Origin: Sediminicoccus rosea
Lineage (GTDB): Bacteria; Pseudomonadota; Alphaproteobacteria; Acetobacterales; Acetobacteraceae
DNA length: 64,000 bases
Assembly: GCF_033547095.1 (NCBI RefSeq)
Contig: NZ_CP137852.1
Coordinates: forward strand, 3,589,501-3,653,500
Direction of reading: 5' to 3'
The translations under genes were made by a program, and so were the position numbers. How positions within the stretch are numbered: position 1 is the stretch's first letter; each line of letters begins with the position of its first letter. Shown here piece by piece: positions 1-64,000 of the stretch. A model generated the notes under the pieces. That model saw nothing but the letters and a program-made list of their open reading frames with translations, was not told where the DNA came from and did no database searches.

Positions 1-189
1 CTGGCTCACCAGCCCGGGCCGCTCGCCGGCGCCGAGGTCGAGCAGGTTCACCGTCGCCGACTGCGCGACACTGGTGAGGCTCGTGGACATGATGACATCG
101 TCATTGGCCACCGCCTGCTGGGTCAGGCCCCATTGCCAGGCCAGGGCGCAGGGCGCGAGCGCGATCCCCCAGCGGTATTTGCGTTGCAT
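1..189 (-). CDS. Exported hypothetical protein, N-terminal part (runs off the window)
   Basis: An ATG at 189 opens a frame that stays open for 63 codons to the window edge, so only the N-terminus is seen. Residues 4-28 (KYRWGIALAPCALAWQWGL...AVA) resemble a Sec signal peptide. The following residues (DDVIMSTSLTSVAQSATVN) are Ser/Thr/Asn-rich, as in secreted or surface proteins. An AAGG ribosome-binding-like stretch lies about 10 bases upstream. The next gene upstream on the same strand (279-770) also encodes an exported protein, so they may be co-transcribed. The family is not recognisable from this fragment. Confidence 0.55.
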   Translation of the reverse strand, partial: MQRKYRWGIALAPCALAWQWGLTQQAVANDDVIMSTSLTSVAQSATVNLLDLGAGERPGLVSQ

Positions 190-278
190 CCGACAGGCCT
201 TTCGCCAAGCAAGGCCCCCTTCATCGAGGGCTCAGGCCCCGGGCAGCGCAAGGCGCGTGCCATCGCAGGCTGCGAATC

Positions 279-770
279 TCAGCGCAGGCTCCGCAGGCTC
301 CGCTCAGCCTGGCGGCGCAGGGCGACGAGGATGGGCTGCACCACCGCCCCCTGAGTGAAGGCGCTGCCCCATTCGCTGCCGTCCACGCCGAGGACGAGGA
401 GGTTCGGCCGCAACTGCGCGAGGCAGGCCGGGGGCTGGGAGACGGGACCGCCCGCGGCCGCCGGCTGGCAGGCCGGCAGGCCCTGTAGCAATTGCCAGGC
501 TTGGTCGGTCGCCACGATGGCGCGGTTCAACTCGTCCAGCTCGTAGCCGGCGGTCGGCGCGCCGAGCCGCATGACGCGGATCTGCGCGCCGATCTCGATG
601 CGCAGGCTGCGCAGATCGGGCCGCGTCAGGCCCGCGTCCAGCGTCTCGATCAGGCGGGCGACCCACAGGCGCAGCTCCGCCGGGCTGGCTTCGGCGCTGG
701 CAAAGGGCAGACCCGCCGGAAGCGCGAAGCCAAGGCACAACACAAAGGCGCGGATGGTCCTGGCGATCAT
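279..770 (-). CDS. Exported hypothetical protein, 163 aa
   Basis: The start at 770 (MIARTIRAF) is preferred over an ATG at 794 because GGAG sits six bases in front of it. The first ~28 residues form a signal peptide (ARTIRAFVLCLGFALPAGLPFASA). The mature part is mostly helical (AELRLWVARLIETLDAGL; EIGAQIRVMRLG), with a Pro/Ala-rich stretch holding two cysteines (near PACQPAAAGG and PPACLAQL) that could form a periplasmic disulfide. It lies 89 bases ahead of the partial exported gene at 1-189 on the same strand, suggesting a secretion- or surface-related pair. I do not recognise the family. Confidence 0.6.
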   Translation of the reverse strand: MIARTIRAFVLCLGFALPAGLPFASAEASPAELRLWVARLIETLDAGLTRPDLRSLRIEIGAQIRVMRLGAPTAGYELDELNRAIVATDQAWQLLQGLPACQPAAAGGPVSQPPACLAQLRPNLLVLGVDGSEWGSAFTQGAVVQPILVALRRQAERSLRSLR

Positions 771-1114
771 CGGCAGCTCCGACATCTGGCGCATTCAGCC
801 GGAGGCATGACGCAGGCCACGGGCATGCCGGCCCCGATGCTTTCCGAGACGTTGAGGGCAACGCTCCGAAGAGGATGCGGCGGCCGGTGTTTCCAGGCAA
901 GGGAAGGCCGCGGGCGGGACAGCCGGGGGTCGCGAGCTGGCCGCCAGGCAGATGCAATGCCCCCCGGCCATGGCCACCGGTTCGGGTTGCGGCGCGCACG
1001 CATCACGCCACTCATCCGCAAGCCGCATTGACAGGCCGAGCATGCACGCTTCACGCTGCCCGCAACAACAAGGCTTCAGCCGATCGCGTTGAACGGCCGA
1101 GGGAGGAGAAATCC
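771..1114. other. Intergenic region with divergent control
   Basis: About 340 bases between the divergently oriented exported protein (279-770) and the small ORF at 1115. No convincing reading frame, RNA gene or strong promoter is visible. Frames open here on both strands are the usual high-GC by-products. A purine-rich ribosome-binding stretch (GGGAGGAG) closes the region just before 1115. Confidence 0.4.
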
Positions 1115-1246
1115 ATGGCGCGTTCCATCCGCATGGCGGGCCGCAGCGCCGCCATCCGGCGCGTAGCAACATGCCGTTGCGCAGGCGATGGCGGCATCGC
1201 CACGCGCCTGGCCATCACGGTGCGGACGGATGGGCTGGCACCATGA
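1115..1246 (+). CDS. Possible 43-aa leader peptide ahead of the monooxygenase
   Basis: An ATG at 1115 is preceded by a near-ideal Shine-Dalgarno (GGGAGGAG, six bases away). The frame ends in a TGA that overlaps the ATG of the next gene (ATGA at 1243-1246), the usual sign of translational coupling. The peptide is Arg-rich with a Cys-Arg-Cys motif (RRVATCRCAGDGG). Short Cys-containing leader ORFs upstream of sulfur-related operons are known in several bacteria; applying that here is inference. It may be a regulatory uORF, a small protein, or a chance frame. Confidence 0.4.
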   Translation: MARSIRMAGRSAAIRRVATCRCAGDGGIATRLAITVRTDGLAP

Positions 1247-2307
1247 CAGCCGCATCGCGACAATGGAACAGGCCCATGCAGTTCGGCATCTTCGACCAGA
1301 ATGACCGCGGCCGCCTGCCGCTGGCAGACCAGTACGAGCATCGCCTCCGCCTGGCCGCGTTGTATGACGAGCTGGGCTTCGACCGCTACCACATGAGTGA
1401 ACACCACGCGACGCCGCTCAGCACCGCGCCCTCGCCCAGTGTGTTCATCGCAGCACTGACCCAGCGCACGCGGAGACTGCGCCTCTGCCCACTCGTCTAT
1501 CTGCTGCCGACCTACCATCCGCTTCGCCTGGCGGAGGAGATGTGCATGCTCGACCATCTCAGCCGCGGCCGCTTCGAATTCGGTATTGGCCGCGGCGCCT
1601 CGCCGCATGAGCTGGCCGCGCTCGGAGTGGATGTGGCGGATGCCCGGGAGATGTACACCGAGGCGCTGGCGGTGATCCGCGGCTTCTTCGCCGCTGGGGA
1701 TTCCTTCACGCACATGGGCCGATTCTGGCAGATCCATGACGTACCCAAGGAGATCGCGCCGCTGCAGCAGCCGCATCCGGCGATCTGGTACGCGCTGGCT
1801 TCCCCGGACTCCACCGTATGGCCCGCGCAGAACGGCGTGAACGTGCTCTGCGGCGGCCCGGTGGCGCGGGTGCGCGCGGTGACCGACCGCTACCGTGCCG
1901 AATGGCGCATCGCCCACCCGCAGGGCGGGACAGAGCCATTGATCGGCGTGAACCGCTACATCCTTGTAGCCGATACGGATGCCGAGGCGCTGGAGCTGGG
2001 CCGCGCCGCTTGGCCCACCTTCTACCGCCACTTCATGAAGCTCTGGCACAAGCACGGCACACAGCCGGTGAACGCCAAGCTCCCGCCGGATTTCGACACG
2101 CTGGTCGAGGCCGGCCAGGCCGTCGCCGGCTCGCCCTCCACGGTGCGCGAGGCGCTGCTGGGCCAGGTGCGGGCCGGCGGGCTCAACTACCTGATCGGCA
2201 ACTTCACCTTTGGCGGCCTGGCGCCCGCGAATGTCGAGGCCTCGGTGCGGCTCTACGCGGCCGAGGTGATGCCGGCGCTGCGCGAGATCAGCGCCGTTCC
2301 GGCCTGA
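1243..2307 (+). CDS. LLM-class flavin-dependent monooxygenase (bacterial luciferase-like)
   Basis: A 354-aa protein of the luciferase-like, FMNH2-dependent oxidoreductase family. MQFGIFDQ gives the first beta strand. Typical segments follow: ELGFDRYHMSEHH, a conserved L(R)LCPLVYLLPTYHPLRLAEE, LDHLSRGRFEFGIGRG, and a C-terminal SPSTVREALL. These enzymes oxidise diverse substrates (alkanesulfonates, aldehydes, N-heterocycles) with FMNH2 from a partner reductase; the substrate cannot be told. The start at 1243 is chosen because its ATG overlaps the stop of the small ORF at 1115; an in-frame ATG at 1276, starting directly with MQFGIF, is the alternative. A Bug-type receptor follows 36 bases later. 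Confidence 0.88.
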   Translation: MTAASRQWNRPMQFGIFDQNDRGRLPLADQYEHRLRLAALYDELGFDRYHMSEHHATPLSTAPSPSVFIAALTQRTRRLRLCPLVYLLPTYHPLRLAEEMCMLDHLSRGRFEFGIGRGASPHELAALGVDVADAREMYTEALAVIRGFFAAGDSFTHMGRFWQIHDVPKEIAPLQQPHPAIWYALASPDSTVWPAQNGVNVLCGGPVARVRAVTDRYRAEWRIAHPQGGTEPLIGVNRYILVADTDAEALELGRAAWPTFYRHFMKLWHKHGTQPVNAKLPPDFDTLVEAGQAVAGSPSTVREALLGQVRAGGLNYLIGNFTFGGLAPANVEASVRLYAAEVMPALREISAVPA

Positions 2308-2343
2308 CGCAACAGCCCGGCGCAAGATCCGGGCGGGGAGGAC

Positions 2344-3318
2344 ATGATGAAGGCACGATCCTGGCTGGGGCTCCTGACGTTCCTGCTCGTGGCGACGCCG
2401 GCCCTGGCACAGCAGGCGTTGCAGCCCGGCGGCGGGACGGTGCGCCTCGTGCTGGCCGGCGCGCCCGGCAGCGCCGCCGATGCGGTGGCCCGCGTGCTGG
2501 CGGAACCGCTCGCGGAGATCCTGGGCCAGCCGGTCGTCGTCGAAAATGTCCCGGGCGGCGGCGGCGTCCTGGGCGCCACGCGCGTCATGCAGTCGCGCCG
2601 CGACGGGATGACCATACTCTCCGCAGTCTCGGGTTCGCTGATCGGGCCGATGCTCGACAGCAACCTGCCCTATGTCATCGGGCGGGACCTGCTGCCGGTG
2701 TCGCAGATAACGGCGGCGATGGCGGTCTTCGTCGTGCGCGCGGGCCTGCCCGTCAACACGCTGCAGGAGTTCGTCACTCGCGCGAAGAGCACGCGCGAGC
2801 CGCTGGCCTTCGGCAATTACGGCTACGGTTCCGCGAGCCATCTGCAGGGGATGCTGCTGGCCCGGCAGCTGGGGCTGGATGCGGAACCCGTCCCTTTCAG
2901 CGGCACCGCGCAATTCATCTCCGAATTGATCGCGGGGCGGCTGTGCTGCGGCTTCATTGATGCGGGGTCAGCGCGCGACTTCATCCGCAACGGGCAGCTC
3001 CGCCCGCTCGGCGTCACCGGGCCACGCCGTATCCGGGACCTGCCCGATGTGCCCACGCTCACGGAACTCGGCCTGACAAGCTTCGACCCGCAGATCTGGC
3101 AGGGCGTGTTTCTCCCGGCCGGCACGCCACCCGCCATCGTGGCCGCCATCGGCCGCGCGATGGGCGAGGCGGTCCGCCGCCCGGGTCCCACGAACCTCAT
3201 CCGCGGCGTGGGCTATGAGCCGGTCGGCAGCAGCCCCGAGGAATTCGCGGCGATGATCGCACATGATGCGCCCATCTGGCGCCGCATCATCGAGGATACG
3301 GGCGTGCGCATCCGCTGA
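2344..3318 (+). CDS. Tripartite tricarboxylate transporter receptor (Bug family)
   Basis: A 324-aa periplasmic solute-binding protein. A signal peptide (LLTFLLVATPALA, cut near residue 22) is followed by the family hallmark RLVLAGAPGSAADAVARVLA, which replaces the usual VPFxPGGxxD segment, then LGQPVVVENVPGGGGVLGA. Later pieces, FGNYGYGSASHLQGMLLA, VPFSGTAQ and RIRDLPDVPTLTELGL, are also typical. Such receptors bind carboxylates or related small acids. No TctA/TctB membrane subunits are nearby, so it is an orphan receptor. It probably shares a transcript with the LLM monooxygenase. GGGGAGG lies just before the ATG. Confidence 0.9.
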   Translation: MMKARSWLGLLTFLLVATPALAQQALQPGGGTVRLVLAGAPGSAADAVARVLAEPLAEILGQPVVVENVPGGGGVLGATRVMQSRRDGMTILSAVSGSLIGPMLDSNLPYVIGRDLLPVSQITAAMAVFVVRAGLPVNTLQEFVTRAKSTREPLAFGNYGYGSASHLQGMLLARQLGLDAEPVPFSGTAQFISELIAGRLCCGFIDAGSARDFIRNGQLRPLGVTGPRRIRDLPDVPTLTELGLTSFDPQIWQGVFLPAGTPPAIVAAIGRAMGEAVRRPGPTNLIRGVGYEPVGSSPEEFAAMIAHDAPIWRRIIEDTGVRIR

Positions 3319-3340
3319 GCGGCGCACACCTCAGCGCCGC
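3319..3340. terminator. Hairpin between convergent genes
   Basis: A perfect 7-bp GC stem (GCGGCGC / GCGCCGC) with an 8-base loop lies between the stop of the Bug receptor and the last codons of the convergent MFS gene. It lacks a T tract, so it would be a weak or factor-assisted terminator usable from both sides. Confidence 0.45.
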
Positions 3341-4836
3341 CGTCCGCGCACCAGCAGGACGAAGAGGATGGCGAGGCCGGAGACCGCCATGTACATCCCG
3401 AAGGCGTTGAGGTGGCCAATCATCGCCGCCTGACGGTCCACCTCGCGCGAGAGGCGGGCGAGGCCTTGCGCCGTCTCCGTCTCCCAGCCGCCCATCGTGC
3501 CGGGCCAGAGCAGCGCGCGGTTGTAGGGCGAGAGCATCTCCATCATGCGGCTGTAGTTCATCGTGCTGGAGCGCACGATCTCCGTCACGCTGAGCGAGAT
3601 GAAAAGGCTTGAGCCGATGTTGCGCAGCAAATGGAAGACCGACATGCCCTCCGGCGTGTCACGGCTGTCGAGGTCGCCGAAGGTGAGGACCGTCAGCGGC
3701 ACCCAGATGATGCCGACCGCGATGCCCTGCAGCACGGAATTGGCCAGCAGCAGGTTCACCCCGGCATTGAGGTCCAGGCTCATCAGCCACAGCCCCGAGA
3801 CAACGAGCAGCCCGAAGCCGATACTCATGCCAATGCGCGGATCCCAGCGGCCGATCAGCAGCGTGAGGCCGAAGCCGATGACACCGCCCAGGCCGCGATA
3901 GCCGACGATCATCCCGATGATGCTGTCCGGGTAGCCCGCATGCTGCTGCAGGAGCGTGGGCAGCAGCACGATCGGCGTGAAGTTCACCATCCCGTAGATG
4001 AAGACGAGGATGAGCCCGAGCGCGTAATTGCGGTGCCGCAGCAGCCGCAGGTTCAGGAAGGGCCGCTCCGTCGTCAGGCAATGCACGACGAAGGCATAGA
4101 AAGCGAGGACCGCGATGCAGGCCTCCAGGATGATTTCGGTGGACTCGAACCAGTCGAGCCGCTGCCCGCGCGAGAGCACGAGCTGCACGCAGGCGATGGC
4201 GGTCGCCAGCAGCAGGAAGCCCAGCCAGTCCATGGGCTGGCGCGGCTCGGCCCGGTCCGGCGGCAGGGCGAAATGCAGCGCCACGGCGGCCAGCGCGCCG
4301 GCGGGGACGATCATGTAGAAGGCCCAGCGCCAATTATAGGTCTCGGCCAGCACGCCGCCGAGGACGGGGCCGATGACCGGGCCCAGCACCACCGTCATGC
4401 CGTAGATGGAGCTCACCAGCCCCGCCTGGTGGCGGGGGAAGCTGTCCAGCACGATGGCGTTGGAGAGCGGCACGACAGGCGCGCCGATGCCGCCCTGCAC
4501 GATGCGCCAGAGAATGATGGCCTCCAGCGATTCGGCCTGGCCGCAGAGCCAGGTGGCAATGGTGAATCCGGTGACGCAGACGATCATCACGCGCCTGCGG
4601 CCAAATCGCGCAACCAGGAAGCCCGTGGTCGGCGTCACGATGGCCGTGGCCAGGATGTTGAAGGTGGTCGTCCAGGCGATCTCGTCCGGTGTCGCGGCGA
4701 AGCTGCCCTGCATCTGCGGCAGGAGGGACGAGGCGACCAGCAGCGTCGTCGCGTAGAGCGTCGAGCCCAGCACCACCGCCGCCAGGATCGCGATCCGGCG
4801 CGGGACGGAGAGGTCCTCGCTGCTCACACCGGACAC
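3331..4836 (-). CDS. DHA2-family MFS multidrug efflux transporter (EmrB-like)
   Basis: A 501-aa inner-membrane protein with about 14 predicted helices, the DHA2 size. Helix 1 is RIAILAAVVLGSTLYATTLL, followed by a DEIAWTTTFNILATAIVTP segment typical of EmrB relatives. The loop motif GRRRVMIVCVTGF and the antiporter-like segment VLGPVIGPVLGGVLAETYNW are clear. It should export drugs or toxic organics by proton antiport with an HlyD/EmrA adaptor. The start is the GTG at 4836, which has a strong GGGAAGGGG ribosome-binding site; the reading frame continues further upstream but is not protein-like there. It diverges from marR-hlyD (4918-6476), sharing an 81-base control region, so MarR probably represses both. 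Confidence 0.9.
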   Translation of the reverse strand: MSGVSSEDLSVPRRIAILAAVVLGSTLYATTLLVASSLLPQMQGSFAATPDEIAWTTTFNILATAIVTPTTGFLVARFGRRRVMIVCVTGFTIATWLCGQAESLEAIILWRIVQGGIGAPVVPLSNAIVLDSFPRHQAGLVSSIYGMTVVLGPVIGPVLGGVLAETYNWRWAFYMIVPAGALAAVALHFALPPDRAEPRQPMDWLGFLLLATAIACVQLVLSRGQRLDWFESTEIILEACIAVLAFYAFVVHCLTTERPFLNLRLLRHRNYALGLILVFIYGMVNFTPIVLLPTLLQQHAGYPDSIIGMIVGYRGLGGVIGFGLTLLIGRWDPRIGMSIGFGLLVVSGLWLMSLDLNAGVNLLLANSVLQGIAVGIIWVPLTVLTFGDLDSRDTPEGMSVFHLLRNIGSSLFISLSVTEIVRSSTMNYSRMMEMLSPYNRALLWPGTMGGWETETAQGLARLSREVDRQAAMIGHLNAFGMYMAVSGLAILFVLLVRGRRR

Positions 4837-4859
4837 GCCGCCCCTTCCCTTTAAAGAAC

Positions 4860-4889
4860 TTGACGATGGTTGTCCGGACGATAATAACC
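4860..4889 (+). promoter_or_regulatory. marR promoter with overlapping palindromic operator
   Basis: TTGACG (4860-4865), a 16-base spacer and TAATAA (4882-4887) make a good sigma-70-type promoter pointing at marR. Inside the spacer is the perfect palindrome GTCCGGAC (4872-4879), extending imperfectly to TTGTCCGGACGA. An outer GGTT/AACC pair (4868-4871 and 4886-4889) encloses it. A MarR dimer bound here would block this promoter and possibly the divergent MFS promoter. The operator assignment is inference. Confidence 0.55.
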
Positions 4890-4917
4890 ACAACAACAAT
4901 CCAAGGCGAGGCTGTTG

Positions 4918-5397
4918 ATGCCGCCCGACCAGGTCGCCCGGCAGGATGACCGCCGCCACATCGGCTACCTCATCACCGATGTGGCGCGCATGATGCGTGC
5001 CGCCTTCGACCGCCGCGCCCGGCAGATCGGCCTGACGCGCCCGCAATGGCAGGTCCTGAGCCGGCTGCACCGCTATCCCGGCATCACCCAGACCGAATTG
5101 GCCGAGATGCTGGAGATGGAGCGCGCGACCGCCGGACGCATGCTGGACCGGCTGGAGCGGCGCGGTTGGCTGGTCCGCAGCGCCGACCCGGCCGACCGCC
5201 GGGTGAACCGCCTGCACCTGACCGCCGAGGCCGATGGCATCCAGGCCGAGATGGGCCGCATCGCCACCGAATTCCTGGACGAGGCAATGAGCGGCCTGGC
5301 CGAGGAGGAGCGCACCATCCTCACCGCCATGATGGAGCGCGTGAAGCTGCAGCTCCAGACGATGGGCCCGCGCGGGGCGCGGGAGGATGCCGCATGA
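4918..5397 (+). CDS. MarR-family transcriptional regulator
   Basis: A 159-aa winged-helix repressor. The recognition region reads LTRPQWQVLSRLHRYPGITQTELAEMLEMERATAGRMLDRLERRGWL, followed by the wing RSADPADRRVNRLHLT, which carries the family's DxRxxR core. Dimerisation helices occupy the ends. MarR proteins usually bind phenolic or drug ligands and then release efflux genes. Here the gene is the first of a pair with hlyD (ATGA overlap at 5394-5397) and diverges from an EmrB-like pump. A TTG at 4915 directly precedes the ATG and is less likely the start. Confidence 0.93.
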   Translation: MPPDQVARQDDRRHIGYLITDVARMMRAAFDRRARQIGLTRPQWQVLSRLHRYPGITQTELAEMLEMERATAGRMLDRLERRGWLVRSADPADRRVNRLHLTAEADGIQAEMGRIATEFLDEAMSGLAEEERTILTAMMERVKLQLQTMGPRGAREDAA

Positions 5398-6476
5398 GCG
5401 CACCGGGACGATCCCGCCTCAGGACGCTCCTGCTGCTGGTGGTGCCCGCGTTGGCGGTGCTGGGCGGGCTGTTCATCTGGCAGCAGGGCGGCCGCTACAT
5501 CACCAGCGAGAACGCCTATGTCCGCGCCGACATCGTTCAGATCGCCCCCGAGGTGACGGGCCGCGTTGTCGAGGTGCTGGTGCGCGACCATGCCCGGGTG
5601 GACGCCGGCGCGGTGCTGCTGCGGATTGATCCCGAGCCCTTCCGCCTCGCCGTCGCCCGGGCCGAGGCCGAGCTGGACGCAGCACGCACGCTGGTCGAAG
5701 TGGCGCGCGCCACCTATCGCGAGACGCAGAGCGAGCTTGGCGAATTGCAGGCCCGCGCCGACCACCTGCTGCGCCAGGCGCGGCGCCAGCAGGAATTGGC
5801 GGCGCGCGGCGTCTCGCCCGCAACGCGGCTGGAGGAGACGCAGAACGAGGCGGATGTGGCGCGCGAGCGGATCAACGTCGTGCGCCAGCGCCTGGTGCGG
5901 CTGCTGACCACGCTGAAGGGCGATCCCGAGCTGCCGGTGGATGACCATCCCAATGTGCGGGAACGGCTGGTGGAACGCGACCGCGCGGCGCTCGACCTGG
6001 CACGGACGCAGATCAAGGCGCCGGTCTCCGGCACGGTGGTGAACATGCGGGTGCAGCGGGGCGAACAACTGCGCGCCGCAGTGCCTCTCTTCGCCCTGGT
6101 ATCCGACCGAAGACCCTGGGTGGATGCGAATCTGAAGGAGACCACCCTGGCGCATGTCAGCATCGGCCAGCGGGTGGAGGTGGTGCTGGACCTCTATCCA
6201 GGCCTGGTCTGGCAGGGCGAGGTGGAGAGCATCAGCCCGGCGACCGGCGCGGAATTCGCCATCCTGCCGCCGCAAAATGCCTCGGGGAACTGGGTGAAGG
6301 TGGTGCAGCGCCTGCCGGTCCGCATCCGCCTGCTGCCGCGGCCGGATGAGCCGCCGCTACGCGCGGGAATCACCGCGACGGTCTCCATCGATACCGGGCG
6401 GCAGCGCGAGCTGGCCGACCTCACGGGTTATCTGCGCGGCCTGATTCCGGGCAGCGCGGCGCAGGGCATGCGATAG
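5394..6476 (+). CDS. HlyD/EmrA-type membrane fusion protein
   Basis: A 360-aa periplasmic adaptor anchored by one N-terminal helix (LRTLLLLVVPALAVLGGLFI, residues 8-27). A lipoyl/biotinyl half-motif (ENAYVRADIVQIAPEVTGRV), a coiled-coil hairpin (about residues 90-195, Glu/Arg/Gln-rich) and a second lipoyl half (ARTQIKAPVSGTVVNMRVQRG) follow, then a beta-barrel (VDANLKETTLAHVSIGQRV). This is the EmrA layout. It would couple the divergent DHA2 pump (3331-4836) to an outer-membrane channel encoded elsewhere. It overlaps marR by four bases, so both are translated together. Confidence 0.92.
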   Translation: MSAPGRSRLRTLLLLVVPALAVLGGLFIWQQGGRYITSENAYVRADIVQIAPEVTGRVVEVLVRDHARVDAGAVLLRIDPEPFRLAVARAEAELDAARTLVEVARATYRETQSELGELQARADHLLRQARRQQELAARGVSPATRLEETQNEADVARERINVVRQRLVRLLTTLKGDPELPVDDHPNVRERLVERDRAALDLARTQIKAPVSGTVVNMRVQRGEQLRAAVPLFALVSDRRPWVDANLKETTLAHVSIGQRVEVVLDLYPGLVWQGEVESISPATGAEFAILPPQNASGNWVKVVQRLPVRIRLLPRPDEPPLRAGITATVSIDTGRQRELADLTGYLRGLIPGSAAQGMR

Positions 6477-6481
6477 CCGAA

Positions 6482-6510
6482 GGGCAGCCACGGCCGCTCC
6501 GTGGATGCCC
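6482..6510 (+). terminator. Stem-loop after the hlyD gene
   Basis: GGGC-AG-CCACGG, a CCGCT loop, then CCGTGG-AT-GCCC: ten pairs with a 2x2 internal mismatch, starting six bases after the hlyD stop. No T tract follows, so it is a probable transcript 3' end but not a classic intrinsic terminator. Confidence 0.45.
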
Positions 6511-6645
6511 GAGGGCGGAACGGCGAGGGCCAGGATCCGCCGAGTGACGCGATCCAGGGCGGGGTTGCCTGGCAGCTCAGGCAAACTTTACAAAACATCC
6601 GATAGGCAGCCATGGCATCCGCTCCCGATCGGTCGGCTTCACAAC

Positions 6646-6825
6646 ATGGCGTCAGAGGAACAGGTCATGGCAGGCGCTGATTTCGGCGCGATCCCGTCCG
6701 TCAGCCGCAGGACCGCCACCCGCAGGGCCAAGGCGCGTGGCAGGACGCGAACCGGCAGCGCGCCCCAAGGGGCGGTGATCGAGACCGAGCACGACGCGCT
6801 GATGCGGCGACTGCATGCAGCCTGA
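6646..6825 (+). CDS. Possible 59-aa basic protein coupled to the TPR gene
   Basis: A short frame (MASEEQVMAGADFGAIPS...) that is Arg/Thr-rich in its middle (SRRTATRRAKARGRTRTG) and ends HDALMRRLHAA. It overlaps the ATG of the following TPR-glycosyltransferase gene by 11 bases, which suggests coupling. A second ATG at 6667 with GAGG a few bases upstream is an equally good start (52 aa). No family is recognised. It could be a genuine small partner protein or a leader frame. Confidence 0.35.
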   Translation: MASEEQVMAGADFGAIPSVSRRTATRRAKARGRTRTGSAPQGAVIETEHDALMRRLHAA

Positions 6826-9800
6826 CGGTCAAGCCCGGGATGAAGCCGTGACCCGTCCCTCGAAGGATGCGAAGGCCATCGCGTCCTGGCGGAGCGGCGT
6901 GGTGGCGCGTGCCAGCGGGCTTTGGAAATCGCGACGGCAGGATGCGGCACTGGCTGAACTCGCGGCGGCGCTGTCCCTGTCGCCCGGGGACGTCATGCTG
7001 ACGCTGAAGCAGGCCAGCTTCCTGCGCCTGCTGGGCCGCGCGCCAGAGGCGGTCGTCATCCTGGCCGCGCTGCGCGAAGCGCATCCGGGTGACCTCGCGG
7101 TCGCGCTGGAACTCGCGCGGGCGCATCGCGACGCCCAGAATCCCGCCGCCAGCCTCGCCATGCTGGACGCGATCCTCAAGGCCGATCCCGCCCACCGCGC
7201 GGCGCTGACCGCCAAGATTGATCTTCTCTGGGCGACGCAGCGCCGCGCAGAGGCGCTGGCGGCGACCGAAGCCGCACTCGCCCTGCTGCCCAGCGACCTC
7301 GCGCTGACGCAGAAGCAGGGCGGCTTCCTGCGGCTGCTGGGCCGCGCGCCGGAGGCGGTCGGGGTCCTGGCCGCGGTGCGCGAGGCCCATCCGGATGATC
7401 TCGCACTGGCGCTCGAACTCGCACGGGCGCACCGCGACGCTGGCGACCCCGCCGCCAGCCTTGCCGTCCTGGATGCGATCCTGGCGGCCGATCCCAGGCA
7501 TCGTGCGGCGCTGAATGCCAAGATCGATCTTCTCTGGGCCAGCCAGCGCCGCACGGAAGCGCTGGCGGTGACCGAGGCCGCACTCGCCCTGATGCCAGGC
7601 GACCCCACGCTGACGCAGAAGCAAGGCGGCTTCCTGCGGCTGCTGCGCCGCGCGCCGGAGGCTGTCACGGTCCTGGCTGCGCTGCGCGAGGCTCAGCCGG
7701 CTGACCTCGCGGTGGCACTGGAACTCGCACGGGCGCTTCGCGACGCCGAGAATCCCGCCGCCAGTCTCGCGATGCTGGACAGCATCCTCGCGACCGATCC
7801 CAGGCATCGCGGGGCGCTGACCACCAAGATCGATCTTCTCTGGGCCAGCGAGCGCCGCGCGGAAGCGCTGGCGGTGACCGAAGCCGCGCTCACCCTGCTG
7901 CCAGGCGACCTCACATTGACCCACAAGCAGGGCGGCTTCCTGCGCCTGCTGGGCCGCGCGCAGGAGGCGGTCGGGGTCCTGGCCGCGCTGCGCCAGGCCC
8001 ATCCGGCCGACCTCGCGGTGGCGCTGGAACTTGCGCGGGCCCATCGAGACGCTGGTGACCATGCGGCGCATCTCGCCATGCTGGAGGCGATCCTCGCGGC
8101 CGATCCCACCCACCGCGCGGCGCTGAACGCCAGGGCCGACATGGCGATCGACCGGGAAGACATCCCCGCGCTGATCCGCCTGTGCCGGCAGGCTTTCGCC
8201 CTGGCCAGCCAACCCGACGGTGCCGCAGGTGCCGAGCCATTGGCGCGCATGCTCCCTCACCTCGACCTCTCGTCCTGGAATGACGAGATGTGGAGCTGGA
8301 TCGACGCCGTCTCCCGCAACGCGGCGGGCGTGGGCGCGGACGCGCTCTGGAAGCTCTACGGCGTGGCCGATCTGCAGGGGCTCGAGTTGCACTGCCGTCG
8401 CCTGCTCGCGGCGATCCTGGACAAGCCGGTGCTGCCCGAGGGCCTTGCCCTCCAGTTCATCCATCGCGCCTATCATGCGGGCGACCATCGCTGGCCAGCC
8501 TTGGCGTCGCTGCTCCGCGCCCGCGTGCCGGGGCCCGCCGTGCCGAGGTTCGACCTGGAGCTCGACGCGATGCAGCACGGGGCGGCGGGTGCGCTGCGCC
8601 AGCGCCGGCGCGTGGCGAACCGCCAGCCGCCGGAGATTCTGCTGATCTTCCAGCTGCTGCAGGAAGCCGGGCGCCGGGAGGCGGCACTGCGCTATCTTGC
8701 GCTCGCGCGCCGGTTCCACCCGGATCACGCCCAGCTTCGGCGGCGCCACCTGCTCGGCCTCGTCCAGAGCGGCGAGGCCGAGCGCGTGCGCGCGGAGATC
8801 GCGCAGATCCTGCAAGGGCCGCAACCGCCCTCGCAACCGGACCGCCAGGCCGCCATCGCCGCGCTGGAGGAACTCGGCGAGGCGCAGGAAGCGCTGCGGC
8901 TGATTGACGCGACGGAGGATCCAAAGGCACGCAAGCAGCTGGGCTCGATGCGGTTCCGGCTGCTGCTGCGCTTCGGCCGCCTCGACGAGGCACAGGCCAT
9001 GCTGGTGGAGCGTGCCAGCCTGGGCACGGCCAAGCGCGACATGCATTTTGGCCCGACGCTGGACGGATTGTGGATGACCGAGCTGGGCCTCAGCAGCACT
9101 GCCGAGGCCGCCTCCGATGATGCGGGAAGGCTGCTGCGGAACGGGCAGTTCATCGGGCCAAGCCTCAAGGCGCTCGATGCCCATCTTGCCCGCCTGCCGC
9201 CGCGCGGCCAGGACAGTGCCGCAGGGCCAAGCCACATCCCGCGCAGCGTCGTCCAGTACTGGAACATCGGCAAGCCGCCAGAAGCCCTGGAGGCCATCAT
9301 GCGAAGCTGGCAGGCGGCGGAAGGCTTTGCCTACCAGCTCTTCGATCGGCGCGCCGCGACGCGATTCCTGGCCGATGAGCTCGGGCCGGACTGGGCCGCT
9401 GCGTTCCGCATGGCGCGCCATCCCGCGGAGGAGAGCGATTTCTTCCGGCTCAGCTTCCTGGCCGTCAGGGGTGGGATCTATGCCGACTGCGATGACCTGC
9501 TGGTCGGCTCGCTCGACAGGCTCACGGCGGGAGCCTCGGGGCTTGTCGTCTTTCGCGAGCCCATGGGGGCGATCGCCAACAACCTCATCCTGGCCGAGCC
9601 ACGGCATCACGTCCTGGCCTATGCCGCCGTCGCGGCGAAGCAGGCCCTGCAACGGCGGGACAATGACAGCATCTGGGCCAAGACCGGGCCTGGACTGCTG
9701 ACGCGCGCCATCGCCCAGGCCTGCGAAGAGGCCGCGCGGCGCGGCGCCGATCCCGGCGTGACCATCCTGCCGCGGCACCATGCCGCGCGGCATGTGCAGT

Positions 9801-9928
9801 TCCACATCCCGCTGCCCTACAAGAAGACACGCGCCTACTGGAACGCGACGAATGTCGGCGGGCTGATGGCAGGCCTGGGCGGTCTCGTCGGGGTGGAGGC
9901 GGCAGCGGCCGGCAATGCCGCCGCGTAA
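6815..9928 (+). CDS. TPR-repeat protein fused to a GT32-like glycosyltransferase
   Basis: A 1037-aa protein. Residues ~30-450 are tandem TPR-like helical repeats arranged in ~102-residue blocks (FLRLLGRAPEAV..LAA.REAHP.DLA.ALELARAHRDA). Residues ~450-800 are further helical repeats. From about 808 a glycosyltransferase domain begins (HIPRSVVQYWNIGKPPEALE), followed by FAYQLFDRRAATRFL, then EESDFFRLSFLAVRGGIYAD and the DCDD metal/nucleotide-sugar site near residue 890. This order matches GT32 (OCH1-like, DxD) enzymes. It probably transfers a sugar to a surface polymer or protein, with the TPR part binding substrate. No signal peptide or membrane helix is visible. GTG at 6848 is an alternative start. 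Confidence 0.82.
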   Translation: MQPDGQARDEAVTRPSKDAKAIASWRSGVVARASGLWKSRRQDAALAELAAALSLSPGDVMLTLKQASFLRLLGRAPEAVVILAALREAHPGDLAVALELARAHRDAQNPAASLAMLDAILKADPAHRAALTAKIDLLWATQRRAEALAATEAALALLPSDLALTQKQGGFLRLLGRAPEAVGVLAAVREAHPDDLALALELARAHRDAGDPAASLAVLDAILAADPRHRAALNAKIDLLWASQRRTEALAVTEAALALMPGDPTLTQKQGGFLRLLRRAPEAVTVLAALREAQPADLAVALELARALRDAENPAASLAMLDSILATDPRHRGALTTKIDLLWASERRAEALAVTEAALTLLPGDLTLTHKQGGFLRLLGRAQEAVGVLAALRQAHPADLAVALELARAHRDAGDHAAHLAMLEAILAADPTHRAALNARADMAIDREDIPALIRLCRQAFALASQPDGAAGAEPLARMLPHLDLSSWNDEMWSWIDAVSRNAAGVGADALWKLYGVADLQGLELHCRRLLAAILDKPVLPEGLALQFIHRAYHAGDHRWPALASLLRARVPGPAVPRFDLELDAMQHGAAGALRQRRRVANRQPPEILLIFQLLQEAGRREAALRYLALARRFHPDHAQLRRRHLLGLVQSGEAERVRAEIAQILQGPQPPSQPDRQAAIAALEELGEAQEALRLIDATEDPKARKQLGSMRFRLLLRFGRLDEAQAMLVERASLGTAKRDMHFGPTLDGLWMTELGLSSTAEAASDDAGRLLRNGQFIGPSLKALDAHLARLPPRGQDSAAGPSHIPRSVVQYWNIGKPPEALEAIMRSWQAAEGFAYQLFDRRAATRFLADELGPDWAAAFRMARHPAEESDFFRLSFLAVRGGIYADCDDLLVGSLDRLTAGASGLVVFREPMGAIANNLILAEPRHHVLAYAAVAAKQALQRRDNDSIWAKTGPGLLTRAIAQACEEAARRGADPGVTILPRHHAARHVQFHIPLPYKKTRAYWNATNVGGLMAGLGGLVGVEAAAAGNAAA
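7001..8160 (+). repeat. Four near-identical 306-bp tandem repeats within the TPR gene
   Basis: Corresponding positions (AAGCAG..GGCTTCCTGCG) recur at 7001, 7307, 7613 and 7919, an exact period of 306 bp (102 codons, equal to three 34-residue TPR units). Identity between copies is high at the DNA level, including silent positions. This implies recent duplication or gene conversion and scope for copy-number change. Confidence 0.9.
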
Positions 9929-10090
9929 GGTCCGCGGCGCGCCCTGTTTTGCATTTTTGCATGTGGCGGCGCGCGGAGCTTGAGCGCCCCGGAAGACCTT
10001 TCAACCAGCGGATTGGTGCAACCCTGCATCGATGGTAAGGGAAGAAGAACGCGTTCATCCCTTCGCCCTCCGGATCCTGGCTGCCGGCCC

Positions 10091-10804
10091 ATGCAGACTG
10101 CGCCCACGACCCCGCTCGACCCGAACCAGGCGCAGATCCTGCTCATCGAGGATGATGCGATCCTCAGTGGCGAGCTGGTGGACATCTTCGAGGATCACGG
10201 CATCCACGCGCGCGCGATCGGCGACTGGCCGGCGGCGCTCAAGCTGCTCGAGGTGCACCAGCCCGACCTGATCCTGCTCGACCAGCGGCTGGGCGCGGTG
10301 GACACGCTCATGATGCTGCCGGCCCTCCGGAACCTGACGGCCGCGCCCATTCTCTTCCTGACCGGCAACCGCAACGAGGCCGACCGGGTGATCGGCCTGG
10401 AGCTCGGCGCCGACGACTTTCTGCTGAAGCCCATCGCGGGACGCGAGCTCGTCGCGCGCGTCAGGGCGCATCTGCGGCGCGCCATGCGCCGGCCGGCCCA
10501 TGTCACCGGCGAATGGCGCATGCTGGAGACGGAGCGCCGCCTGCTGCGGCCGGATGGTACGCCGGTACCGCTGACGGCGGCGGAATTCACCCTGCTGGCG
10601 ATCATGGCGGCCCAGCCCGGCGTGCCGATCGATCGCGACACGCTCACCCAGCAGGTGCTCCGCCGCCCCTTCCGGGCGGAGGACCGCGCGCTGGACAACC
10701 TCGTGCACCAGATCCGGCGCAAGCTTGGCCGCCGCGGCGCCGGCGAAGTGATTTCGGCCGTCCGCAACCAGGGCTACGCCTTCAGCGGCTTTCCCGAGGC
10801 CTGA
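10091..10804 (+). CDS. OmpR/PhoB-type response regulator
   Basis: A 237-aa two-domain regulator. The receiver has the acidic pocket E20-D21-D22, phosphoacceptor D64 (LILLDQRLG), T91 (LFLTG) and K113 (LLKPI). The winged-helix DNA-binding domain (residues ~135-235) ends with the usual DNLVHQIRRKLG and VRNQGYAF motifs. The ATG at 10091 is chosen because the domain begins soon after; upstream in-frame starts would add an unconserved tail. The likely partner is the kinase at 12232-14814, with a glucanase gene on the other strand between them. The pair may respond to an envelope or polysaccharide cue, but that is inference. Confidence 0.9.
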   Translation: MQTAPTTPLDPNQAQILLIEDDAILSGELVDIFEDHGIHARAIGDWPAALKLLEVHQPDLILLDQRLGAVDTLMMLPALRNLTAAPILFLTGNRNEADRVIGLELGADDFLLKPIAGRELVARVRAHLRRAMRRPAHVTGEWRMLETERRLLRPDGTPVPLTAAEFTLLAIMAAQPGVPIDRDTLTQQVLRRPFRAEDRALDNLVHQIRRKLGRRGAGEVISAVRNQGYAFSGFPEA

Positions 10805-10811
10805 TCCCCCC

Positions 10812-11996
10812 TCACAGCGACGCCATCCGGCGCTGCGCCGAAGCGGCGGCCACCGGCCCTTCCTGGCGGGCGATGCGCGCCAGCATGACCAGAGCCGCGC
10901 CGTAATAGTCGGTGGCGCGGCTGACGGTGGGGATGGCGACGCGCTGGTTGAAGCCGGTCCGCGCCTCGTAGCTGACCATGGCGACGGCCGAGACGCCGGC
11001 ATGCCCGGCATAGGGGGCCAGCGCGCCCGTGCGCAGATCGGTCCAGGCGGGCAGGCGGCCGGGCGTCGCATGGGTCCAGAAGTTCAGGGCGGCGCCCAGC
11101 GCCGGGGCCTCGCCCTCACCGGCCCAGGCCTGGAAGAGCGGCACGCGGATCGCGTCCCAGGAGAAGCGCGGCGCCCATTCGGCGGCCGGGGTCACGGTGC
11201 CGCTGCGGCGGTTCAGCTCCACCCAGTCGGCCGGCAATTCCCAGCGGCCGAAGCGGGCCACCGTCATCAGCCATTGGCCGTCCGCCTCCAGCTTCGCCCA
11301 GGCCGGGCTCGGCACCAGGCGCGCCAGAGCCCGCAGGCCGGGCGTGTTGTAGTAGGATGGGTTGAGGACGACGTGCTCAAGCTTCTCGAAGCCATAGGGG
11401 CCGGGCAGCAGCACCGTGCGGCCGGCGACCTCGCGCACGGTGAGGCGCAGGATGTCACGCGCGATGGCCTCCGCCTGGCTGCGCCAGGCGGGAACCGACC
11501 AGCGCTCGGCAGCGCGCTGCAGGGCCCAGCCGATCACGATGTCGCCATCCGTCGCGCTGTTGCTGTCACGCGGCAGCAGCGGGCTCGGCGACCAGCGCCA
11601 GGCGAAGAGGGCATCGCGCGGGCGGGAGAGATGGCCGCGGGTCCAGGCCAGCAGGCGCTCGAAGGTGGCACGGTCATTGGCCCATTCGGCCATGAGCATG
11701 GCGTAGCCCTGGCCCTCGGAATGCGAGATGTCGTTGTTGGCGGTGTCCACCACCCGGCCCTCGGCGGTGATGAAGCGGGTGCGGAAGGCGTGCCACTCGG
11801 CCAGGTCGGCCTCGGTCGCGCTGCTCTGCGGCGGGGCGGGGAGCATCGGGCCCAGCACATGGCTGCTGGCCGGCGCCAGCGCCAGGCCCGGCATCGCGGC
11901 GGCGGCGGCCATGCCCAGCATGCCGCGCAGGAAGGTGAGACGGCGAAGCGGTGCCGAAGCCTGGCTGGTGGTCTCAACTTCACTGTTCCGGGACAT
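10812..11996 (-). CDS. GH8 endo-1,4-beta-glucanase (BcsZ-like cellulase), secreted
   Basis: A 394-aa enzyme with a twin-arginine-like signal (LRRLTFLRGMLGMAAAAAMPG, about residues 16-36). The GH8 signature NDISHSEGQGYAMLMAEWAND carries the catalytic Glu, and WRWSP..PRDSNSATDGDIVIGWAL carries the DGD region that includes a conserved Asp. Size matches BcsZ, which cuts beta-glucan during cellulose export. No bcsA/bcsB genes lie in the window, so it stands alone. ATG 11996 has AGGAG nearby; the frame extends upstream without sense. It lies tail-to-tail with the regulator (10804) and head-to-head with the kinase (12232). Confidence 0.9.
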   Translation of the reverse strand: MSRNSEVETTSQASAPLRRLTFLRGMLGMAAAAAMPGLALAPASSHVLGPMLPAPPQSSATEADLAEWHAFRTRFITAEGRVVDTANNDISHSEGQGYAMLMAEWANDRATFERLLAWTRGHLSRPRDALFAWRWSPSPLLPRDSNSATDGDIVIGWALQRAAERWSVPAWRSQAEAIARDILRLTVREVAGRTVLLPGPYGFEKLEHVVLNPSYYNTPGLRALARLVPSPAWAKLEADGQWLMTVARFGRWELPADWVELNRRSGTVTPAAEWAPRFSWDAIRVPLFQAWAGEGEAPALGAALNFWTHATPGRLPAWTDLRTGALAPYAGHAGVSAVAMVSYEARTGFNQRVAIPTVSRATDYYGAALVMLARIARQEGPVAAASAQRRMASL

Positions 11997-12231
11997 CGTG
12001 ACGCTCCTGCTACCGGCGTGGAGCGCGTTGGTTCCGATGCGCTCCGGGCATCCCGGAAACTGAAGCAGGGCTGGGCGAAATACCCGTCTGGATGGTTCGG
12101 CTTTGGTTGGCAACAGATCCGGGATTTCGGCGAATTTCGCGGTTTGTCCGGCGAAAGTCGGAACTTGTCGGGCAACGTGACCTGGGGCTTCCCAAACGCG
12201 CATATAGGCCGAATGTTGGAGGGATGACGCG

Positions 12232-14814
<2,583 letters not shown>

Positions 14815-14934
14815 GCGGCGTCAGCCGCCGACATCCTGCGCACGGCGGCAGCGAAGACCTGCCCGAGACGAGAGGGGCTTGCACGGCAAGCCGAAAGCGC
14901 CCGTGCGGAGCGCGCCGCTGACGTCGTCTTCAGA

Positions 14935-14952
14935 ACGTCATCCCCGCGTCAT
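14935..14952 (+). promoter_or_regulatory. Pho-box-like direct repeat before the ugp-type operon
   Basis: ACGTCAT-CCCC-GCGTCAT: two 7-base units with an 11-base period, matching the arrangement of the PhoB box (CTGTCAT-N4-CTGTCAT) at five of seven positions in each unit. It lies 50 bases before the ABC operon start, where an activated -35 region would be. The operon content (Ugp-type transporter plus phosphoesterase) fits phosphate control. The assignment is inference. Confidence 0.5.
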
Positions 14953-15001
14953 CCGTCCGGCATGAAAGCCCGCTACGCCCCGCTGCCGAAAGGTAGGGAC
15001 T

Positions 15002-16111
15002 GTGACGGGACTGGAACTGCGCGGAATCGGCAAGGCCTTCGGCCAGACAACCGTCCTGCACAAGGTGGACCTCGCGGTCCGGCCGGGTGAATTCCTGGCG
15101 TTGCTGGGCCCTTCGGGCTGCGGCAAATCCACGCTCATGCGCATCGTCGCGGGCATCGAGGCGCCTGATCACGGCCAGGTCCTGATTGGCGGCTCCGAAC
15201 TGACGCAAGCCCATCCGGCCGCGCGCAACGTCGCCATGGTCTTCCAGAACTATGCGCTCTACCCGCATCTCACGGCAGCGCAGAACATCGCCGTGCCACT
15301 CGCCATGCGCCGGCTCTCCGCCTGGCAGCGCATGCCGCTCCTGGGCGGCCTGCTGCCGGGGGCGCGGGCGATCCGCCGCGCCATCGCGCAGGATGTGGCG
15401 CGCGTGGCGGAGCCGCTTGGCCTCGCGCATCTGCTCGCCCGCAAGCCCGCGCAGCTCTCCGGCGGGCAGCGGCAGCGCGTCGCACTCGCGCGGGCCGTGG
15501 TGCGCGATCCGAGCGTCTTCCTCCTGGACGAGCCTCTCTCCAATCTCGACGCCGCGCTGCGCAGCTCCACCCGGCGCGAGATCGTCGAGATTCATCGGCG
15601 CACCGGCGCGGCCACGCTCTACGTCACGCATGACCAGGCCGAGGCGCTGACCATGGCGGACCGCGTCGCGGTCATGCTGGCCGGGCGCATCCTGCAATGC
15701 GGCACCCCGCGCGAGGTCTACGAGCAGCCGGCCGATATCCGCGTGGCCCGCTTCCTGGGCGACCCCGCCATCAACCTGCTGCAGGCCGAGGCGGGCGAGG
15801 ATGGCATGGTGCGCCTGGAAGGGCGCACCACCGGGCTGCGAACCCGCCAGCGCGGGCCGCTGACGCTCGGCCTCCGGCCCGAGGCGCTGCAGGTGGCGGC
15901 GCAGGGCTGGCCCGCCCGCGTGGAAGCGCGCGAATACCTGGGCGAGGCCCAGCTGCTGCACACCCGCATCGGCCCGCAGCCCATCATCCTGCGCGTGCCG
16001 CCAGGCCTCGCCGAGGCACCGCTCCTGCATCTGTGCTTCGACCCGCGCGAGGCGCTGCTCTTCGGCGCCGATGGCGCGCGCGTGCCGGCGCTGGAGGTCC
16101 AGCATGCGTGA
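15002..16111 (+). CDS. ugpC: Ugp/Mal-type ABC transporter ATPase
   Basis: A 369-aa ATPase of the CUT1 class. Walker A is GPSGCGKST, the Q loop VFQNYALYPHL, signature [14 protein letters not shown], Walker B VFLLDEPLSNLD and the switch His in YVTHDQAEA. A C-terminal regulatory (TOBE-like) domain follows from ~240 (LTLGLRPEAL). It begins with GTG at 15002 behind GGTAGGG. The next gene overlaps by eight bases. With two permeases, a binding protein and a phosphoesterase it suggests import of glycerol-3-phosphate or glycerophosphodiesters; other sugars or polyols cannot be excluded. Confidence 0.85.
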   Translation: MTGLELRGIGKAFGQTTVLHKVDLAVRPGEFLALLGPSGCGKSTLMRIVAGIEAPDHGQVLIGGSELTQAHPAARNVAMVFQNYALYPHLTAAQNIAVPLAMRRLSAWQRMPLLGGLLPGARAIRRAIAQDVARVAEPLGLAHLLARKPAQLSGGQRQRVALARAVVRDPSVFLLDEPLSNLDAALRSSTRREIVEIHRRTGAATLYVTHDQAEALTMADRVAVMLAGRILQCGTPREVYEQPADIRVARFLGDPAINLLQAEAGEDGMVRLEGRTTGLRTRQRGPLTLGLRPEALQVAAQGWPARVEAREYLGEAQLLHTRIGPQPIILRVPPGLAEAPLLHLCFDPREALLFGADGARVPALEVQHA

Positions 16112-16991
16112 GCCAGGCCGCCGCGGCGAGGCGCTGGCCGGATGGCTGCTGACCACGCCCGCCGCCCTCGCCTTCCTGCTGCTGGTGCTGGCGCCGACCC
16201 TCGCCGCCGTGGCCCTCGCTTTCTCCGATTATGAGCTGGGCCAATGGCCGCCCGCCTGGATCGGCCTCGAGAATTTCCGCGAGCTCTGGACCGATCGCGG
16301 CTTCCGCACCTCCTTCGTGAACACGCTGGTCTATGTCGGCCTGGTGGCACCCCTTTCGGTGCTGGGCGGCCTCGGCCTCGCGCTGCTGATCGAGGGGGCC
16401 GCGCGCGGCCGCACCCTCTTCCGCGCGGTGTTCTTCCTGCCGGTGGTGAGCCTGACGGTCGCCATGGCCGCCGCCTGGCAATACCTGTTGCACCCCACCA
16501 TCGGCCCGGTGAACGCCGCGCTGCGCATGATCGGCGTCACGGGCCCTGCCTGGCTTTCCTCCTCCGACACGGTGCTGCTCTCGCTCGCCGCCATCGGCAT
16601 CTGGGAGGGGGTGGGCTTCAATATGGTGCTGTTCATGGCCGGCCTCACCGCCATCCCGCGCGAGCTGCGCGAGGCGGCGTTGGTCGATGGCGCGCGCGGC
16701 GGCTGGGACCGTTTCCGCCTTGTCACCTGGCCGCTGCTGGGGCCGACCACGCTCTTCGTCGTCACCATCAGCCTGATCCGTGCCGTGCGCGTCTTCGACA
16801 CGGTGGCGGTGCTGACGCGCGGCGGGCCGAACAAGGCCTCCGAGGTGCTGCTCTACACCATGTACACCGAGGGCTTCACCTTCCTCCGCCTCGGCTACTC
16901 CGCCGCGATCACGCTCGTTTTCCTGGCGATCGTCCTGGTGCTGATGCTGCTGCAGACGCGCGTGCTCGACCGGCGGGTGCATTATGGCTAG
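16104..16991 (+). CDS. ugpA: ABC transporter permease (UgpA/MalF type)
   Basis: A 295-aa inner-membrane protein with six predicted helices (first: LLTTPAALAFLLLVLAPTLAAVALAF). The EAA loop is EAALVDGARGGWDRFRLVTWPLLGPT, which contacts the ATPase. A conserved VFDTVAVLTRGGP segment follows, as in sugar and glycerol-3-phosphate permeases. Start and stop overlap both neighbours by eight bases, so the four transporter genes are one transcription unit. Confidence 0.85.
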   Translation: MREPGRRGEALAGWLLTTPAALAFLLLVLAPTLAAVALAFSDYELGQWPPAWIGLENFRELWTDRGFRTSFVNTLVYVGLVAPLSVLGGLGLALLIEGAARGRTLFRAVFFLPVVSLTVAMAAAWQYLLHPTIGPVNAALRMIGVTGPAWLSSSDTVLLSLAAIGIWEGVGFNMVLFMAGLTAIPRELREAALVDGARGGWDRFRLVTWPLLGPTTLFVVTISLIRAVRVFDTVAVLTRGGPNKASEVLLYTMYTEGFTFLRLGYSAAITLVFLAIVLVLMLLQTRVLDRRVHYG

Positions 16992-17799
16992 CGGTCTCAG
17001 GATCATGGCGCTGGCGGCGCTGGGGCTGCTCTTCATGGCGCCCTATGTCTGGATGCTCGCGGCCAGCCTGAAGGCGACGGATGAGCTGTTCCGCGCGCCC
17101 ATGGCGCTCCTGCCGGAGAGCTGGGCGGCCATCACCAATTACGGACGCGTGCTGCGCGAGGTGCCGGTCGGCCTCTACCTCTGGAACGGCCTCGTGATGT
17201 GCGGCGGCATCCTGGTCTTCCAGCTCCTCTTCGCCATCCCGGCGGGCTATGCGCTGGCGAAACTTCGCTTCGCCGGGCGGGACTGGCTCTTCGGCGCCGT
17301 CATGTTTGGCCTTCTGGTGCCGGCCCATGTGCCGGCGCTGCCGCTCTACATGGCACTCTCGGCCGGCGGCTGGCTCAACACCTATGCCGCGCTGATCGTG
17401 CCCTCCACCATCAGCGTCTTCGCGATCTTCCTGTTCCGGCAGTTCTTCCGATCGCTGCCGCAGGACCTGATCAACGCCGCCCGCCTGGACGGCATGGGCG
17501 AGGCCGCGATCGTCTGGCGCGTGGCGCTTCCCAATGCCTGGCCGGCGGCCACCGCCTTCGCGATCTTCTCCGTCGTCGCGCATTGGAATGACCTGTTCTG
17601 GCCGCTGATCGTGACCACGGGGCATGAGCGGGCGACGCCGGCGCTCGGCGTCCTCTACTTCCGCACGGAGGAGGCCGGCGACGACTTCGGCGCCCTCATG
17701 GCCGCCTGCACGATCATGACCGCCCCCCTCGTTCTCGCCTTCCTCCTGGCGCAGCGGCGCTTCGTCGAGGGCATCTCCACCACCGGCCTCAAAGGATAG
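16984..17799 (+). CDS. ugpE: ABC transporter permease (UgpE/MalG type)
   Basis: A 271-aa membrane protein with six helices, starting MASGLRIMALAALGLLFMAPYVWMLAASLK. The EAA motif reads NAARLDGMGEAAIVWRVALPNAWPA and the final helix ends at ISTTGLKG, typical of MalG/UgpE relatives. It overlaps the upstream permease by eight bases, and the binding protein follows four bases later. It forms the heterodimeric channel with the product of 16104-16991. Confidence 0.85.
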   Translation: MASGLRIMALAALGLLFMAPYVWMLAASLKATDELFRAPMALLPESWAAITNYGRVLREVPVGLYLWNGLVMCGGILVFQLLFAIPAGYALAKLRFAGRDWLFGAVMFGLLVPAHVPALPLYMALSAGGWLNTYAALIVPSTISVFAIFLFRQFFRSLPQDLINAARLDGMGEAAIVWRVALPNAWPAATAFAIFSVVAHWNDLFWPLIVTTGHERATPALGVLYFRTEEAGDDFGALMAACTIMTAPLVLAFLLAQRRFVEGISTTGLKG

Positions 17800-17803
17800 G
17801 ACC

Positions 17804-19075
17804 ATGCTGATCAAACGCCGTGCCCTCGCCGCCTCGGCGGCGCTCTTCGCGCCGCAACTGGCGCGCGCGCAGCAAAATGTGGAAATCACCGTGCACTACG
17901 CCCAGCCGGTGATCTTCAAGGAGAGCTATGACGCCATCGCCGGCGCCTTCGCCCGGCGCGAGCCCAACATCCGCATCAACTGGGTCACCACGCCCAATTA
18001 CGAGGAGGGCATGCAGCTCATCCTCCGGCAGGCGGCGACCAACCTCACCGTGGATCTCAGCTACCAGGGCTTCAACCGGCTGCGCCTCTTCGCCGAACGC
18101 GGCATCGCGCAGGACCTGATGCCGCTGCTCCGGGCCGAGGGCGACCCGGCCGCCATGGGCTATTCGCCCAACATCCTCTCGCTCGCGCATTTCGGCGGCT
18201 TCCAGTCGGGCCTCGCCTATGCGGCCTCCAACCCCATCATGTATTTCAACGCCGATCTCGTGCGCCGCGCCGGCGGCAACCCGGATGCGATGCCGACCGA
18301 CTGGCCCGGCATCTTCCAGCTCAGCCAGCGCATCCGCGCCCTGGGAGGCGGCACGGAGGGCATGTGGTACGCTTGGCCGGGCGATGACTGGATGTTCTCG
18401 GCCCTGCTCTTCGGCCATGGCGGGCGCATGCTCTCCGAGGATGAGCGCGACATCGCCTTCGCCGGCCCCGAGGGTCTGGGCGCGCTGCGCCTGCTGGACC
18501 GCATGGTGAAGGAGGGCGGCATGCCCAACCTCGCGCGCGATGCGGCGCAGCAGGCCTTCGCCGCCGGCCGCCTCGGCATGTTCTTCTGGACCACCGCCGC
18601 GCTGCGCGGAACCATGCAGCAGGTCGGCCGCAACTTCGAGCTGCGCACGACCGTGATGCCGGTGATCAATGCCGAGCGCGGCCGCCTGCCGACCGGCGGC
18701 GCCGCCGGCATGCTGATCGCGCGCGATGCGGCGAAGCGCGAGGCCGCCTGGAAGTTCCTGCGCTTCTCCACCAGCGCCGAGGGCACCACGCTGATGGTGC
18801 AGAACACCGGCTATGTGCCCACCAACCAGCTCGCCATTGACGAGCCGCGCTGGCTCGCGGAGTTCTACCGCCAGAACCCGCTCTTTCAGGCGGCGACGCG
18901 GCAGGCCAACATCATGATCCCGTGGTACGCCTTCCCAGGTGCGAATTCGGTGCGCGTGACGCAGACCATGGTGGACCAGCAGGCCCGCATCGTGGAGCAG
19001 CGCGCCACACCGGAGCAGGTGCTGGCCGAGATGGCGAGCGAGGTGCGCCGCCTGCTGCCGCGCCCGCGGGGCTGA
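17804..19075 (+). CDS. ugpB: ABC transporter substrate-binding protein (UgpB-like)
   Basis: A 423-aa family-1 extracellular binding protein. The signal peptide (KRRALAASAALFAPQLARAQ) is followed by a lobe typical of UgpB and related proteins (EITVHYAQPVIFKESYDAIA), then KFLRFSTSAEGTTLMVQNTGYVPT near the C-terminus. In UgpB the same region binds the glycerol phosphate. Here the ligand-contact residues cannot be assigned by eye, so the substrate call rests on context (Pho-box-like site and phosphoesterase). Confidence 0.85.
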   Translation: MLIKRRALAASAALFAPQLARAQQNVEITVHYAQPVIFKESYDAIAGAFARREPNIRINWVTTPNYEEGMQLILRQAATNLTVDLSYQGFNRLRLFAERGIAQDLMPLLRAEGDPAAMGYSPNILSLAHFGGFQSGLAYAASNPIMYFNADLVRRAGGNPDAMPTDWPGIFQLSQRIRALGGGTEGMWYAWPGDDWMFSALLFGHGGRMLSEDERDIAFAGPEGLGALRLLDRMVKEGGMPNLARDAAQQAFAAGRLGMFFWTTAALRGTMQQVGRNFELRTTVMPVINAERGRLPTGGAAGMLIARDAAKREAAWKFLRFSTSAEGTTLMVQNTGYVPTNQLAIDEPRWLAEFYRQNPLFQAATRQANIMIPWYAFPGANSVRVTQTMVDQQARIVEQRATPEQVLAEMASEVRRLLPRPRG

Positions 19076-19078
19076 GGC

Positions 19079-19906
19079 ATGACGGTCCGCATCGCCCAGA
19101 TCAGCGACGCCCATCTCGGCGCGTCGCGCGATCCCTTCGGGCCGAATTTCGACCTGGCCGCGCAGCACATCCGTGACGCGCGGCCGGACCTGCTGCTGGC
19201 CACCGGTGACCTCTCGCTCGATGGCGCCGACAGCGACGCCGACCTCGCCGCCGCCTGGGCGCGCCATGCCGCGATCGGCGTCGAATGGCGCGCGGTGCCC
19301 GGCAACCATGATGTCGGCGACGAGGCGGCGCTGGGCGGGCGGCAGCCCTGGAACGGCGCGCGGGCAGCGCGGTGGGCGACGGTGGCCGGGCCACGCTGCT
19401 GGCTGCATGACCTGCCGGGCTGGCGGTTGATCGGCCTCGACACCCAATCCCTCATCAGCGACGCGGGCCAGTGGGACTTCCTGGCCGGGGCGCTTGCGGA
19501 TGCGGGAGGGCGCGCCATCGCGCTGGTCCAGCACAAGCCCCTCACGGAGCAGGGCCTCTCGGACGACGCAGTGAACTACTGGCCGGTGCTGCCCGCGCCG
19601 CGCGGGCGGCTGCTCGCGCTGCTCGGCGGGATGCGCCCTGCCCTCGTGCTCTCGGGCCATCTGCACATGTGGCGTGATCGCGTGGGCGACGGAATCCGAC
19701 AGGTCTGGGCGCCCTCGACCGGCTTCGTCGTGGGTGATCGCTGGCAGGAGGCGCTCGGCGAGAAGCGGATCGGCTGGGTGGAGCACCATTTCCATGCCGA
19801 TGGCACGCATGACTGCGTGCTGCGCGACATCCCGCTAGCGCGACCGCACGACCTGGGCGACATGCCCGAGGTCTATGGGCCGCTGGAGCCCGTCACGCAG
19901 GCTTGA
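19079..19906 (+). CDS. Metallophosphoesterase, possibly glycerophosphodiesterase-like
   Basis: A 275-aa calcineurin-like phosphoesterase. The dimetal site residues are all present: D10 and H12 in ISDAHLG, GDLS, GNHD, QHKP and GHLHMW. There is no obvious signal peptide, so the enzyme is probably cytoplasmic. It begins three bases after the binding-protein stop and closes the operon. A GpdQ-type role, hydrolysing imported glycerophosphodiesters, fits the neighbours; other phosphodiesters are possible. Confidence 0.85.
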   Translation: MTVRIAQISDAHLGASRDPFGPNFDLAAQHIRDARPDLLLATGDLSLDGADSDADLAAAWARHAAIGVEWRAVPGNHDVGDEAALGGRQPWNGARAARWATVAGPRCWLHDLPGWRLIGLDTQSLISDAGQWDFLAGALADAGGRAIALVQHKPLTEQGLSDDAVNYWPVLPAPRGRLLALLGGMRPALVLSGHLHMWRDRVGDGIRQVWAPSTGFVVGDRWQEALGEKRIGWVEHHFHADGTHDCVLRDIPLARPHDLGDMPEVYGPLEPVTQA

Positions 19907-19912
19907 AGGGCG

Positions 19913-19930
19913 CCCGGCCCGTTGGCCGGG
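19913..19930. terminator. Hairpin at the convergent end of the ugp operon
   Basis: CCCGGCC-CGTT-GGCCGGG, a perfect 7-bp GC stem with a four-base loop, seven bases after the phosphoesterase stop. No T tract. It separates this operon from the convergent flavoprotein gene ending at 20000. Confidence 0.5.
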
Positions 19931-19999
19931 TGGCACGACAACCGGACGCGCCGCGCTCCCTGCGCGAAGCCCCGCTGACGACACCGGCGCCCATGCAGC

Positions 20000-21103
20000 C
20001 TAAGGCGGCCCCGCGGCAGCTCCGGGCGGCTCGGCGTCGCGCGCCAGCGCCTCCGAGAGCGCCGCCACGGCACCCCGCGCGGCCCGGGTGATGCCGGCCA
20101 GCGTCGCGGAGGCGCTCCCCGTCCAGTCCCCGTAGCCAAGTAACCAGAGCCGCGGCTCGGCGGTCGCGCGCCCCTCGGGCCCGACCTGGGCGCGACCATC
20201 CGCCCCGGGAAGCCCGAGCGGCGCGAGATGGCCGAGCGCTGGGCGGAAGCCCGTGCACCAGATGATCGCCCCGGCTGCGACGCGACTGCCATCGGCCCAG
20301 ACCGCGCCATCGGCCTCGAGGCTCGCGAAGGGCCGCAGGCTGTGGGACAGGACGCCGCGCGCGCGCGCCTCCCGCACCGGAGGCACCATGACGATGTCGC
20401 CCAGACCGCCGCGTGGCTCAGCTGGCGCGCGGCCCTCGCGTTCCGCCTGCCAACGCTCCGTCGCACGCTCGAACAACACCCGGCCGTCCACGTCGTCCGG
20501 CAGGAAGACCGGCTCGCGCTCCGTCACCCAGGTGGTGGGCGCGACCTTCGAGACCTCGGCGAGGATCTGCGCGCCCGAGTTGCCGCCGCCCACCACCAGC
20601 ACCGCCTGGCCGGTGAAGTCCTCGGGCCGCCGGTAATGCGCGGAATGGACCTGCCGCCCCCGGTAGACCGCGCGCCCGGGCATGTCGGGGATCCAGGGAC
20701 TGCCCCAGTTGCCTGTCGCGCTGAGCACGGCGCGGGAACGCCAGGACCGGCCATCCGCGCCCTCGACCAGAAGGTGACCCGCGCCGCGCCGCACCGCCCC
20801 CACGCGCACGGGGCGGAGCAGCGGCAGCGCGTAGCGCGCCTCATAGGCGGCGAGGTAGCGGACCACCGCGTCGCGCGGCGGGTAGCCTCCACCCTGTGGC
20901 ACTGGCATCGGCCAACCCGGGAGCGAGCTCCATTCCGCCGGCGAGAACAGGGTGAGCGAATCCCAGGCGTGACGCCACGCGCCCCCCGGCGCCTCGCCAT
21001 CATCGAGGATGAGGAAGGAGAGCGGCGTGCGGCGCAGGAAATAGCCCGCCGCGAGCCCCGCCTGCCCGCCGCCGATCACCACGACATCCAGCACGCCGCT
21101 CAT
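20000..21103 (-). CDS. Flavin-containing monooxygenase-like protein (CzcO/ArsO type)
   Basis: A 367-aa FAD/NADPH oxidoreductase. The FAD-binding GGGQAG sits at residues ~11-16 ([17 protein letters not shown]). An FMO-like [13 protein letters not shown] precedes the second Rossmann motif [14 protein letters not shown], and a TGFRP segment closes the site. Small flavoproteins of this kind occur in metal and arsenic resistance loci. Here it is the third gene of a minus-strand unit behind a PadR regulator and another flavoprotein. Its start codon overlaps the stop of the 55-aa ORF at 21100-21267 (ATGA), so translation is probably coupled. The substrate is unknown. Confidence 0.82.
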
Positions 21104-21267
21104 GCCCGGGCCATCCGTGGAAGCCGGTGCCACGCGAGACGGAGCGCGATGCCCACAAGCCGGATCGGCACCGCCACCCCGGCGCGCGGCCCGAAGCCGG
21201 CCGCGCGGGCCAAGGGCGGGGCGAGGCCGAGTGCGGCGAAGGGCCCTATGCGCGGCGCGGTGCTCAC
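21100..21267 (-). CDS. Small 55-aa hydrophobic-basic protein between two flavoproteins
   Basis: A GTG at 21267, with GAGG nine bases before it, starts a frame whose TGA overlaps the ATG of the next gene; it begins 11 bases after the stop of the preceding gene. The peptide ([20 protein letters not shown]...) has a hydrophobic/amphipathic second half ([19 protein letters not shown]) that could lie on the membrane. No family is recognised. Spacing and coupling are as expected of a real gene in the operon. Confidence 0.5.
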
Positions 21268-21277
21268 CTGCACGGCC

Positions 21278-22609
21278 TCAGCCGCAGCAGCCGGTGCCCT
21301 GCGGCGCCGGCGCCTTTGCCGGGGCGCAGCATGCCGCCGCGGCATCGTCGGGCGCGCGGTCGGTCGCGCAGACGCCTGTCTCCGGCAGCGCCAGCTCGAC
21401 CCGGCGCGCTGCCTCGACGTCGCCGGCCAGGAAGGCAGCGATCGAGCGCACCTGCTCATAGCCGGTCGCCAGCAGGAAGGTCGGCGCGCGGCCATAACTC
21501 TTCATACCGGCGATGTAGAAGCCCGCCTCCGGATGGCGCAGCTCCGCCTCTCCATGCGGGCGCACCGTGCCGCAGGAGTGCAGGTTGGGGTCGATCAGCG
21601 GCGCGAGCGCCGGGGGCGCCTCCACCGCGGGATCCAGGCCGAGCCGCACCTCGCGCAGGAAGGACAGGTCAGGTCGGAAGCCGGTGGCGACCACCATCCG
21701 GTCGGCCTGGACGGTCGTCATGCGGCCCTCCTGCCGTCCGGTGATCGCGAGGGCGCCCTCAGCCTCGGCCACGCGCTCGATCAGGAAGGGCGCGAGGGCG
21801 GTGACGGCACCAGCCTCGACCAGCGCCTGCGCGCGCGCGCCGAGCGCACCACGCTGGGCAAGGCCGTCCCTCGCGCCGCCGCCGAAATTCACCGCGCCAA
21901 GCGGCCGGCGGAAGGCCCACAGAATCCGCGTGCCCGGCGCCTCCCTCGCAAGCTTGGCCAGGTCGAGCACGGCGTTCATTGCCGAGTGGCCGGCGCCGAC
22001 AACGAGCGTGATCCGGCCCGCATAGGTCTCACGTTCGGCGCCCAGCACGTCGGGGATGCCATGGGCGATGCGGGCCGCGTGCCGCAGCTCACCGGGCGCG
22101 GGCATACCATGGCTGCCCGCGGGGTTCGGGACATGCCAGGTGCCCGAGCAGTCGATCACCGCGCGCGCCTCGACCGCGCGCAGGCCGCAGCAGGTCTCGA
22201 CATGCAGAACGAACGGCGCCGCCTCACGGCCGGGCCCGTCATACAGCCGCCCGAAGTCGCGGCGCGCGACGCCCACGACCTTCGAGCCGGTACGGATGCG
22301 GCCGCTGAGCGCCTGGGTCGCGGCCAGCGGCGCCAGGTAGTCCGCGACCAGCTCGGCGCCGGTCGGGTAATGCGCGGCGTCCGGCGCCGACCAGCCCTCG
22401 GCCTCGAGCAGCGCGCGCGCCGCGGCGTCGGTGTTGAAGGCCCAGGGCGAGAACATGCGCACATGACCCCAGGCGCGGACCGCCTCGCCGATATCGGACC
22501 CGGCCTCCAGCACCAGAGGTTCGAGGCCACGGGCGAGGAGCTGCGCGGCGGCGGCAAGACCGACGGGGCCGGCGCCGATCACGATGATGGGCAGGCTGGA
22601 TGCGCTCAT
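21278..22609 (-). CDS. FAD-dependent oxidoreductase with Cys-pair C-terminal tail
   Basis: A 443-aa flavoprotein. FAD site IVIGAGPVGLAAAAQLL (residues ~8-24), NAD(P) site LVVGAGHSAMNAVLDLAK, and an ATGFRPDLSF motif. The final ~30 residues are unusual: a Cys (GVCATD), an AACCAP pair and a terminal GTGCCG; another pair (ETCCG) lies mid-protein. Vicinal cysteines suggest binding of a soft metal, metalloid or thiol. AAGGAG lies directly before the ATG at 22609, inside a putative operator (22620-22644). It follows the PadR gene by 61 bases. The frame extends further upstream through the PadR gene but has no sense there. Confidence 0.82.
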   Translation of the reverse strand: MSASSLPIIVIGAGPVGLAAAAQLLARGLEPLVLEAGSDIGEAVRAWGHVRMFSPWAFNTDAAARALLEAEGWSAPDAAHYPTGAELVADYLAPLAATQALSGRIRTGSKVVGVARRDFGRLYDGPGREAAPFVLHVETCCGLRAVEARAVIDCSGTWHVPNPAGSHGMPAPGELRHAARIAHGIPDVLGAERETYAGRITLVVGAGHSAMNAVLDLAKLAREAPGTRILWAFRRPLGAVNFGGGARDGLAQRGALGARAQALVEAGAVTALAPFLIERVAEAEGALAITGRQEGRMTTVQADRMVVATGFRPDLSFLREVRLGLDPAVEAPPALAPLIDPNLHSCGTVRPHGEAELRHPEAGFYIAGMKSYGRAPTFLLATGYEQVRSIAAFLAGDVEAARRVELALPETGVCATDRAPDDAAAACCAPAKAPAPQGTGCCG

Positions 22610-22619
22610 GTGGATGCTC

Positions 22620-22644
22620 CTTGATGCATCGAGGGGTGAGGTAT
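22620..22644. promoter_or_regulatory. Putative PadR operator, copy 2
   Basis: Read on the minus strand: ATACCT-CACC-CCTCGATGCATCAAG. It matches the copy upstream of padR (23114-23138) at all 21 positions outside the four-base spacer. It sits between the padR stop and the flavoprotein start, just upstream of that gene's ribosome-binding site. The core GATGCATC is a perfect palindrome. The two copies are in opposite orientation relative to the operon. Confidence 0.6.
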
Positions 22645-22670
22645 CAGGATCTGAAAAGACACGGTCCGGG

Positions 22671-23102
22671 TCACGGGCAGCAGGCCCCGCCGGCGCGCTG
22701 CTCCGCCCGCACGCGGTCGGCGGCGGCGAAGGCGCGGCCGGTGTCCTGCAGGGCGGCCGTCGCTTCCATCCAGGCCTCCAGCGCCACACGGAAGGCAGCG
22801 CGGCCGGCATCGGTCAGCGCATAAACCCGGCGCTGGCGGCCGCCCACGACCTCTTCCGTCGCGGTGACGAAGCCGCCGGCCTCGAACTCGCGCAGCACGG
22901 GGTAGATGGTGCCCTCGGTGGGGGAACAACAGCCATTGGTGGTGCGCTCGACCAGGCGGGCGATGTCGTAGCCGTGCAGCGGCCCGTCATGCAGGACACG
23001 CAGGATGAAGAACTTGCTGAGGCCCATCTTGATCGTACCCGCCCAGTAGTCGCGGGAGGCGTAGTTGACGCGGGGCGGGGCGGTTCGGCGGGTGAGGTCC
23101 AT
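22671..23102 (-). CDS. PadR-family regulator with cysteine pairs
   Basis: A 143-aa PadR repressor. The helix-turn-helix region is KFFILRVLHDGPLHGYDIARLVE, and the wing region TEGTIYPVLREFEAGGFV is typical. Between them NGCCSP replaces the usual residues with a vicinal Cys pair, and the protein ends GGACCP, giving two pairs that could sense a metal, metalloid or oxidant. The C-terminal helix is the dimerisation helix. ATG 23102 lies only eight bases after a -10-like TATAGT, so the mRNA may be nearly leaderless; an ATG at 23027 (MGLSKFF) is the alternative start. Confidence 0.85.
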   Translation of the reverse strand: MDLTRRTAPPRVNYASRDYWAGTIKMGLSKFFILRVLHDGPLHGYDIARLVERTTNGCCSPTEGTIYPVLREFEAGGFVTATEEVVGGRQRRVYALTDAGRAAFRVALEAWMEATAALQDTGRAFAAADRVRAEQRAGGACCP

Positions 23103-23110
23103 ACGCGAAG

Positions 23111-23138
23111 ACTATACCTTGTACCTCGATGCATCAAG
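23111..23138 (-). promoter_or_regulatory. padR promoter and putative operator, copy 1
   Basis: On the minus strand TTGATG (23137-23132), a 15-base spacer and TATAGT (23116-23111) form a promoter for padR. The operator (ATACCT-TGTA-CCTCGATGCATCAAG on the plus strand, 23114-23138) covers it entirely, as expected for autorepression. It is the partner of the copy at 22620-22644. Confidence 0.6.
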
Positions 23139-23205
23139 CCCAAAGGTCAAGGCGCCTGCCAAGCGCTGCCCATGGCTGATCGAAGGCCCGCGCGTGATGC
23201 GCGGA

Positions 23206-25038
23206 TCAGTCGTCCTGCGGCACGAGCCGGTCGAAGGTCAGCCCGCTCTGCCCCTCGCCGCGGCCGGTGCACTTCCGCATCGCCAGCCAGACATAGGTCC
23301 GCCCGGAGCGCCCGCGCGTGCGGCGAAATGCGCGAGTGACCTGCACGCCGGCGCGCGGCACCTCCTCTTCCGCCAGGAAGTAGGCGGCGGGTTTCGCCTG
23401 GTCGAGCCCCTCGCGCAGCGTTGCGGTGCGCGGGACGATGCGCCGGGGCCGTCCGGCCTCGCCTTCGATGAAGCGCAGCATGGATCCGCGCTGCAACAGC
23501 GTCTGGCGCGTCGAACCCGGCTCCCGCGCGGCGAGGAAGGGAATCCAATGCTCCGCCACCGGCGACATCGCGTCGTAGCGCAGCGGCGCGGTGGGCGCGG
23601 TGGGCGCGGGCGGTGGCACAACCGGCGGGCGCACCTGCTGCTCGAAATGGCGGCGCAACTCGCGCGCGGCCTCGGCGCCGGGGCGGGTGCGGCCGTCCGG
23701 CATCGGCACGGTGCGCTCGATGCCCCAGACGAGGTTCGCCATCTCGTCGCGCATCAGCAGCACCTCGTCGAGCGGCCGGCCCTGCTGGATCTTCGGCGTC
23801 ACCGGCGCGACGAAGAGGCCGGTATCCGCCGTCTGCCGCCCGCGGCCGCGGATGCTGTTGGTGAACATGGTCCAGCGGTTCCGGTCGTCATCCTGCCCCG
23901 CCCCTGCCGGGCGGACCCAGAAGCGCTCTCCGAAGACATTGGTCACGGCGATGCCGGAAAGCTCCGCCAGTTCCCCCCGCGGCAGCGAGAGCGGCATGAG
24001 GTACCAGTCATTCGCGTAGAGCAGTGCGAATTCGAGAAAGGCCATCCGGCCGAGATCGGTGGTCGAGACCTCGATGCCGCCGAGATTCGTGCGGCCATCC
24101 TCGAAGGCCCACCAGCGCGTGTCGGGCATGCCGGGAAAGGTGAGCGGCACGGGCAGCAGCGCGGTTGCCGTCTCGCGCAGCGCGGCGGGCGCGCCAAGCG
24201 GCGCCGCCTTGGGGTCAAGGTCGTAGCCGTGCCAGTCAAGCTCACCGCCGTGATGCTCAGCGGCGACCAGAACCTTCTCGCCGGCGCGTGAATCGCTGGC
24301 CAGCGCGAAGCGGTATTCCAGCCGCTCGGGGTGCCAGGCATCCTCCTCCGGCGCGGGCGGGGCGACGTATTGCCGCGCGAACCAGGCGCGGAAGGGCTTG
24401 GCCAGGTCATCCAGCGCCGGCGCCGCCGCGCCGGCATTCATCCCGTCGGAGGCGGCGCCGCCCTCCTCCAGGTGGCGCAGCAGCTTCCAGCCATCCATCG
24501 CCCGCCCTGCCGCCGCGGCGAAGCTCTGCACGACATCGGGATGCGCTGCCGCCGGCGCATGGCGCGGATCGGCGCGATCGGGCAACTCGACCCGATACAG
24601 CTCCGTGTAGCGCAAGGCGAAGTCGCCGACACCGCGCGCGAGCTTCAGCCAGTAGCGGCCCATCTGCAGCCGGATGTCGAGCGAGATGGGCTGGCCCGCG
24701 CGCAGGAAGGGGATGGGCCGTGCCTCCACCCGGGCCTCGAGCGGCATGGCGGGATCGAGGTCGAGCGCGGGGGCGGTACCGCAGCGAAAGCGCGAGACCG
24801 GGGCGCTGGCATGGACCGGCGAGGCGGAGATCGGCGAACCCGCGTCGTCACCTTTGTACTCGCCCATCTGCCATTGCCGCGTGAGCATGAAGAGCGCGTC
24901 GTGCACCTCGGCGCGCAGCGCGCCCTTGATGTCATCGGTGCGCGGCCGCCCCTCCAGCCGGTTCCATCCGACCAGGGTCGGCAGCTTGCGGTTGGTCAGA
25001 AGCTCCGCGAGGCGCGGTGTGACGAAGCGGTCGCTCAT
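23206..25038 (-). CDS. Uncharacterised protein, gene 6 of the giant-protein operon (610 aa)
   Basis: Last gene of the six-gene minus-strand operon; its ATG overlaps the stop of the 1810-aa gene (ATGA, 25035-25038). No signal peptide, membrane helix or known enzyme motif is visible. Landmarks are an N-terminal VHDALFMLTRQWQMGEYKG, a central DTRWWAFEDGRTNLG and a FALLYANDWYLMPLSLPRGE block, followed by VTNVFGERFWVRP. These read like signatures of a conserved, probably structural family rather than chance sequence. I recall similar proteins annotated only as hypothetical in other bacteria, but could not check. A Pro/Ala-rich linker lies near residues 465-490. Confidence 0.8.
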   Translation of the reverse strand: MSDRFVTPRLAELLTNRKLPTLVGWNRLEGRPRTDDIKGALRAEVHDALFMLTRQWQMGEYKGDDAGSPISASPVHASAPVSRFRCGTAPALDLDPAMPLEARVEARPIPFLRAGQPISLDIRLQMGRYWLKLARGVGDFALRYTELYRVELPDRADPRHAPAAAHPDVVQSFAAAAGRAMDGWKLLRHLEEGGAASDGMNAGAAAPALDDLAKPFRAWFARQYVAPPAPEEDAWHPERLEYRFALASDSRAGEKVLVAAEHHGGELDWHGYDLDPKAAPLGAPAALRETATALLPVPLTFPGMPDTRWWAFEDGRTNLGGIEVSTTDLGRMAFLEFALLYANDWYLMPLSLPRGELAELSGIAVTNVFGERFWVRPAGAGQDDDRNRWTMFTNSIRGRGRQTADTGLFVAPVTPKIQQGRPLDEVLLMRDEMANLVWGIERTVPMPDGRTRPGAEAARELRRHFEQQVRPPVVPPPAPTAPTAPLRYDAMSPVAEHWIPFLAAREPGSTRQTLLQRGSMLRFIEGEAGRPRRIVPRTATLREGLDQAKPAAYFLAEEEVPRAGVQVTRAFRRTRGRSGRTYVWLAMRKCTGRGEGQSGLTFDRLVPQDD

Positions 25039-28000
25039 GGCGGCACCTTCATGAATCGCGCGACGCCGACATTCGCGGCCAGCACGGCGGAGATGGTGAC
25101 GTCCCGCGGCGCGGCCGCCATGTAGGTCGCGGGCAGCATCTGGCCGAGCACCGGGTCATCCAGATGTTCGGGCTCAACCGCGCGGATGCGCATCAGCTCC
25201 CAGCTGGAATCCAGCGCGCCGACGATATCCTCCCAGTGCCAGGTGCCATCTGCGGTGGCGGGCGTGACGAGCAGGAAGGATTGCGGCGCCTCCGCATTCG
25301 GCCGGTCGAAGTGGAAGGCGACGCCGGAGGCTTGCTTGTGCAGGTCCTCCACCTTCGTGTCGGGCGCGCGGCGGGCGCCGGGCAGCACCTCGGTCCATTC
25401 ATCGAGCACGAGGCCCTTGAAGCGCCCGCTGCCATCGGGCGGCGCGGCGAGATGCACGGTATGGAGCAGCCGCGTGCCGTCCAGGTCGTAATCCTCCGGG
25501 AATTCGAGGCCGAGCCAGCTATCCTTGGCGCGATAGGGCAATTGCACCGGCGCCAGCGCGATCTCCGCCACGCCCAGCGCCTCGCCGTAGAGCATGGCGG
25601 CTTCGAGCTCCTGCGCGGCGGGGCGCACCCGCGCAACACCGTGCAGCCACTCCTCGACCGGCAGCGGGATGCCGGCCGTCATGGTCAGGTGCTCCAGGGT
25701 CTCGCCCGATTGCGCGGTGGCCAGGGCCCTTTCGAAGCTGGCCAGCGGCGGGCCGGCCAGTGCGAAGCGCGGCAGGTGCAGGAAGCCCTCCCCGAACAGC
25801 GCCTCCGCGGCCGCGGCCGTCAGTTCCGCGCGGCGCGCCGCATCGGGCGCGGTCGCGGCCTCGGCCAGCCTCTCCGCCGCGGCCCGCGCGCGGCGGCCGG
25901 CCACATCGGCCAGCGTCCGCGCCAGGGCTTGAACCTCCGTGACACCGGCCGCCGCCTCCGCGCGCAGCTTCTCCGTCGTGACATCGCCGGTCGGGAAGCG
26001 GGTGTCGTCAAGGATGGCGTCGAGCGCGGTCGCCGCCACGCCGATCGCACCCGCGCGGGCCGTCGTGACGGCGCGCAAGCGATCGGTCAGGGCGGCGAAG
26101 GCCAGACGGCGCGCGCGCACCTCTGCCTCCAGCGCGGCCGTGTCGGCGCCGGCCGCGGGCAGCTTCGCCGGCAGTTCCAGGTCGGCCTCGCGCAGGATAG
26201 CATCCGCGGCCCCTGCTGGCGCCGCGGCAAGCCGTGCCAGCGCGGCGTCGCAGCGGACAAGGCGCGCCGTCCAGCCCTCCAGCAGGCTCCGCGCCTGGGT
26301 CATCACCATGTCGAGCAGGCGCCGCTGCATGTCGCGGACGCGATCCGGGCTGCTCTGCGCGATGCCGAAGCGCCCGGCCTCGATCAGATGCCCGGCTGCG
26401 GTCCCGATCAGCGCGTCGATCCCCATCAGGGCGCCGCCCAGCCGCGGCGCGGGATCTTCAAGCGCGGCGGCGCAGTCGGTGGCGAGCAGCCTCGCCGCAT
26501 CGCCCAGCGCGACAAGGCGGGCGAGCGGCGCGGCGAGCGACGCGCCCTCCTCCGTCACCGCCTGCGCATCCGCGAGCGTCGTCGCATTCTCCGGGATCAG
26601 GTCGGTCGGGCGCAGCGGGCGCGCGGATTTCAGCAGTGCCGCGACAGGTCGCAGAAGGGCTCCCGCTTCGAGCAGGCTGATACCGCCGGCCGGCCCCTCG
26701 GCGAAAGCGATGGCAAGCTTCGCATCGGGCCGGAAGCGCGCGGGCTCAGTCGTGAGAACATGCTCGGCGACCAGGGTGGACAGCGCCGCAAAGGCGCCCT
26801 CCAGCTCTTCCGAGCGCCAGAGATGCACGAGGTCGAGCGGTGCGAGGCCGAGTTCGGCCAGCGTGACCCAAGCATCCTTCGCCGAGCCGTCCACCGGATC
26901 CAGCCAGCGCACCCGACAGCCGATCTGGCCGAGTGGCGGCAGCACGCGGCAGAGCCACTCATCCAGCTCCGGCTCCGCCAGCGCGCGCGGCGTGGCGCCA
27001 GCAGCGGGAGCGACCTCCTCCTTCAGATGCACGGCGAGGCGCAGGGTCAGCGCGATGCCGCTCGCGGGCGTGCGCACCACCTCGGGCTCCGGCGCGGGCT
27101 CGCCCTTGGCGAAGGCGTCGAGCGCCGCGGCGGCGCGGTCGAAATTGCCCTGCACGGACTGGTGCACCGACTCCGCCAACGCGAGGTCGCCCAGCGCGTC
27201 GTGCAGCTCCTCGAGCCTCTGCGCCTCCTCGCTGATCACGCGCGCCTCCTCAGCCGTGGCCACCGGCAGCGTGGCGCCGAGCCCGAATGGATAGTCGCGC
27301 TGGCCGCTGGCGCGCATCTGCGCCAGCAGCTTCAGCCCGTCCACCACATTGCGCGCGGCCTCCTTGCCCTGGTCCGCCACGGGTGCCGCGGTTTCGGGAA
27401 GGCCGCCGGCGACCAGCGGAAAGGCGCGGCGCAGCTCCAGCAGGAAGTCGTCCGTCTCGGCCTCCGCCCAGCGGTCATGCAGGGCGCGCTCGAAGCGGTA
27501 ACCGAGCAGCGCCGCGAGGCTCTGCCCTGTCCGCATCCCGTCCATCAGCGCGAGCCCGGCACGAACCCGTTCGGAGGAGAGGTTCACGCCGACCGCCGCA
27601 CGCTCGGCATCGCTCTCCGCACTCATATAGGCGCTGCGCAGGATGGCAGCGGTGACCGCGTGATCCAGCGAGGGCGCATGGACAAGGCCGCCATTCGCCG
27701 TGTCGGCCAGCAGCTCCGGTAAGGTGCCCTGCGGGTCGAGCAGCTTCGCCTCGGCGTCGCTCAGTTCGGCCGGCGAGAGGCGACGCGCGCGCGGCCGCAC
27801 ATCCTGCAGCCAGCCATAGGCGCCGAGATGGATGCCCCGGCGCTTCATCCGCGCGAGTTGCGCGTTCGGGATCCCGAGCAGCCAGGCATCCAGCCGGTGC
27901 GAGCAGCTGTCGAGGTGATGGCGCAGCGCGCGATCCGCCTGCCCTTGGCTCGCGCCCGACATGAGGCGCAGCGCCGCGATCTGTTCGGCGAGGTCCTGCG

Positions 28001-30467
28001 TCTCCTTGCTGCGGCCAAGCTCCTTGGCAAGGAACTCGGCCATTGGCTGCAGCGGCTCCCCGGTCACGTCAGGTGCGGGTTCGAACAGGCTCTCCCAGCG
28101 GCTCTCGACCGGAAAGGCGCGCTTGGCGGTGATGTGGGGCAGCGCCTCCTCACGAAGGGCGGCGCGCGCGGCATCCTCAGTGAAGTCGCGCGAGCGGAGC
28201 CGCATCGCCACCGCCGCATCGCTGTAGCCGAGCAGCAGCGCATGGCGCAGCAGGATGTAGAGCAGCGCATGTGGCACGCGCCCATCAGGAAGGGTGGTCT
28301 GGTCGCGCACCATCTCGACCGATCGTTCCGCTGCCTCGGCGAGCCAGGCGATGTAGCGCTGGTGCTCCGTCTCGAAGCCCGGCTGCAAGGGCTCCGAGGC
28401 GACGGTGCCGCCATCCAGGACGCCCTGCGGGCCCTGCAGCATCAGCCGCGCGATCTGCGGCACCTCCGCTGGCGCGGCGCCGAGGGCCGCGAGGAAATCC
28501 ACCACCGCCCGCTTCAGCTCCTCCGGCTCCGGCAGGTCGGTCCAGGCGATGGAGACGAGGCGGAACAGGTTCGCCAACTGCCGGTCAGCCTGGGCGTAGC
28601 GGAAGTGGAACTCCGCCGAGGCGGGATGCAGGCCGAGCACGTCGAGCAGCGCCTGCCCGGCATCACCGGGTGCGCCCACCTGCGCGACCCCGTCGGCATA
28701 GGCGCGCCACCGGAGGCGCATCTCGTCCAGCAGCGGATGCATGCGGGCGAGGATATCCTCCCGGCCACGGCGGCCGTCCCGCTTCAGCCAGGCGATGCGG
28801 TCGAAGGCGGTCACCGGCAGTACGCCATAGGGTTGGCGCCCGATCCGGATGGCGGGCAGCCGCCCGCCGCCCGCCACATGCGCGATGAAATGGCGCCGCA
28901 CCTCGCCGATCGTCGCGCGGCCGACCACGGGGCTCAGCAGCGTGCCCAGGAAATAGCCGATCGTCCCCGGCCAGAGCGCGGCCCGCATCGCGCGCGCCAC
29001 CGCCTGGTCCTGCCCATCGGCGTTCAGCAGGCGCGCGGCCAGGGCCGGGTCCAGGCCCAGCGCCTCCGCCAGCACCTGCCCATCGCGCTTCTGCGACGCA
29101 TCCGCAGTGGGCGCGAAGAGGCCCTCGCCCATCACGGCGTCGAAGACGCGGTCCGGATCAGCGCGGCGGGCAAAGCCAGAATCACCCTCCTCGGTGTTGT
29201 TGGTGGGCGTGCCGTGCGGCACCAGCGCGAAATCCGCATTGGAGTGCAGGCGGTGCGTGACGAAGCGCGCGAGGCGCGCGGCGCCCTCGGCCGGGTCGGG
29301 CGTGGCACAGACGCCGATGACATAGAGCCGGTCGAAACCCTCGCGCGCCTCCTCGGCGGAGAGATCCACGCGGAAGCCCATGCCCAGCTTCACCGCCGTA
29401 TCGAAATCGGCGAGCCAAGCGGTCTCCTCCGGGAAGTTCAGCGCCGCGCCATCCGCCACCGGCGTCCCGCCGAGCAGCCCGCCAGCATCGAAGCCGACAT
29501 GCAACGGATGCGCCACCGGCTCTCCCAGTACCTCGCGCCGCGTGCCGGCGCGGGAGAGCACCAGCACGAAGCGCTCCGGCAGCGGGTCAGCGACGGCGGC
29601 CGCGTTCCAGGAGGCCGGCGCGGCCGGCGGATCCTCCGGCCATTGCAGGAACACGACGCCGGCCCAGCGGCGCGCACCGCCCTCGGGTCCGAAATCGGCA
29701 AAGCGGTGGGGCACATGGGTCTGCACCACCTCCGCCGCCACCGCTTCGCCGAGACGCGCGGCGAGCGCGTCGAAGGCGGCCTGCTGCTGGGCGGCGTCAC
29801 TCCCCGCATGCCACATCGCCTTCCAGAAGCCGCTGATCTCCTGCGCCTCGGCCGGCATGGCCTGCACGGGAATGACCAGGACCACTTCGACCTCGGCGGC
29901 CTTCGGCTCGTCCGCCGGGTTCAGCGGCGCGTAGCTGGCGACGATGTGGCGCGCACGGCCGGCACCATGGCTTGCGACCAGAGCGCGCCAGGCAGCACGA
30001 TGCCGCGCCTCCGATCCGGCGGCGCACCAGCGCTCCGTCCAATAGGTCTTGGCGCCGGCGAGCTCTGTGGCGCTGAGGCCCGGCTGGAAGGCATCCACCA
30101 GGCAGGAGTCGGGATAGACGCGGACCCAGAGCTGCGGATCGCCCCGCGGGCCACTGCCGAAGCGCGTTTCAAGCCGCAGCGGCAGCAGCAGCAGCGGGTC
30201 GCTGTCCGGCATGGCGCCGACCGCCTTGCGAGGATCGGAGAAGGCGGCGAAGGCAGCCTCCGCCGTGCGCAATTCCTCCCTCGCCTTTTCCATCCGGCCC
30301 AGAGATGCCTTGTCGGCGCGGCGCAGGCTCCGGGGCACCTCGCCATCGCCCGCCCCGCGCTCCGCCATGCGCAGCCGTGCGCGCGCATCGCGCGCGGCTG
30401 CCTCCGCTTCGGCGAGGGCCTGGCGGGCCTTGGCCAGGGTGGCGGCGCTATTCTCGAAGCCCGGCAT
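25035..30467 (-). CDS. Uncharacterised giant protein, gene 5 of the operon (1810 aa)
   Basis: The largest protein of the window. Residues ~5-75 are a charged coiled coil (ATLAKARQALAEAEAAARDA). A LLLLPLRLETRFG block follows near residue 95, then a GRLPAIRIGRQPYGVLPV block near 540. At about 985-1030 are VNLSSERVRAGLALMDGMR and ALLGYRFERALHD. The remainder is mostly helical, Ala/Leu/Glu-rich, with mixed beta near the end. There is no signal peptide, transmembrane segment, nucleotide-binding loop or recognisable catalytic motif. It starts 11 bases after the 1066-aa gene with GAGG before the ATG, and overlaps the 610-aa gene by four bases. Function unknown. Confidence 0.82.
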   Translation of the reverse strand: MPGFENSAATLAKARQALAEAEAAARDARARLRMAERGAGDGEVPRSLRRADKASLGRMEKAREELRTAEAAFAAFSDPRKAVGAMPDSDPLLLLPLRLETRFGSGPRGDPQLWVRVYPDSCLVDAFQPGLSATELAGAKTYWTERWCAAGSEARHRAAWRALVASHGAGRARHIVASYAPLNPADEPKAAEVEVVLVIPVQAMPAEAQEISGFWKAMWHAGSDAAQQQAAFDALAARLGEAVAAEVVQTHVPHRFADFGPEGGARRWAGVVFLQWPEDPPAAPASWNAAAVADPLPERFVLVLSRAGTRREVLGEPVAHPLHVGFDAGGLLGGTPVADGAALNFPEETAWLADFDTAVKLGMGFRVDLSAEEAREGFDRLYVIGVCATPDPAEGAARLARFVTHRLHSNADFALVPHGTPTNNTEEGDSGFARRADPDRVFDAVMGEGLFAPTADASQKRDGQVLAEALGLDPALAARLLNADGQDQAVARAMRAALWPGTIGYFLGTLLSPVVGRATIGEVRRHFIAHVAGGGRLPAIRIGRQPYGVLPVTAFDRIAWLKRDGRRGREDILARMHPLLDEMRLRWRAYADGVAQVGAPGDAGQALLDVLGLHPASAEFHFRYAQADRQLANLFRLVSIAWTDLPEPEELKRAVVDFLAALGAAPAEVPQIARLMLQGPQGVLDGGTVASEPLQPGFETEHQRYIAWLAEAAERSVEMVRDQTTLPDGRVPHALLYILLRHALLLGYSDAAVAMRLRSRDFTEDAARAALREEALPHITAKRAFPVESRWESLFEPAPDVTGEPLQPMAEFLAKELGRSKETQDLAEQIAALRLMSGASQGQADRALRHHLDSCSHRLDAWLLGIPNAQLARMKRRGIHLGAYGWLQDVRPRARRLSPAELSDAEAKLLDPQGTLPELLADTANGGLVHAPSLDHAVTAAILRSAYMSAESDAERAAVGVNLSSERVRAGLALMDGMRTGQSLAALLGYRFERALHDRWAEAETDDFLLELRRAFPLVAGGLPETAAPVADQGKEAARNVVDGLKLLAQMRASGQRDYPFGLGATLPVATAEEARVISEEAQRLEELHDALGDLALAESVHQSVQGNFDRAAAALDAFAKGEPAPEPEVVRTPASGIALTLRLAVHLKEEVAPAAGATPRALAEPELDEWLCRVLPPLGQIGCRVRWLDPVDGSAKDAWVTLAELGLAPLDLVHLWRSEELEGAFAALSTLVAEHVLTTEPARFRPDAKLAIAFAEGPAGGISLLEAGALLRPVAALLKSARPLRPTDLIPENATTLADAQAVTEEGASLAAPLARLVALGDAARLLATDCAAALEDPAPRLGGALMGIDALIGTAAGHLIEAGRFGIAQSSPDRVRDMQRRLLDMVMTQARSLLEGWTARLVRCDAALARLAAAPAGAADAILREADLELPAKLPAAGADTAALEAEVRARRLAFAALTDRLRAVTTARAGAIGVAATALDAILDDTRFPTGDVTTEKLRAEAAAGVTEVQALARTLADVAGRRARAAAERLAEAATAPDAARRAELTAAAAEALFGEGFLHLPRFALAGPPLASFERALATAQSGETLEHLTMTAGIPLPVEEWLHGVARVRPAAQELEAAMLYGEALGVAEIALAPVQLPYRAKDSWLGLEFPEDYDLDGTRLLHTVHLAAPPDGSGRFKGLVLDEWTEVLPGARRAPDTKVEDLHKQASGVAFHFDRPNAEAPQSFLLVTPATADGTWHWEDIVGALDSSWELMRIRAVEPEHLDDPVLGQMLPATYMAAAPRDVTISAVLAANVGVARFMKVPP

Positions 30468-30478
30468 GGCGAGTTCCC

Positions 30479-33400
30479 TCAGCTCCGCTTCAACATCTCG
30501 GCGGCGTGGATCGCGACCATCACGGGTGCCTGGTAGAGCAGATAGGCCCAGCGCGCCGCGGAGATGCCGGCCGCGAGAACCTTCCCATCGTCCTCGCGCT
30601 GGCGTGCCTTCTCCATGTCAGCGGCGCCGAGCGGCGCCAGCGCGGGGATCGTGACGGCCGGGTCGATGAACTGCCGCGTCGAGCCGGACGGGATCAGGTC
30701 CGTCCAGACGATGTCGTTCACCGTCTGCAACGCGCCGGTGCGCTGCGGATCGAAGCCGAAGCGCGGCTCACCGGGACGCTCCTTCAGCACAAAGAACCAG
30801 CCGGCATTGTCCGTGGTGGCCGGCCCGGCGACACGTCCCTTGGCCTCCTCCTCGTCAAGGTCGAAGCCGAAGAAGGTGATGTCCGGCTCCACCTGCGCCT
30901 CGAAGAGCGGAAAGCGCATCGCATCGCGCGGCGGATCGGCCAGCGCGCTCTCGGGCACGTCCAGCAGGCGGCGCTCGCGCGTCGGGTCGGGGCGGCCCGA
31001 CGCGTCCACGTCCCACACGGCGCGATGCGCGTAGATCACGGCGTTGGGATATTTCTTCAGCAGTTCGCCGCGGATCAGGAGCACGAGGTTCTCCCCCTGG
31101 CGCGCCGGATTTTCGCGGTTGTCATGCGTACCGAGGCGCGAGCGCCGGGGCCAGGTGTGGATCTTCGGGATGTCGCGCAGGCTTTCGCGGAAGGCCTCCG
31201 TATCGGTGCCGGGCGGCGCCACCTGGCCGCGTACGTCCCAGAACTGCCGGAAGACGGAGCCGCGCTGGTCCGTCGGATATTCACGCCACAGCAGCTCGCG
31301 CGCGAATTCGTGGTTGAGTCCGACCATATAGGCCTCGATGAAGGCCTGGTTTGTGACGACCGCGGTGATGCTGTTCTGCTTCACCAGCGAGAGGCCAGGC
31401 ATCAGGAATTCCTTCGAGACCTTCTCCAGCGGCTTGTACATCGGCGTGTCGATGACCGGATGGTGCATGATCTCATCGAATTCCTCCGGCAGTGCGGCGA
31501 GGATGCGCGGCGGGATCGAGAGGCCGTGCAGGGCGCGCGCGCGCAAGGTCACGCGCGGCTGAAGCGCGGAAGTGATGTCGCCCACCAGCCCACCGAGATC
31601 GAGTGCTGCGCGCGGCTCGCGCTTCGCCGCGGCATGGCTGGCGGCCACCAGGTCGAACCAGGCGGCGGCGGCCTCGACCAGGCGCTGCGTCTCCTCGCGC
31701 GCGCCGCGCTTCCCGTCGCGGGGCTCCGCACCCGGCTCGCCGATCGCGATGGTGGCGAGCTTCGGGATGGCCGCGAAGCGCTCCGCCGATGCCTCTGCAT
31801 CCGCCAGCAGCTTCGCCAGGGCCAGGCCGCCACGGTTGCGCTGCCGCTGGAAGCGCAACCGCGCCAGGAGACCTGGCACCGACTTCTCCGCCAGGATGTC
31901 GAGCGTCGGCAGGCCGCGCGGCGGGGCCTTGGGCGGCACGATGTGCAGGGCGCCATCGTTCAGCCGCGCGAGCATCTCGCCCGCATCGAGGCGCTTCTCC
32001 CGCGAGGCCAGACGGAACAGCCGCCCGCCTGGCCGCAATGCGCGGGAGGCGGCGGCCGAGAGCAGGCCGGCGCCGAGCCGGCTCGCATCCACCGCTGCGC
32101 GCGCCGTGCGCCCACCGCTACGCAGGCGGCGCTGGGCCGGGCGCGTCAGCCGCAGGAAGCGGTCGGGCTTCGCCGCGGCCGCCACGAAGCGACGAAGGAA
32201 CCACGCCTCCGAGACCTCGATCGCATAGCGGGTGTTGCGCAGCTTTCGGTTGGCCTTCACGACGTCGCCCACCTGCTCCCAGGCGGCGTCCATATACTCC
32301 TCCTGGCCCTGCTGGATCACCGTGGTGCCCGCGGCGGCCGCGACGCGATGCCGTGGGTCGAGGTTCAGCCCATGCACCCAGTTGTCGGTGTGCGGCAGCG
32401 GCGCACCGGTGGCGGTGGCCAGCAACCGGTCCACCGCTGCGTGCCAGCGCCCATAGAGCGGCGGCACCACCACCGGGTCGGGCGAGACATCCTCATCCGT
32501 CCCGTCCTCCGCCACCGCGCCGAGATCGAGGCCCGCCGCGTTCGCCGTGTCGTCATGCGCGTCGGGCGCGGCCTTGCGCAGATAGTCGTCAGCGAGATTG
32601 ATCAATCCCGCGAGTGCCGTCTGGAAGGGCTGCGGCGCTGGCGCGTCCCAGGCCTCGAAGGTCCGGCGGCGCGCGAGCGAGGGCGCATCCAGCACGGAAT
32701 CGGGCGCCCGCAGCGCGCCGCCCAGCTTCAGCACGCCGCCAAGCTGCAGGCGGTTGATCGCCGGCAGGTTGAGGCCCGGGCGAAGCACGTCCATGTCGCG
32801 GTAGCCGACCCGCGGATCGATGTTTGCCGCCTTCAGCTTGCGCACCAGCGTCTCGAAATCGCCGGTCTCCGCGGTGCGGAAGAACCAGCGGTGGTAGAAG
32901 GGCATCAGCAGCGGCTCGGGCCGGCCGGCATAGGCCTCCCACGCGCTCGTGGTGCCGGAGGGAACGGCGCCCGTCGCACCGAGCCCGGCCAGCCTTCCCG
33001 TCTCGTAGGCGGGCATCAGGAAGGCGTGGTAGGCGGTGTTGGGCTGCAGGCGACGCGGGCAGACCAGGCGCGACATCGCGACGTCCGGATCAGCGGCGAG
33101 CAGCGCCGCAAGGCGGGGCAGCACGGCCGCCATCTCCGGCGAGACGAACTCCGCCTCACTCCCGGCGAGCGAGGCGTTGACCTGCACATGCGCCCAGGCC
33201 CAGAGCTCGCGCGCGGGCGGGAAGGGATCGAAGCTCGCCGCGTGCACATAGGCCAGCGGCCGGCCGGCGAGGTCACTGCCCTCCTCGAACTCGGTCTCCG
33301 CCAGCACCACCAGTGCGATCCAGGGCGCGAGCCGCAGGCCGCCATGCGTCGGGCCCTCAGGCGAATAGCGCCAGGGCAGATCCTCGTCATAGAATTCGAC

Positions 33401-33679
33401 CTGCGCGAGGTAGTTGGGCTCGGCATTCGTCACCCAATGGTTGGGGTCGCGGCGGATGATCGCACGCGGCTCGATGCCGACCACGTCGCCGGGTCCATAG
33501 AGCGTCACGCCCTTCGTCACCGTGCTGGTCAGCGGCGCGCCGCCCGCCACCGGCTCGGCGCTCACCTGGAGGCCGACCTGAACGCTGGGCCGCAGCGCGC
33601 CGGCGGGCAGCGGCCCGCCGATCAGCCCGCCAAGGCCGCGCCGGTACCAGGGCAGGAAGCTGTAGACAGCGTTCGTCAT
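30479..33679 (-). CDS. Uncharacterised giant protein, gene 4 of the operon (1066 aa)
   Basis: Begins MTNAVYSFLPWYRRGLGG and overlaps the upstream 1150-aa gene by four bases (ATGA at 33676). Landmarks are NYLAQVEFYDEDLPWRYSPE followed by LAPWIALVVLAETEFEEG (about residues 85-135), an ARG/Arg-rich central region (residues ~515-560) and a C-terminal block NHEFARELLWREYPTDQRG with FRQFWD. The last resembles a conserved signature I recall from hypothetical proteins, unverified. No known enzyme motif or signal peptide. Its size and coupling to the neighbours suggest a component of a large assembly. Confidence 0.82.
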   Translation of the reverse strand: MTNAVYSFLPWYRRGLGGLIGGPLPAGALRPSVQVGLQVSAEPVAGGAPLTSTVTKGVTLYGPGDVVGIEPRAIIRRDPNHWVTNAEPNYLAQVEFYDEDLPWRYSPEGPTHGGLRLAPWIALVVLAETEFEEGSDLAGRPLAYVHAASFDPFPPARELWAWAHVQVNASLAGSEAEFVSPEMAAVLPRLAALLAADPDVAMSRLVCPRRLQPNTAYHAFLMPAYETGRLAGLGATGAVPSGTTSAWEAYAGRPEPLLMPFYHRWFFRTAETGDFETLVRKLKAANIDPRVGYRDMDVLRPGLNLPAINRLQLGGVLKLGGALRAPDSVLDAPSLARRRTFEAWDAPAPQPFQTALAGLINLADDYLRKAAPDAHDDTANAAGLDLGAVAEDGTDEDVSPDPVVVPPLYGRWHAAVDRLLATATGAPLPHTDNWVHGLNLDPRHRVAAAAGTTVIQQGQEEYMDAAWEQVGDVVKANRKLRNTRYAIEVSEAWFLRRFVAAAAKPDRFLRLTRPAQRRLRSGGRTARAAVDASRLGAGLLSAAASRALRPGGRLFRLASREKRLDAGEMLARLNDGALHIVPPKAPPRGLPTLDILAEKSVPGLLARLRFQRQRNRGGLALAKLLADAEASAERFAAIPKLATIAIGEPGAEPRDGKRGAREETQRLVEAAAAWFDLVAASHAAAKREPRAALDLGGLVGDITSALQPRVTLRARALHGLSIPPRILAALPEEFDEIMHHPVIDTPMYKPLEKVSKEFLMPGLSLVKQNSITAVVTNQAFIEAYMVGLNHEFARELLWREYPTDQRGSVFRQFWDVRGQVAPPGTDTEAFRESLRDIPKIHTWPRRSRLGTHDNRENPARQGENLVLLIRGELLKKYPNAVIYAHRAVWDVDASGRPDPTRERRLLDVPESALADPPRDAMRFPLFEAQVEPDITFFGFDLDEEEAKGRVAGPATTDNAGWFFVLKERPGEPRFGFDPQRTGALQTVNDIVWTDLIPSGSTRQFIDPAVTIPALAPLGAADMEKARQREDDGKVLAAGISAARWAYLLYQAPVMVAIHAAEMLKRS

Positions 33680-36600
33680 GCGGCCACCTCGAAGCCCGGG
33701 AGCACCTGCACGCGGCCCGCAAGCGAGGGGTCGGCGCGCAGCATCCCGGCCATATGGGCGCGCGCCTCCGCCTCGCTGCCGAAGGCGCCACCCGGCATGG
33801 CCGCATTGTCCAGGGCGGAGGCGACGACGAAGCGTTCACCCACCGCCTCGACCTTGTCGGCGAAGGGGACCTTCGCACGCTGCGCCTGTGCCGAGAGGCC
33901 CGAGCGGGAAACCGCCGCACCGGCCAGGAAGCGGCGCGAGAAGACGGCCTCGAGGCCGCGCAGGCGGCGCGCGGCGGGCGCGCCCTGCGTGTCGATCGTC
34001 GCAAGCTCGTAGCGGTTCGCGCGCTTGATGGCGGCAGCGGAGAAGGCGGTATGCCCGGCCGGCGTCAGCTCCACACCGCCGGTCATCGGCTCGAAGCCGG
34101 GGGCGGCCAGCCGATCCGCGTCGGACAGATCGTTGAACTGCGCCGCCGCGAAGCTCTCTTTCACATCGGCCGACTTCGCGAGACCACCGGGCAGGGCCGA
34201 GATCGAGAAGCGGCGCCCGTCGCGGGCCTTGCGGTTGCCGAGCTTCGCAACCGGCACGTCCAGCGGCACGAGCTTCTGCACGATGCGCAACGTGCCCGCG
34301 GGGTGCAGCACGAGCGCCGCCTCCTCCGGCGGCAGGCTGCGCATGGTGACAAGCCCGGTGCGGCCGGTGGGATTGAAGGCGCGCCAGTTCTCCTGCTTGT
34401 CGAGCTCGGCGGCCAGGAGCGGCAGGACCGCCACATCAGGCAGCGGCGCGCCACGCGGCTCGCCCCAGGTGACGTCGATGGAGACGCCGATGTCGAAGAA
34501 AAGCAGCGAGATCGAGGCCTCGCCGCGCGCACGCCAGGGCGTCGGCCCTTCCAGCCGGAGCCGGATCGAGAGGCCCCAGACGCCCAGGCCGAAGACCTTC
34601 ACCGAGAAATGCGACTGGATCTCGACGTCGAACGACAGCGGGGAGAATTGCAGCAGGGCGTCGAAGCTCGTCACGCTCTCGACGCTCAGCACCTCGAAGC
34701 CGAGGAAGATCTCGGCGCGCGCGCCGAACTGCGCGGTGTTGGAGGTGACGGCGAAATAGCCCTCCGCGCGGATCCGCGCCCAGCTCTCGTTCAGGATGGT
34801 GACCGAGATGCGCGTCGGCACTGGGAAGGGCAGCGGCGGCGGGGTGAAGCGCGGGTGGAAGCCGCCGATCGAGAGGACGAAGTTCGCGTCATCCCCGAAG
34901 GCCGCCAGCAGCCCCATATCGCCATCGAGGGTGATGAAGAGGATGCGTGAATCAAACAGGCTGGCGAAGAACCAGAGGCGCTGGCGGTCGAACTCGATGG
35001 CGCCGACGAAGCTGACCTGCAGGACCACGACCGGCGCGACCTCCGCCGGGAGCGCCACGCGCAGCACGCCGAGGATGGCGATGTTGCCCGGGATCTCGAT
35101 GATGACGCCGAGCGAGATCGAGACCAGCGTCGGCGTGCCCCAGCCCAACTTGGCCATGGGCCCGATCAGGAAGGTGCCTTCCTCCGGCGGGAAGATCGCG
35201 CGCAGGTCCGAAATGATGCGCGGCGCATTGGCGACGATGTCGCGCGGGAACATGATGTTGTTCACCGCGCCGTTGCGCACGCCGGCCACTAGCGCATCGA
35301 GGCGCATCGTGCGGTTCAGCCCCACAAGCCCGCCGACGCCGAGCAGCGTGAAGCCGTAGCCGAGCTGCAACCCCGTCGAGCCGAATTCCGCCGTGATGAT
35401 GACCAGCAGCGAGAAACCGTCGGAGCCATCCGGCATGCGCGTCGTCAAGATGCCGATGGCCTTGAGGCTCAGGAACTCGGCGAAGGTCAGCTCCAGCGCG
35501 CCGGCATATTCCCCTCGCTCCGCATCGATGAAGAGATAGCCGCCGCCGCGCACCACCCCTGCGTCGATGGACAGGCCGATGCCGTTCGGCGGCTTGAAGC
35601 CCACGGCGAGGTCGAGCGGGCCGAAGGCGCCGCGTCCATCGGCTGCGGGCACCAGAGAGAGGGTGATGCCGATATTCTCGACGCTCGCGCGCAGCGGGCC
35701 GAGATTGAGCGAGAAGCCGGCGCCGAGCGACAGCCGCGCGCCATCCGTCCCACCGCGCGCACTGACGTAGATCGTCTCGAGCTCGAAGATAGTGAGGTCG
35801 AGGTTGATGGGGATCTGGAACTCGATGCCGCCACTGCCCGCGATAGCGAGGCCGCTGCGCGAGGACCATAGCATGTCCACGCCGAAATCAGCGTCGAAGC
35901 CCTCGCCCAGCACCTGCCGGATGAAGCCGTCCGCCTCATCGAAGGCGACATGCAGCTTGAGCTTGCCGCCGCCAGCGCCGGTGTTTGCGCGGAAGAAGGC
36001 CTCCGGATTGGCGATGTTGCCGGCGAAGCCGCCTTCCACGGTGAACCCGTCGAGCTCGAGCCGGGTCTTTTCCCGCGCGCCGAACAGGAGATAGGGCTCG
36101 GATGGCGCGCCGATCAGGCTGATCTTGGCGGCGAGCTCCACGCCGGGGCCGGCGCTGGCCGTCACGCCATCCGGCAGGATCCGCAGCTTTACCGCATCGG
36201 TGGCGCCGAAGGCCCCAGCGATGCGCAACGTCACCGCCTCACCGAGCGGAATGTCCACGGCCGCGCCGCCCGCCAGGATCGGCGCGACCACCACCCCGGC
36301 AGGCGCGCCAGCGGCGGGGCTGCGGGGCACGGGCAGCAGCGAGAGCCCGGCGCGCCAGCGCGCACGCTCGGCCAGGTGCTCGCCATCCACCATCGTCCAG
36401 TCGAGTTGCCGGACGCCCTGCGCCGCGGCGTGGGCAAGATCGATCTGACCATCGGCGAGGCCGAGGCGCGGCGGCCCCGTCTCGGCCTGGTGTCCGAGCA
36501 CGAGCGCGATGCGCTCGAAGGTCGTGATCAGCCGGCGATGGTCGAAGCCTGGCGTCCCCCAGCCGAAGTTCTCCCGCAGCACGCCGCCCGGATCCCCCAG

Positions 36601-37128
36601 CGCACGGCCGAGGCGCGCGAAATCGAGCACGGTGCGGGTCCAAGGCATGCGATGCGCGCCGGCCGGCGCCGCGCGCTCGAAGCGGATCACACCCAGCGCG
36701 TGGGTCGCTGCGAAGAGCAGCGGCTGGTGGCGCTCGAGGTAGAGGACCAGCAGGTCGGTGATCATCGCGCCCGCCAGCTCGTCCCAGAAGCCGCGTTGGT
36801 CGAAGGGCGCGCCCGAGACCGTGGCGCCCTGCAGCGAGGAGAAGCGCGCCGCCGTGTCCTTCACCGATTGCAGTACGTCCACCAGCGCGCGCAGGCGCTG
36901 CTGGTCGGTTCCGCTGACCAGCTGGTCGGTCCGCGCGGCGAGCTGCGCGATCAGCGGCTCCAGCGCGAAGGCGGCCCCGAGGGGCGTGAGCTGCCCGCCC
37001 GCGACCTCGATGTCCCAGCCGTAGCGGGCCAGCAGCGCCTCCATCTCGGCCGGGCTCGCGACGGCGGTGCGGAAGGGCGCGATGACGGCCAGGAACTCGC
37101 GCAGGACGGCTTCGAGGAGGGTGTTCAT
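33676..37128 (-). CDS. Uncharacterised beta-rich protein, gene 3 of the operon (1150 aa)
   Basis: The ATG at 37128 overlaps the upstream stop and has GGAGGATCT before it. The first ~250 residues are helical (LLEAVLREFLAVIAPFRTAV); from ~255 to ~1000 the sequence is almost entirely alternating short beta strands rich in Gly, Ile, Leu and Phe (GIGLSIDAGVVRGGGYLFID, LGVIIEIPGNIAILGVLRVA). A GGFHPRFTPPPLPFPVPTR segment occurs near residue 750. This suggests a long beta-groove, solenoid or barrel-like fold. It may belong to the DUF6603-type group; that is from memory and unchecked. No signal peptide. Function unknown. Confidence 0.82.
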   Translation of the reverse strand: MNTLLEAVLREFLAVIAPFRTAVASPAEMEALLARYGWDIEVAGGQLTPLGAAFALEPLIAQLAARTDQLVSGTDQQRLRALVDVLQSVKDTAARFSSLQGATVSGAPFDQRGFWDELAGAMITDLLVLYLERHQPLLFAATHALGVIRFERAAPAGAHRMPWTRTVLDFARLGRALGDPGGVLRENFGWGTPGFDHRRLITTFERIALVLGHQAETGPPRLGLADGQIDLAHAAAQGVRQLDWTMVDGEHLAERARWRAGLSLLPVPRSPAAGAPAGVVVAPILAGGAAVDIPLGEAVTLRIAGAFGATDAVKLRILPDGVTASAGPGVELAAKISLIGAPSEPYLLFGAREKTRLELDGFTVEGGFAGNIANPEAFFRANTGAGGGKLKLHVAFDEADGFIRQVLGEGFDADFGVDMLWSSRSGLAIAGSGGIEFQIPINLDLTIFELETIYVSARGGTDGARLSLGAGFSLNLGPLRASVENIGITLSLVPAADGRGAFGPLDLAVGFKPPNGIGLSIDAGVVRGGGYLFIDAERGEYAGALELTFAEFLSLKAIGILTTRMPDGSDGFSLLVIITAEFGSTGLQLGYGFTLLGVGGLVGLNRTMRLDALVAGVRNGAVNNIMFPRDIVANAPRIISDLRAIFPPEEGTFLIGPMAKLGWGTPTLVSISLGVIIEIPGNIAILGVLRVALPAEVAPVVVLQVSFVGAIEFDRQRLWFFASLFDSRILFITLDGDMGLLAAFGDDANFVLSIGGFHPRFTPPPLPFPVPTRISVTILNESWARIRAEGYFAVTSNTAQFGARAEIFLGFEVLSVESVTSFDALLQFSPLSFDVEIQSHFSVKVFGLGVWGLSIRLRLEGPTPWRARGEASISLLFFDIGVSIDVTWGEPRGAPLPDVAVLPLLAAELDKQENWRAFNPTGRTGLVTMRSLPPEEAALVLHPAGTLRIVQKLVPLDVPVAKLGNRKARDGRRFSISALPGGLAKSADVKESFAAAQFNDLSDADRLAAPGFEPMTGGVELTPAGHTAFSAAAIKRANRYELATIDTQGAPAARRLRGLEAVFSRRFLAGAAVSRSGLSAQAQRAKVPFADKVEAVGERFVVASALDNAAMPGGAFGSEAEARAHMAGMLRADPSLAGRVQVLPGFEVAA

Positions 37129-38873
37129 AGATCCTCCGCGCGGATCGGCAGGTCCCGGACGGTGGAGCCCCAGACGTGGGTGACGCTGTAGTCCCCGTTC
37201 GGCACTTGGTTGATGCGCCCCCCCCCCAGTTCGACGTAGCGAAAGCCGGGATAGACGTGCTGCTCGAAGAAGTCCGACATTTCGGCCTGGGTCGAGGGCG
37301 CGGATGCGAAGACGGGCAGGAAGGCCCGGCGGCTTGCCAGTCCATCCACGGCATCGGATTCGTTCTGCATCGCGTAGCGATAGGCCCAGCCGAGCCCGTG
37401 CTCGCAGATCACCTGCTTGCGGCCAGCGGCGGGGCCCAGGATGTCGGTGCTGTACCAGATCATCTTGTTCCGCGCTGGCAGCACGGCGGGGGCGGCGGGG
37501 TTGATGATGTGGTCGGCGCTGTGGCGGGCGGCGCGTGGCGCGCAGATGGCGACCTTGACGCGCTGGTTCGGCGGAACCAGCGGCGCATTTGGCGTGGAAT
37601 GCGCGGTAGAGGCGCCACCCGTCAGGGGCGACCACCCATTGTAGTACCAGCCGCGCTCGCCTGCCCCGCGTCCGGCGATGCCGGACCACCGCCAGTGCAT
37701 GTGCACGCAGCTGTGACCACAGAAGGGCGCATGGATCTGCGTGTTGCCGTAGCGGTCCGGCCGGCCCATATCGGCATGCAGGTGGATGTTATCGTACTGG
37801 CCCTGGCGGTCGGCTTTGATGACCACGTAGGCATTGGTGTAGGCGATGGCGCCCGCGACCGGCCAGATGTAGTTGGCGCGGCGCCGCAGCGTCGCCCTGT
37901 AGAAGTTGCCATCGGCCGGCCCATAGACGCCGACGATCTCCTTCTCCTGGGTGAAATTGGCGTGGATGTAGTCGAACACCATGCCCCAGGAGGCCGGCAG
38001 CCCTATGATCCGCGCGCCGATCACGCTCAAGCCGTAGAGAGACTGGCGCCCGTTCGTGACGAGCCCACCGAGCGTGACGTTGTTCGGGTCCCCAAGATAC
38101 ATGAAGGAGGTGTTGCTGTCGGTGTAGAAGCCCGGGATGTTCGCCGCCGGCGGATGCGCGCCGCCGTGTCCAGCGTGGTTGTGCGCCATGACGTTGTCGG
38201 CGGTGATCCGCACGCTGCCGCGGAATTTCTGCACGCGCTTGGTCGCGCCTTCCGCCGACCAGGTCCAGGCGAGCTGCGGGTAGCAGCCCATCGCGACCGG
38301 CACCCCGCCCGGGTCGAAGTCGTTGATCGCGCCGCGCAGCACCACCACGAATTCCAGCGTCACGTTGCAGGTGCCCGTGCCGGACAGGACATTGTCGGTC
38401 AGGCGCAGCCGCAACCCGTATTGCATGAGCGGATCGGCCGGATCGACCGTGAAGCGGCGGCCATTGCGGCGCAGCGCAAAGCTCGCGCCCGCGCCGCCCA
38501 GGGCGCGGGCCACGTCGAAGGTCGCGCTCGATCCGTCGTCGAAGGTGATCATGAGGTCGGTGAAGTCGATGCGCTGGAACACGCGCTCCGCGCTGAGCGT
38601 GCCGCCGCTGCTCGGCTGGGTGCCGCGCGCGACGGCGTTGGTGATCACGAGCCCCTGCGCCGAATCCACGCGCCAAGTGAACTCCCAGTAGGGGGTGCGC
38701 CCCTCACGCGCTTCCTCGGAGGTGGCGGGCATGCCGAGCCGGAGGCCAGGCGGCGGTCCGGTGACAGCGGTGTCACGGTCGCGCAGCAGCAGATCGCCGG
38801 GGGCGTCCTCCCACCGGATCTCGTCGAACATCGTCGTCTGGGTGTCGAGCGTCTTGCCACCGATGTAGCGCAT
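37125..38873 (-). CDS. Uncharacterised His/Cys-cluster protein, gene 2 of the operon (582 aa)
   Basis: The ATG at 38873 follows the first gene's stop by four bases; its own stop overlaps gene 3 (ATGA). The N-terminal half is beta-rich (WEFTWRVDSAQGLVITNAV). Two histidine clusters stand out: MAHNHAGHGGAH (H231, 233, 236, 240) and, at 364-393, IHLHADMG followed by IHAPFCGHSCVHMHWRW (six His and two Cys). That density suggests a metal site, as in copper or zinc proteins, but it does not match a metal enzyme I know. Later motifs include YYNGWSPLTGG and KMIWYSTDILGPAAG. No signal peptide. Confidence 0.8.
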   Translation of the reverse strand: MRYIGGKTLDTQTTMFDEIRWEDAPGDLLLRDRDTAVTGPPPGLRLGMPATSEEAREGRTPYWEFTWRVDSAQGLVITNAVARGTQPSSGGTLSAERVFQRIDFTDLMITFDDGSSATFDVARALGGAGASFALRRNGRRFTVDPADPLMQYGLRLRLTDNVLSGTGTCNVTLEFVVVLRGAINDFDPGGVPVAMGCYPQLAWTWSAEGATKRVQKFRGSVRITADNVMAHNHAGHGGAHPPAANIPGFYTDSNTSFMYLGDPNNVTLGGLVTNGRQSLYGLSVIGARIIGLPASWGMVFDYIHANFTQEKEIVGVYGPADGNFYRATLRRRANYIWPVAGAIAYTNAYVVIKADRQGQYDNIHLHADMGRPDRYGNTQIHAPFCGHSCVHMHWRWSGIAGRGAGERGWYYNGWSPLTGGASTAHSTPNAPLVPPNQRVKVAICAPRAARHSADHIINPAAPAVLPARNKMIWYSTDILGPAAGRKQVICEHGLGWAYRYAMQNESDAVDGLASRRAFLPVFASAPSTQAEMSDFFEQHVYPGFRYVELGGGRINQVPNGDYSVTHVWGSTVRDLPIRAEDL

Positions 38874-38877
38874 GGCG

Positions 38878-39855
38878 TCACCCGATCGCCGAGCGCAAGT
38901 GCGAGACGCAGACGGGACAGAAGCCGATCGCGCCCACACGCGCCGGAAGGTAGCCGAGGCCCGGCGCGCGGCGCATCAGGCAATCTTCCGCCGGGCGGTA
39001 GGCCTTGCGACGGTAGCCGGCGCCGCCTTCCCAGAAGGCGACGCGCCCTGCCGCGTAGGGCGCGGCCGGCAGCGCTGTGTTGGGCAGGTCATGCGCGGGG
39101 CGTGGTTGAACCACGGCCGGCGCCAGCGCCTCCACCGGCGACATGACATGCCGCCAGGCAATGAAATCAGCATTCATGACGGGCGGCGCGTCGCTGAAGA
39201 CGACGTTGGGCGCGTTCGCGAGCTCGGGCGAGGTCTCGGTCGCGGCGGCGAAGGCGGCCCCCTCGCGCTCATATTCGTCGGCAAGGCCGAGCGCGGTGCC
39301 GATGCCGCGCAGCACCACCTGGTGCCACAGCCCGTTCGCCGTGGTCGCCACCAGATGGTACTCGCCGGCCGCGGGCCGCACGTGATCATCGGCGCCAGCC
39401 GGATCGGCCATGGCGGGCGCGATCACGGCGACGAGCCCGCCCGTCACACCATAGGTGATGCCGCCCGCGCCGTAGAGCGCCGCGAGCGGCACTTCACCCA
39501 CCGCGGTCGTCACGCTTTGTGTTGCCAGCACCGCGCCGAGCAGCCCGTGATCCACCGCCAGACGGTTCGTCGCACCATCCACGAAGGATGAGAGGAGGGT
39601 GGAATGGCCCGGCGCCCCGGCGATGCGCGGGCCCGAACTCGTGCTCGGCATGAAGACCTTGATCACGGTCAGCCACTCCGGGCGAACGCGTGTCCGGTTG
39701 AAGGGCGTGGTGGCGAGGATGGCCTCGATCAGATCGTGGCAGAGCGCGGAGAAGGCTCCGCGTTGCGCCGCGGTGAAACCCTCGGCGACCAGGATCAGCT
39801 TGAATGAAGCGTCGAGCGCATTGCCGACGCCGAAGGGATGGATCTTGCTCGCCAC
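38878..39855 (-). CDS. M64-like peptidase homologue with lost HExxH, gene 1 of the operon (325 aa)
   Basis: Starts with GTG at 39855 behind GGGAGGGG. The order of motifs follows the M64 (IgA-peptidase-like) family as I recall it: FKLILVAEGFTAAQRGAF (18-35), VIKVFMPSTSSGPR, then LADEY (191-195), and a C-terminal CLMR with FCPVC (313-316). In active members HExxH stands just before LADEY; here the aligned positions are L182-R183-x-x-G186, so zinc binding and catalysis should be lost. It may act as a binding or scaffold protein. It is the promoter-proximal gene of the giant operon. No signal peptide is visible. Confidence 0.72.
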   Translation of the reverse strand: MASKIHPFGVGNALDASFKLILVAEGFTAAQRGAFSALCHDLIEAILATTPFNRTRVRPEWLTVIKVFMPSTSSGPRIAGAPGHSTLLSSFVDGATNRLAVDHGLLGAVLATQSVTTAVGEVPLAALYGAGGITYGVTGGLVAVIAPAMADPAGADDHVRPAAGEYHLVATTANGLWHQVVLRGIGTALGLADEYEREGAAFAAATETSPELANAPNVVFSDAPPVMNADFIAWRHVMSPVEALAPAVVQPRPAHDLPNTALPAAPYAAGRVAFWEGGAGYRRKAYRPAEDCLMRRAPGLGYLPARVGAIGFCPVCVSHLRSAIG

Positions 39856-40806
39856 GAGGCCCCTCCCCCCGCCTTGGTGTCCGGGTGGAGGGAGCCTAAC
39901 TCGGCCGCGTGCAGGGTGCGAGCATTTTTCTTGCAAAAGTTGCTAGAAAGTTTCTTATACACGTATAAGTTGTTGATCTCTATATTTATTCCAGTACCTT
40001 GGATGCTCAAGGGTGGTCTGCCCCCCGGGGCTGCCCCTCATGGGGTCGGATCGGCGAGGCGCGGGTCGCGGGTCATCCGCTCCCGGATTTCAACGCGGCC
40101 AAGCGTCCTGGCGTGACCTTGTCGCTTCGTGCCATCGCAAGGCCGACCGCCCGGCGGCGCCAGATCAGGCGTCCCCCGAAGAGGCCACGCTGGCCGGCTC
40201 GGCCAATCAGATCGTTGCGTTGATCGCTGTCCCCTGGAAAAAACGGAACGCCCTGAACAGGGCAGGCCGGCCCCTCACATCTGCCGGCGCCGCGATTTGC
40301 ACTGTCAATTATGCAGCGTTATACTTGGCCCAGAAATATTCCTGAAGAATCACGAGGATCAATCCGATTTCTTGGCCTGACGTCATTCGCGAGATGCGGA
40401 CGCGCCGCAGCAAGGTCAATCAAGGCGCATCCTCCGACTTGTTCAGGCTCCGCCTCATGACCAGACGGTCGGCCGCAGACCATGCCTTCCTGGAAATCTA
40501 CAACACATCCAATCACCTGATCATCGCTGCCGCGGGTCGAGACCTCGCCAACAATCCCGGCTTCGATGTCGCCGAGGACGCCGCGACCTGGCCGACCCTC
40601 CCGATGGCGCAGCAGCAGCCCTGGACGCGGGTGCAAGGCAGAGCGCCGAGGCTCCAGGCCACGCAGGCTGCCGCATCCTACCCTTGCTGTCGCACCGCCG
40701 TGCTGCGGGTTGAACCAAGGGAAACCCAACCGCCACGCAGACCCCATGGCTTGCCGGCATACGGCGCCCCGGGTTCAGGGCGCTGCGGAGGCGGCGCTGT
40801 ACGGCC
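39856..40806. other. Gene-poor region with an AT-rich island upstream of the giant operon
   Basis: About 950 bases between two divergent operons. The part nearest 39925-40005 is strikingly AT-rich for this genome (ATTTTTCTTGCAAAAGTTGC, TTGTTGATCTCTATATTTAT) and probably holds the promoter of the giant operon. The remainder (40010-40806) has longer frames (for example 40013-40345 and 40394-40810) that do not resemble proteins. No RNA gene or mobile element is recognised. Confidence 0.45.
39954..39969. promoter_or_regulatory. Palindromic operator candidate of the giant operon
   Basis: CTTATAC-AC-GTATAAG: perfect 7-base arms around a two-base centre, about 100 bases before the GTG at 39855, in the middle of the AT-rich island. 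It is a plausible binding site for a dimeric regulator; no adjacent regulator gene is present. Confidence 0.5.
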
Positions 40807-41715
40807 ATGAAAACTGCGCTGACGCCGCATCTGGCCCGGCTTGAGGCGGAAGCCATCATGATCATCCGGGAGGTGGCCGCCTCCTTCCGCAAGCCGGTGA
40901 TGCTGTACAGCATCGGCAAGGATTCCAGCGTAATGCTGCACCTGGCCCTCAAGGCCTTCTATCCCAGCAAGCCTCCCTTCCCGCTGCTGCACGTGGATAC
41001 GACGTACAAGTTCCGTGAGATGATCGCGTTTCGCGACAAGACGGCAGAGCGACTTGGACTTGAGTTGCTCGTCCACACCAATGCGGACGGCTTGGCGCGC
41101 GGCATCAATCCCTTCTCCAGTGGCGCTGGGCTGCACACGCAGGTGATGAAGACCGAGGCCCTGAAGCAAGCGCTCGACCAGCACGGCTTTGACGCTGCCT
41201 TCGGCGGAGCGCGGCGGGATGAGGAGAAGTCGCGCGCCAAGGAGCGCATATTTTCCGTTCGCGGGCCAGGGCATTCCTGGGACCCGCGTGCACAGCGGCC
41301 AGAGTTGTGGAACCTGTTCAATACGCGCATCCGCGAGGGCGAAAGCGTCCGCGTCTTTCCTCTCTCGAACTGGACTGAGTTGGACGTGTGGGACTACGTG
41401 CTTGCCGAGGACATTCCCGTCGTACCGCTCTATTTCGCACAGCCGCGGCCCGTCGTGCGGCGTTCTGGCACCTGGATCATGGTGGATGACGAGCGCTTGC
41501 CGCTCGAACCGGGAGAGACGCCGGAGCTGCGCATGGTCCGCTTCCGGACCCTGGGCTGCTACCCGCTCACGGGTGCCATCGAGAGCGACGCCGCGACACT
41601 GCCCGGGATCATCGCGGAGATGCGCGGCGCCAGGACCAGTGAACGCCAGGGACGGTTGATCGACGCCGACGAGGAAGCGTCGATGGAGCGGAAAAAGCGC
41701 GAGGGCTATTTCTGA
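40807..41715 (+). CDS. cysD: Sulfate adenylyltransferase subunit 2 (CysD)
   Basis: A 302-aa protein, exactly the usual CysD length. The PP-loop ATP-binding motif is [17 protein letters not shown] (residues ~36-52), preceded by [40 protein letters not shown] and the C-terminal RKKREGYF are diagnostic. With CysN it makes adenosine 5'-phosphosulfate from sulfate and ATP. It is followed after one base by the CysN-CysC fusion. No cysH or sulfite reductase lies nearby, so the pair may feed PAPS to sulfotransferases as well as to assimilation. Confidence 0.96.
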
Positions 41716-41716
41716 C

Positions 41717-43573
41717 ATGGCCGCCGAGGTCCGACTGGAGACGCTGCGCTTCCTGACCTGCGGTTCGGTGGATGATGGCAAGTCCACCCTGATCGGCCGA
41801 CTGCTCCACGACAGCCAGCAGATCTTCGAGGATACGCTCGCCTCCCTCGCCCGGGACAGCCGCAAATACGGCACGACCGGTGATGACACCGACCTCGCAC
41901 TGTTGGTGGATGGCCTGGAAGCGGAGCGCCAGCAGGGCATCACCATCGACGTCGCCTACCGCTTCTTCGCGACGCCACGACGATCCTTCATCGCGCTGGA
42001 TACGCCAGGGCATGAGCAATACACACGCAACATGGCGACGGGAGCGTCCGGCGCCTCCCTCGCCATCATTCTGATAGACGCCCGCAAGGGCGTCCTGACG
42101 CAAACGCGCCGCCATTCCTACATCTGCTCGCTACTTGGCATCCGTGACGTCGTGGTGGCGGTGAACAAGATGGACCTGGTGCATTTTAGCGAGGATATCT
42201 TTCAGAGCATCGTCGGCGAGTATTCTGCCTTCGCCTCGGCGCTCGGCTTCCGCTCCATCATGCCGCTCCCGATCAGCGCGCGCTTCGGGGACAATGTGAC
42301 GCAGCGCTCGGACCGCACACCGTGGCATCGCGCCGCGTCCCTCCTCGAATATCTGGAAGGCATCGATACCGCGAAGGATTTCGCCTCGAAGCCCTTCCGC
42401 TTCCCGGTGCAGTGGGTCAACCGCCCGGATCAGGGCTTCCGTGGCTTCGCCGGGACGGTTGCCTCTGGCCGGATCGCGCCCGGCGACGAGGTGTTGGTCA
42501 CGGCCTCGGGAAAGGCGACGCGGGTCACGCGCATTGTGACCGCCGATGGTGACCTGCCCGCGGCGGAGGCCGGACAAGCCGTGACGCTCACGCTGGAGGA
42601 TGAGGTGGATGTTGCGCGCGGCGACCTCCTCGTGCATCCGACGGAGCGCCCGGAGGTGGCTGACCAGTTTGCTGGCCACCTGCTCTGGATGGATGAGGAC
42701 GCGATGCTGCCCGGACGCAGCTACCTCATGCGCCTCGGCCATACCTGGACGCCCTGTTCCGTAACCTCGATCCGGCACAGGGTGGATGTGAACACCATGA
42801 CGAAGCACGCGGCGCGCCGACTGGCGCTGAACGAGATCGGCTTCTGCAACTTTTCCGCGGCGCAGCCGGTACCGCTCGACCCCTACCAGGACAACAGCGC
42901 CACCGGGGGCTTCATCCTGGTGGACCGCTTCACCAACCGCACGGCCGGCGCGGGTATGGTGGCTTTCCCGCTGCGTCGCGCCAACAACATCCATCGGGAG
43001 CACTTCACCGTCGACAAGGCGGCACGTGCAGCGCTGGCGGGTCAGAAACCGATGGTGCTCTGGTTCACCGGCCTCTCGGGCTCGGGCAAATCTACCATCG
43101 CCAACATCGTCGAACAGGCGCTGCACCGCGCCGGCCGCCAAACCTACACGCTCGACGGCGACAACATCCGCAGCGGGCTCTGCCGCGACCTTGGATTCAC
43201 GGCGGAGGACCGGGTGGAGAACATCCGCCGCGTCGGCGAGGTGGCAAAGCTCATGGTCGATGCGGGGCTGATCGTCCTCTGCGCCTTCATCTCGCCGTTC
43301 CGCGCGGAGCGGCGGATGGTGCGCGACCTCCTGGGTCAGGGTGAATTTCTGGAAATCTTCGTGGACACGCCGCTCGAGACCTGCATCCAGCGCGACCAGA
43401 AGGGCCTGTATGCCAAGGCGAAGGCCGGGAAGATCAAGAATTTCACGGGCATCGACAGCCCCTACGAGCCGCCGGAAGCCCCGGATATCCACATTTCGAC
43501 ATCGGGCGAGACGGCGGAACTCTCCGCGCGCCAGGTTCTGGAGCGCTTGCTCAAGAGCGACGCGCAGCCCTGA
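41717..43573 (+). CDS. cysNC: Bifunctional CysN GTPase / CysC APS kinase
   Basis: A 618-aa fusion as in NodQ. The elongation-factor-like GTPase half has G1 [14 protein letters not shown] (~16-29), G3 [11 protein letters not shown], and G4 NKMD. Domains 2-3 of the elongation-factor type follow to ~430. The APS kinase half begins with P-loop [21 protein letters not shown] (~452-472), with [15 protein letters not shown] and [16 protein letters not shown]. It drives sulfate adenylylation and then phosphorylates APS to PAPS. It forms an operon with cysD. Confidence 0.96.
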
Positions 43574-43627
43574 CGGAGAAGAGCTCACGCGCCATCAGAG
43601 CTGCCCTTCCCCCCCGTTTGTGCCGCC

Positions 43628-44047
43628 TCAGCCCGGCTCGATCGACAACACACGGCCGATGTCCGTGCCCTTGATCCCGATGGCGGAAGGGTTGCGGACC
43701 CCCGGCAGGGCCGCCACGTCGAACAACTCGTCGATCACGCCCTCGATCCGCACCCAGTCCGTGATCTGGCCGCTGGCGAGATCAATCACCAGAAGGCCCG
43801 TACGCGCATCTGCGTCATGCGCCTTCAGCGCCCCCTCCAGCGGCAGGCCGCCGAAGGTGCGGTTCTCCCGCGCGCGCGACAGGCCCACCACCGCCGATTG
43901 GCCGATGAAGCTCAAGCCCCGCGCATAGCCCGGGCAGAAGGCGACCGGCGTGAAGCGCCCATCGGCCGGATCAATCCAGCCAAACTCGCCCGTGCCGGAA
44001 TTGAGCAGCCACAGCCGCCCCTGATGCATCCGCCGCAAATGCGGCAT
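43628..44047 (-). pseudogene. C-terminal fragment of a TIGR03032/DUF4915-like gene
   Basis: The readable 139 residues, from MPHLRRMHQGRLWLL, contain LNSGTGEFGWIDPADG, FCPGYARGLSFIGQSAVVG and FDVAALPGVRNP, which I recognise from memory as the C-terminal half of the TIGR03032 family of unknown function. Upstream of 44047 the frame continues but changes to low-complexity Ser/Pro-rich sequence, which is the antisense of the RTX fragment. The N-terminal half has therefore been lost. It is probably not translated from its own start. Confidence 0.68.
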
Positions 44048-44408
44048 CGTCGGTGGCCAGGGCCAGGACCTGCTCGATGGCGGGACGGGCGCCGACACGA
44101 TGGAGGGCGGGCTTGGCGCCGATGTCTTCCTGTTCGGCAGCGCGGCCGAGGCCGATGGTGATGTCATCGCGGACTTCAATGTGGCGGCGGGCGACAGGAT
44201 CGACCTGCGCCGGATCGACCCGGATTCCAGCCTGCTGGGCAACCAGAGCTTCACCTGGATTGGCGGTGCCGATTTTGGCGAGGTGGTGGGCGAGTTGCGC
44301 TTTGCCACAGGGGTGCTCGAGGGTGACCTGGATGGCGACGGCGGGGCCGACTTCCAGGTCACGCTCACCGGGATCGCCACGCTGACGGCAGCCAATATCT
44401 GGCTCTAG
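44048..44408 (+). pseudogene. C-terminal fragment of an RTX/serralysin-type secreted protein
   Basis: The frame reads IVGGQGQDLLDGGTGADTME into GGLGADVFLF: calcium-binding nonapeptide repeats followed by a serralysin-type C-terminal domain (DVIADFNVAAGDRIDLRRID, GELRFATGVLEGDLDGDGG) ending at 44408. No N-terminal part is present, and the sequence abuts the minus-strand TIGR03032-like fragment. An ATG at 44100 could only start a fragment. Confidence 0.72.
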
Positions 44409-44427
44409 GACAAGGCTGGACAGAAGT

Positions 44428-44454
44428 GCGCCTCTCCGAAGGTCCGGGAGGCGC
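44428..44454 (+). terminator. Hairpin after the RTX fragment
   Basis: GCGCCTC-T-CCG, a loop AAGGTC, then CGG-GAGGCGC: ten pairs with one bulged T, 20 bases after the RTX stop. No T tract follows. It and the stronger hairpin at 44532 probably ended the original RTX transcript. Confidence 0.45.
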
Positions 44455-44531
44455 TGCATGAGTGGGTGTCACGTCCTCTCGCTCCCGCAGCGCTTGCCGG
44501 CTGTGGTCCGCTTTCGGGGGCAGAAAGCACG

Positions 44532-44564
44532 AAGCCCGCCAACCTTGTGGGGTGACGGGCTTTT
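44532..44564 (+). terminator. Intrinsic terminator with T tract
   Basis: AAGCCCG ... CGGGCTT with partly paired inner arms (CCAACC / GGGGTG region), followed by TTTT. The A-rich 5' and T-rich 3' flanks give the classic shape. Oriented for plus-strand transcription, downstream of the RTX fragment. Confidence 0.6.
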
Positions 44565-45103
44565 GGGATGCGAGGACAGGGTTCGGCTCACGAAGAACAA
44601 GATTCAGCTGACTCAATCATGCCAAGGTCGAGGGCGAGGGCTTGGACTTCTTCGCCCGCAGCGGTGTGAACCGGGGCGCGAGATCCTCTTGGCCCGCGTC
44701 ACAGCCACTCCGCTGCGATCCCGCGCTCGCGGACCAGGCGCGCCCGTTTCACAGGATCCCCCTCCAGGAACACCTCGAAGGAATCTGCCCTACCGCGGAG
44801 CGAAGCCGCGCCCTGGTCGCGCAGCCGCTCCGTCACGCTGGGCATTCGCAGCCGGGTTGAGAAGGGCCGTACGCCAGGGTGGAGCAGCGAGGGAGCGTTA
44901 CTTGCGCGGTCGCTGCGGTACAGGAGTATGGGTGCGCGCCACGCATGCAGCGCCACAGGAAGCCGGCCACCTCCAGAGAACCTGCGGTCACCGCCCCTTG
45001 AGGTCGGCAAAGATCGCATATCAGGAGGACGCGCGGGTGGACACGACCCACGGCCAGGCCGGGCCGCCGGCCTTGGTGCGGGCGCGCATCTGCGCACGCC
45101 TGA

Positions 45104-46060
45104 TCACTCCAGCGAGATGCGCGCCTCCCGCACCACCGGCCCCCAGACGCGCGCGAAATCGGCGTGTACTTGCTGGTATTCGGCCGAAGAGACAGGGCGA
45201 CCCAGCGGGTACAGCCCGGCAGCCACCAGACGCCGCTCCGTGTCGGGGTCAGCGAGCACGCGCTGCATGGCGCCGTGCATCTCAGCCACCATAGCGGGCG
45301 GCATGCCGCGTGGCCCGGAAATCCCGGTCCAGGAGGAGACGGTGAGGGCGGGCAGGCCCAGCGCCTCATAGGTCGGCACGCCGGGCAGCGCGGCGAATGG
45401 CTGCGGCGTCGAGACGGCGATGGCGCGCACCTGGCCGGCCTCGATCGCGCCAGTGGTGCCGGCCATCGGTGTCAGGAAGCAGTCCACCTCGCCGGCGATC
45501 GTCGCCTGCAGCCCGGGGCCGGTCCCGCGATAAGGCACATGCACCCAGCGCCCGCCCACCAGTTTCGCCATCATCTCCCCCTGGAGATGCTGCATGCCGC
45601 CCACGCCCGACGAGCCATAGGTGAGTCCCTGCGGCCGCGCGGCCGCCGCGGCGCGCAGTTCCTCGAAGCGGCGAAAGCCACTGTTCCCCGGCAGCAGCAT
45701 CACGGTCGGCGTATCGGCCACCATGGCGATGTGCGTGAAGTCGCGATCCCCATCATAGGGCGGCGGCTGCATGGCCAGCGGCACGATGCCATGCGGTGAG
45801 GTGTTGGAAATGCCGATGACGGAACCATCCGGCGGCGCCTGCACCACCATCCGCGTGCCGATGGAGCCCGAGGCCCCGGCACGGTTCTCGATGACGATGG
45901 TGCGCCCCAGCGCAGCCGCCAGCCCAGGCTGGATGATGCGCGCCGTGGTGTCCGAGGCGCCACCCGGCGCGAAGGGCACGATCAGGCGGAGCGTCGTTGC
46001 CTGCGCGCGCGCCAGATGCGGCGTGGCGAGGGGGAGGGCGAAGAGGTGGCGGCGGCGCAT
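45104..46060 (-). CDS. Tripartite tricarboxylate transporter receptor (Bug family)
   Basis: A 318-aa periplasmic binding protein. Signal peptide RRRHLFALPLATPHLARAQ with AQ cut. The family motif LIVPFAPGGASDTTAR is exact, with GRTIVIENRAGASGSIGTRMV and a KLVGGRWVHVPYRGTGPGLQ. ATG 46060 has GGAG nearby; the frame's earlier start is not supported. It follows the amidohydrolase gene by 60 bases on the same strand, forming a two-gene uptake/degradation pair. Ligands are usually carboxylates. Confidence 0.9.
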   Translation of the reverse strand: MRRRHLFALPLATPHLARAQATTLRLIVPFAPGGASDTTARIIQPGLAAALGRTIVIENRAGASGSIGTRMVVQAPPDGSVIGISNTSPHGIVPLAMQPPPYDGDRDFTHIAMVADTPTVMLLPGNSGFRRFEELRAAAAARPQGLTYGSSGVGGMQHLQGEMMAKLVGGRWVHVPYRGTGPGLQATIAGEVDCFLTPMAGTTGAIEAGQVRAIAVSTPQPFAALPGVPTYEALGLPALTVSSWTGISGPRGMPPAMVAEMHGAMQRVLADPDTERRLVAAGLYPLGRPVSSAEYQQVHADFARVWGPVVREARISLE

Positions 46061-46120
46061 GAGCTTCTCCGGAGGGTGTGCTGAGCACATGGCGAAGCAA
46101 GTGGCGGGCCAGGACGTGCG

Positions 46121-47104
46121 TCAGATCCCAAAGAAGCGCCGCGCGGTCCCACTTTCGATGGCGCTCACTTCCTCAGCGGGCAGGCCCGCCGTAGCCAAGG
46201 TCGCCCGGGGGTCGTCCTCGCCCATGTCGAAGGGGTAGTCGCTGCCGAGCATGATGCGGCCGGGCCCTACCAGCTCGAACAGCATGCGCAGCAATCGCGG
46301 ATCGAACACCACCGTGTCGTACCAGAGGCGCGAGAGATAGGCCGAGGGCGGCTCCGAGGTCAGGCGGCGCAGCTCTGGCCGGCGCCTCCAGGCATGGTCC
46401 AGCCGTCCGGCCAGGAAGGGGTAGAAGCCGCCGCCATGCACGATCTTCACCCGCAGCTCCGGGTGGCGGTCCAGCACGCCGCCCAGGGTGAGGTGATTGG
46501 CCGCGATCACCTCCTCCAGCGGATTCCCCACGGTGTTGACCATGAAAAACCGCCCGAGCCGTGCGCCATCCGAGAAGCCGAGCGGGTGCAGCACCAGCGC
46601 CGCACCGAGCCGTGCCAGCCGCGCCCAGAGCGGATCGAGCGCGGGATCGGACAGCTCCATGGCGCCGGCACGCGTATCGATCTGAAAGCCCTTGAGGCCG
46701 AGTTCCTCGACGGCACGCGCTGCCTCATCGGGTGCGCGTTCGGGCGCCGTCATCGGCAAGGTGCCGATCCCTGTGAAGGCGCCGGCGCCGGCCGCGACCA
46801 GCCCCGCCACATGTTCGTTCTGCGCGCGCGAGAGGGCGACCAGCAGATCCGGCTCGGCCCAGTAATGCTGCTGGCCGGGTGCTGGCATCACCACCTGGTG
46901 GTCCACGCCCATCCGCGCCATGTCCTCGCGCCGCGTGGCGATGTCGAGGAAGCGGCGCGACAGTTCGGGGAACTGCGCCTGATCCACCGCGGCGCTCTCC
47001 GGCTCCATGTCGCGATTATAGGGGATGGAGCGGAGCTCAGGCCGCCCGGCCACCATCGGGTTCACGCCAGGGCAGAGCGTGTGGGTGTGCGCGTCGATGA
47101 TCAT
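46121..47104 (-). CDS. ACMSD-like amidohydrolase (decarboxylase family)
   Basis: A 327-aa TIM-barrel metalloenzyme. IIDAHTHTL carries the HxH zinc site; LHPLG, VHGGGFYPFLAGRLDHA and LGSDYPFDMGEDDP carry the remaining conserved positions (second His and Asp). This is the aminocarboxymuconate-semialdehyde decarboxylase-like group, which decarboxylates or hydrolyses aromatic-derived acids. It lies upstream of a Bug receptor in the same direction and in line with the aldolase/monooxygenase operon, consistent with an aromatic or N-heterocycle pathway. Exact substrate unknown. Confidence 0.88.
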   Translation of the reverse strand: MIIDAHTHTLCPGVNPMVAGRPELRSIPYNRDMEPESAAVDQAQFPELSRRFLDIATRREDMARMGVDHQVVMPAPGQQHYWAEPDLLVALSRAQNEHVAGLVAAGAGAFTGIGTLPMTAPERAPDEAARAVEELGLKGFQIDTRAGAMELSDPALDPLWARLARLGAALVLHPLGFSDGARLGRFFMVNTVGNPLEEVIAANHLTLGGVLDRHPELRVKIVHGGGFYPFLAGRLDHAWRRRPELRRLTSEPPSAYLSRLWYDTVVFDPRLLRMLFELVGPGRIMLGSDYPFDMGEDDPRATLATAGLPAEEVSAIESGTARRFFGI

Positions 47105-47544
47105 GGCCGGACCGCCGCGTCGAGGATGTCGAGCTTCATGTGGCCCGCCTGGGAAAAGAGTTCACTCGCACAGGCTGCGATCGCCGGCGGGGTGCGTCAA
47201 CGCGCGCAGCGCCACCGTCGCGGAGCGACCCCGCCGCCCCTGCCCTGTCCGGCATCAGCACCTGCCTATTCGCAAGGCAAGCGCTCCACTGAATGCCTCC
47301 ACTCAGACGGAGATTCCTCTGCGTGGATGTCTGGCGGTTGATCGGACGGCAATGGAGCTGGAGGCATGCCCCCAACCCCATTGGCCAGCGATCGCGGCGG
47401 GCACGCCGAACGCCAGCGTTGCCGTACTGATCCAGGCATGGCTCGGCACGCGGAAGGCAGAGATCGAGGGCCACGGCACAGGAAGCAGGGAAGAGTCGCC
47501 ACGAGCCCATGACTGCATGAGCCTCCGCGCCCGTAGAGCCGCGC
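47105..47544. other. Intergenic region, 440 bases, no gene seen
   Basis: Between the monooxygenase stop (47545) and the amidohydrolase start (47104) on the same strand. No ribosome-binding site or family match supports the frames here, though a minus-strand frame around 47303-47518 is hydrophobic (TATLAFGVPAAIAGQWGWG). It may hold a separate promoter for the amidohydrolase-receptor pair; none is obvious. Confidence 0.35.
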
Positions 47545-48864
47545 TCAGGCCGGCTTCCTGCCGCCCAGGCGCTCTGGCCGGTCCAGGCCCAGCAGGTCGC
47601 GCAGTGTGCGCCCCTCATAGTGCGTGCGGAACAGGCCGCGCTCTTGGAGGATGGGCACCACCAGATTGACGAAATCGTCCATGCCGCCAGGGAAATGGGA
47701 GGGCATGACGTTGAAGCCATCGGCCGCGCCGCCCTCGAACCATTGCTGCAACGTGTCGGCCACCTTCTCCGCAGCGCCGCAGAGGACCCAATGGCCGCGC
47801 GCCGCCCCCAGCAGGTTGTAGACGTCCCGCAAGGTGAGGTTGTCGCGCCGCGCCTTGTTCAGCAGTGTGCGCGCGAAGCCATGCCCGCCATCATGCAGCG
47901 GCAGGTCGCCCAGCGGCGCGTCCATGTCCTGCCCGGAGAGATCGATCCCCAGCCGGTCCTGAAGCAATTGCAGCGCATTGCCCGGGCTGATGAAGCCTTG
48001 CAGCTGGGCGAGCTTGTCCAGCGCCTCGCGCTCGGTGCGGCCCACGATGGGCATGACGCCGGGCAGCACGGCCACATCCGCCGGCCGGCGGCCATAGGCA
48101 GGCAGACGGGATTTCAGCGCCCGGTATTGCCCGCGCGCCTCCTCGAAATCCTGTACCACGGCGAAGACCACATCCGCCGTGCGCGCGGCCAGGTCGAGCC
48201 CAGCCTCGGAGCCGCCGGCCTGCAGGATGACGGGCCTGCCCTGCGGCGCGCGGCCGATGTTGAGCGGCCCCTTCACCGAGAAATGCACACCCTCATGGTT
48301 CAGCGGATGCAACTTGGCGGGGTCGAGATAGAGGCCGCTCGCGCGGTCCGCCACCAGCGCGTCATCCTCCCAGCCGTCCCAGAGGCCGCGCACCACATCC
48401 ACGAACTCGGCGGCGATGGCGTAGCGCTCGGCATGGTTGGGATGGGTGCGGCCGAAATTCGGCGCGGCCTGCGCGCTGGATCCCGTCACGGCATTCCACG
48501 CCGCCCGCCCGCCGCTGATGTGATCGAGCGAGGCGAAGGCGCGGGCCACGCTCCAGGGGTCGCTATAGGTGGTGGCGACGGTCGCCCCCAGGCCGATATG
48601 CTTGGTCGTCATCGCGAGCGCCGCCAGCATGGTCAGCGGCTCCAGGCGCAGCGTGTAGGAAGGGTGTGCGCCGGGGTCGGCGTAGAGATTGTCACCCATG
48701 AAGATGAGGTCGAAGCAGCCGCGCTCGGCCGTCGCCGCCATCTGCTGGATGGCATGGAAGTCCTGGAAGCTCGTCACCGCGCCCGGCATGCGCCAGCCCG
48801 CCACATGGCTGCCGGTGCCGAGCAGGAACAGGCCCAGATGCATCTGACGCATGGCGTCGCTCAC
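47545..48864 (-). CDS. NtaA/SnaA/DszA-type flavin-dependent monooxygenase
   Basis: A 439-aa LLM-class enzyme of the nitrilotriacetate/dibenzothiophene branch. MHLGLFLLGTGSHVAGWRMP starts the barrel. FDLIFMGDNLYADP, ATVATTYSDPWSVARAFASL, DHISGGRAAWNAVTGSS and GRPVILQAGGSEAGLDLAA are diagnostic. It uses FMNH2 from a reductase encoded elsewhere. Its ATG overlaps the permease stop by four bases, so it is translated with the Ssu-like ABC transporter, which probably imports its substrate. Substrate unknown; sulfonates and N-compounds are usual for this branch. Confidence 0.9.
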   Translation of the reverse strand: MSDAMRQMHLGLFLLGTGSHVAGWRMPGAVTSFQDFHAIQQMAATAERGCFDLIFMGDNLYADPGAHPSYTLRLEPLTMLAALAMTTKHIGLGATVATTYSDPWSVARAFASLDHISGGRAAWNAVTGSSAQAAPNFGRTHPNHAERYAIAAEFVDVVRGLWDGWEDDALVADRASGLYLDPAKLHPLNHEGVHFSVKGPLNIGRAPQGRPVILQAGGSEAGLDLAARTADVVFAVVQDFEEARGQYRALKSRLPAYGRRPADVAVLPGVMPIVGRTEREALDKLAQLQGFISPGNALQLLQDRLGIDLSGQDMDAPLGDLPLHDGGHGFARTLLNKARRDNLTLRDVYNLLGAARGHWVLCGAAEKVADTLQQWFEGGAADGFNVMPSHFPGGMDDFVNLVVPILQERGLFRTHYEGRTLRDLLGLDRPERLGGRKPA

Positions 48865-49601
48865 CGCCAGAAGATCAGCCGCCGCTCCAGCGCGCCGACC
48901 AGGCCGAAAAAGGCCAGGGAAAGCGCGGAGGCGACGAGGATGGCGGCCCAGACCTGCACGAAATCAATCAGCGTGACGGATTGGTAGATGATCCAGCCGA
49001 GCCCCCCATAGGCGCCCAGCATTTCCGTGACGATCGCCACGATCAGGCTGCGCACGGTGGCGACGCGCAGCCCCGCCGCAATCAGCGGCAGCGCGGCCGG
49101 CAGGCGCAGCCGCCAGAAGATGCCGAAGCGCCCGGCACCGAAGCTGCGCATCAGATCTACGCTGCGCCGGTCCACCCGATCAAACCCTGCAAGCGCGCTG
49201 AGGAAGACGGTGAAGCCCACCGCCAGCGCCACCATGACGATCTTGGACGCGACGCCCATCCCGAACCACAGCAGCACGAGCGGCGACCATGCGACCACCG
49301 GCACCGAGTTGATGGCGAGCAGCAAGGGCAGCGCGCCCGCGCGCAAGGGCCGCGCGAGGATCAGCAGCGTGGCCATGCCGATGCCGGCCAGCGCGCCGAT
49401 GACGTAGCCGGTCAACGCTTCGAAGCCCGTGACCAGCGCCGCCGCCTGCAGCACCTTGCGGTGCTCAGCCACGGCGGCGAGGATCTGGCTTACCGCCGGA
49501 AGCGTATAGGCGGGTAGCGAGAGGCCGCGCGCCAGCGTCTCCCAGATCGCCAGGATCAGCAACGCGCCCACGGCGCCGCGTACGGCGGAGGTGGCATTCA
49601 C
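48861..49601 (-). CDS. ABC transporter permease (SsuC/TauC-like), second copy
   Basis: A 246-aa inner-membrane protein with about six helices (LLILAIWETLARGLSLPAY, ALPLLLAINSVPVVAWSPLV). The EAA-type loop reads DLMRSFGAGRFGIFWRLRLPAALPLIAAGL. It starts with GTG at 49601, overlapping the stop of the first permease (GTGA). Two different permease genes imply a heterodimeric channel, which is common in pyrimidine/taurine-like importers. Confidence 0.88.
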   Translation of the reverse strand: MNATSAVRGAVGALLILAIWETLARGLSLPAYTLPAVSQILAAVAEHRKVLQAAALVTGFEALTGYVIGALAGIGMATLLILARPLRAGALPLLLAINSVPVVAWSPLVLLWFGMGVASKIVMVALAVGFTVFLSALAGFDRVDRRSVDLMRSFGAGRFGIFWRLRLPAALPLIAAGLRVATVRSLIVAIVTEMLGAYGGLGWIIYQSVTLIDFVQVWAAILVASALSLAFFGLVGALERRLIFWR

Positions 49602-50353
49602 TGCTCCGCCCCCCAGAAGACGATGTGCCGCTCGGCCCAGGCCACCAGCGCGTAGAAGCCGGTGCCCAGCAGCGCGGCGCAAAGGATGGCGGCCCAGAGC
49701 GCCACCACGCTCTCATTGTACATGGCTTGCAGCAGCAGGACGCCAATGCCGGTGTTGTCGCCGAACCACTCGCCCACGATGGCCCCGACCAGGCTGAGCG
49801 AGGCACCAAGCCGCAGCGCCACGAAGATCTGCGGCAGCGCCATGGGCAATTGCAGGCGGAACAGGATCTGCCGGGGACTGGCGCCAAAGCTGCGCAGCAG
49901 GGCCACCTGGCGCGGGTCCACGCTGTTCAGGCCGAGCAGCGTGTTCACTGTCACGGGGAAGAAAGTGAGGTAGAAGGCGATGACGGCCTTCGCGAAGAGC
50001 GTGTTGCCGAACCACATCACCACCAGCGCGCCGAACGCGATGACCGGGATCGTCTGCGACACGATGAAGACCGGCAGCAGCATGTCCCGCAGCAAGGGCG
50101 CACGGAAGAAGACCAGCCCGTTCATGATGCCCACCGCCGTGCCGGCGGCGAAGCCGATCAGCGTCTCGGCGGCGGTGCGTTGCAGCCCGGCCCAATAAGC
50201 ACCCGGGGTGAAGGCGATGGCCGCGAGAATCTCCGACAGGCGCGGCAGGAGATGCGGGCGGATACCGAAGCCCACCACCGCCCCTTCCCAGACCAGCCCC
50301 ACCAGGATCACCCCACCCAGCAGGCGGAGGGCGGCCATCGCCGTGGCATTCAT
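49598..50353 (-). CDS. ABC transporter permease (SsuC/TauC-like), first copy
   Basis: A 251-aa membrane protein. Helices include LLGGVILVGLVWEGAVVGFG and LLPVFIVSQTIPVIAFGALVVMWFG; the EAA loop is LLRSFGASPRQILFRLQLPMALPQIFVALRL. Its start overlaps the binding-protein stop (ATGA at 50350), and its end overlaps the second permease. It pairs with the product of 48861-49601. Confidence 0.88.
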   Translation of the reverse strand: MNATAMAALRLLGGVILVGLVWEGAVVGFGIRPHLLPRLSEILAAIAFTPGAYWAGLQRTAAETLIGFAAGTAVGIMNGLVFFRAPLLRDMLLPVFIVSQTIPVIAFGALVVMWFGNTLFAKAVIAFYLTFFPVTVNTLLGLNSVDPRQVALLRSFGASPRQILFRLQLPMALPQIFVALRLGASLSLVGAIVGEWFGDNTGIGVLLLQAMYNESVVALWAAILCAALLGTGFYALVAWAERHIVFWGAEQ

Positions 50354-51348
50354 GCCATGCGGTCCGCCGCCGGCAAGGCCTCCAGGAAGCTGGAATTGAA
50401 GGCGGCCGAGAGGTCAAGCGGCGTCTTGATCACCTCGTTGCGCAGGAAGAAGTCATGCGCGGCCTGGATCACCGGGCGGTCGATCCAGAACAACCCGTTG
50501 CGCGCGGCGCCGCCCGCCACCATCAGCTTGCCGGCCTCCACCAGCATGAATTCCTGGTGCGGACGGTTCAGCGTGGGGGCCACGGACATCACGGAATCCA
50601 CGCCGGCCTTGTTGTCCGCGAGCGCATCGCGCCACCCGCGGATGGTGGCGCGCAGGAAGCCCTGGACCAGTTGCGGCCGGTCGCGCGCCGTCTGCTCGCT
50701 GACGATGACGGTGTCGCGCGGGAAGGTGATGCCGTGCTCATCGGGCACGAAGCTGCGCAAATTCTCCCGGCCGACGCGGCTCATCAGCGTGAAGAACTCG
50801 TTGTAGCGGGTGGCGGTGACCACATCCACCTGGCGGTCCACGAAGGGCTGCACGCTCACCTGCTGCGGCTGCATGGTGAAGTCGCCGCGGTTCAGCCCGG
50901 CCTGGGCCAGCATGCCGAGCAGCACGAAGTTCGCGCCGGTGAACCAGGTGGTGATGGTCTTGCCGCGGAAATCCGCGAGCGTGCGGATGGGGCCATCCGC
51001 ACGCGCCACGAAGACGAAGGGGGTCTGCTGGTGCATCACGCCGGCGCAGACGATGGGAAGGCTGCGCTCACGCGCCGCGAAGACGCTGTCGGTGCCACCC
51101 GAGAGTCCGAAGGTATCGGCACCCGAGGCGACGAGGTTTTCCGTCAGCAGGTTCGGCCCGCCTGGATTGATGGTGAGGTCGATGCCGGCCTCGCGGTAGT
51201 AGCCCTTCTGCAGAGCCATGTAGAACCCTGCGAATTGCGCCTGCGTCAGCCACTTCAGGCGGAGCGAGGCGCGCACCAGCGTCTGCGCGCCAGCGGGACG
51301 GATAAAGGGGGTTGCGAGGCTCACGGCCAGAAGGTGGCGCCTGTTCAT
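50350..51348 (-). CDS. NMT1/SsuA-like ABC substrate-binding protein
   Basis: A 332-aa periplasmic binding protein with a twin-arginine-like signal (NRRHLLAVSLATPFIRPAGA). LRLKWLTQAQFAGFYMALQKGYYREAG is the typical opening of the NMT1/thiamine-pyrimidine group, followed by GGTDSVFAARE and FRGKTITTWFTG. The ligand is therefore likely a heterocycle or sulfonate-like molecule. The permeases follow directly. Confidence 0.9.
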   Translation of the reverse strand: MNRRHLLAVSLATPFIRPAGAQTLVRASLRLKWLTQAQFAGFYMALQKGYYREAGIDLTINPGGPNLLTENLVASGADTFGLSGGTDSVFAARERSLPIVCAGVMHQQTPFVFVARADGPIRTLADFRGKTITTWFTGANFVLLGMLAQAGLNRGDFTMQPQQVSVQPFVDRQVDVVTATRYNEFFTLMSRVGRENLRSFVPDEHGITFPRDTVIVSEQTARDRPQLVQGFLRATIRGWRDALADNKAGVDSVMSVAPTLNRPHQEFMLVEAGKLMVAGGAARNGLFWIDRPVIQAAHDFFLRNEVIKTPLDLSAAFNSSFLEALPAADRMA

Positions 51349-51369
51349 GCTCGGATCTCCTGCGGGGTA

Positions 51370-52107
51370 TCAGTCACGATAGGAAGGCTCCTCGCGGTCC
51401 AGCTGCCGCAGGAAGGCGGGCCATTCGCGCTCGCCAGGGCCCAGGATGTCACCCTGCTGCTGCCAGAACTGGTTGGCGGCGCGGGCGCAGACCTCGGGCG
51501 CGGGTTCGATGATGGGCTGGTTGGAGGCCTGCATCATGAGCTGGATGCGCGCCGCGCGCTCGAAGTAATAGAGCAGCATGAAGGCGGCGCCGGGCGTGCG
51601 GCCGACGGTGAGAGTGCCATGGTTGCGCATGAGCATGATGGGGTGCGAGCCGAAATCCCGCACCAGGCGCCGCTGCTCATCCAGGTCGATCGCCACGCCC
51701 TCATAATCATGGAAGGCCTGGCGCTCGTAGAACCACATGGCGAATTGGCTGAGCGGCCGCAGCCCGCCCTTCTGGGCCGAGACGGCCACTGCCGCATCCG
51801 AATGCGCGTGCAGCACACAGGCCGCGTCATGCCGCGCCTTGTGGATGGCGGCATGGATCACGAAGGCCGCGACATTGGCCTCATGCGGGCTCGGCGCCAG
51901 CTTGCGGCCCTCGGTGTCGATCTTCACCAGCGAGGAGGCGGTGATCTCGTTGAACAGGAAGCCGTAGGGGTTGAGCAGGAAGGCATCCTCCTCCCCAGGC
52001 ACGCGCAGCGAGATGTGGTTGTAGATCACGTCATCGAGCCCGAGCCGCGCCACCATGCGATAGCAGGCGGCGAGCGAGATGCGCGCCTCGCGCTCGGCGT
52101 CCGTCAT
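51370..52107 (-). CDS. Class II aldolase/adducin-domain protein
   Basis: A 245-aa zinc-dependent aldolase-like enzyme. ACVLHAHSDAAVAVSAQKGG has the HxH zinc site, and HPIMLMRNHGTLTVGRTPG has the later conserved His. Members split or decarboxylate hydroxy-acids or sugar phosphates. It overlaps the ATPase gene (52104-52107) and sits between it and the binding protein, so it belongs to the same uptake-degradation operon. Confidence 0.9.
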   Translation of the reverse strand: MTDAEREARISLAACYRMVARLGLDDVIYNHISLRVPGEEDAFLLNPYGFLFNEITASSLVKIDTEGRKLAPSPHEANVAAFVIHAAIHKARHDAACVLHAHSDAAVAVSAQKGGLRPLSQFAMWFYERQAFHDYEGVAIDLDEQRRLVRDFGSHPIMLMRNHGTLTVGRTPGAAFMLLYYFERAARIQLMMQASNQPIIEPAPEVCARAANQFWQQQGDILGPGEREWPAFLRQLDREEPSYRD

Positions 52108-52946
52108 GGCGCGGCCGCCGTGCTGGAGATGAAGGATTTCATCGCTTCCTCCTCGATCGCGTCCAGCACCTCGCGCTTGATGGCGGTGAATTCGGGCGAG
52201 GTCAGCAATTCCGCAGCGCGCGGACGGGGCAGGTTCACCTCGCGCATCAGCTTCACGGCCCCCGGGCGCGCGGTCATCACCACCACGCGGTCACCCAGGA
52301 AGATCGCCTCATCCACGTCATGCGTGATGAAGAGGATGGTGCGGCGGTGGCGCTGCCACACATCCAGGAGCCAGCGCTGCATCATGCTGCGGGTCAGCGC
52401 GTCCAGCGCGCCGAAGGGCTCGTCCAGCAGCATCAATTCGCGCTCGAACAGGAAGGTCCGCATCAGCGCCACCCGCTGGCGCATGCCGCCCGAGAGCTGG
52501 TGTGGATACTGCTTCTCGAAGCCCGCCAGGCCGAATTCCGGCAGCATGGAGAGCGCCTTGGCCCGCGCCTCGCGCCGGTTGGCGCCCTCGATCTCGTTGG
52601 CCAGGATCGCGTTGTCCACCACGTTGCGCCAGGGCAGCAGCAGGTCGCGCTGCGGCATGAAGGAGACCTGGCCCAGCAATTCCTTCGCATGGCAGCCGCG
52701 GCCCTTGAAGCGCAGGATGCCGCCATCATCCGGCTCATCCAGCCCGGCCACGATGTTGAAAAGGGTGCTCTTGCCGCAGCCCGAGGGTCCGACGACAGTG
52801 ACGAACTCGCCCGGCTGCACATCCAGCCCGAACCCGTCCAGCGCCTGGACGGCGCCAAAGCGCTTCGAAAGGCCACGCAATTCGAGCAAGGGGGAAGGCG
52901 AGTTGGGCAAGGGCGTTCCACTTCGGTGCCAGGGGCCGCGCCCCAC
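52104..52946 (-). CDS. ABC transporter ATPase (SsuB/TauB-like)
   Basis: A ~280-aa ATPase. Walker A GPSGCGKST, Q loop SFMPQRDLLLPW, signature LSGGMRQRVALMR, Walker B LMLLDEPFGALD and switch His ITHDVDEA. It probably starts with the GTG at 52946; a TTG at 52910, just before SPLLELRGLSKRF, is nearly as good. It leads the operon that continues through the aldolase, binding protein and permeases to the monooxygenase. It diverges from the GntR gene at 53026. Confidence 0.88.
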   Translation of the reverse strand: MGRGPWHRSGTPLPNSPSPLLELRGLSKRFGAVQALDGFGLDVQPGEFVTVVGPSGCGKSTLFNIVAGLDEPDDGGILRFKGRGCHAKELLGQVSFMPQRDLLLPWRNVVDNAILANEIEGANRREARAKALSMLPEFGLAGFEKQYPHQLSGGMRQRVALMRTFLFERELMLLDEPFGALDALTRSMMQRWLLDVWQRHRRTILFITHDVDEAIFLGDRVVVMTARPGAVKLMREVNLPRPRAAELLTSPEFTAIKREVLDAIEEEAMKSFISSTAAAP

Positions 52947-52968
52947 AACATCTTCGCGACAAGGGCGC

Positions 52969-52987
52969 GGCTTTGAAATACAAAGCC
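52969..52987. promoter_or_regulatory. Perfect inverted repeat before the ABC operon
   Basis: GGCTTTG-AAATA-CAAAGCC, perfect 7-base arms with a five-base centre, 22 bases ahead of the presumed ATPase start and in the shared region with gntR. It may be an operator or an mRNA leader hairpin. Confidence 0.45.
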
Positions 52988-52995
52988 CGGGTCTT

Positions 52996-53025
52996 TGCAC
53001 ACATTGAAGGGGCTTCTGCACACAT
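52996..53025 (+). promoter_or_regulatory. Direct repeats immediately before gntR
   Basis: TGCACACAT occurs at 52996-53004 and 53017-53025, a 21-base (two-turn) spacing, the second ending at the gntR ATG. Both copies match the YTGCAYACMW motif seen at 53748-53785, suggesting autoregulation by the GntR protein. Confidence 0.45.
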
Positions 53026-53736
53026 ATGCGCGCAAAACAGGCATCCAATGAGGCAGATTGGCCAGCTTCCGGGCGCATCGCCCGCGCCGTGCCGGGAGCA
53101 GGCACCCTGGCCAATGCCCTGCATCGCCGCCTGCGCGACGAAATCGCGAGCGGCCGGCTGGAGCCCGGTGCACGGCTGGATGAGCAGGACATCGCCGACA
53201 GCAACGGCTGCTCCCGCACCCCGGTGCGCGAGGCCTTCCGCCTGCTGGCCGCCGAGCGCCTGGTCGAACTGCGCGGCCGGCAGGGCGCTGTGGTGCGCAG
53301 CATCTCCGCCCAGACGCTGATCGAGATGTTCCAGGTGATGGGCGAGCTCGAGGGCCTCTGTGCGCGCCTTGCAGCCCGCCGCAGCACGCCGGCCCAGAAC
53401 GCGGCCCTGCAGGCCATCCACACCCGCCTCGTGGAGGCCGCGCCCGCCCCCGCCGATGTCTTCTACGACATCAACGAGGAGTTCCACGAAGCCATCTACG
53501 AGGCCGCGCACAACGCCTTCCTGGCCGAGGAAACCCGCCGCCTGCGCAACCGCGTGGCGGCCTATCGCCGCCGCGTTACCCATATGCCGACCCGCGTGGA
53601 GGACACGCTGCGCGAACATGCCGAGATCATGGCAGCCATCCTGGCCCGTGATCCGGAGGCAGCGCATCGCAGCATGCGCGCCCATCTCACCCTGCTCGGC
53701 GAGAACCTGCTGGACCTGATCGCGGGTCTCGACTGA
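53026..53736 (+). CDS. GntR-family (FadR/FCD subgroup) regulator
   Basis: A 236-aa regulator. The N-terminal wHTH is LANALHRRLRDEIASGRLEPGARLDEQDIADSNGCSRTPVREAFRLL; the C-terminal FCD ligand domain has IEMFQVMGELEGLCARLAARR and ends EAAHRSMRAHLTLLGENLLD, with metal-binding-type His/Asp positions. FCD regulators usually sense a carboxylate pathway intermediate. It lies between the two divergent catabolic arms, so it probably controls both. The SDR gene follows after an operator. Confidence 0.92.
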   Translation: MRAKQASNEADWPASGRIARAVPGAGTLANALHRRLRDEIASGRLEPGARLDEQDIADSNGCSRTPVREAFRLLAAERLVELRGRQGAVVRSISAQTLIEMFQVMGELEGLCARLAARRSTPAQNAALQAIHTRLVEAAPAPADVFYDINEEFHEAIYEAAHNAFLAEETRRLRNRVAAYRRRVTHMPTRVEDTLREHAEIMAAILARDPEAAHRSMRAHLTLLGENLLDLIAGLD

Positions 53737-53747
53737 GGGAGGTCGCC

Positions 53748-53785
53748 ATGTTGGTATGCAGATTGCTGGTCCTTGCATACAACAT
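53748..53785. promoter_or_regulatory. Inverted-repeat operator between gntR and the SDR gene
   Basis: ATGTTGGTATGCA (53748-53760) and TGCATACAACAT (53774-53785) form an inverted repeat with one inserted base and a 13-base gap. Half-sites contain TGCATAC, as expected for GntR/FadR proteins. It lies directly before the SDR start and would control the plus-strand arm. Confidence 0.6.
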
Positions 53786-53802
53786 TACCAACGGAGCGCC
53801 CC

Positions 53803-54582
53803 TTGCAGCTTGATCTCGCGGGAAAGACCGCCCTCATCACCGGGGCTTCCAAGGGCATCGGCCTCGCCTGTGCCGAGGTCCTGGCCGAGGAGGGCTGCCA
53901 CCTCCACCTCGCCGCCCGCAACGGAGCGGCGCTCACCGAGGCGGCCGAACGCCTGCGCGCCCAGCACCAGATCCGCGTCACCACCCATGCGTTGGACCTC
54001 TCCACCACAGCCGCCATGGAACAGCTGGCCGACGCCGCGCAGGACGCCACCATCCTGATCAACAATGCGGGCGACATCCCCGCCGGGCCGCTGGACCAGG
54101 TGACCGACGCCGCGCTGCGGAACGGCTTCGACCTGAAGGTCTTCGGCTACATCACCCTCACCCGGCTCTTCTATCCACGGATGAAGGGGCGCGAGGGTGT
54201 CATCATCAACGTCATCGGCAATTCCGGCGAAAACTGGGATGCCAGCTATTTCGCGGGTTCCACCGGCAATGCGGCGCTGATGTCCTTCAGCAAGGCAATC
54301 GGTGGCCGCAGCCTGGATGACGGCATTCGCGTGGTCGGCATCAATCCCGGCCCGGTCGCGACCGACCGCATGATCAAGATCATGAAGATGAAGGCGCGCG
54401 ACATGCTGGGCGATGAAACCCGCTGGGAGGAGCTCTTCGCCAAATACCCCGGCAAGCGCCCCGCCACGGCGCGCGAGACGGCCGATCTCTGCGCCTTCAT
54501 GGCCTCACCCCGCGCGGGCTACATCACCGGCACGGTTGTCACCATTGATGGCGGCATCTCGGCCCGCGGCTCGGTCATCTGA
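53803..54582 (+). CDS. SDR-family oxidoreductase with altered active site
   Basis: A 259-aa Rossmann protein starting with TTG at 53803, six bases after GGAG. The cofactor site is TGASKGIG (residues ~13-20) and NNAG is at 87-90. The expected catalytic Tyr is Y149, but the lysine four residues on is S153 (SYFAGSTGNAAL) instead of the classic YxxxK. I recall an SDR subgroup with YxxxS/GNAAL at this position; its activity is uncertain. The next gene's ATG overlaps the stop. Confidence 0.85.
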   Translation: MQLDLAGKTALITGASKGIGLACAEVLAEEGCHLHLAARNGAALTEAAERLRAQHQIRVTTHALDLSTTAAMEQLADAAQDATILINNAGDIPAGPLDQVTDAALRNGFDLKVFGYITLTRLFYPRMKGREGVIINVIGNSGENWDASYFAGSTGNAALMSFSKAIGGRSLDDGIRVVGINPGPVATDRMIKIMKMKARDMLGDETRWEELFAKYPGKRPATARETADLCAFMASPRAGYITGTVVTIDGGISARGSVI

Positions 54583-55715
54583 TGGCCGGCGCGCTTCTCC
54601 GAAACCGCTATTTCGACGAACTCAGCGCCACGCCGGGCCTCGCCTGGATGGGGCAGAACACCAACCACATCCCGGCCCATCCGGCCGTGCTCGCGGCGAT
54701 GCATGCGGCCGTGGATGGGCTGGAGTTCAACGCCTATGCGCCGCCGCTCGGCTTCGAGGCGCTGCGCGCGGCCATCATCGCCGATCTCGGGTTGCCGGGG
54801 GCCGAGGCGCTGGTGACCGAGGGCGGGGTGAATGCCCTGGCGCTGGTCTGCCGCGCGCGGTGCAGGTCCGGCACCACCTTCGTCACCACCGACCCCACCT
54901 GGAAATGGCCCTGCCTCTTCGCCCGCCAGGCCGGCGCGGAGGTGATCGAAATCCCGATCTACGACCCCGCCTGCGCCTATCGGTTGACACCCGAGGCGCT
55001 GCGCGCCGCCGTGGATGCACGCACGGCGATCATCTACATCGTGGACCCGAACAACCCGCTCGGCATCTGTTACACGCGGGAGGAGATCGCGGCCTTCGCT
55101 GCTATCGCGGGCGAGGTCGGTGCCCTCCTGGTACATGACTGCACCTATCGCGACTTCGCCGATGGGCACCATCCCGCGCTGCTCGAAGCGCCGGAGCATG
55201 CGGTGGTTTCGCTCTCCTTCTCCAAATGGTTGGGCTTGGCAGGCTTGCGCATCGGCGCGCTGGTGGCGCCCGCTGCCCTGCTGGAGGAATTCGCGGACCA
55301 GGCAACGGGCGTGCTGGGGGCGAGCGTGATCGCGCAGCGCGCGGCACTCGCCGGCCTCGCCGTGAAGCCCGAATGGATGGAAGGCGTGCGCGCCACGACG
55401 CGCGCCAACAACGCCATGATCCACACGGCCGCCTGCGCCATTCCGGGCTTTTCCGTCCCCGTCTGGCCGAGCCACGGCAATTTCCTGGTGGTGGAGACCG
55501 AAGCGGCGCAGATCCGCCCCGAGGCGCTGGTGGAAGCCGCCCGGCGCGAGGGCATCATGATCCGTCAGGGCAGCTATCACACGGCGCGCTTCGGGCATCG
55601 CTTCGTGAAGATCAGCACCTCCGTGCCCGGCGAATGGGTCGAGAAACTGGCCGATCGCCTGCCCGCCTTGGTCGAGACGGCGCGCAGCCTGAACGACATC
55701 ACGCCGCAATTCTGA
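54582..55715 (+). CDS. PLP-dependent class I/II aminotransferase
   Basis: A 377-aa fold-type I enzyme. The PLP lysine is K215 in SLSFSKWLGLAGLRIG; NPNNPLG (as DPNNPLGICYTREE) and HDCTYRDFADG supply the PLP-ring contacts. A C-terminal GSYHTARFGHRFVKIS holds a conserved Arg-type site. It probably transaminates a pathway acid. Its ATG overlaps the SDR stop by one base (TGATG). Confidence 0.9.
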   Translation: MAGALLRNRYFDELSATPGLAWMGQNTNHIPAHPAVLAAMHAAVDGLEFNAYAPPLGFEALRAAIIADLGLPGAEALVTEGGVNALALVCRARCRSGTTFVTTDPTWKWPCLFARQAGAEVIEIPIYDPACAYRLTPEALRAAVDARTAIIYIVDPNNPLGICYTREEIAAFAAIAGEVGALLVHDCTYRDFADGHHPALLEAPEHAVVSLSFSKWLGLAGLRIGALVAPAALLEEFADQATGVLGASVIAQRAALAGLAVKPEWMEGVRATTRANNAMIHTAACAIPGFSVPVWPSHGNFLVVETEAAQIRPEALVEAARREGIMIRQGSYHTARFGHRFVKISTSVPGEWVEKLADRLPALVETARSLNDITPQF

Positions 55716-55726
55716 AAGGAGGCCCC

Positions 55727-56608
55727 ATGCCCCGCATCACCACGCCGGACGGCATCTCGCTGCATTATGAGGAAGCGGGCCAAGGCACGCCCATCCTCTT
55801 CATCCATGAATTCGGTGGCAACCATGAGAGCTGGGAGCCGCAGATGCGATACTTCGCCCGGCGCCACCGCTGCATCACCTATGCCGCGCGTGGCTATCCG
55901 CCCTCCGACGTGCCGACTGATGTGGGGCGCTACTCCCAGGCTATCGCGGTGGCGGATGCGGTGGCGGTGCTGGACGGCCTCGACATTGCCAAGGCGCATA
56001 TTGTCGGCCTCTCGATGGGCGGCTTCGCGACCGTGCATTTCGGCCTGCGCGCTCCCGGGCGCGCGCTCTCGCTCACGGTCGCGGGCGCCGGCTATGGCTG
56101 CGAGAAGGAGCATGAAGAGTATTTCCGCAACGTCTCGCTCGAAGTCGCACGGCGCTTCGAGACGGATGGCGCGCGCGCCTTCGCGCCCACCTATGGCGCG
56201 GGCGCGAGCCGCGTGCAGTTCCAGAACAAGGACCCGCGCGGCTGGCAGGAATTCGCCGAACGCCTCGCCACTCATTCCGATATGGGCGCGGCTCTCACCA
56301 TGCGCGGCGTGCAGGCCCGCCGCCCCTCCTTCTGGGACCTCGAGGCCGAGCTGAAGGCGATGACGCTGCCCACCCTCGTCATCGTCGGCGATGAGGATGA
56401 CCATTGCCTGCAACCCGGCATCTTCCTGAAGAAGACCATCCCGGCCTGCGGCCTCTGCGTCTTCCCCAAGACCGGCCACACGCTGAACCTGGAGGAGCCG
56501 GACTGGTTCAACATGCACCTGGCCGAGTTCATCGCGCAGGTGGAAGCCGGACGCTGGGAGGTGCGCGACCCGCGGGCCCTGCCCGGCCAGATCATGCGGA
56601 CCGACTGA
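55727..56608 (+). CDS. Alpha/beta hydrolase
   Basis: A 293-aa hydrolase. HEFGGNHESWEPQM gives the oxyanion strand, nucleophile S96 is in GLSMGG, an Asp is in VIVGDEDDHCLQ and the His in KTGHTLNLEEPDWF. A strong AAAGGAGG precedes the ATG. Related enzymes cut C-C bonds in meta-cleavage products, or esters and amides. The M20-type amidohydrolase follows three bases later. Confidence 0.9.
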   Translation: MPRITTPDGISLHYEEAGQGTPILFIHEFGGNHESWEPQMRYFARRHRCITYAARGYPPSDVPTDVGRYSQAIAVADAVAVLDGLDIAKAHIVGLSMGGFATVHFGLRAPGRALSLTVAGAGYGCEKEHEEYFRNVSLEVARRFETDGARAFAPTYGAGASRVQFQNKDPRGWQEFAERLATHSDMGAALTMRGVQARRPSFWDLEAELKAMTLPTLVIVGDEDDHCLQPGIFLKKTIPACGLCVFPKTGHTLNLEEPDWFNMHLAEFIAQVEAGRWEVRDPRALPGQIMRTD

Positions 56609-56611
56609 GCG

Positions 56612-57814
56612 GTGAGCCGCCTTTGGGAACGGCTGATGCGCCTCGCCGAAATCGGCGCGCGGCCGGATGGAGGAGTGGACCGCCAGGCACTGACCGCCGG
56701 TGAGATCGAAGCCTGGCGCCTGATGCTCGGCTGGGCGGCCGAGGCGGGACTGGAGGCGGCGACGGATGATGCCGGTAACCTCTTCCTCACCCTCCCCGGG
56801 CGCGACCGCTCCCTGCCGCCCGGCTTGATCGGCAGCCATCTCGACACCCAGCCCAATGGCGGGAAATTCGACGGTGCCTTCGGCGTGCTGGCCGCGTTGG
56901 AGGTCGTCAGCCATCTCGGCTTCACGCCGGCGCGCGACATCAGCGTCGTCGCCTGGTGCAATGAGGAAGGCTGCCGCTTCGCGCCCGGCATGACGGGCTC
57001 CGAGACCTTTGTGGGCCTGCGCGACCTCAGCACCATCCGCGCGCTGCGCGATGGCGATGGCGTGGTCCTGGGCGATGCGCTCGATGCGCTGCACGCCGCC
57101 TTTCCCACCCTGCCCCGCCTGCCGTTGAGCCGCGAATTCGCGTTCTGCATCGAGCCGCATATCGAGCAAGCGACGCTGCTGGAGGAGGCCCAGCTGCCCA
57201 TCGGCGTCGTCACCGGCATCCAGGGCAAGATCACGTATGAGGTGGTGCTTGAGGGCGAGGAAGGCCATGCCGGGACGCGCGACATGGCCCTGCGGCGCGA
57301 TGCCGTGATGGCCTTCGCCCGCATCGCCGCACGCATGCAGCGCGAGGTAGGCGAGGCCGACCCGGTGGTGAAATTCACCATCGGCATGGTGCGGGTTGAG
57401 CCCAACGCGCCTTCGGTCATCGCGGGCCGGCTGGTGTTCCGCATTGACCTGCGGCACCCGGACAACGCCGCCCTGCTGGCGCATGGCGCGCGGCTCGAGG
57501 CCATCGCCGCCGCCGAGGCCGCCCCCTGTGGCGTGAGGATGACGCGGCTGGTGCATGCTCCCTCCAACAGCTTCGACGAAGGGCTGCGCGCGCGCATCGC
57601 GGCCTCCGCCACGCGGCTTGGCATCGGCCACATGGATCTGCTCTCCGCCGCCGGGCATGACGCGCGCCATATGGCTTCGCGTTGCCCAACGGCGATGATC
57701 TTCATTCCCTGCCGCGGCGGCGTCAGCCACTCGCCGCTGGAATGGGCCGAGCCAGCGCATGTCGCAGCAGGCGCCGCCGTGCTGGCCGAGACCGTAAAGG
57801 AGCTTTGCGCATGA
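56612..57814 (+). CDS. M20-family amidohydrolase (allantoate/N-carbamoyl type)
   Basis: A 400-aa dinuclear metallohydrolase starting with GTG. GSHLDTQPNGGKFDGAFGVLAALE carries the metal His/Asp, CNEEGCRF the catalytic Glu pair, and FCIEPHIEQATLLEE the later His/Glu; ending GHDARHMA as in allantoate amidohydrolase and L-carbamoylase. It hydrolyses N-carbamoyl or related amide bonds. The cupin gene overlaps its stop (ATGA at 57811). Confidence 0.9.
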   Translation: MSRLWERLMRLAEIGARPDGGVDRQALTAGEIEAWRLMLGWAAEAGLEAATDDAGNLFLTLPGRDRSLPPGLIGSHLDTQPNGGKFDGAFGVLAALEVVSHLGFTPARDISVVAWCNEEGCRFAPGMTGSETFVGLRDLSTIRALRDGDGVVLGDALDALHAAFPTLPRLPLSREFAFCIEPHIEQATLLEEAQLPIGVVTGIQGKITYEVVLEGEEGHAGTRDMALRRDAVMAFARIAARMQREVGEADPVVKFTIGMVRVEPNAPSVIAGRLVFRIDLRHPDNAALLAHGARLEAIAAAEAAPCGVRMTRLVHAPSNSFDEGLRARIAASATRLGIGHMDLLSAAGHDARHMASRCPTAMIFIPCRGGVSHSPLEWAEPAHVAAGAAVLAETVKELCA

Positions 57815-58713
57815 CGGACATGGCCAGCCTGCCCGTGCAGCTTTCCGAAGCGCCAGCCACACCGGCTGCCGCGCGGGCACGCTTCTTCAATTCGGGCAAT
57901 GCCTTCAACGTGAAGCTGCCGCCTGTGCCGGCGGCGGAGTTCAGCGCCGTCGCTGCCGCCGCGCTGGCGCCGGAGGCCATGACCGGCGTCCACCTCTGTA
58001 ACCAGTCCGCAGCCATCGGCTGCGCCTTCCCCGCCACAACGCCCCTCATTCTCGCGCGCTATGCCGTGATCCGCGCGGGCGATGTGCTCAACCTCGACAC
58101 GCAATCCACCGGTCTGATCGGCTATGTCTTGCGCGGCGCGGGTGAGGCGCCGGGCTTTGGCTGGGGCGCGGGCGATGTGCTGCTGCTGCCCGGCGGCGCC
58201 GTGACGCTGCGCGCGCATGAGAACGCCGTGCTCTGGCTGGTCGGGAATGAGCCCCTGCTTGCCTTCGAGGGTCTGCGCCCCGGTGCCACCGCGATGGCAC
58301 CCGTCCATTTCCCCGCGGACGAGATCGAGCGGCAATTGGCGCTCATCGGCGCCTGCACCAGCAATGACAGCACGGCGGGCCTCGCGCTGATCTTCTCGTC
58401 CGATGGGCTGGAGGCCTGGCGCAATCTGACCGCCAGCATGACGCTCTCACTCAACACGCTGCCGCCGCGCGAGAACCAGCGTGCGCACCGCCACAATGCC
58501 GCCGCCATCACCTTGGTGTTGCAGGGCGAGAATTGCCATTCGCGCATCGCGGGAGAGACGCGGCCCTGGAGCTTGTACAACACCCTCGTCACCCCACCCG
58601 GCGAGCCGCACTCACACCATAATGGCGGCGATGTGCAGGCGCGCTTCCTGATCGTCCAGGATGGCGGGCTGCACTATCACGCGCGGACGATGGGGTTCGC
58701 CTTTCTCGAATGA
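57811..58713 (+). CDS. Bicupin ring-cleavage dioxygenase-like protein (gentisate dioxygenase family)
   Basis: A 300-aa two-cupin protein. The N-terminal cupin (ARYAVIRAGDVLNLDTQST, then GDVLLLPGGAV) lacks metal ligands. The C-terminal cupin reads QRAHRHNAAAITLVLQGE and GEPHSHHNGGD, supplying His/His/His iron ligands. Gentisate 1,2-dioxygenases have about 350 aa, so this is a shorter relative. It would open a hydroxylated ring or oxidise a small acid. It overlaps the M20 gene by four bases. Confidence 0.8.
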   Translation: MTDMASLPVQLSEAPATPAAARARFFNSGNAFNVKLPPVPAAEFSAVAAAALAPEAMTGVHLCNQSAAIGCAFPATTPLILARYAVIRAGDVLNLDTQSTGLIGYVLRGAGEAPGFGWGAGDVLLLPGGAVTLRAHENAVLWLVGNEPLLAFEGLRPGATAMAPVHFPADEIERQLALIGACTSNDSTAGLALIFSSDGLEAWRNLTASMTLSLNTLPPRENQRAHRHNAAAITLVLQGENCHSRIAGETRPWSLYNTLVTPPGEPHSHHNGGDVQARFLIVQDGGLHYHARTMGFAFLE

Positions 58714-58798
58714 AGCGCTGCCGCCGCGCCTTTTGCGTCTTGCGGCTGCGGCTGTGGCGCTGTTAGCGTCTGCACAATGACAGGTTGAGGCAAGACAA

Positions 58799-60394
58799 AT
58801 GGTCGATCGCGCACCTTCAATGACGCGTCGTGGCGTGCTGGCCGCCGGGCCCGCCCTCATGACCCTGGCAGAGGCTCGAGCGCAAGGTGTCGCGCCACGG
58901 CGTGGCGGCACGCTGCAGACCATCCTCTCGCCGGAACCGCCCGTGCTGCAGATCGGCGTGAACAACCAGGGGCCGACCCTGGTGGCGGCGCCCAAGATGT
59001 TCCAGGGGCTGCTCACCTTCTCACCGACGCTGGAGCCCATCCCCGTCCTGGCGAAATCCTGGACCATCAGCCCGGATGGCCGCGAGTACATCTTCCAGCT
59101 CCAGGAGAACGTGAAGTTCCACGATGGCCGCCCGATGACGGCCGAGGATGTGGTCTTCTCGATCATGCGCTTCCACATGGAGCTGGCGCCCCGCGCCCGC
59201 GCCATCTTCTCGCTCATCGAGACCTGCGAGGCGACGTCGCCACACACGGTGCGCATCGTGCTCAAGCAGCCTTTCCAGCCCTTCCTGCTGATGTTCGACG
59301 TCTCGGCCTGCGCCATCGTCGCCAAGCACCTCTTCGACGGTCAGGAATTCCGCAATGCCCCCGCGGTGCAGCGGCCTGTCGGGACCGGGCCCTTCCGCTT
59401 CACCGAATGGCAGCGCGGCAACTTCATCCGGCTCGATCGCTTCGAGGATTACTGGAAGCCAGGCCAGCCCTACCTGGACAGCGTCATCTACCGCATCGTC
59501 CCCGACAGCCAGAGCCGGCGCCTCGCGCTGGAGACGGGTCAGGTCCAGCTCACCCAGGCCTCGGACATCGAACCCTTCGACATCCCCAATCTCCGCCAGC
59601 GGCCCAATCTCGAGGTGCAGACGGCAGGCTGGGAGTATTTTTCGCCGCTCTCCTGGGTCGAGCTGAACCATCGCGTGGCGCCGCTCAACGACCCGCGCGT
59701 GCGGCGTGCCATGTCCATGGCGATCGACCGCAACTTCATCGTCAACCGCCTCTGGTTCGGCGTGGGCAAGCCGGCCACCAACCCCATCGCCTCCACCACG
59801 CGATTTCATGATCCCGCAGCACGGATCCCGGCCTTCAACGTGCGGGAAGCGAATGCGCTGCTGGACGCTGCCGGCCTCAGACCCAATGCGCAGGGCGTGC
59901 GCGCCACGATCAAGCACATCGTCCTGCCCTATGGCGAGATCTGGACGCGCCTGTCGGAATATCTGCGCCAGGCCATGCGGCAGATCGGCATCGTGCTGGA
60001 GCTGGAAAGCACCGATGCCGGCTCCTGGGCGCGGCGTGTCGGCAACTGGGAATACGAGTCGACGATCAACTTCGTCTATCAGTTCGGCGACCCGACGCTG
60101 GGCGTGGAGCGCACCTACGTCTCCACCAACATCCAGCGCGTGACCTTCACCAACACCGGCGGCTATGCCAACCCGCAGGTGGACGCCCTCTTCCAGCAGG
60201 CGCGCAATTCCGCCGCGCCGGCCGATCGCCAGCGGGCCTTCAGCGAGGTGCAGCGCATCCTCTGCGACGAGATCCCGCAGATCTGGCTCATGGAGCTCGC
60301 CTTTCCCACCATCCATGACCGGCGGCTGCGCAACGTCATCACCACGGGGCTCGGCGTGCATACCTCCTTCGACGACGTCTTCTTCGCGAGCTGA
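58799..60394 (+). CDS. Family-5 ABC substrate-binding protein (oligopeptide/nickel type)
   Basis: A 531-aa periplasmic binding protein with a twin-arginine-like signal (TRRGVLAAGPALMTLAEARAQ). LQTILSPEPPVLQIG, FQGLLTFSPTLEPIPVLAKSW and VGTGPFRFTEWQRGNFIRLDRFEDYWKPG are typical SBP_bac_5 segments. It is followed by two Dpp-like permeases and a double ATPase. The ligand is more likely a peptide-like or catabolite molecule than a metal. Confidence 0.9.
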   Translation: MVDRAPSMTRRGVLAAGPALMTLAEARAQGVAPRRGGTLQTILSPEPPVLQIGVNNQGPTLVAAPKMFQGLLTFSPTLEPIPVLAKSWTISPDGREYIFQLQENVKFHDGRPMTAEDVVFSIMRFHMELAPRARAIFSLIETCEATSPHTVRIVLKQPFQPFLLMFDVSACAIVAKHLFDGQEFRNAPAVQRPVGTGPFRFTEWQRGNFIRLDRFEDYWKPGQPYLDSVIYRIVPDSQSRRLALETGQVQLTQASDIEPFDIPNLRQRPNLEVQTAGWEYFSPLSWVELNHRVAPLNDPRVRRAMSMAIDRNFIVNRLWFGVGKPATNPIASTTRFHDPAARIPAFNVREANALLDAAGLRPNAQGVRATIKHIVLPYGEIWTRLSEYLRQAMRQIGIVLELESTDAGSWARRVGNWEYESTINFVYQFGDPTLGVERTYVSTNIQRVTFTNTGGYANPQVDALFQQARNSAAPADRQRAFSEVQRILCDEIPQIWLMELAFPTIHDRRLRNVITTGLGVHTSFDDVFFAS

Positions 60395-60402
60395 CAGGGG
60401 GC

Positions 60403-61389
60403 ATGGATGCCGCCCGGCTACCGGCCTTCCTGTTGCGACGGGGCGTCAAGGCGGCGCTCGTCGTGCTCGCGGTCGTCATCTGCAACTTCTTCCTGATCCA
60501 TGCCGCGCCGGGCGATCCGGCCAGCGTGATCGCCGGCCAGTCCGGCGCCGCCGATGAGCGCTTCCTCCAGCAGCTGCGCGAGCAGTTCGGGCTCGACCGG
60601 CCGCTTCATGTCCAGCTCTGGCTCTATCTGAAGGGCGTGCTGACGCTCGATCTCGGCTTCTCGCATCGCCAGCAGCTTCCGGTCTGGACCCTGATCCGCG
60701 AGCGCCTGCCCGCGACGCTGCTGCTGACCGGCACAGCCTTCGTCTTCGCCGTCTCGGCCGGCATTCTTCTCGGCGTCATGGCGGCACGCCGCGTGGGACG
60801 CTGGGCCGACAGCGTGATCACCGTGCTCGCGCTGACCTTCTACGCCACGCCGCTCTTCTGGGTCGGCCTGATGCTGGTGCTGTTCTTCTCCGTCTGGCTC
60901 GAATGGCTGCCAAGTTTCGGGATGATGACCGTCGGCGTCGAAATCACCGGCCTTGCACGGGTGATGGATGTGGGGCGCCACCTGATACTGCCCTCCCTCA
61001 CGCTCGGCCTCTTCTACCTCGCCGTCTATGCGCGCCTGACGCGGGCCACGATGCTCGAGGTGGCCGACCAGGATTTCGTGAAGACGGCGCGCGCCAAGGG
61101 CGTTCCCGAAGGACAGGTCGTGCGCCGCCATGTGCTGCGCAACGCCTTGTTGCCGGTCATCACCTTCGCGGGCATCCAGGCGGGCCAGCTCATTGGCGGC
61201 GCCATCCTGGTGGAAACCGTCTTCGCCTGGCCCGGCATCGGGCGGCTCGCCTTCGATGCGCTTCTGGCGCGCGACTATGCCGTGCTGCTGGGCGTGTTCT
61301 TCTGCACCTCGGTGATGGTCGTGCTGCTCAACCTGCTGACGGACCTCCTCTACGCCGTCGTGGACCCGCGGATGGAGGTGGAGGGATGA
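60403..61389 (+). CDS. DppB-type ABC transporter permease
   Basis: A 328-aa membrane protein with six helices. The N-terminal helix ALVVLAVVICNFFLIHAAPGDPA is typical of DppB; the EAA loop DFVKTARAKGVPEGQVVRRHVLRNALLPV and the terminal VVDPRMEVEG are diagnostic. It follows the binding protein by eight bases and precedes the DppC-type gene by three. Confidence 0.92.
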   Translation: MDAARLPAFLLRRGVKAALVVLAVVICNFFLIHAAPGDPASVIAGQSGAADERFLQQLREQFGLDRPLHVQLWLYLKGVLTLDLGFSHRQQLPVWTLIRERLPATLLLTGTAFVFAVSAGILLGVMAARRVGRWADSVITVLALTFYATPLFWVGLMLVLFFSVWLEWLPSFGMMTVGVEITGLARVMDVGRHLILPSLTLGLFYLAVYARLTRATMLEVADQDFVKTARAKGVPEGQVVRRHVLRNALLPVITFAGIQAGQLIGGAILVETVFAWPGIGRLAFDALLARDYAVLLGVFFCTSVMVVLLNLLTDLLYAVVDPRMEVEG

Positions 61390-61392
61390 GCC

Positions 61393-62238
61393 GTGCGTGA
61401 TTTCTGGAGACGCTACAGCCGCAACCGGGGGGCCGTGGTCGGCCTCGTCATCCTGAGCCTGGTGCTGTTGCTGGCACTCCTCGCACCCGTCCTGTTCCCC
61501 GGCAGCCCCTGGGACATGGCGACCGCCCCCTTCGCCCCGCCCGGCGAGGACGGGATGCTTCTCGGCTCGGACAGCCTGGGACGGGACGTCGCCTCGGGCA
61601 TCGCCCATGGCGCGCGCATCTCGCTCATGGTGGGCGCCGTCTCGACGGCCGCGGCGCTGTGCATCGGCGTCACGCTGGGGGCGCTCGCTGGCTATGCGGG
61701 TGGGCTGGTGGATGACGCGGTGATGCGCTTCACCGAATTTTTCCAGACCATCCCGTCCTTCGTCTTCGCCATCCTGCTGGTCGCGATCTTCACGCCCACC
61801 ATCGGCTCCGTCGTCTTCGCGATCGCGGTCGTGTCCTGGCCGCCGGTGGCCCGGGTGGTCCGGGCGGAATTCCTCTCGCTGCGCTCACGTGAATTCGTGC
61901 AGGCCGCCGAGGTGCTCGGCAAATCGCCCATCGCGATCGCGCTGACGGACATCCTGCCCAACGCCCTCTCGCCCATCGTCGTGCTCTCCTCGCTGATGGT
62001 GGCCTCGGCCATCCTGCTGGAGAGCGCGCTTTCGTTCCTCGGGCTCGGCGATCCGAACCTCATGACCTGGGGCTTCCTGATCGGCTCGGGGCGCAGCGTC
62101 ATCCGCATCGCCTGGTGGATGAGCGTCTTCCCCGGCATTGCCATCTTCCTGACCGTGCTGTCGCTGAACCTCGTGGGCGAAGGGCTGTCGGACGCGCTCA
62201 ACCCGCGCCTCGCGCGCAGCCGGAGGGGCACGGCGTGA
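61393..62238 (+). CDS. DppC-type ABC transporter permease
   Basis: A 281-aa membrane protein starting with GTG at 61393 (MRDFWRRYSRNRGAVVGLV). LGSDSLGRDVASGIAHGARISL and the EAA loop REFVQAAEVLGKSPIAIALTDILPN are diagnostic of DppC. It overlaps the ATPase gene by four bases (GTGA at 62235). Confidence 0.92.
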   Translation: MRDFWRRYSRNRGAVVGLVILSLVLLLALLAPVLFPGSPWDMATAPFAPPGEDGMLLGSDSLGRDVASGIAHGARISLMVGAVSTAAALCIGVTLGALAGYAGGLVDDAVMRFTEFFQTIPSFVFAILLVAIFTPTIGSVVFAIAVVSWPPVARVVRAEFLSLRSREFVQAAEVLGKSPIAIALTDILPNALSPIVVLSSLMVASAILLESALSFLGLGDPNLMTWGFLIGSGRSVIRIAWWMSVFPGIAIFLTVLSLNLVGEGLSDALNPRLARSRRGTA

Positions 62239-63836
62239 GCCTGTTGCGGGTCGAGGGCCTGACGGTCGCGCTGCCGCCCGGGGCCGACCGGCCCCATGCG
62301 GTGGAGGACATCACCCTCGCCGTCGAGCCAGGCGAGATCCTCTGCGTGGTGGGCGAAAGCGGCTCGGGGAAGTCCATCACCGCCAATGCCGTGATGGGCC
62401 TGCTGCCGCATGGACTGCCGGTGCGCCAGGGCCGCATCCTCCTGGACGGTGAGGATCTTCTGTCGCTCCCGCCCGAGGGCATGCGGCGGCTGCGCGGCCG
62501 CCGCCTGGCCATGATCTTCCAGGAGCCGATGACGGCGCTGAACCCCCTGATGCGCGTGGGCGAGCAGATCGCGGAGGCGATGCGCGTGCATGGCGCAGGG
62601 CGTGAGGCCGCGCGCCGGGTGCCGGAGCTGCTGGCCGCCGTGAACCTGCCCGACCCGGAGGCCACCGCGCGCGCCTATCCCTTCCGCCTCTCGGGTGGGC
62701 AGCGCCAGCGCGTGATGATCGCCATGGCGCTCGCCCTGGAGCCGCGCCTGCTGATCGCGGATGAGCCCACCACCGCCCTCGACGTGACCACGCAGATGCA
62801 GATCCTCCGCCTGATCCGTGAGATCCAGTCGCGGCGCGGCACGGGCGTGATGTTCATCACCCATGATTTCGGCGTGGTGGCGGAGATCGCCGATCGCGTC
62901 GCGGTGATGCAGCATGGCCGCATCGTCGAGCAGGGTCCGGTGGACGAGGTGCTGAACCGGCCCCGCCACGCCTATACCCAGGCGCTGATCGCGGCCGTCC
63001 CACATGGCGCGCCGCCGTCCCGCCCGGTGCGGGAGGCGGCGCCGGTCGCGCTGACGGCGCGCGGCGTCGAGAAGACCTACCGCCGCGCGGGCGGATGGTT
63101 CGGGCGGGGGCCGGCGGTGCGCGCCGTGCATGAGGCCGACTTCGAGCTGCGCCGGGGCGAGACGCTCGGCCTGGTCGGCGAAAGCGGGTCCGGCAAGTCC
63201 ACCCTGGCCCGCTGCCTCGTGCGGCTGGTGCAGCCGGAGCGCGGCGAAATCAACTTCGAGGGGCAGGATCTCCGCGGCCTGTCGCGCTCGGCCTGGAAGC
63301 CGTATCGCAAGCGGATCCAGATGGTCTTCCAGGACCCCTTCGCCTCGCTCAATCCGCGCCGGCGCGTGGGCGACATCATCGCGGAAGGCCCCGTCACGCA
63401 TGGGCTCGCACGACCCGCGGCCCTGGCGCGCGCGCGGGAGCTGCTGCGCCTGGTTCAACTCGATCCCTCCGCGATGGACCGGTATCCGCACGAATTCTCC
63501 GGCGGCCAGCGCCAGCGGATCGGCATCGCCCGCGCGCTGGCGATGGAGCCCGAGTTGCTGATCGCGGACGAGCCCGTCTCCGCCCTCGACGTCAGCGTGC
63601 AGGCGCAGGTGCTGGCCCTGCTGGCCGATCTCCGTGCCCGGCTCGGCCTCACCATGCTGTTCATCACGCATGACCTGCGCGTGGCGGCCCAGGTCTGCGA
63701 CCGCATCGCGGTGATGCAGCGCGGCGCCATCGTCGAGCAGGGCGCGACGGCGGAGGTCTTCGGCCAGCCCCGCCATCCCTATACGCGCCAGCTGCTCGAC
63801 AGCATCCCGGGGCGCGGCTGGACCCCGCCCGCATGA
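62235..63836 (+). CDS. Fused DppD-DppF ABC transporter ATPase
   Basis: A 533-aa protein with two complete nucleotide-binding domains: Walker A GESGSGKS near residue 39 and again near 315; signatures [15 protein letters not shown] and [15 protein letters not shown]; Walker [13 protein letters not shown] and [12 protein letters not shown]. Single-chain fusions of DppD and DppF are common in alphaproteobacteria. It completes the importer of 58799-62238. Confidence 0.93.
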
Positions 63837-64000
63837 TGGTGGACCACATCGTGCTGGGCGCCGGCAGCGCGGGCTGCGTTCTGGCCAACCGCCTCTCCGC
63901 CGGCGGCGCCAGCGTCGCGGTCATCGAGGCAGGCGGGCCGGACCGCCACCCCTATATCCACATCCCCGCCGGCTATGCGCGGTTGTTGGACCACAAGCGC
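63833..64000 (+). CDS. GMC-family flavin oxidoreductase, N-terminal part (runs off the window)
   Basis: The first 56 codons of a choline dehydrogenase-like protein: [20 protein letters not shown] is the FAD-binding Rossmann motif, [11 protein letters not shown] the second strand, and [12 protein letters not shown] the typical following stretch. Its ATG overlaps the ATPase stop (ATGA), so it belongs to the same operon. It would oxidise an alcohol, possibly the imported substrate. Confidence 0.88.

Follow-up and report, generated by a model that had tools for sequence, protein, structure and literature searches.

What kind of system, if any, is encoded by six tightly packed genes for mostly very large proteins in Sediminicoccus rosea? 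The genes lie on the minus strand of a 64,000-nucleotide stretch of DNA, the whole of which is referred to here as the window (Table 1). They were originally predicted to share one transcript and to specify an undescribed multi-protein assembly. All six open reading frames were present with the predicted coordinates and sizes, and the junctions between them were the same on re-examination: genes 2/3, 3/4, and 5/6 overlap by 4 bp at ATGA, and gaps of 4 bp and 11 bp separate genes 1/2 and 4/5, respectively. A shared transcript seems probable from this spacing. Consensus scans, of limited use in a genome with 70% GC, revealed no outstanding promoter on the operon strand. Gene 6 is followed, at a distance of 103 bp, by a PadR-family gene of like orientation (PF03551, E = 1.6e-20), a possible local regulator and putative member of the operon. 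Downstream of the operon, the minus strand carries two adjoining genes for FMO/pyridine-nucleotide oxidoreductase-like proteins (window positions 20000-22810).

Table 1. Genes and features of the operon, in window coordinates; (-) marks the minus strand.
Feature	Extent	Coordinates	Description
Gene 1	325 aa	38878..39855 (-)	M64 (IgA-peptidase family) pseudo-peptidase in the enzyme slot; PF09471
Degenerate M64 zinc site of gene 1		39271..39309 (-)	Gene 1 reads RGIGTALGLADEY; an intact homologue reads HELGHALGLGDEY
Gene 2	582 aa	37125..38873 (-)	Second slot protein, His/Cys-rich, without family match
Conserved His/Cys block of gene 2		37695..37784 (-)	HLHADMGRP...QIHAPFCGHSCVHMH; nearly identical in both known copies
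Gene 3 (core P3)	1150 aa	33676..37128 (-)	DUF6603 protein; PF20248 at residues 442-1004
DUF6603 part of gene 3	residues 505-890	34459..35616 (-)	Long amphipathic antiparallel strands predicted by AlphaFold, pLDDT mostly 80-95
Gene 4 (core P4)	1066 aa	30479..33679 (-)	No family match; homologues in synteny
Gene 5 (core P5)	1810 aa	25035..30467 (-)	No family match; homologues in synteny
Gene 6 (core P6)	610 aa	23206..25038 (-)	No family match; best conserved core member
PadR-family regulator gene		22671..23102 (-)	PF03551

Duganella radicis has intact homologues of all six genes in an identical order, with amino acid identities of 63-74% (66.5, 71.6, 74.2, 66.9, 63.3, and 69.4% for genes 1 to 6). 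The dN/dS ratios between the two species were 0.23-0.34 over all six genes, with a value of 0.28 for gene 1. The genes are under purifying selection and, given the intact homologues in Duganella, are not chance open reading frames. The possibility that they are never syntenic elsewhere can likewise be set aside, since the last four recur in order across many phyla.

The part that recurs, hereafter the core, consists of the DUF6603 protein, P4, P5, and P6, whose order is kept in ~50 loci spread over many bacterial phyla and over haloarchaeal plasmids. A scan with P6 returned 38 loci in several bacterial phyla, and plasmids added carriers in Streptomyces, Nocardia, Rhizobium, Gemmatirosa, and four haloarchaea; because P6 served as the query, systems lacking it are under-sampled in this collection. 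The best conserved of the core proteins, P6 retains 29 invariant residues among 37 sequences. Both the P3-P4-P5-P6 order and the strand were constant in loci with sufficient flanking DNA, with three exceptions: the order is rotated in L081, only the DUF6603 protein and P6 are found in L083, and P6 stands alone in L041. Outside annotated records, genes were called with a simple open reading frame picker, which missed or misjoined P4 in two loci (L022 and L024) and P6 in one (L003); tblastn confirmed their presence. In L041 (positions 19962-21767), on a Streptomyces anthocyanicus plasmid, the solitary P6 gene is intact and lies beside IS5 transposases, an apparent relic of a deleted core. On a Rhizobium lusitanum plasmid (L045), P4 and P5 are each divided into two open reading frames that remain in sequence; the points of division may correspond to domain boundaries.

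The core is rare. P6 was found in 0/59 relatives and 0/397 other sampled genomes of the window's phylum, and in 6/247 and 5/246 genomes of the Bacteroidota and Actinomycetota samples, respectively (centre genomes counted). Overall, the core was present in only 1-2% of sampled genomes. In the P5 tree, the window and Duganella form a well-supported set with, next to them, Bacteroidota, Chlorobiaceae, and one actinomycete, a grouping unlike the species history. Since distant phyla have the gene order in common, yet so few genomes and none of the 59 relatives carry it, the core is, judging from its distribution, an accessory system that spreads horizontally. No clean empty site was demonstrated: in genomes of the same genus, the operon's two flanks were found at separate places. 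A Streptomyces europaeiscabiei plasmid (L093) carries the core between tyrosine recombinases, together with a DUF6262 gene, which suggests transfer by an integrative element. Viral contigs contained no relative of P6 or gene 2. An unverified faecal "bacteriophage" scaffold (MT835531, L094) does encode P6, P5, and part of the DUF6603 protein; it is more likely a bacterial fragment than a phage and gives no support to a phage origin.

The original prediction held that no protein of the operon has a signal peptide or a recognisable catalytic domain, apart from a degenerate peptidase-like first gene and a His/Cys-rich second one. The degenerate peptidase was borne out by a Pfam match of gene 1 to the M64 profile (PF09471, E = 2.8e-7, 30.5 bits versus a cut-off of 26). 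Gene 3 encodes a full member of the DUF6603 family (PF20248, E = 9e-129, 430.7 bits versus a cut-off of 27, profile positions 2-501 of 502). Genes 2, 4, 5, and 6 had no credible family match in Pfam or NCBIfam (the P5 protein of the window had none at all in Pfam), and scans of the operon proteins against PHROGs and NCBIfam gave nothing useful. None of the six proteins matched a PADLOC family at E values up to 1, and PDB searches with single proteins and profiles found no sequence relative of known structure for the core proteins. The Pfam label applies to a single protein and does not assign it a function. The literature searched, which left most subscription journals outside, contained no paper naming DUF6603, PF20248, or Bd3614, and no paper found in it describes the surrounding four-gene system. 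The prediction of a candidate undescribed system, and of a putative multi-protein assembly, thus stands for genes 3-6, which keep their order across domains of life, and not for the six genes as one fixed set, as the positions of genes 1 and 2 are a slot open to exchange. There is good support for a four-protein core that is mobile and accompanied by a replaceable enzyme; in the literature searched, it is undescribed. The core alone comprises ~14 kb and four proteins of ~4,600 residues, kept across bacteria and archaea, mostly without a recognisable fold and with no known function.

The strongest new finding concerns the gene immediately 5' of the DUF6603 gene. With classes assigned by Pfam on representatives and by BLAST to those representatives, this slot held a PhoD-like protein in 13 loci, an M64 peptidase in 6, an S1/Nal1-like peptidase in 4, an S8 peptidase in 3, and a patatin in 1. 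In total, a recognised hydrolase occupied the slot in 27 of ~44 assessable loci; the slots of the other ~17 contained a WD40 protein (L085) or proteins without a recognised family, or were empty. The catalytic motifs (HELGH...DEY, GTSMAAP, GDSG, and GD[VI]H) are intact in most of these enzymes. On the P5 tree, the slot class changes at least 11 times, where five classes would need only four changes. An architecture of constant scaffold and variable enzyme is therefore well supported, as one would expect if the system were a modular machine for delivery or sensing. The exchange also makes the purpose of the system testable, as different enzymes are encoded beside the same core genes. In Nocardia, an S8 peptidase is encoded downstream of the core instead. 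Two Algoriphagus loci (L056 and L057) encode a DUF6603 protein with an N-terminal extension of ~1,000 residues and have no recognised upstream enzyme gene, possibly a fusion of slot and scaffold.

In the window, the slot is filled by genes 1 and 2. Gene 1 matches the M64 profile in common with homologues from other loci, and its PDB matches to M64 proteins were marginal. Those homologues retain HExxH followed by DEY (intact in L007, L034, L038, and L082), whereas RGIGT stands where HExxH belongs in gene 1, with an equivalent loss in Duganella. Gene 1 should thus not be a zinc peptidase; the dN/dS values given above indicate that it is nevertheless maintained. The product of gene 2 is 72% identical to its Duganella counterpart, and its conserved His/Cys block is a candidate metal site. 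Searches of plasmids, of viral contigs, and of 189 other genomes from the class turned up no relative of gene 2, and the PDB gave no credible match.

For the DUF6603 protein, AlphaFold predicts ~25 amphipathic strands; many are hydrophobic on one face and polar on the other, as judged by alternating hydrophobicity. The best VIA match of this model was the beta belt of ApoB-100 (Z = 17.7, rmsd 9.2, 285 residues). The likeness, known here by prediction only, lies in a long row of amphipathic antiparallel strands; the two proteins have no sequence relation and differ in length and setting. Because the rmsd is high, the likeness is confined to the strand meander and does not extend to exact shape. 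Porins also matched, less well (Z = 12-14, rmsd 10-12), and the N terminus of the DUF6603 protein is not signal-like in a crude hydropathy test. The occurrence of homologues in Actinomycetota and archaea argues against an outer-membrane barrel. For P4, the AlphaFold model had a pLDDT of 78 and a pTM of 0.67; Foldseek searches of the PDB and of viral models returned noise, and VIA found nothing above Z = 5.

With ApoB as the top structural match, the amphipathic strands could mean that the core is a lipid-handling or storage complex, in which DUF6603 would wrap lipid in the manner of apolipoprotein B, and that lipid would be remodelled by the enzymes of the slot. The patatin phospholipase and PhoD among those enzymes agree with this idea. 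We nonetheless regard it as improbable: the slot proteases (S1, S8, and M64) are together equally common and require no lipid, and the DUF6603 sheet could pack on partner proteins instead.

Several features hint at where the core proteins act. None of them has an N-terminal signal-like segment in a crude hydropathy test. Their cysteine content is 0.3-0.4%, compared with 1.0% in neighbour genes, and is the lower of the two in 60/61 loci. Low cysteine is a hint of export or of a structural function, not proof, since proteins of extracellular contractile injection systems (eCIS) also contain little (0.66%), with a somewhat higher value in slot enzymes (0.81%). In Pfam searches, single core members contained B_lectin, CarboxypepD_reg, PKD, FG-GAP, PQQ, or lamin-tail (LTD) domains. 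Such domains are typical of surface and extracellular proteins. One slot enzyme, the PhoD-like protein of L036, has a Tat-like signal.

Taken with the exchangeable enzyme, these features lead us to favor, tentatively and with less than even confidence, a particle that is assembled in the cytoplasm and probably released, in which a DUF6603 belt contacts lipid and an exchangeable hydrolase is presented to a membrane or surface. The mobile scaffold would be formed by the DUF6603 belt protein, P4, P5, and P6 and paired with the interchangeable enzyme encoded upstream. Without signal peptides, the scaffold proteins would assemble in the cytoplasm as one large enzyme-binding particle. The amphipathic beta sheet of DUF6603 might engage lipid, whether in a membrane or in a lipid core, or shield a hydrophobic interface, and attachment might be provided by the lectin, PKD, FG-GAP, or lamin-tail domains added in particular lineages. 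The particle would then leave the cell by lysis or another route and expose a target surface to the protease, phosphatase, or phospholipase that it carries. In the genome of the window, the non-catalytic M64-like protein is perhaps an adaptor, and gene 2, a probable metalloprotein, would supply the activity. Some of the evidence is less favorable to such a particle: proteins that lack signal peptides could just as well work in the cytosol, low cysteine also suits beta-rich structural proteins inside cells, the M64 protein of the window is dead, and the ~17 loci noted above lack a recognised slot hydrolase. If the particle is released, it would represent a new microbial means of deploying enzymes. 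The broader proposition that it belongs to a new class of released machine in bacteria and archaea, with a universal four-protein scaffold, an ApoB-like belt that engages lipid, a plug-in hydrolase carried to other cells or surfaces, and no contractile or membrane secretion apparatus, is more doubtful.

The absence of signal peptides would also suit an intracellular conflict system such as phage defence. By analogy with abortive-infection systems, in which effectors are swapped, the giant proteins would sense infection and unleash the hydrolase. The sparse distribution of the core, its plasmid and integrase context, and the swapping of protease and phospholipase effectors are all consistent with this proposal. 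We consider it unlikely, because PADLOC gave no match, the core proteins showed no NTPase, nucleotidyltransferase, or receptor domain, and both the adhesion-type insertions and the Tat-like signal on one slot enzyme count against it. Should the operon serve in defence, it would do so without the usual sensor domains.

The original prediction also pointed out that genes of contractile systems are missing from the locus, which is true of the window. In some other genomes, invisible to a reader of the window alone, an eCIS locus lies near the core. The core could therefore be an accessory or cargo complex of eCIS, made with, loaded on, or delivered by the particles. A sheath gene was found in 21/34 core genomes; among Bacteroidota, 9/16 carriers and 58/241 non-carriers had one (Fisher p = 0.008, from raw genome counts unadjusted for genome size). 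The distance between eCIS and core was ~10 kb in L036, ~20 kb in L011, and ~45 kb in Duganella, a proximity tallied post hoc. In Winogradskya humida, the eCIS gene run ends ~3 kb before the PhoD gene, upstream and on the same strand. Against such a role, no sheath match (PF04984) was found in the genome of the window or in 12 other carriers, and the core proteins are apparently far too big for the tube lumen. Like the core, eCIS are accessory clusters of several genes whose products lack signal peptides, and they neighbour the core in a few genomes; genes for sheath, tube, baseplate, and spike are all missing from the core itself. Core proteins had no Pfam or PHROGs match to eCIS components, and comparison with the eCIS proteins of neighbouring loci gave a single weak match, between P4 of L036 and an uncharacterised gene product encoded beside the eCIS (E = 7.7e-9). 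We treat the association as a lead; an eCIS accessory or cargo role for the core appears rather improbable. The Winogradskya humida run (L112, L067/L029; G080:C93, ~54.7-91 kb) consists of two sheath-like genes and VgrG-like, baseplate-like, and DUF6519-like genes, followed by the PhoD gene and the core operon.

Tc toxins resemble the proposed particle in the very large size of their proteins and, in manner of working only, in the idea of a scaffold that is released together with an enzymatic part that varies. A new family of Tc-toxin-like released complexes would be in keeping with a distantly related DUF6603 locus whose slot position is taken by a Bd3614-type deaminase, and with a very weak VIA likeness of the P4 helices to TcA, restricted to the helical region (Z = 4.2 for XptA2 and 3.6 for TcdA4). 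Values of Z < 5 are at noise level for helical bundles, however, so that the structural match is not significant. Pfam searches (E = 1e-3) of 25 P5, 23 P4, and 26 P6 members and of the window proteins detected no Tc family (VRP1 or TcA/TcB domains). We judge a Tc-toxin-like complex very unlikely and retain the enzyme-presenting particle as the preferred reading.

Sister DUF6603 loci with a different set of neighbours occur, for instance, in Streptomyces klenkii (L076 and L078-L080), Micromonospora rubida (L077), and a member of the Saprospiraceae (L075). They encode a protein of ~780 residues and a large third protein of ~1,000-1,800 residues. In searches of a small database, the ~780-residue protein was weakly similar to P4 (E = 1e-4 in L078, 3e-3 in L075, and 8e-3 in L080). 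The deaminase gene lies just upstream of the DUF6603 gene of L075, and the logic of the slot may therefore reach beyond the core described here.
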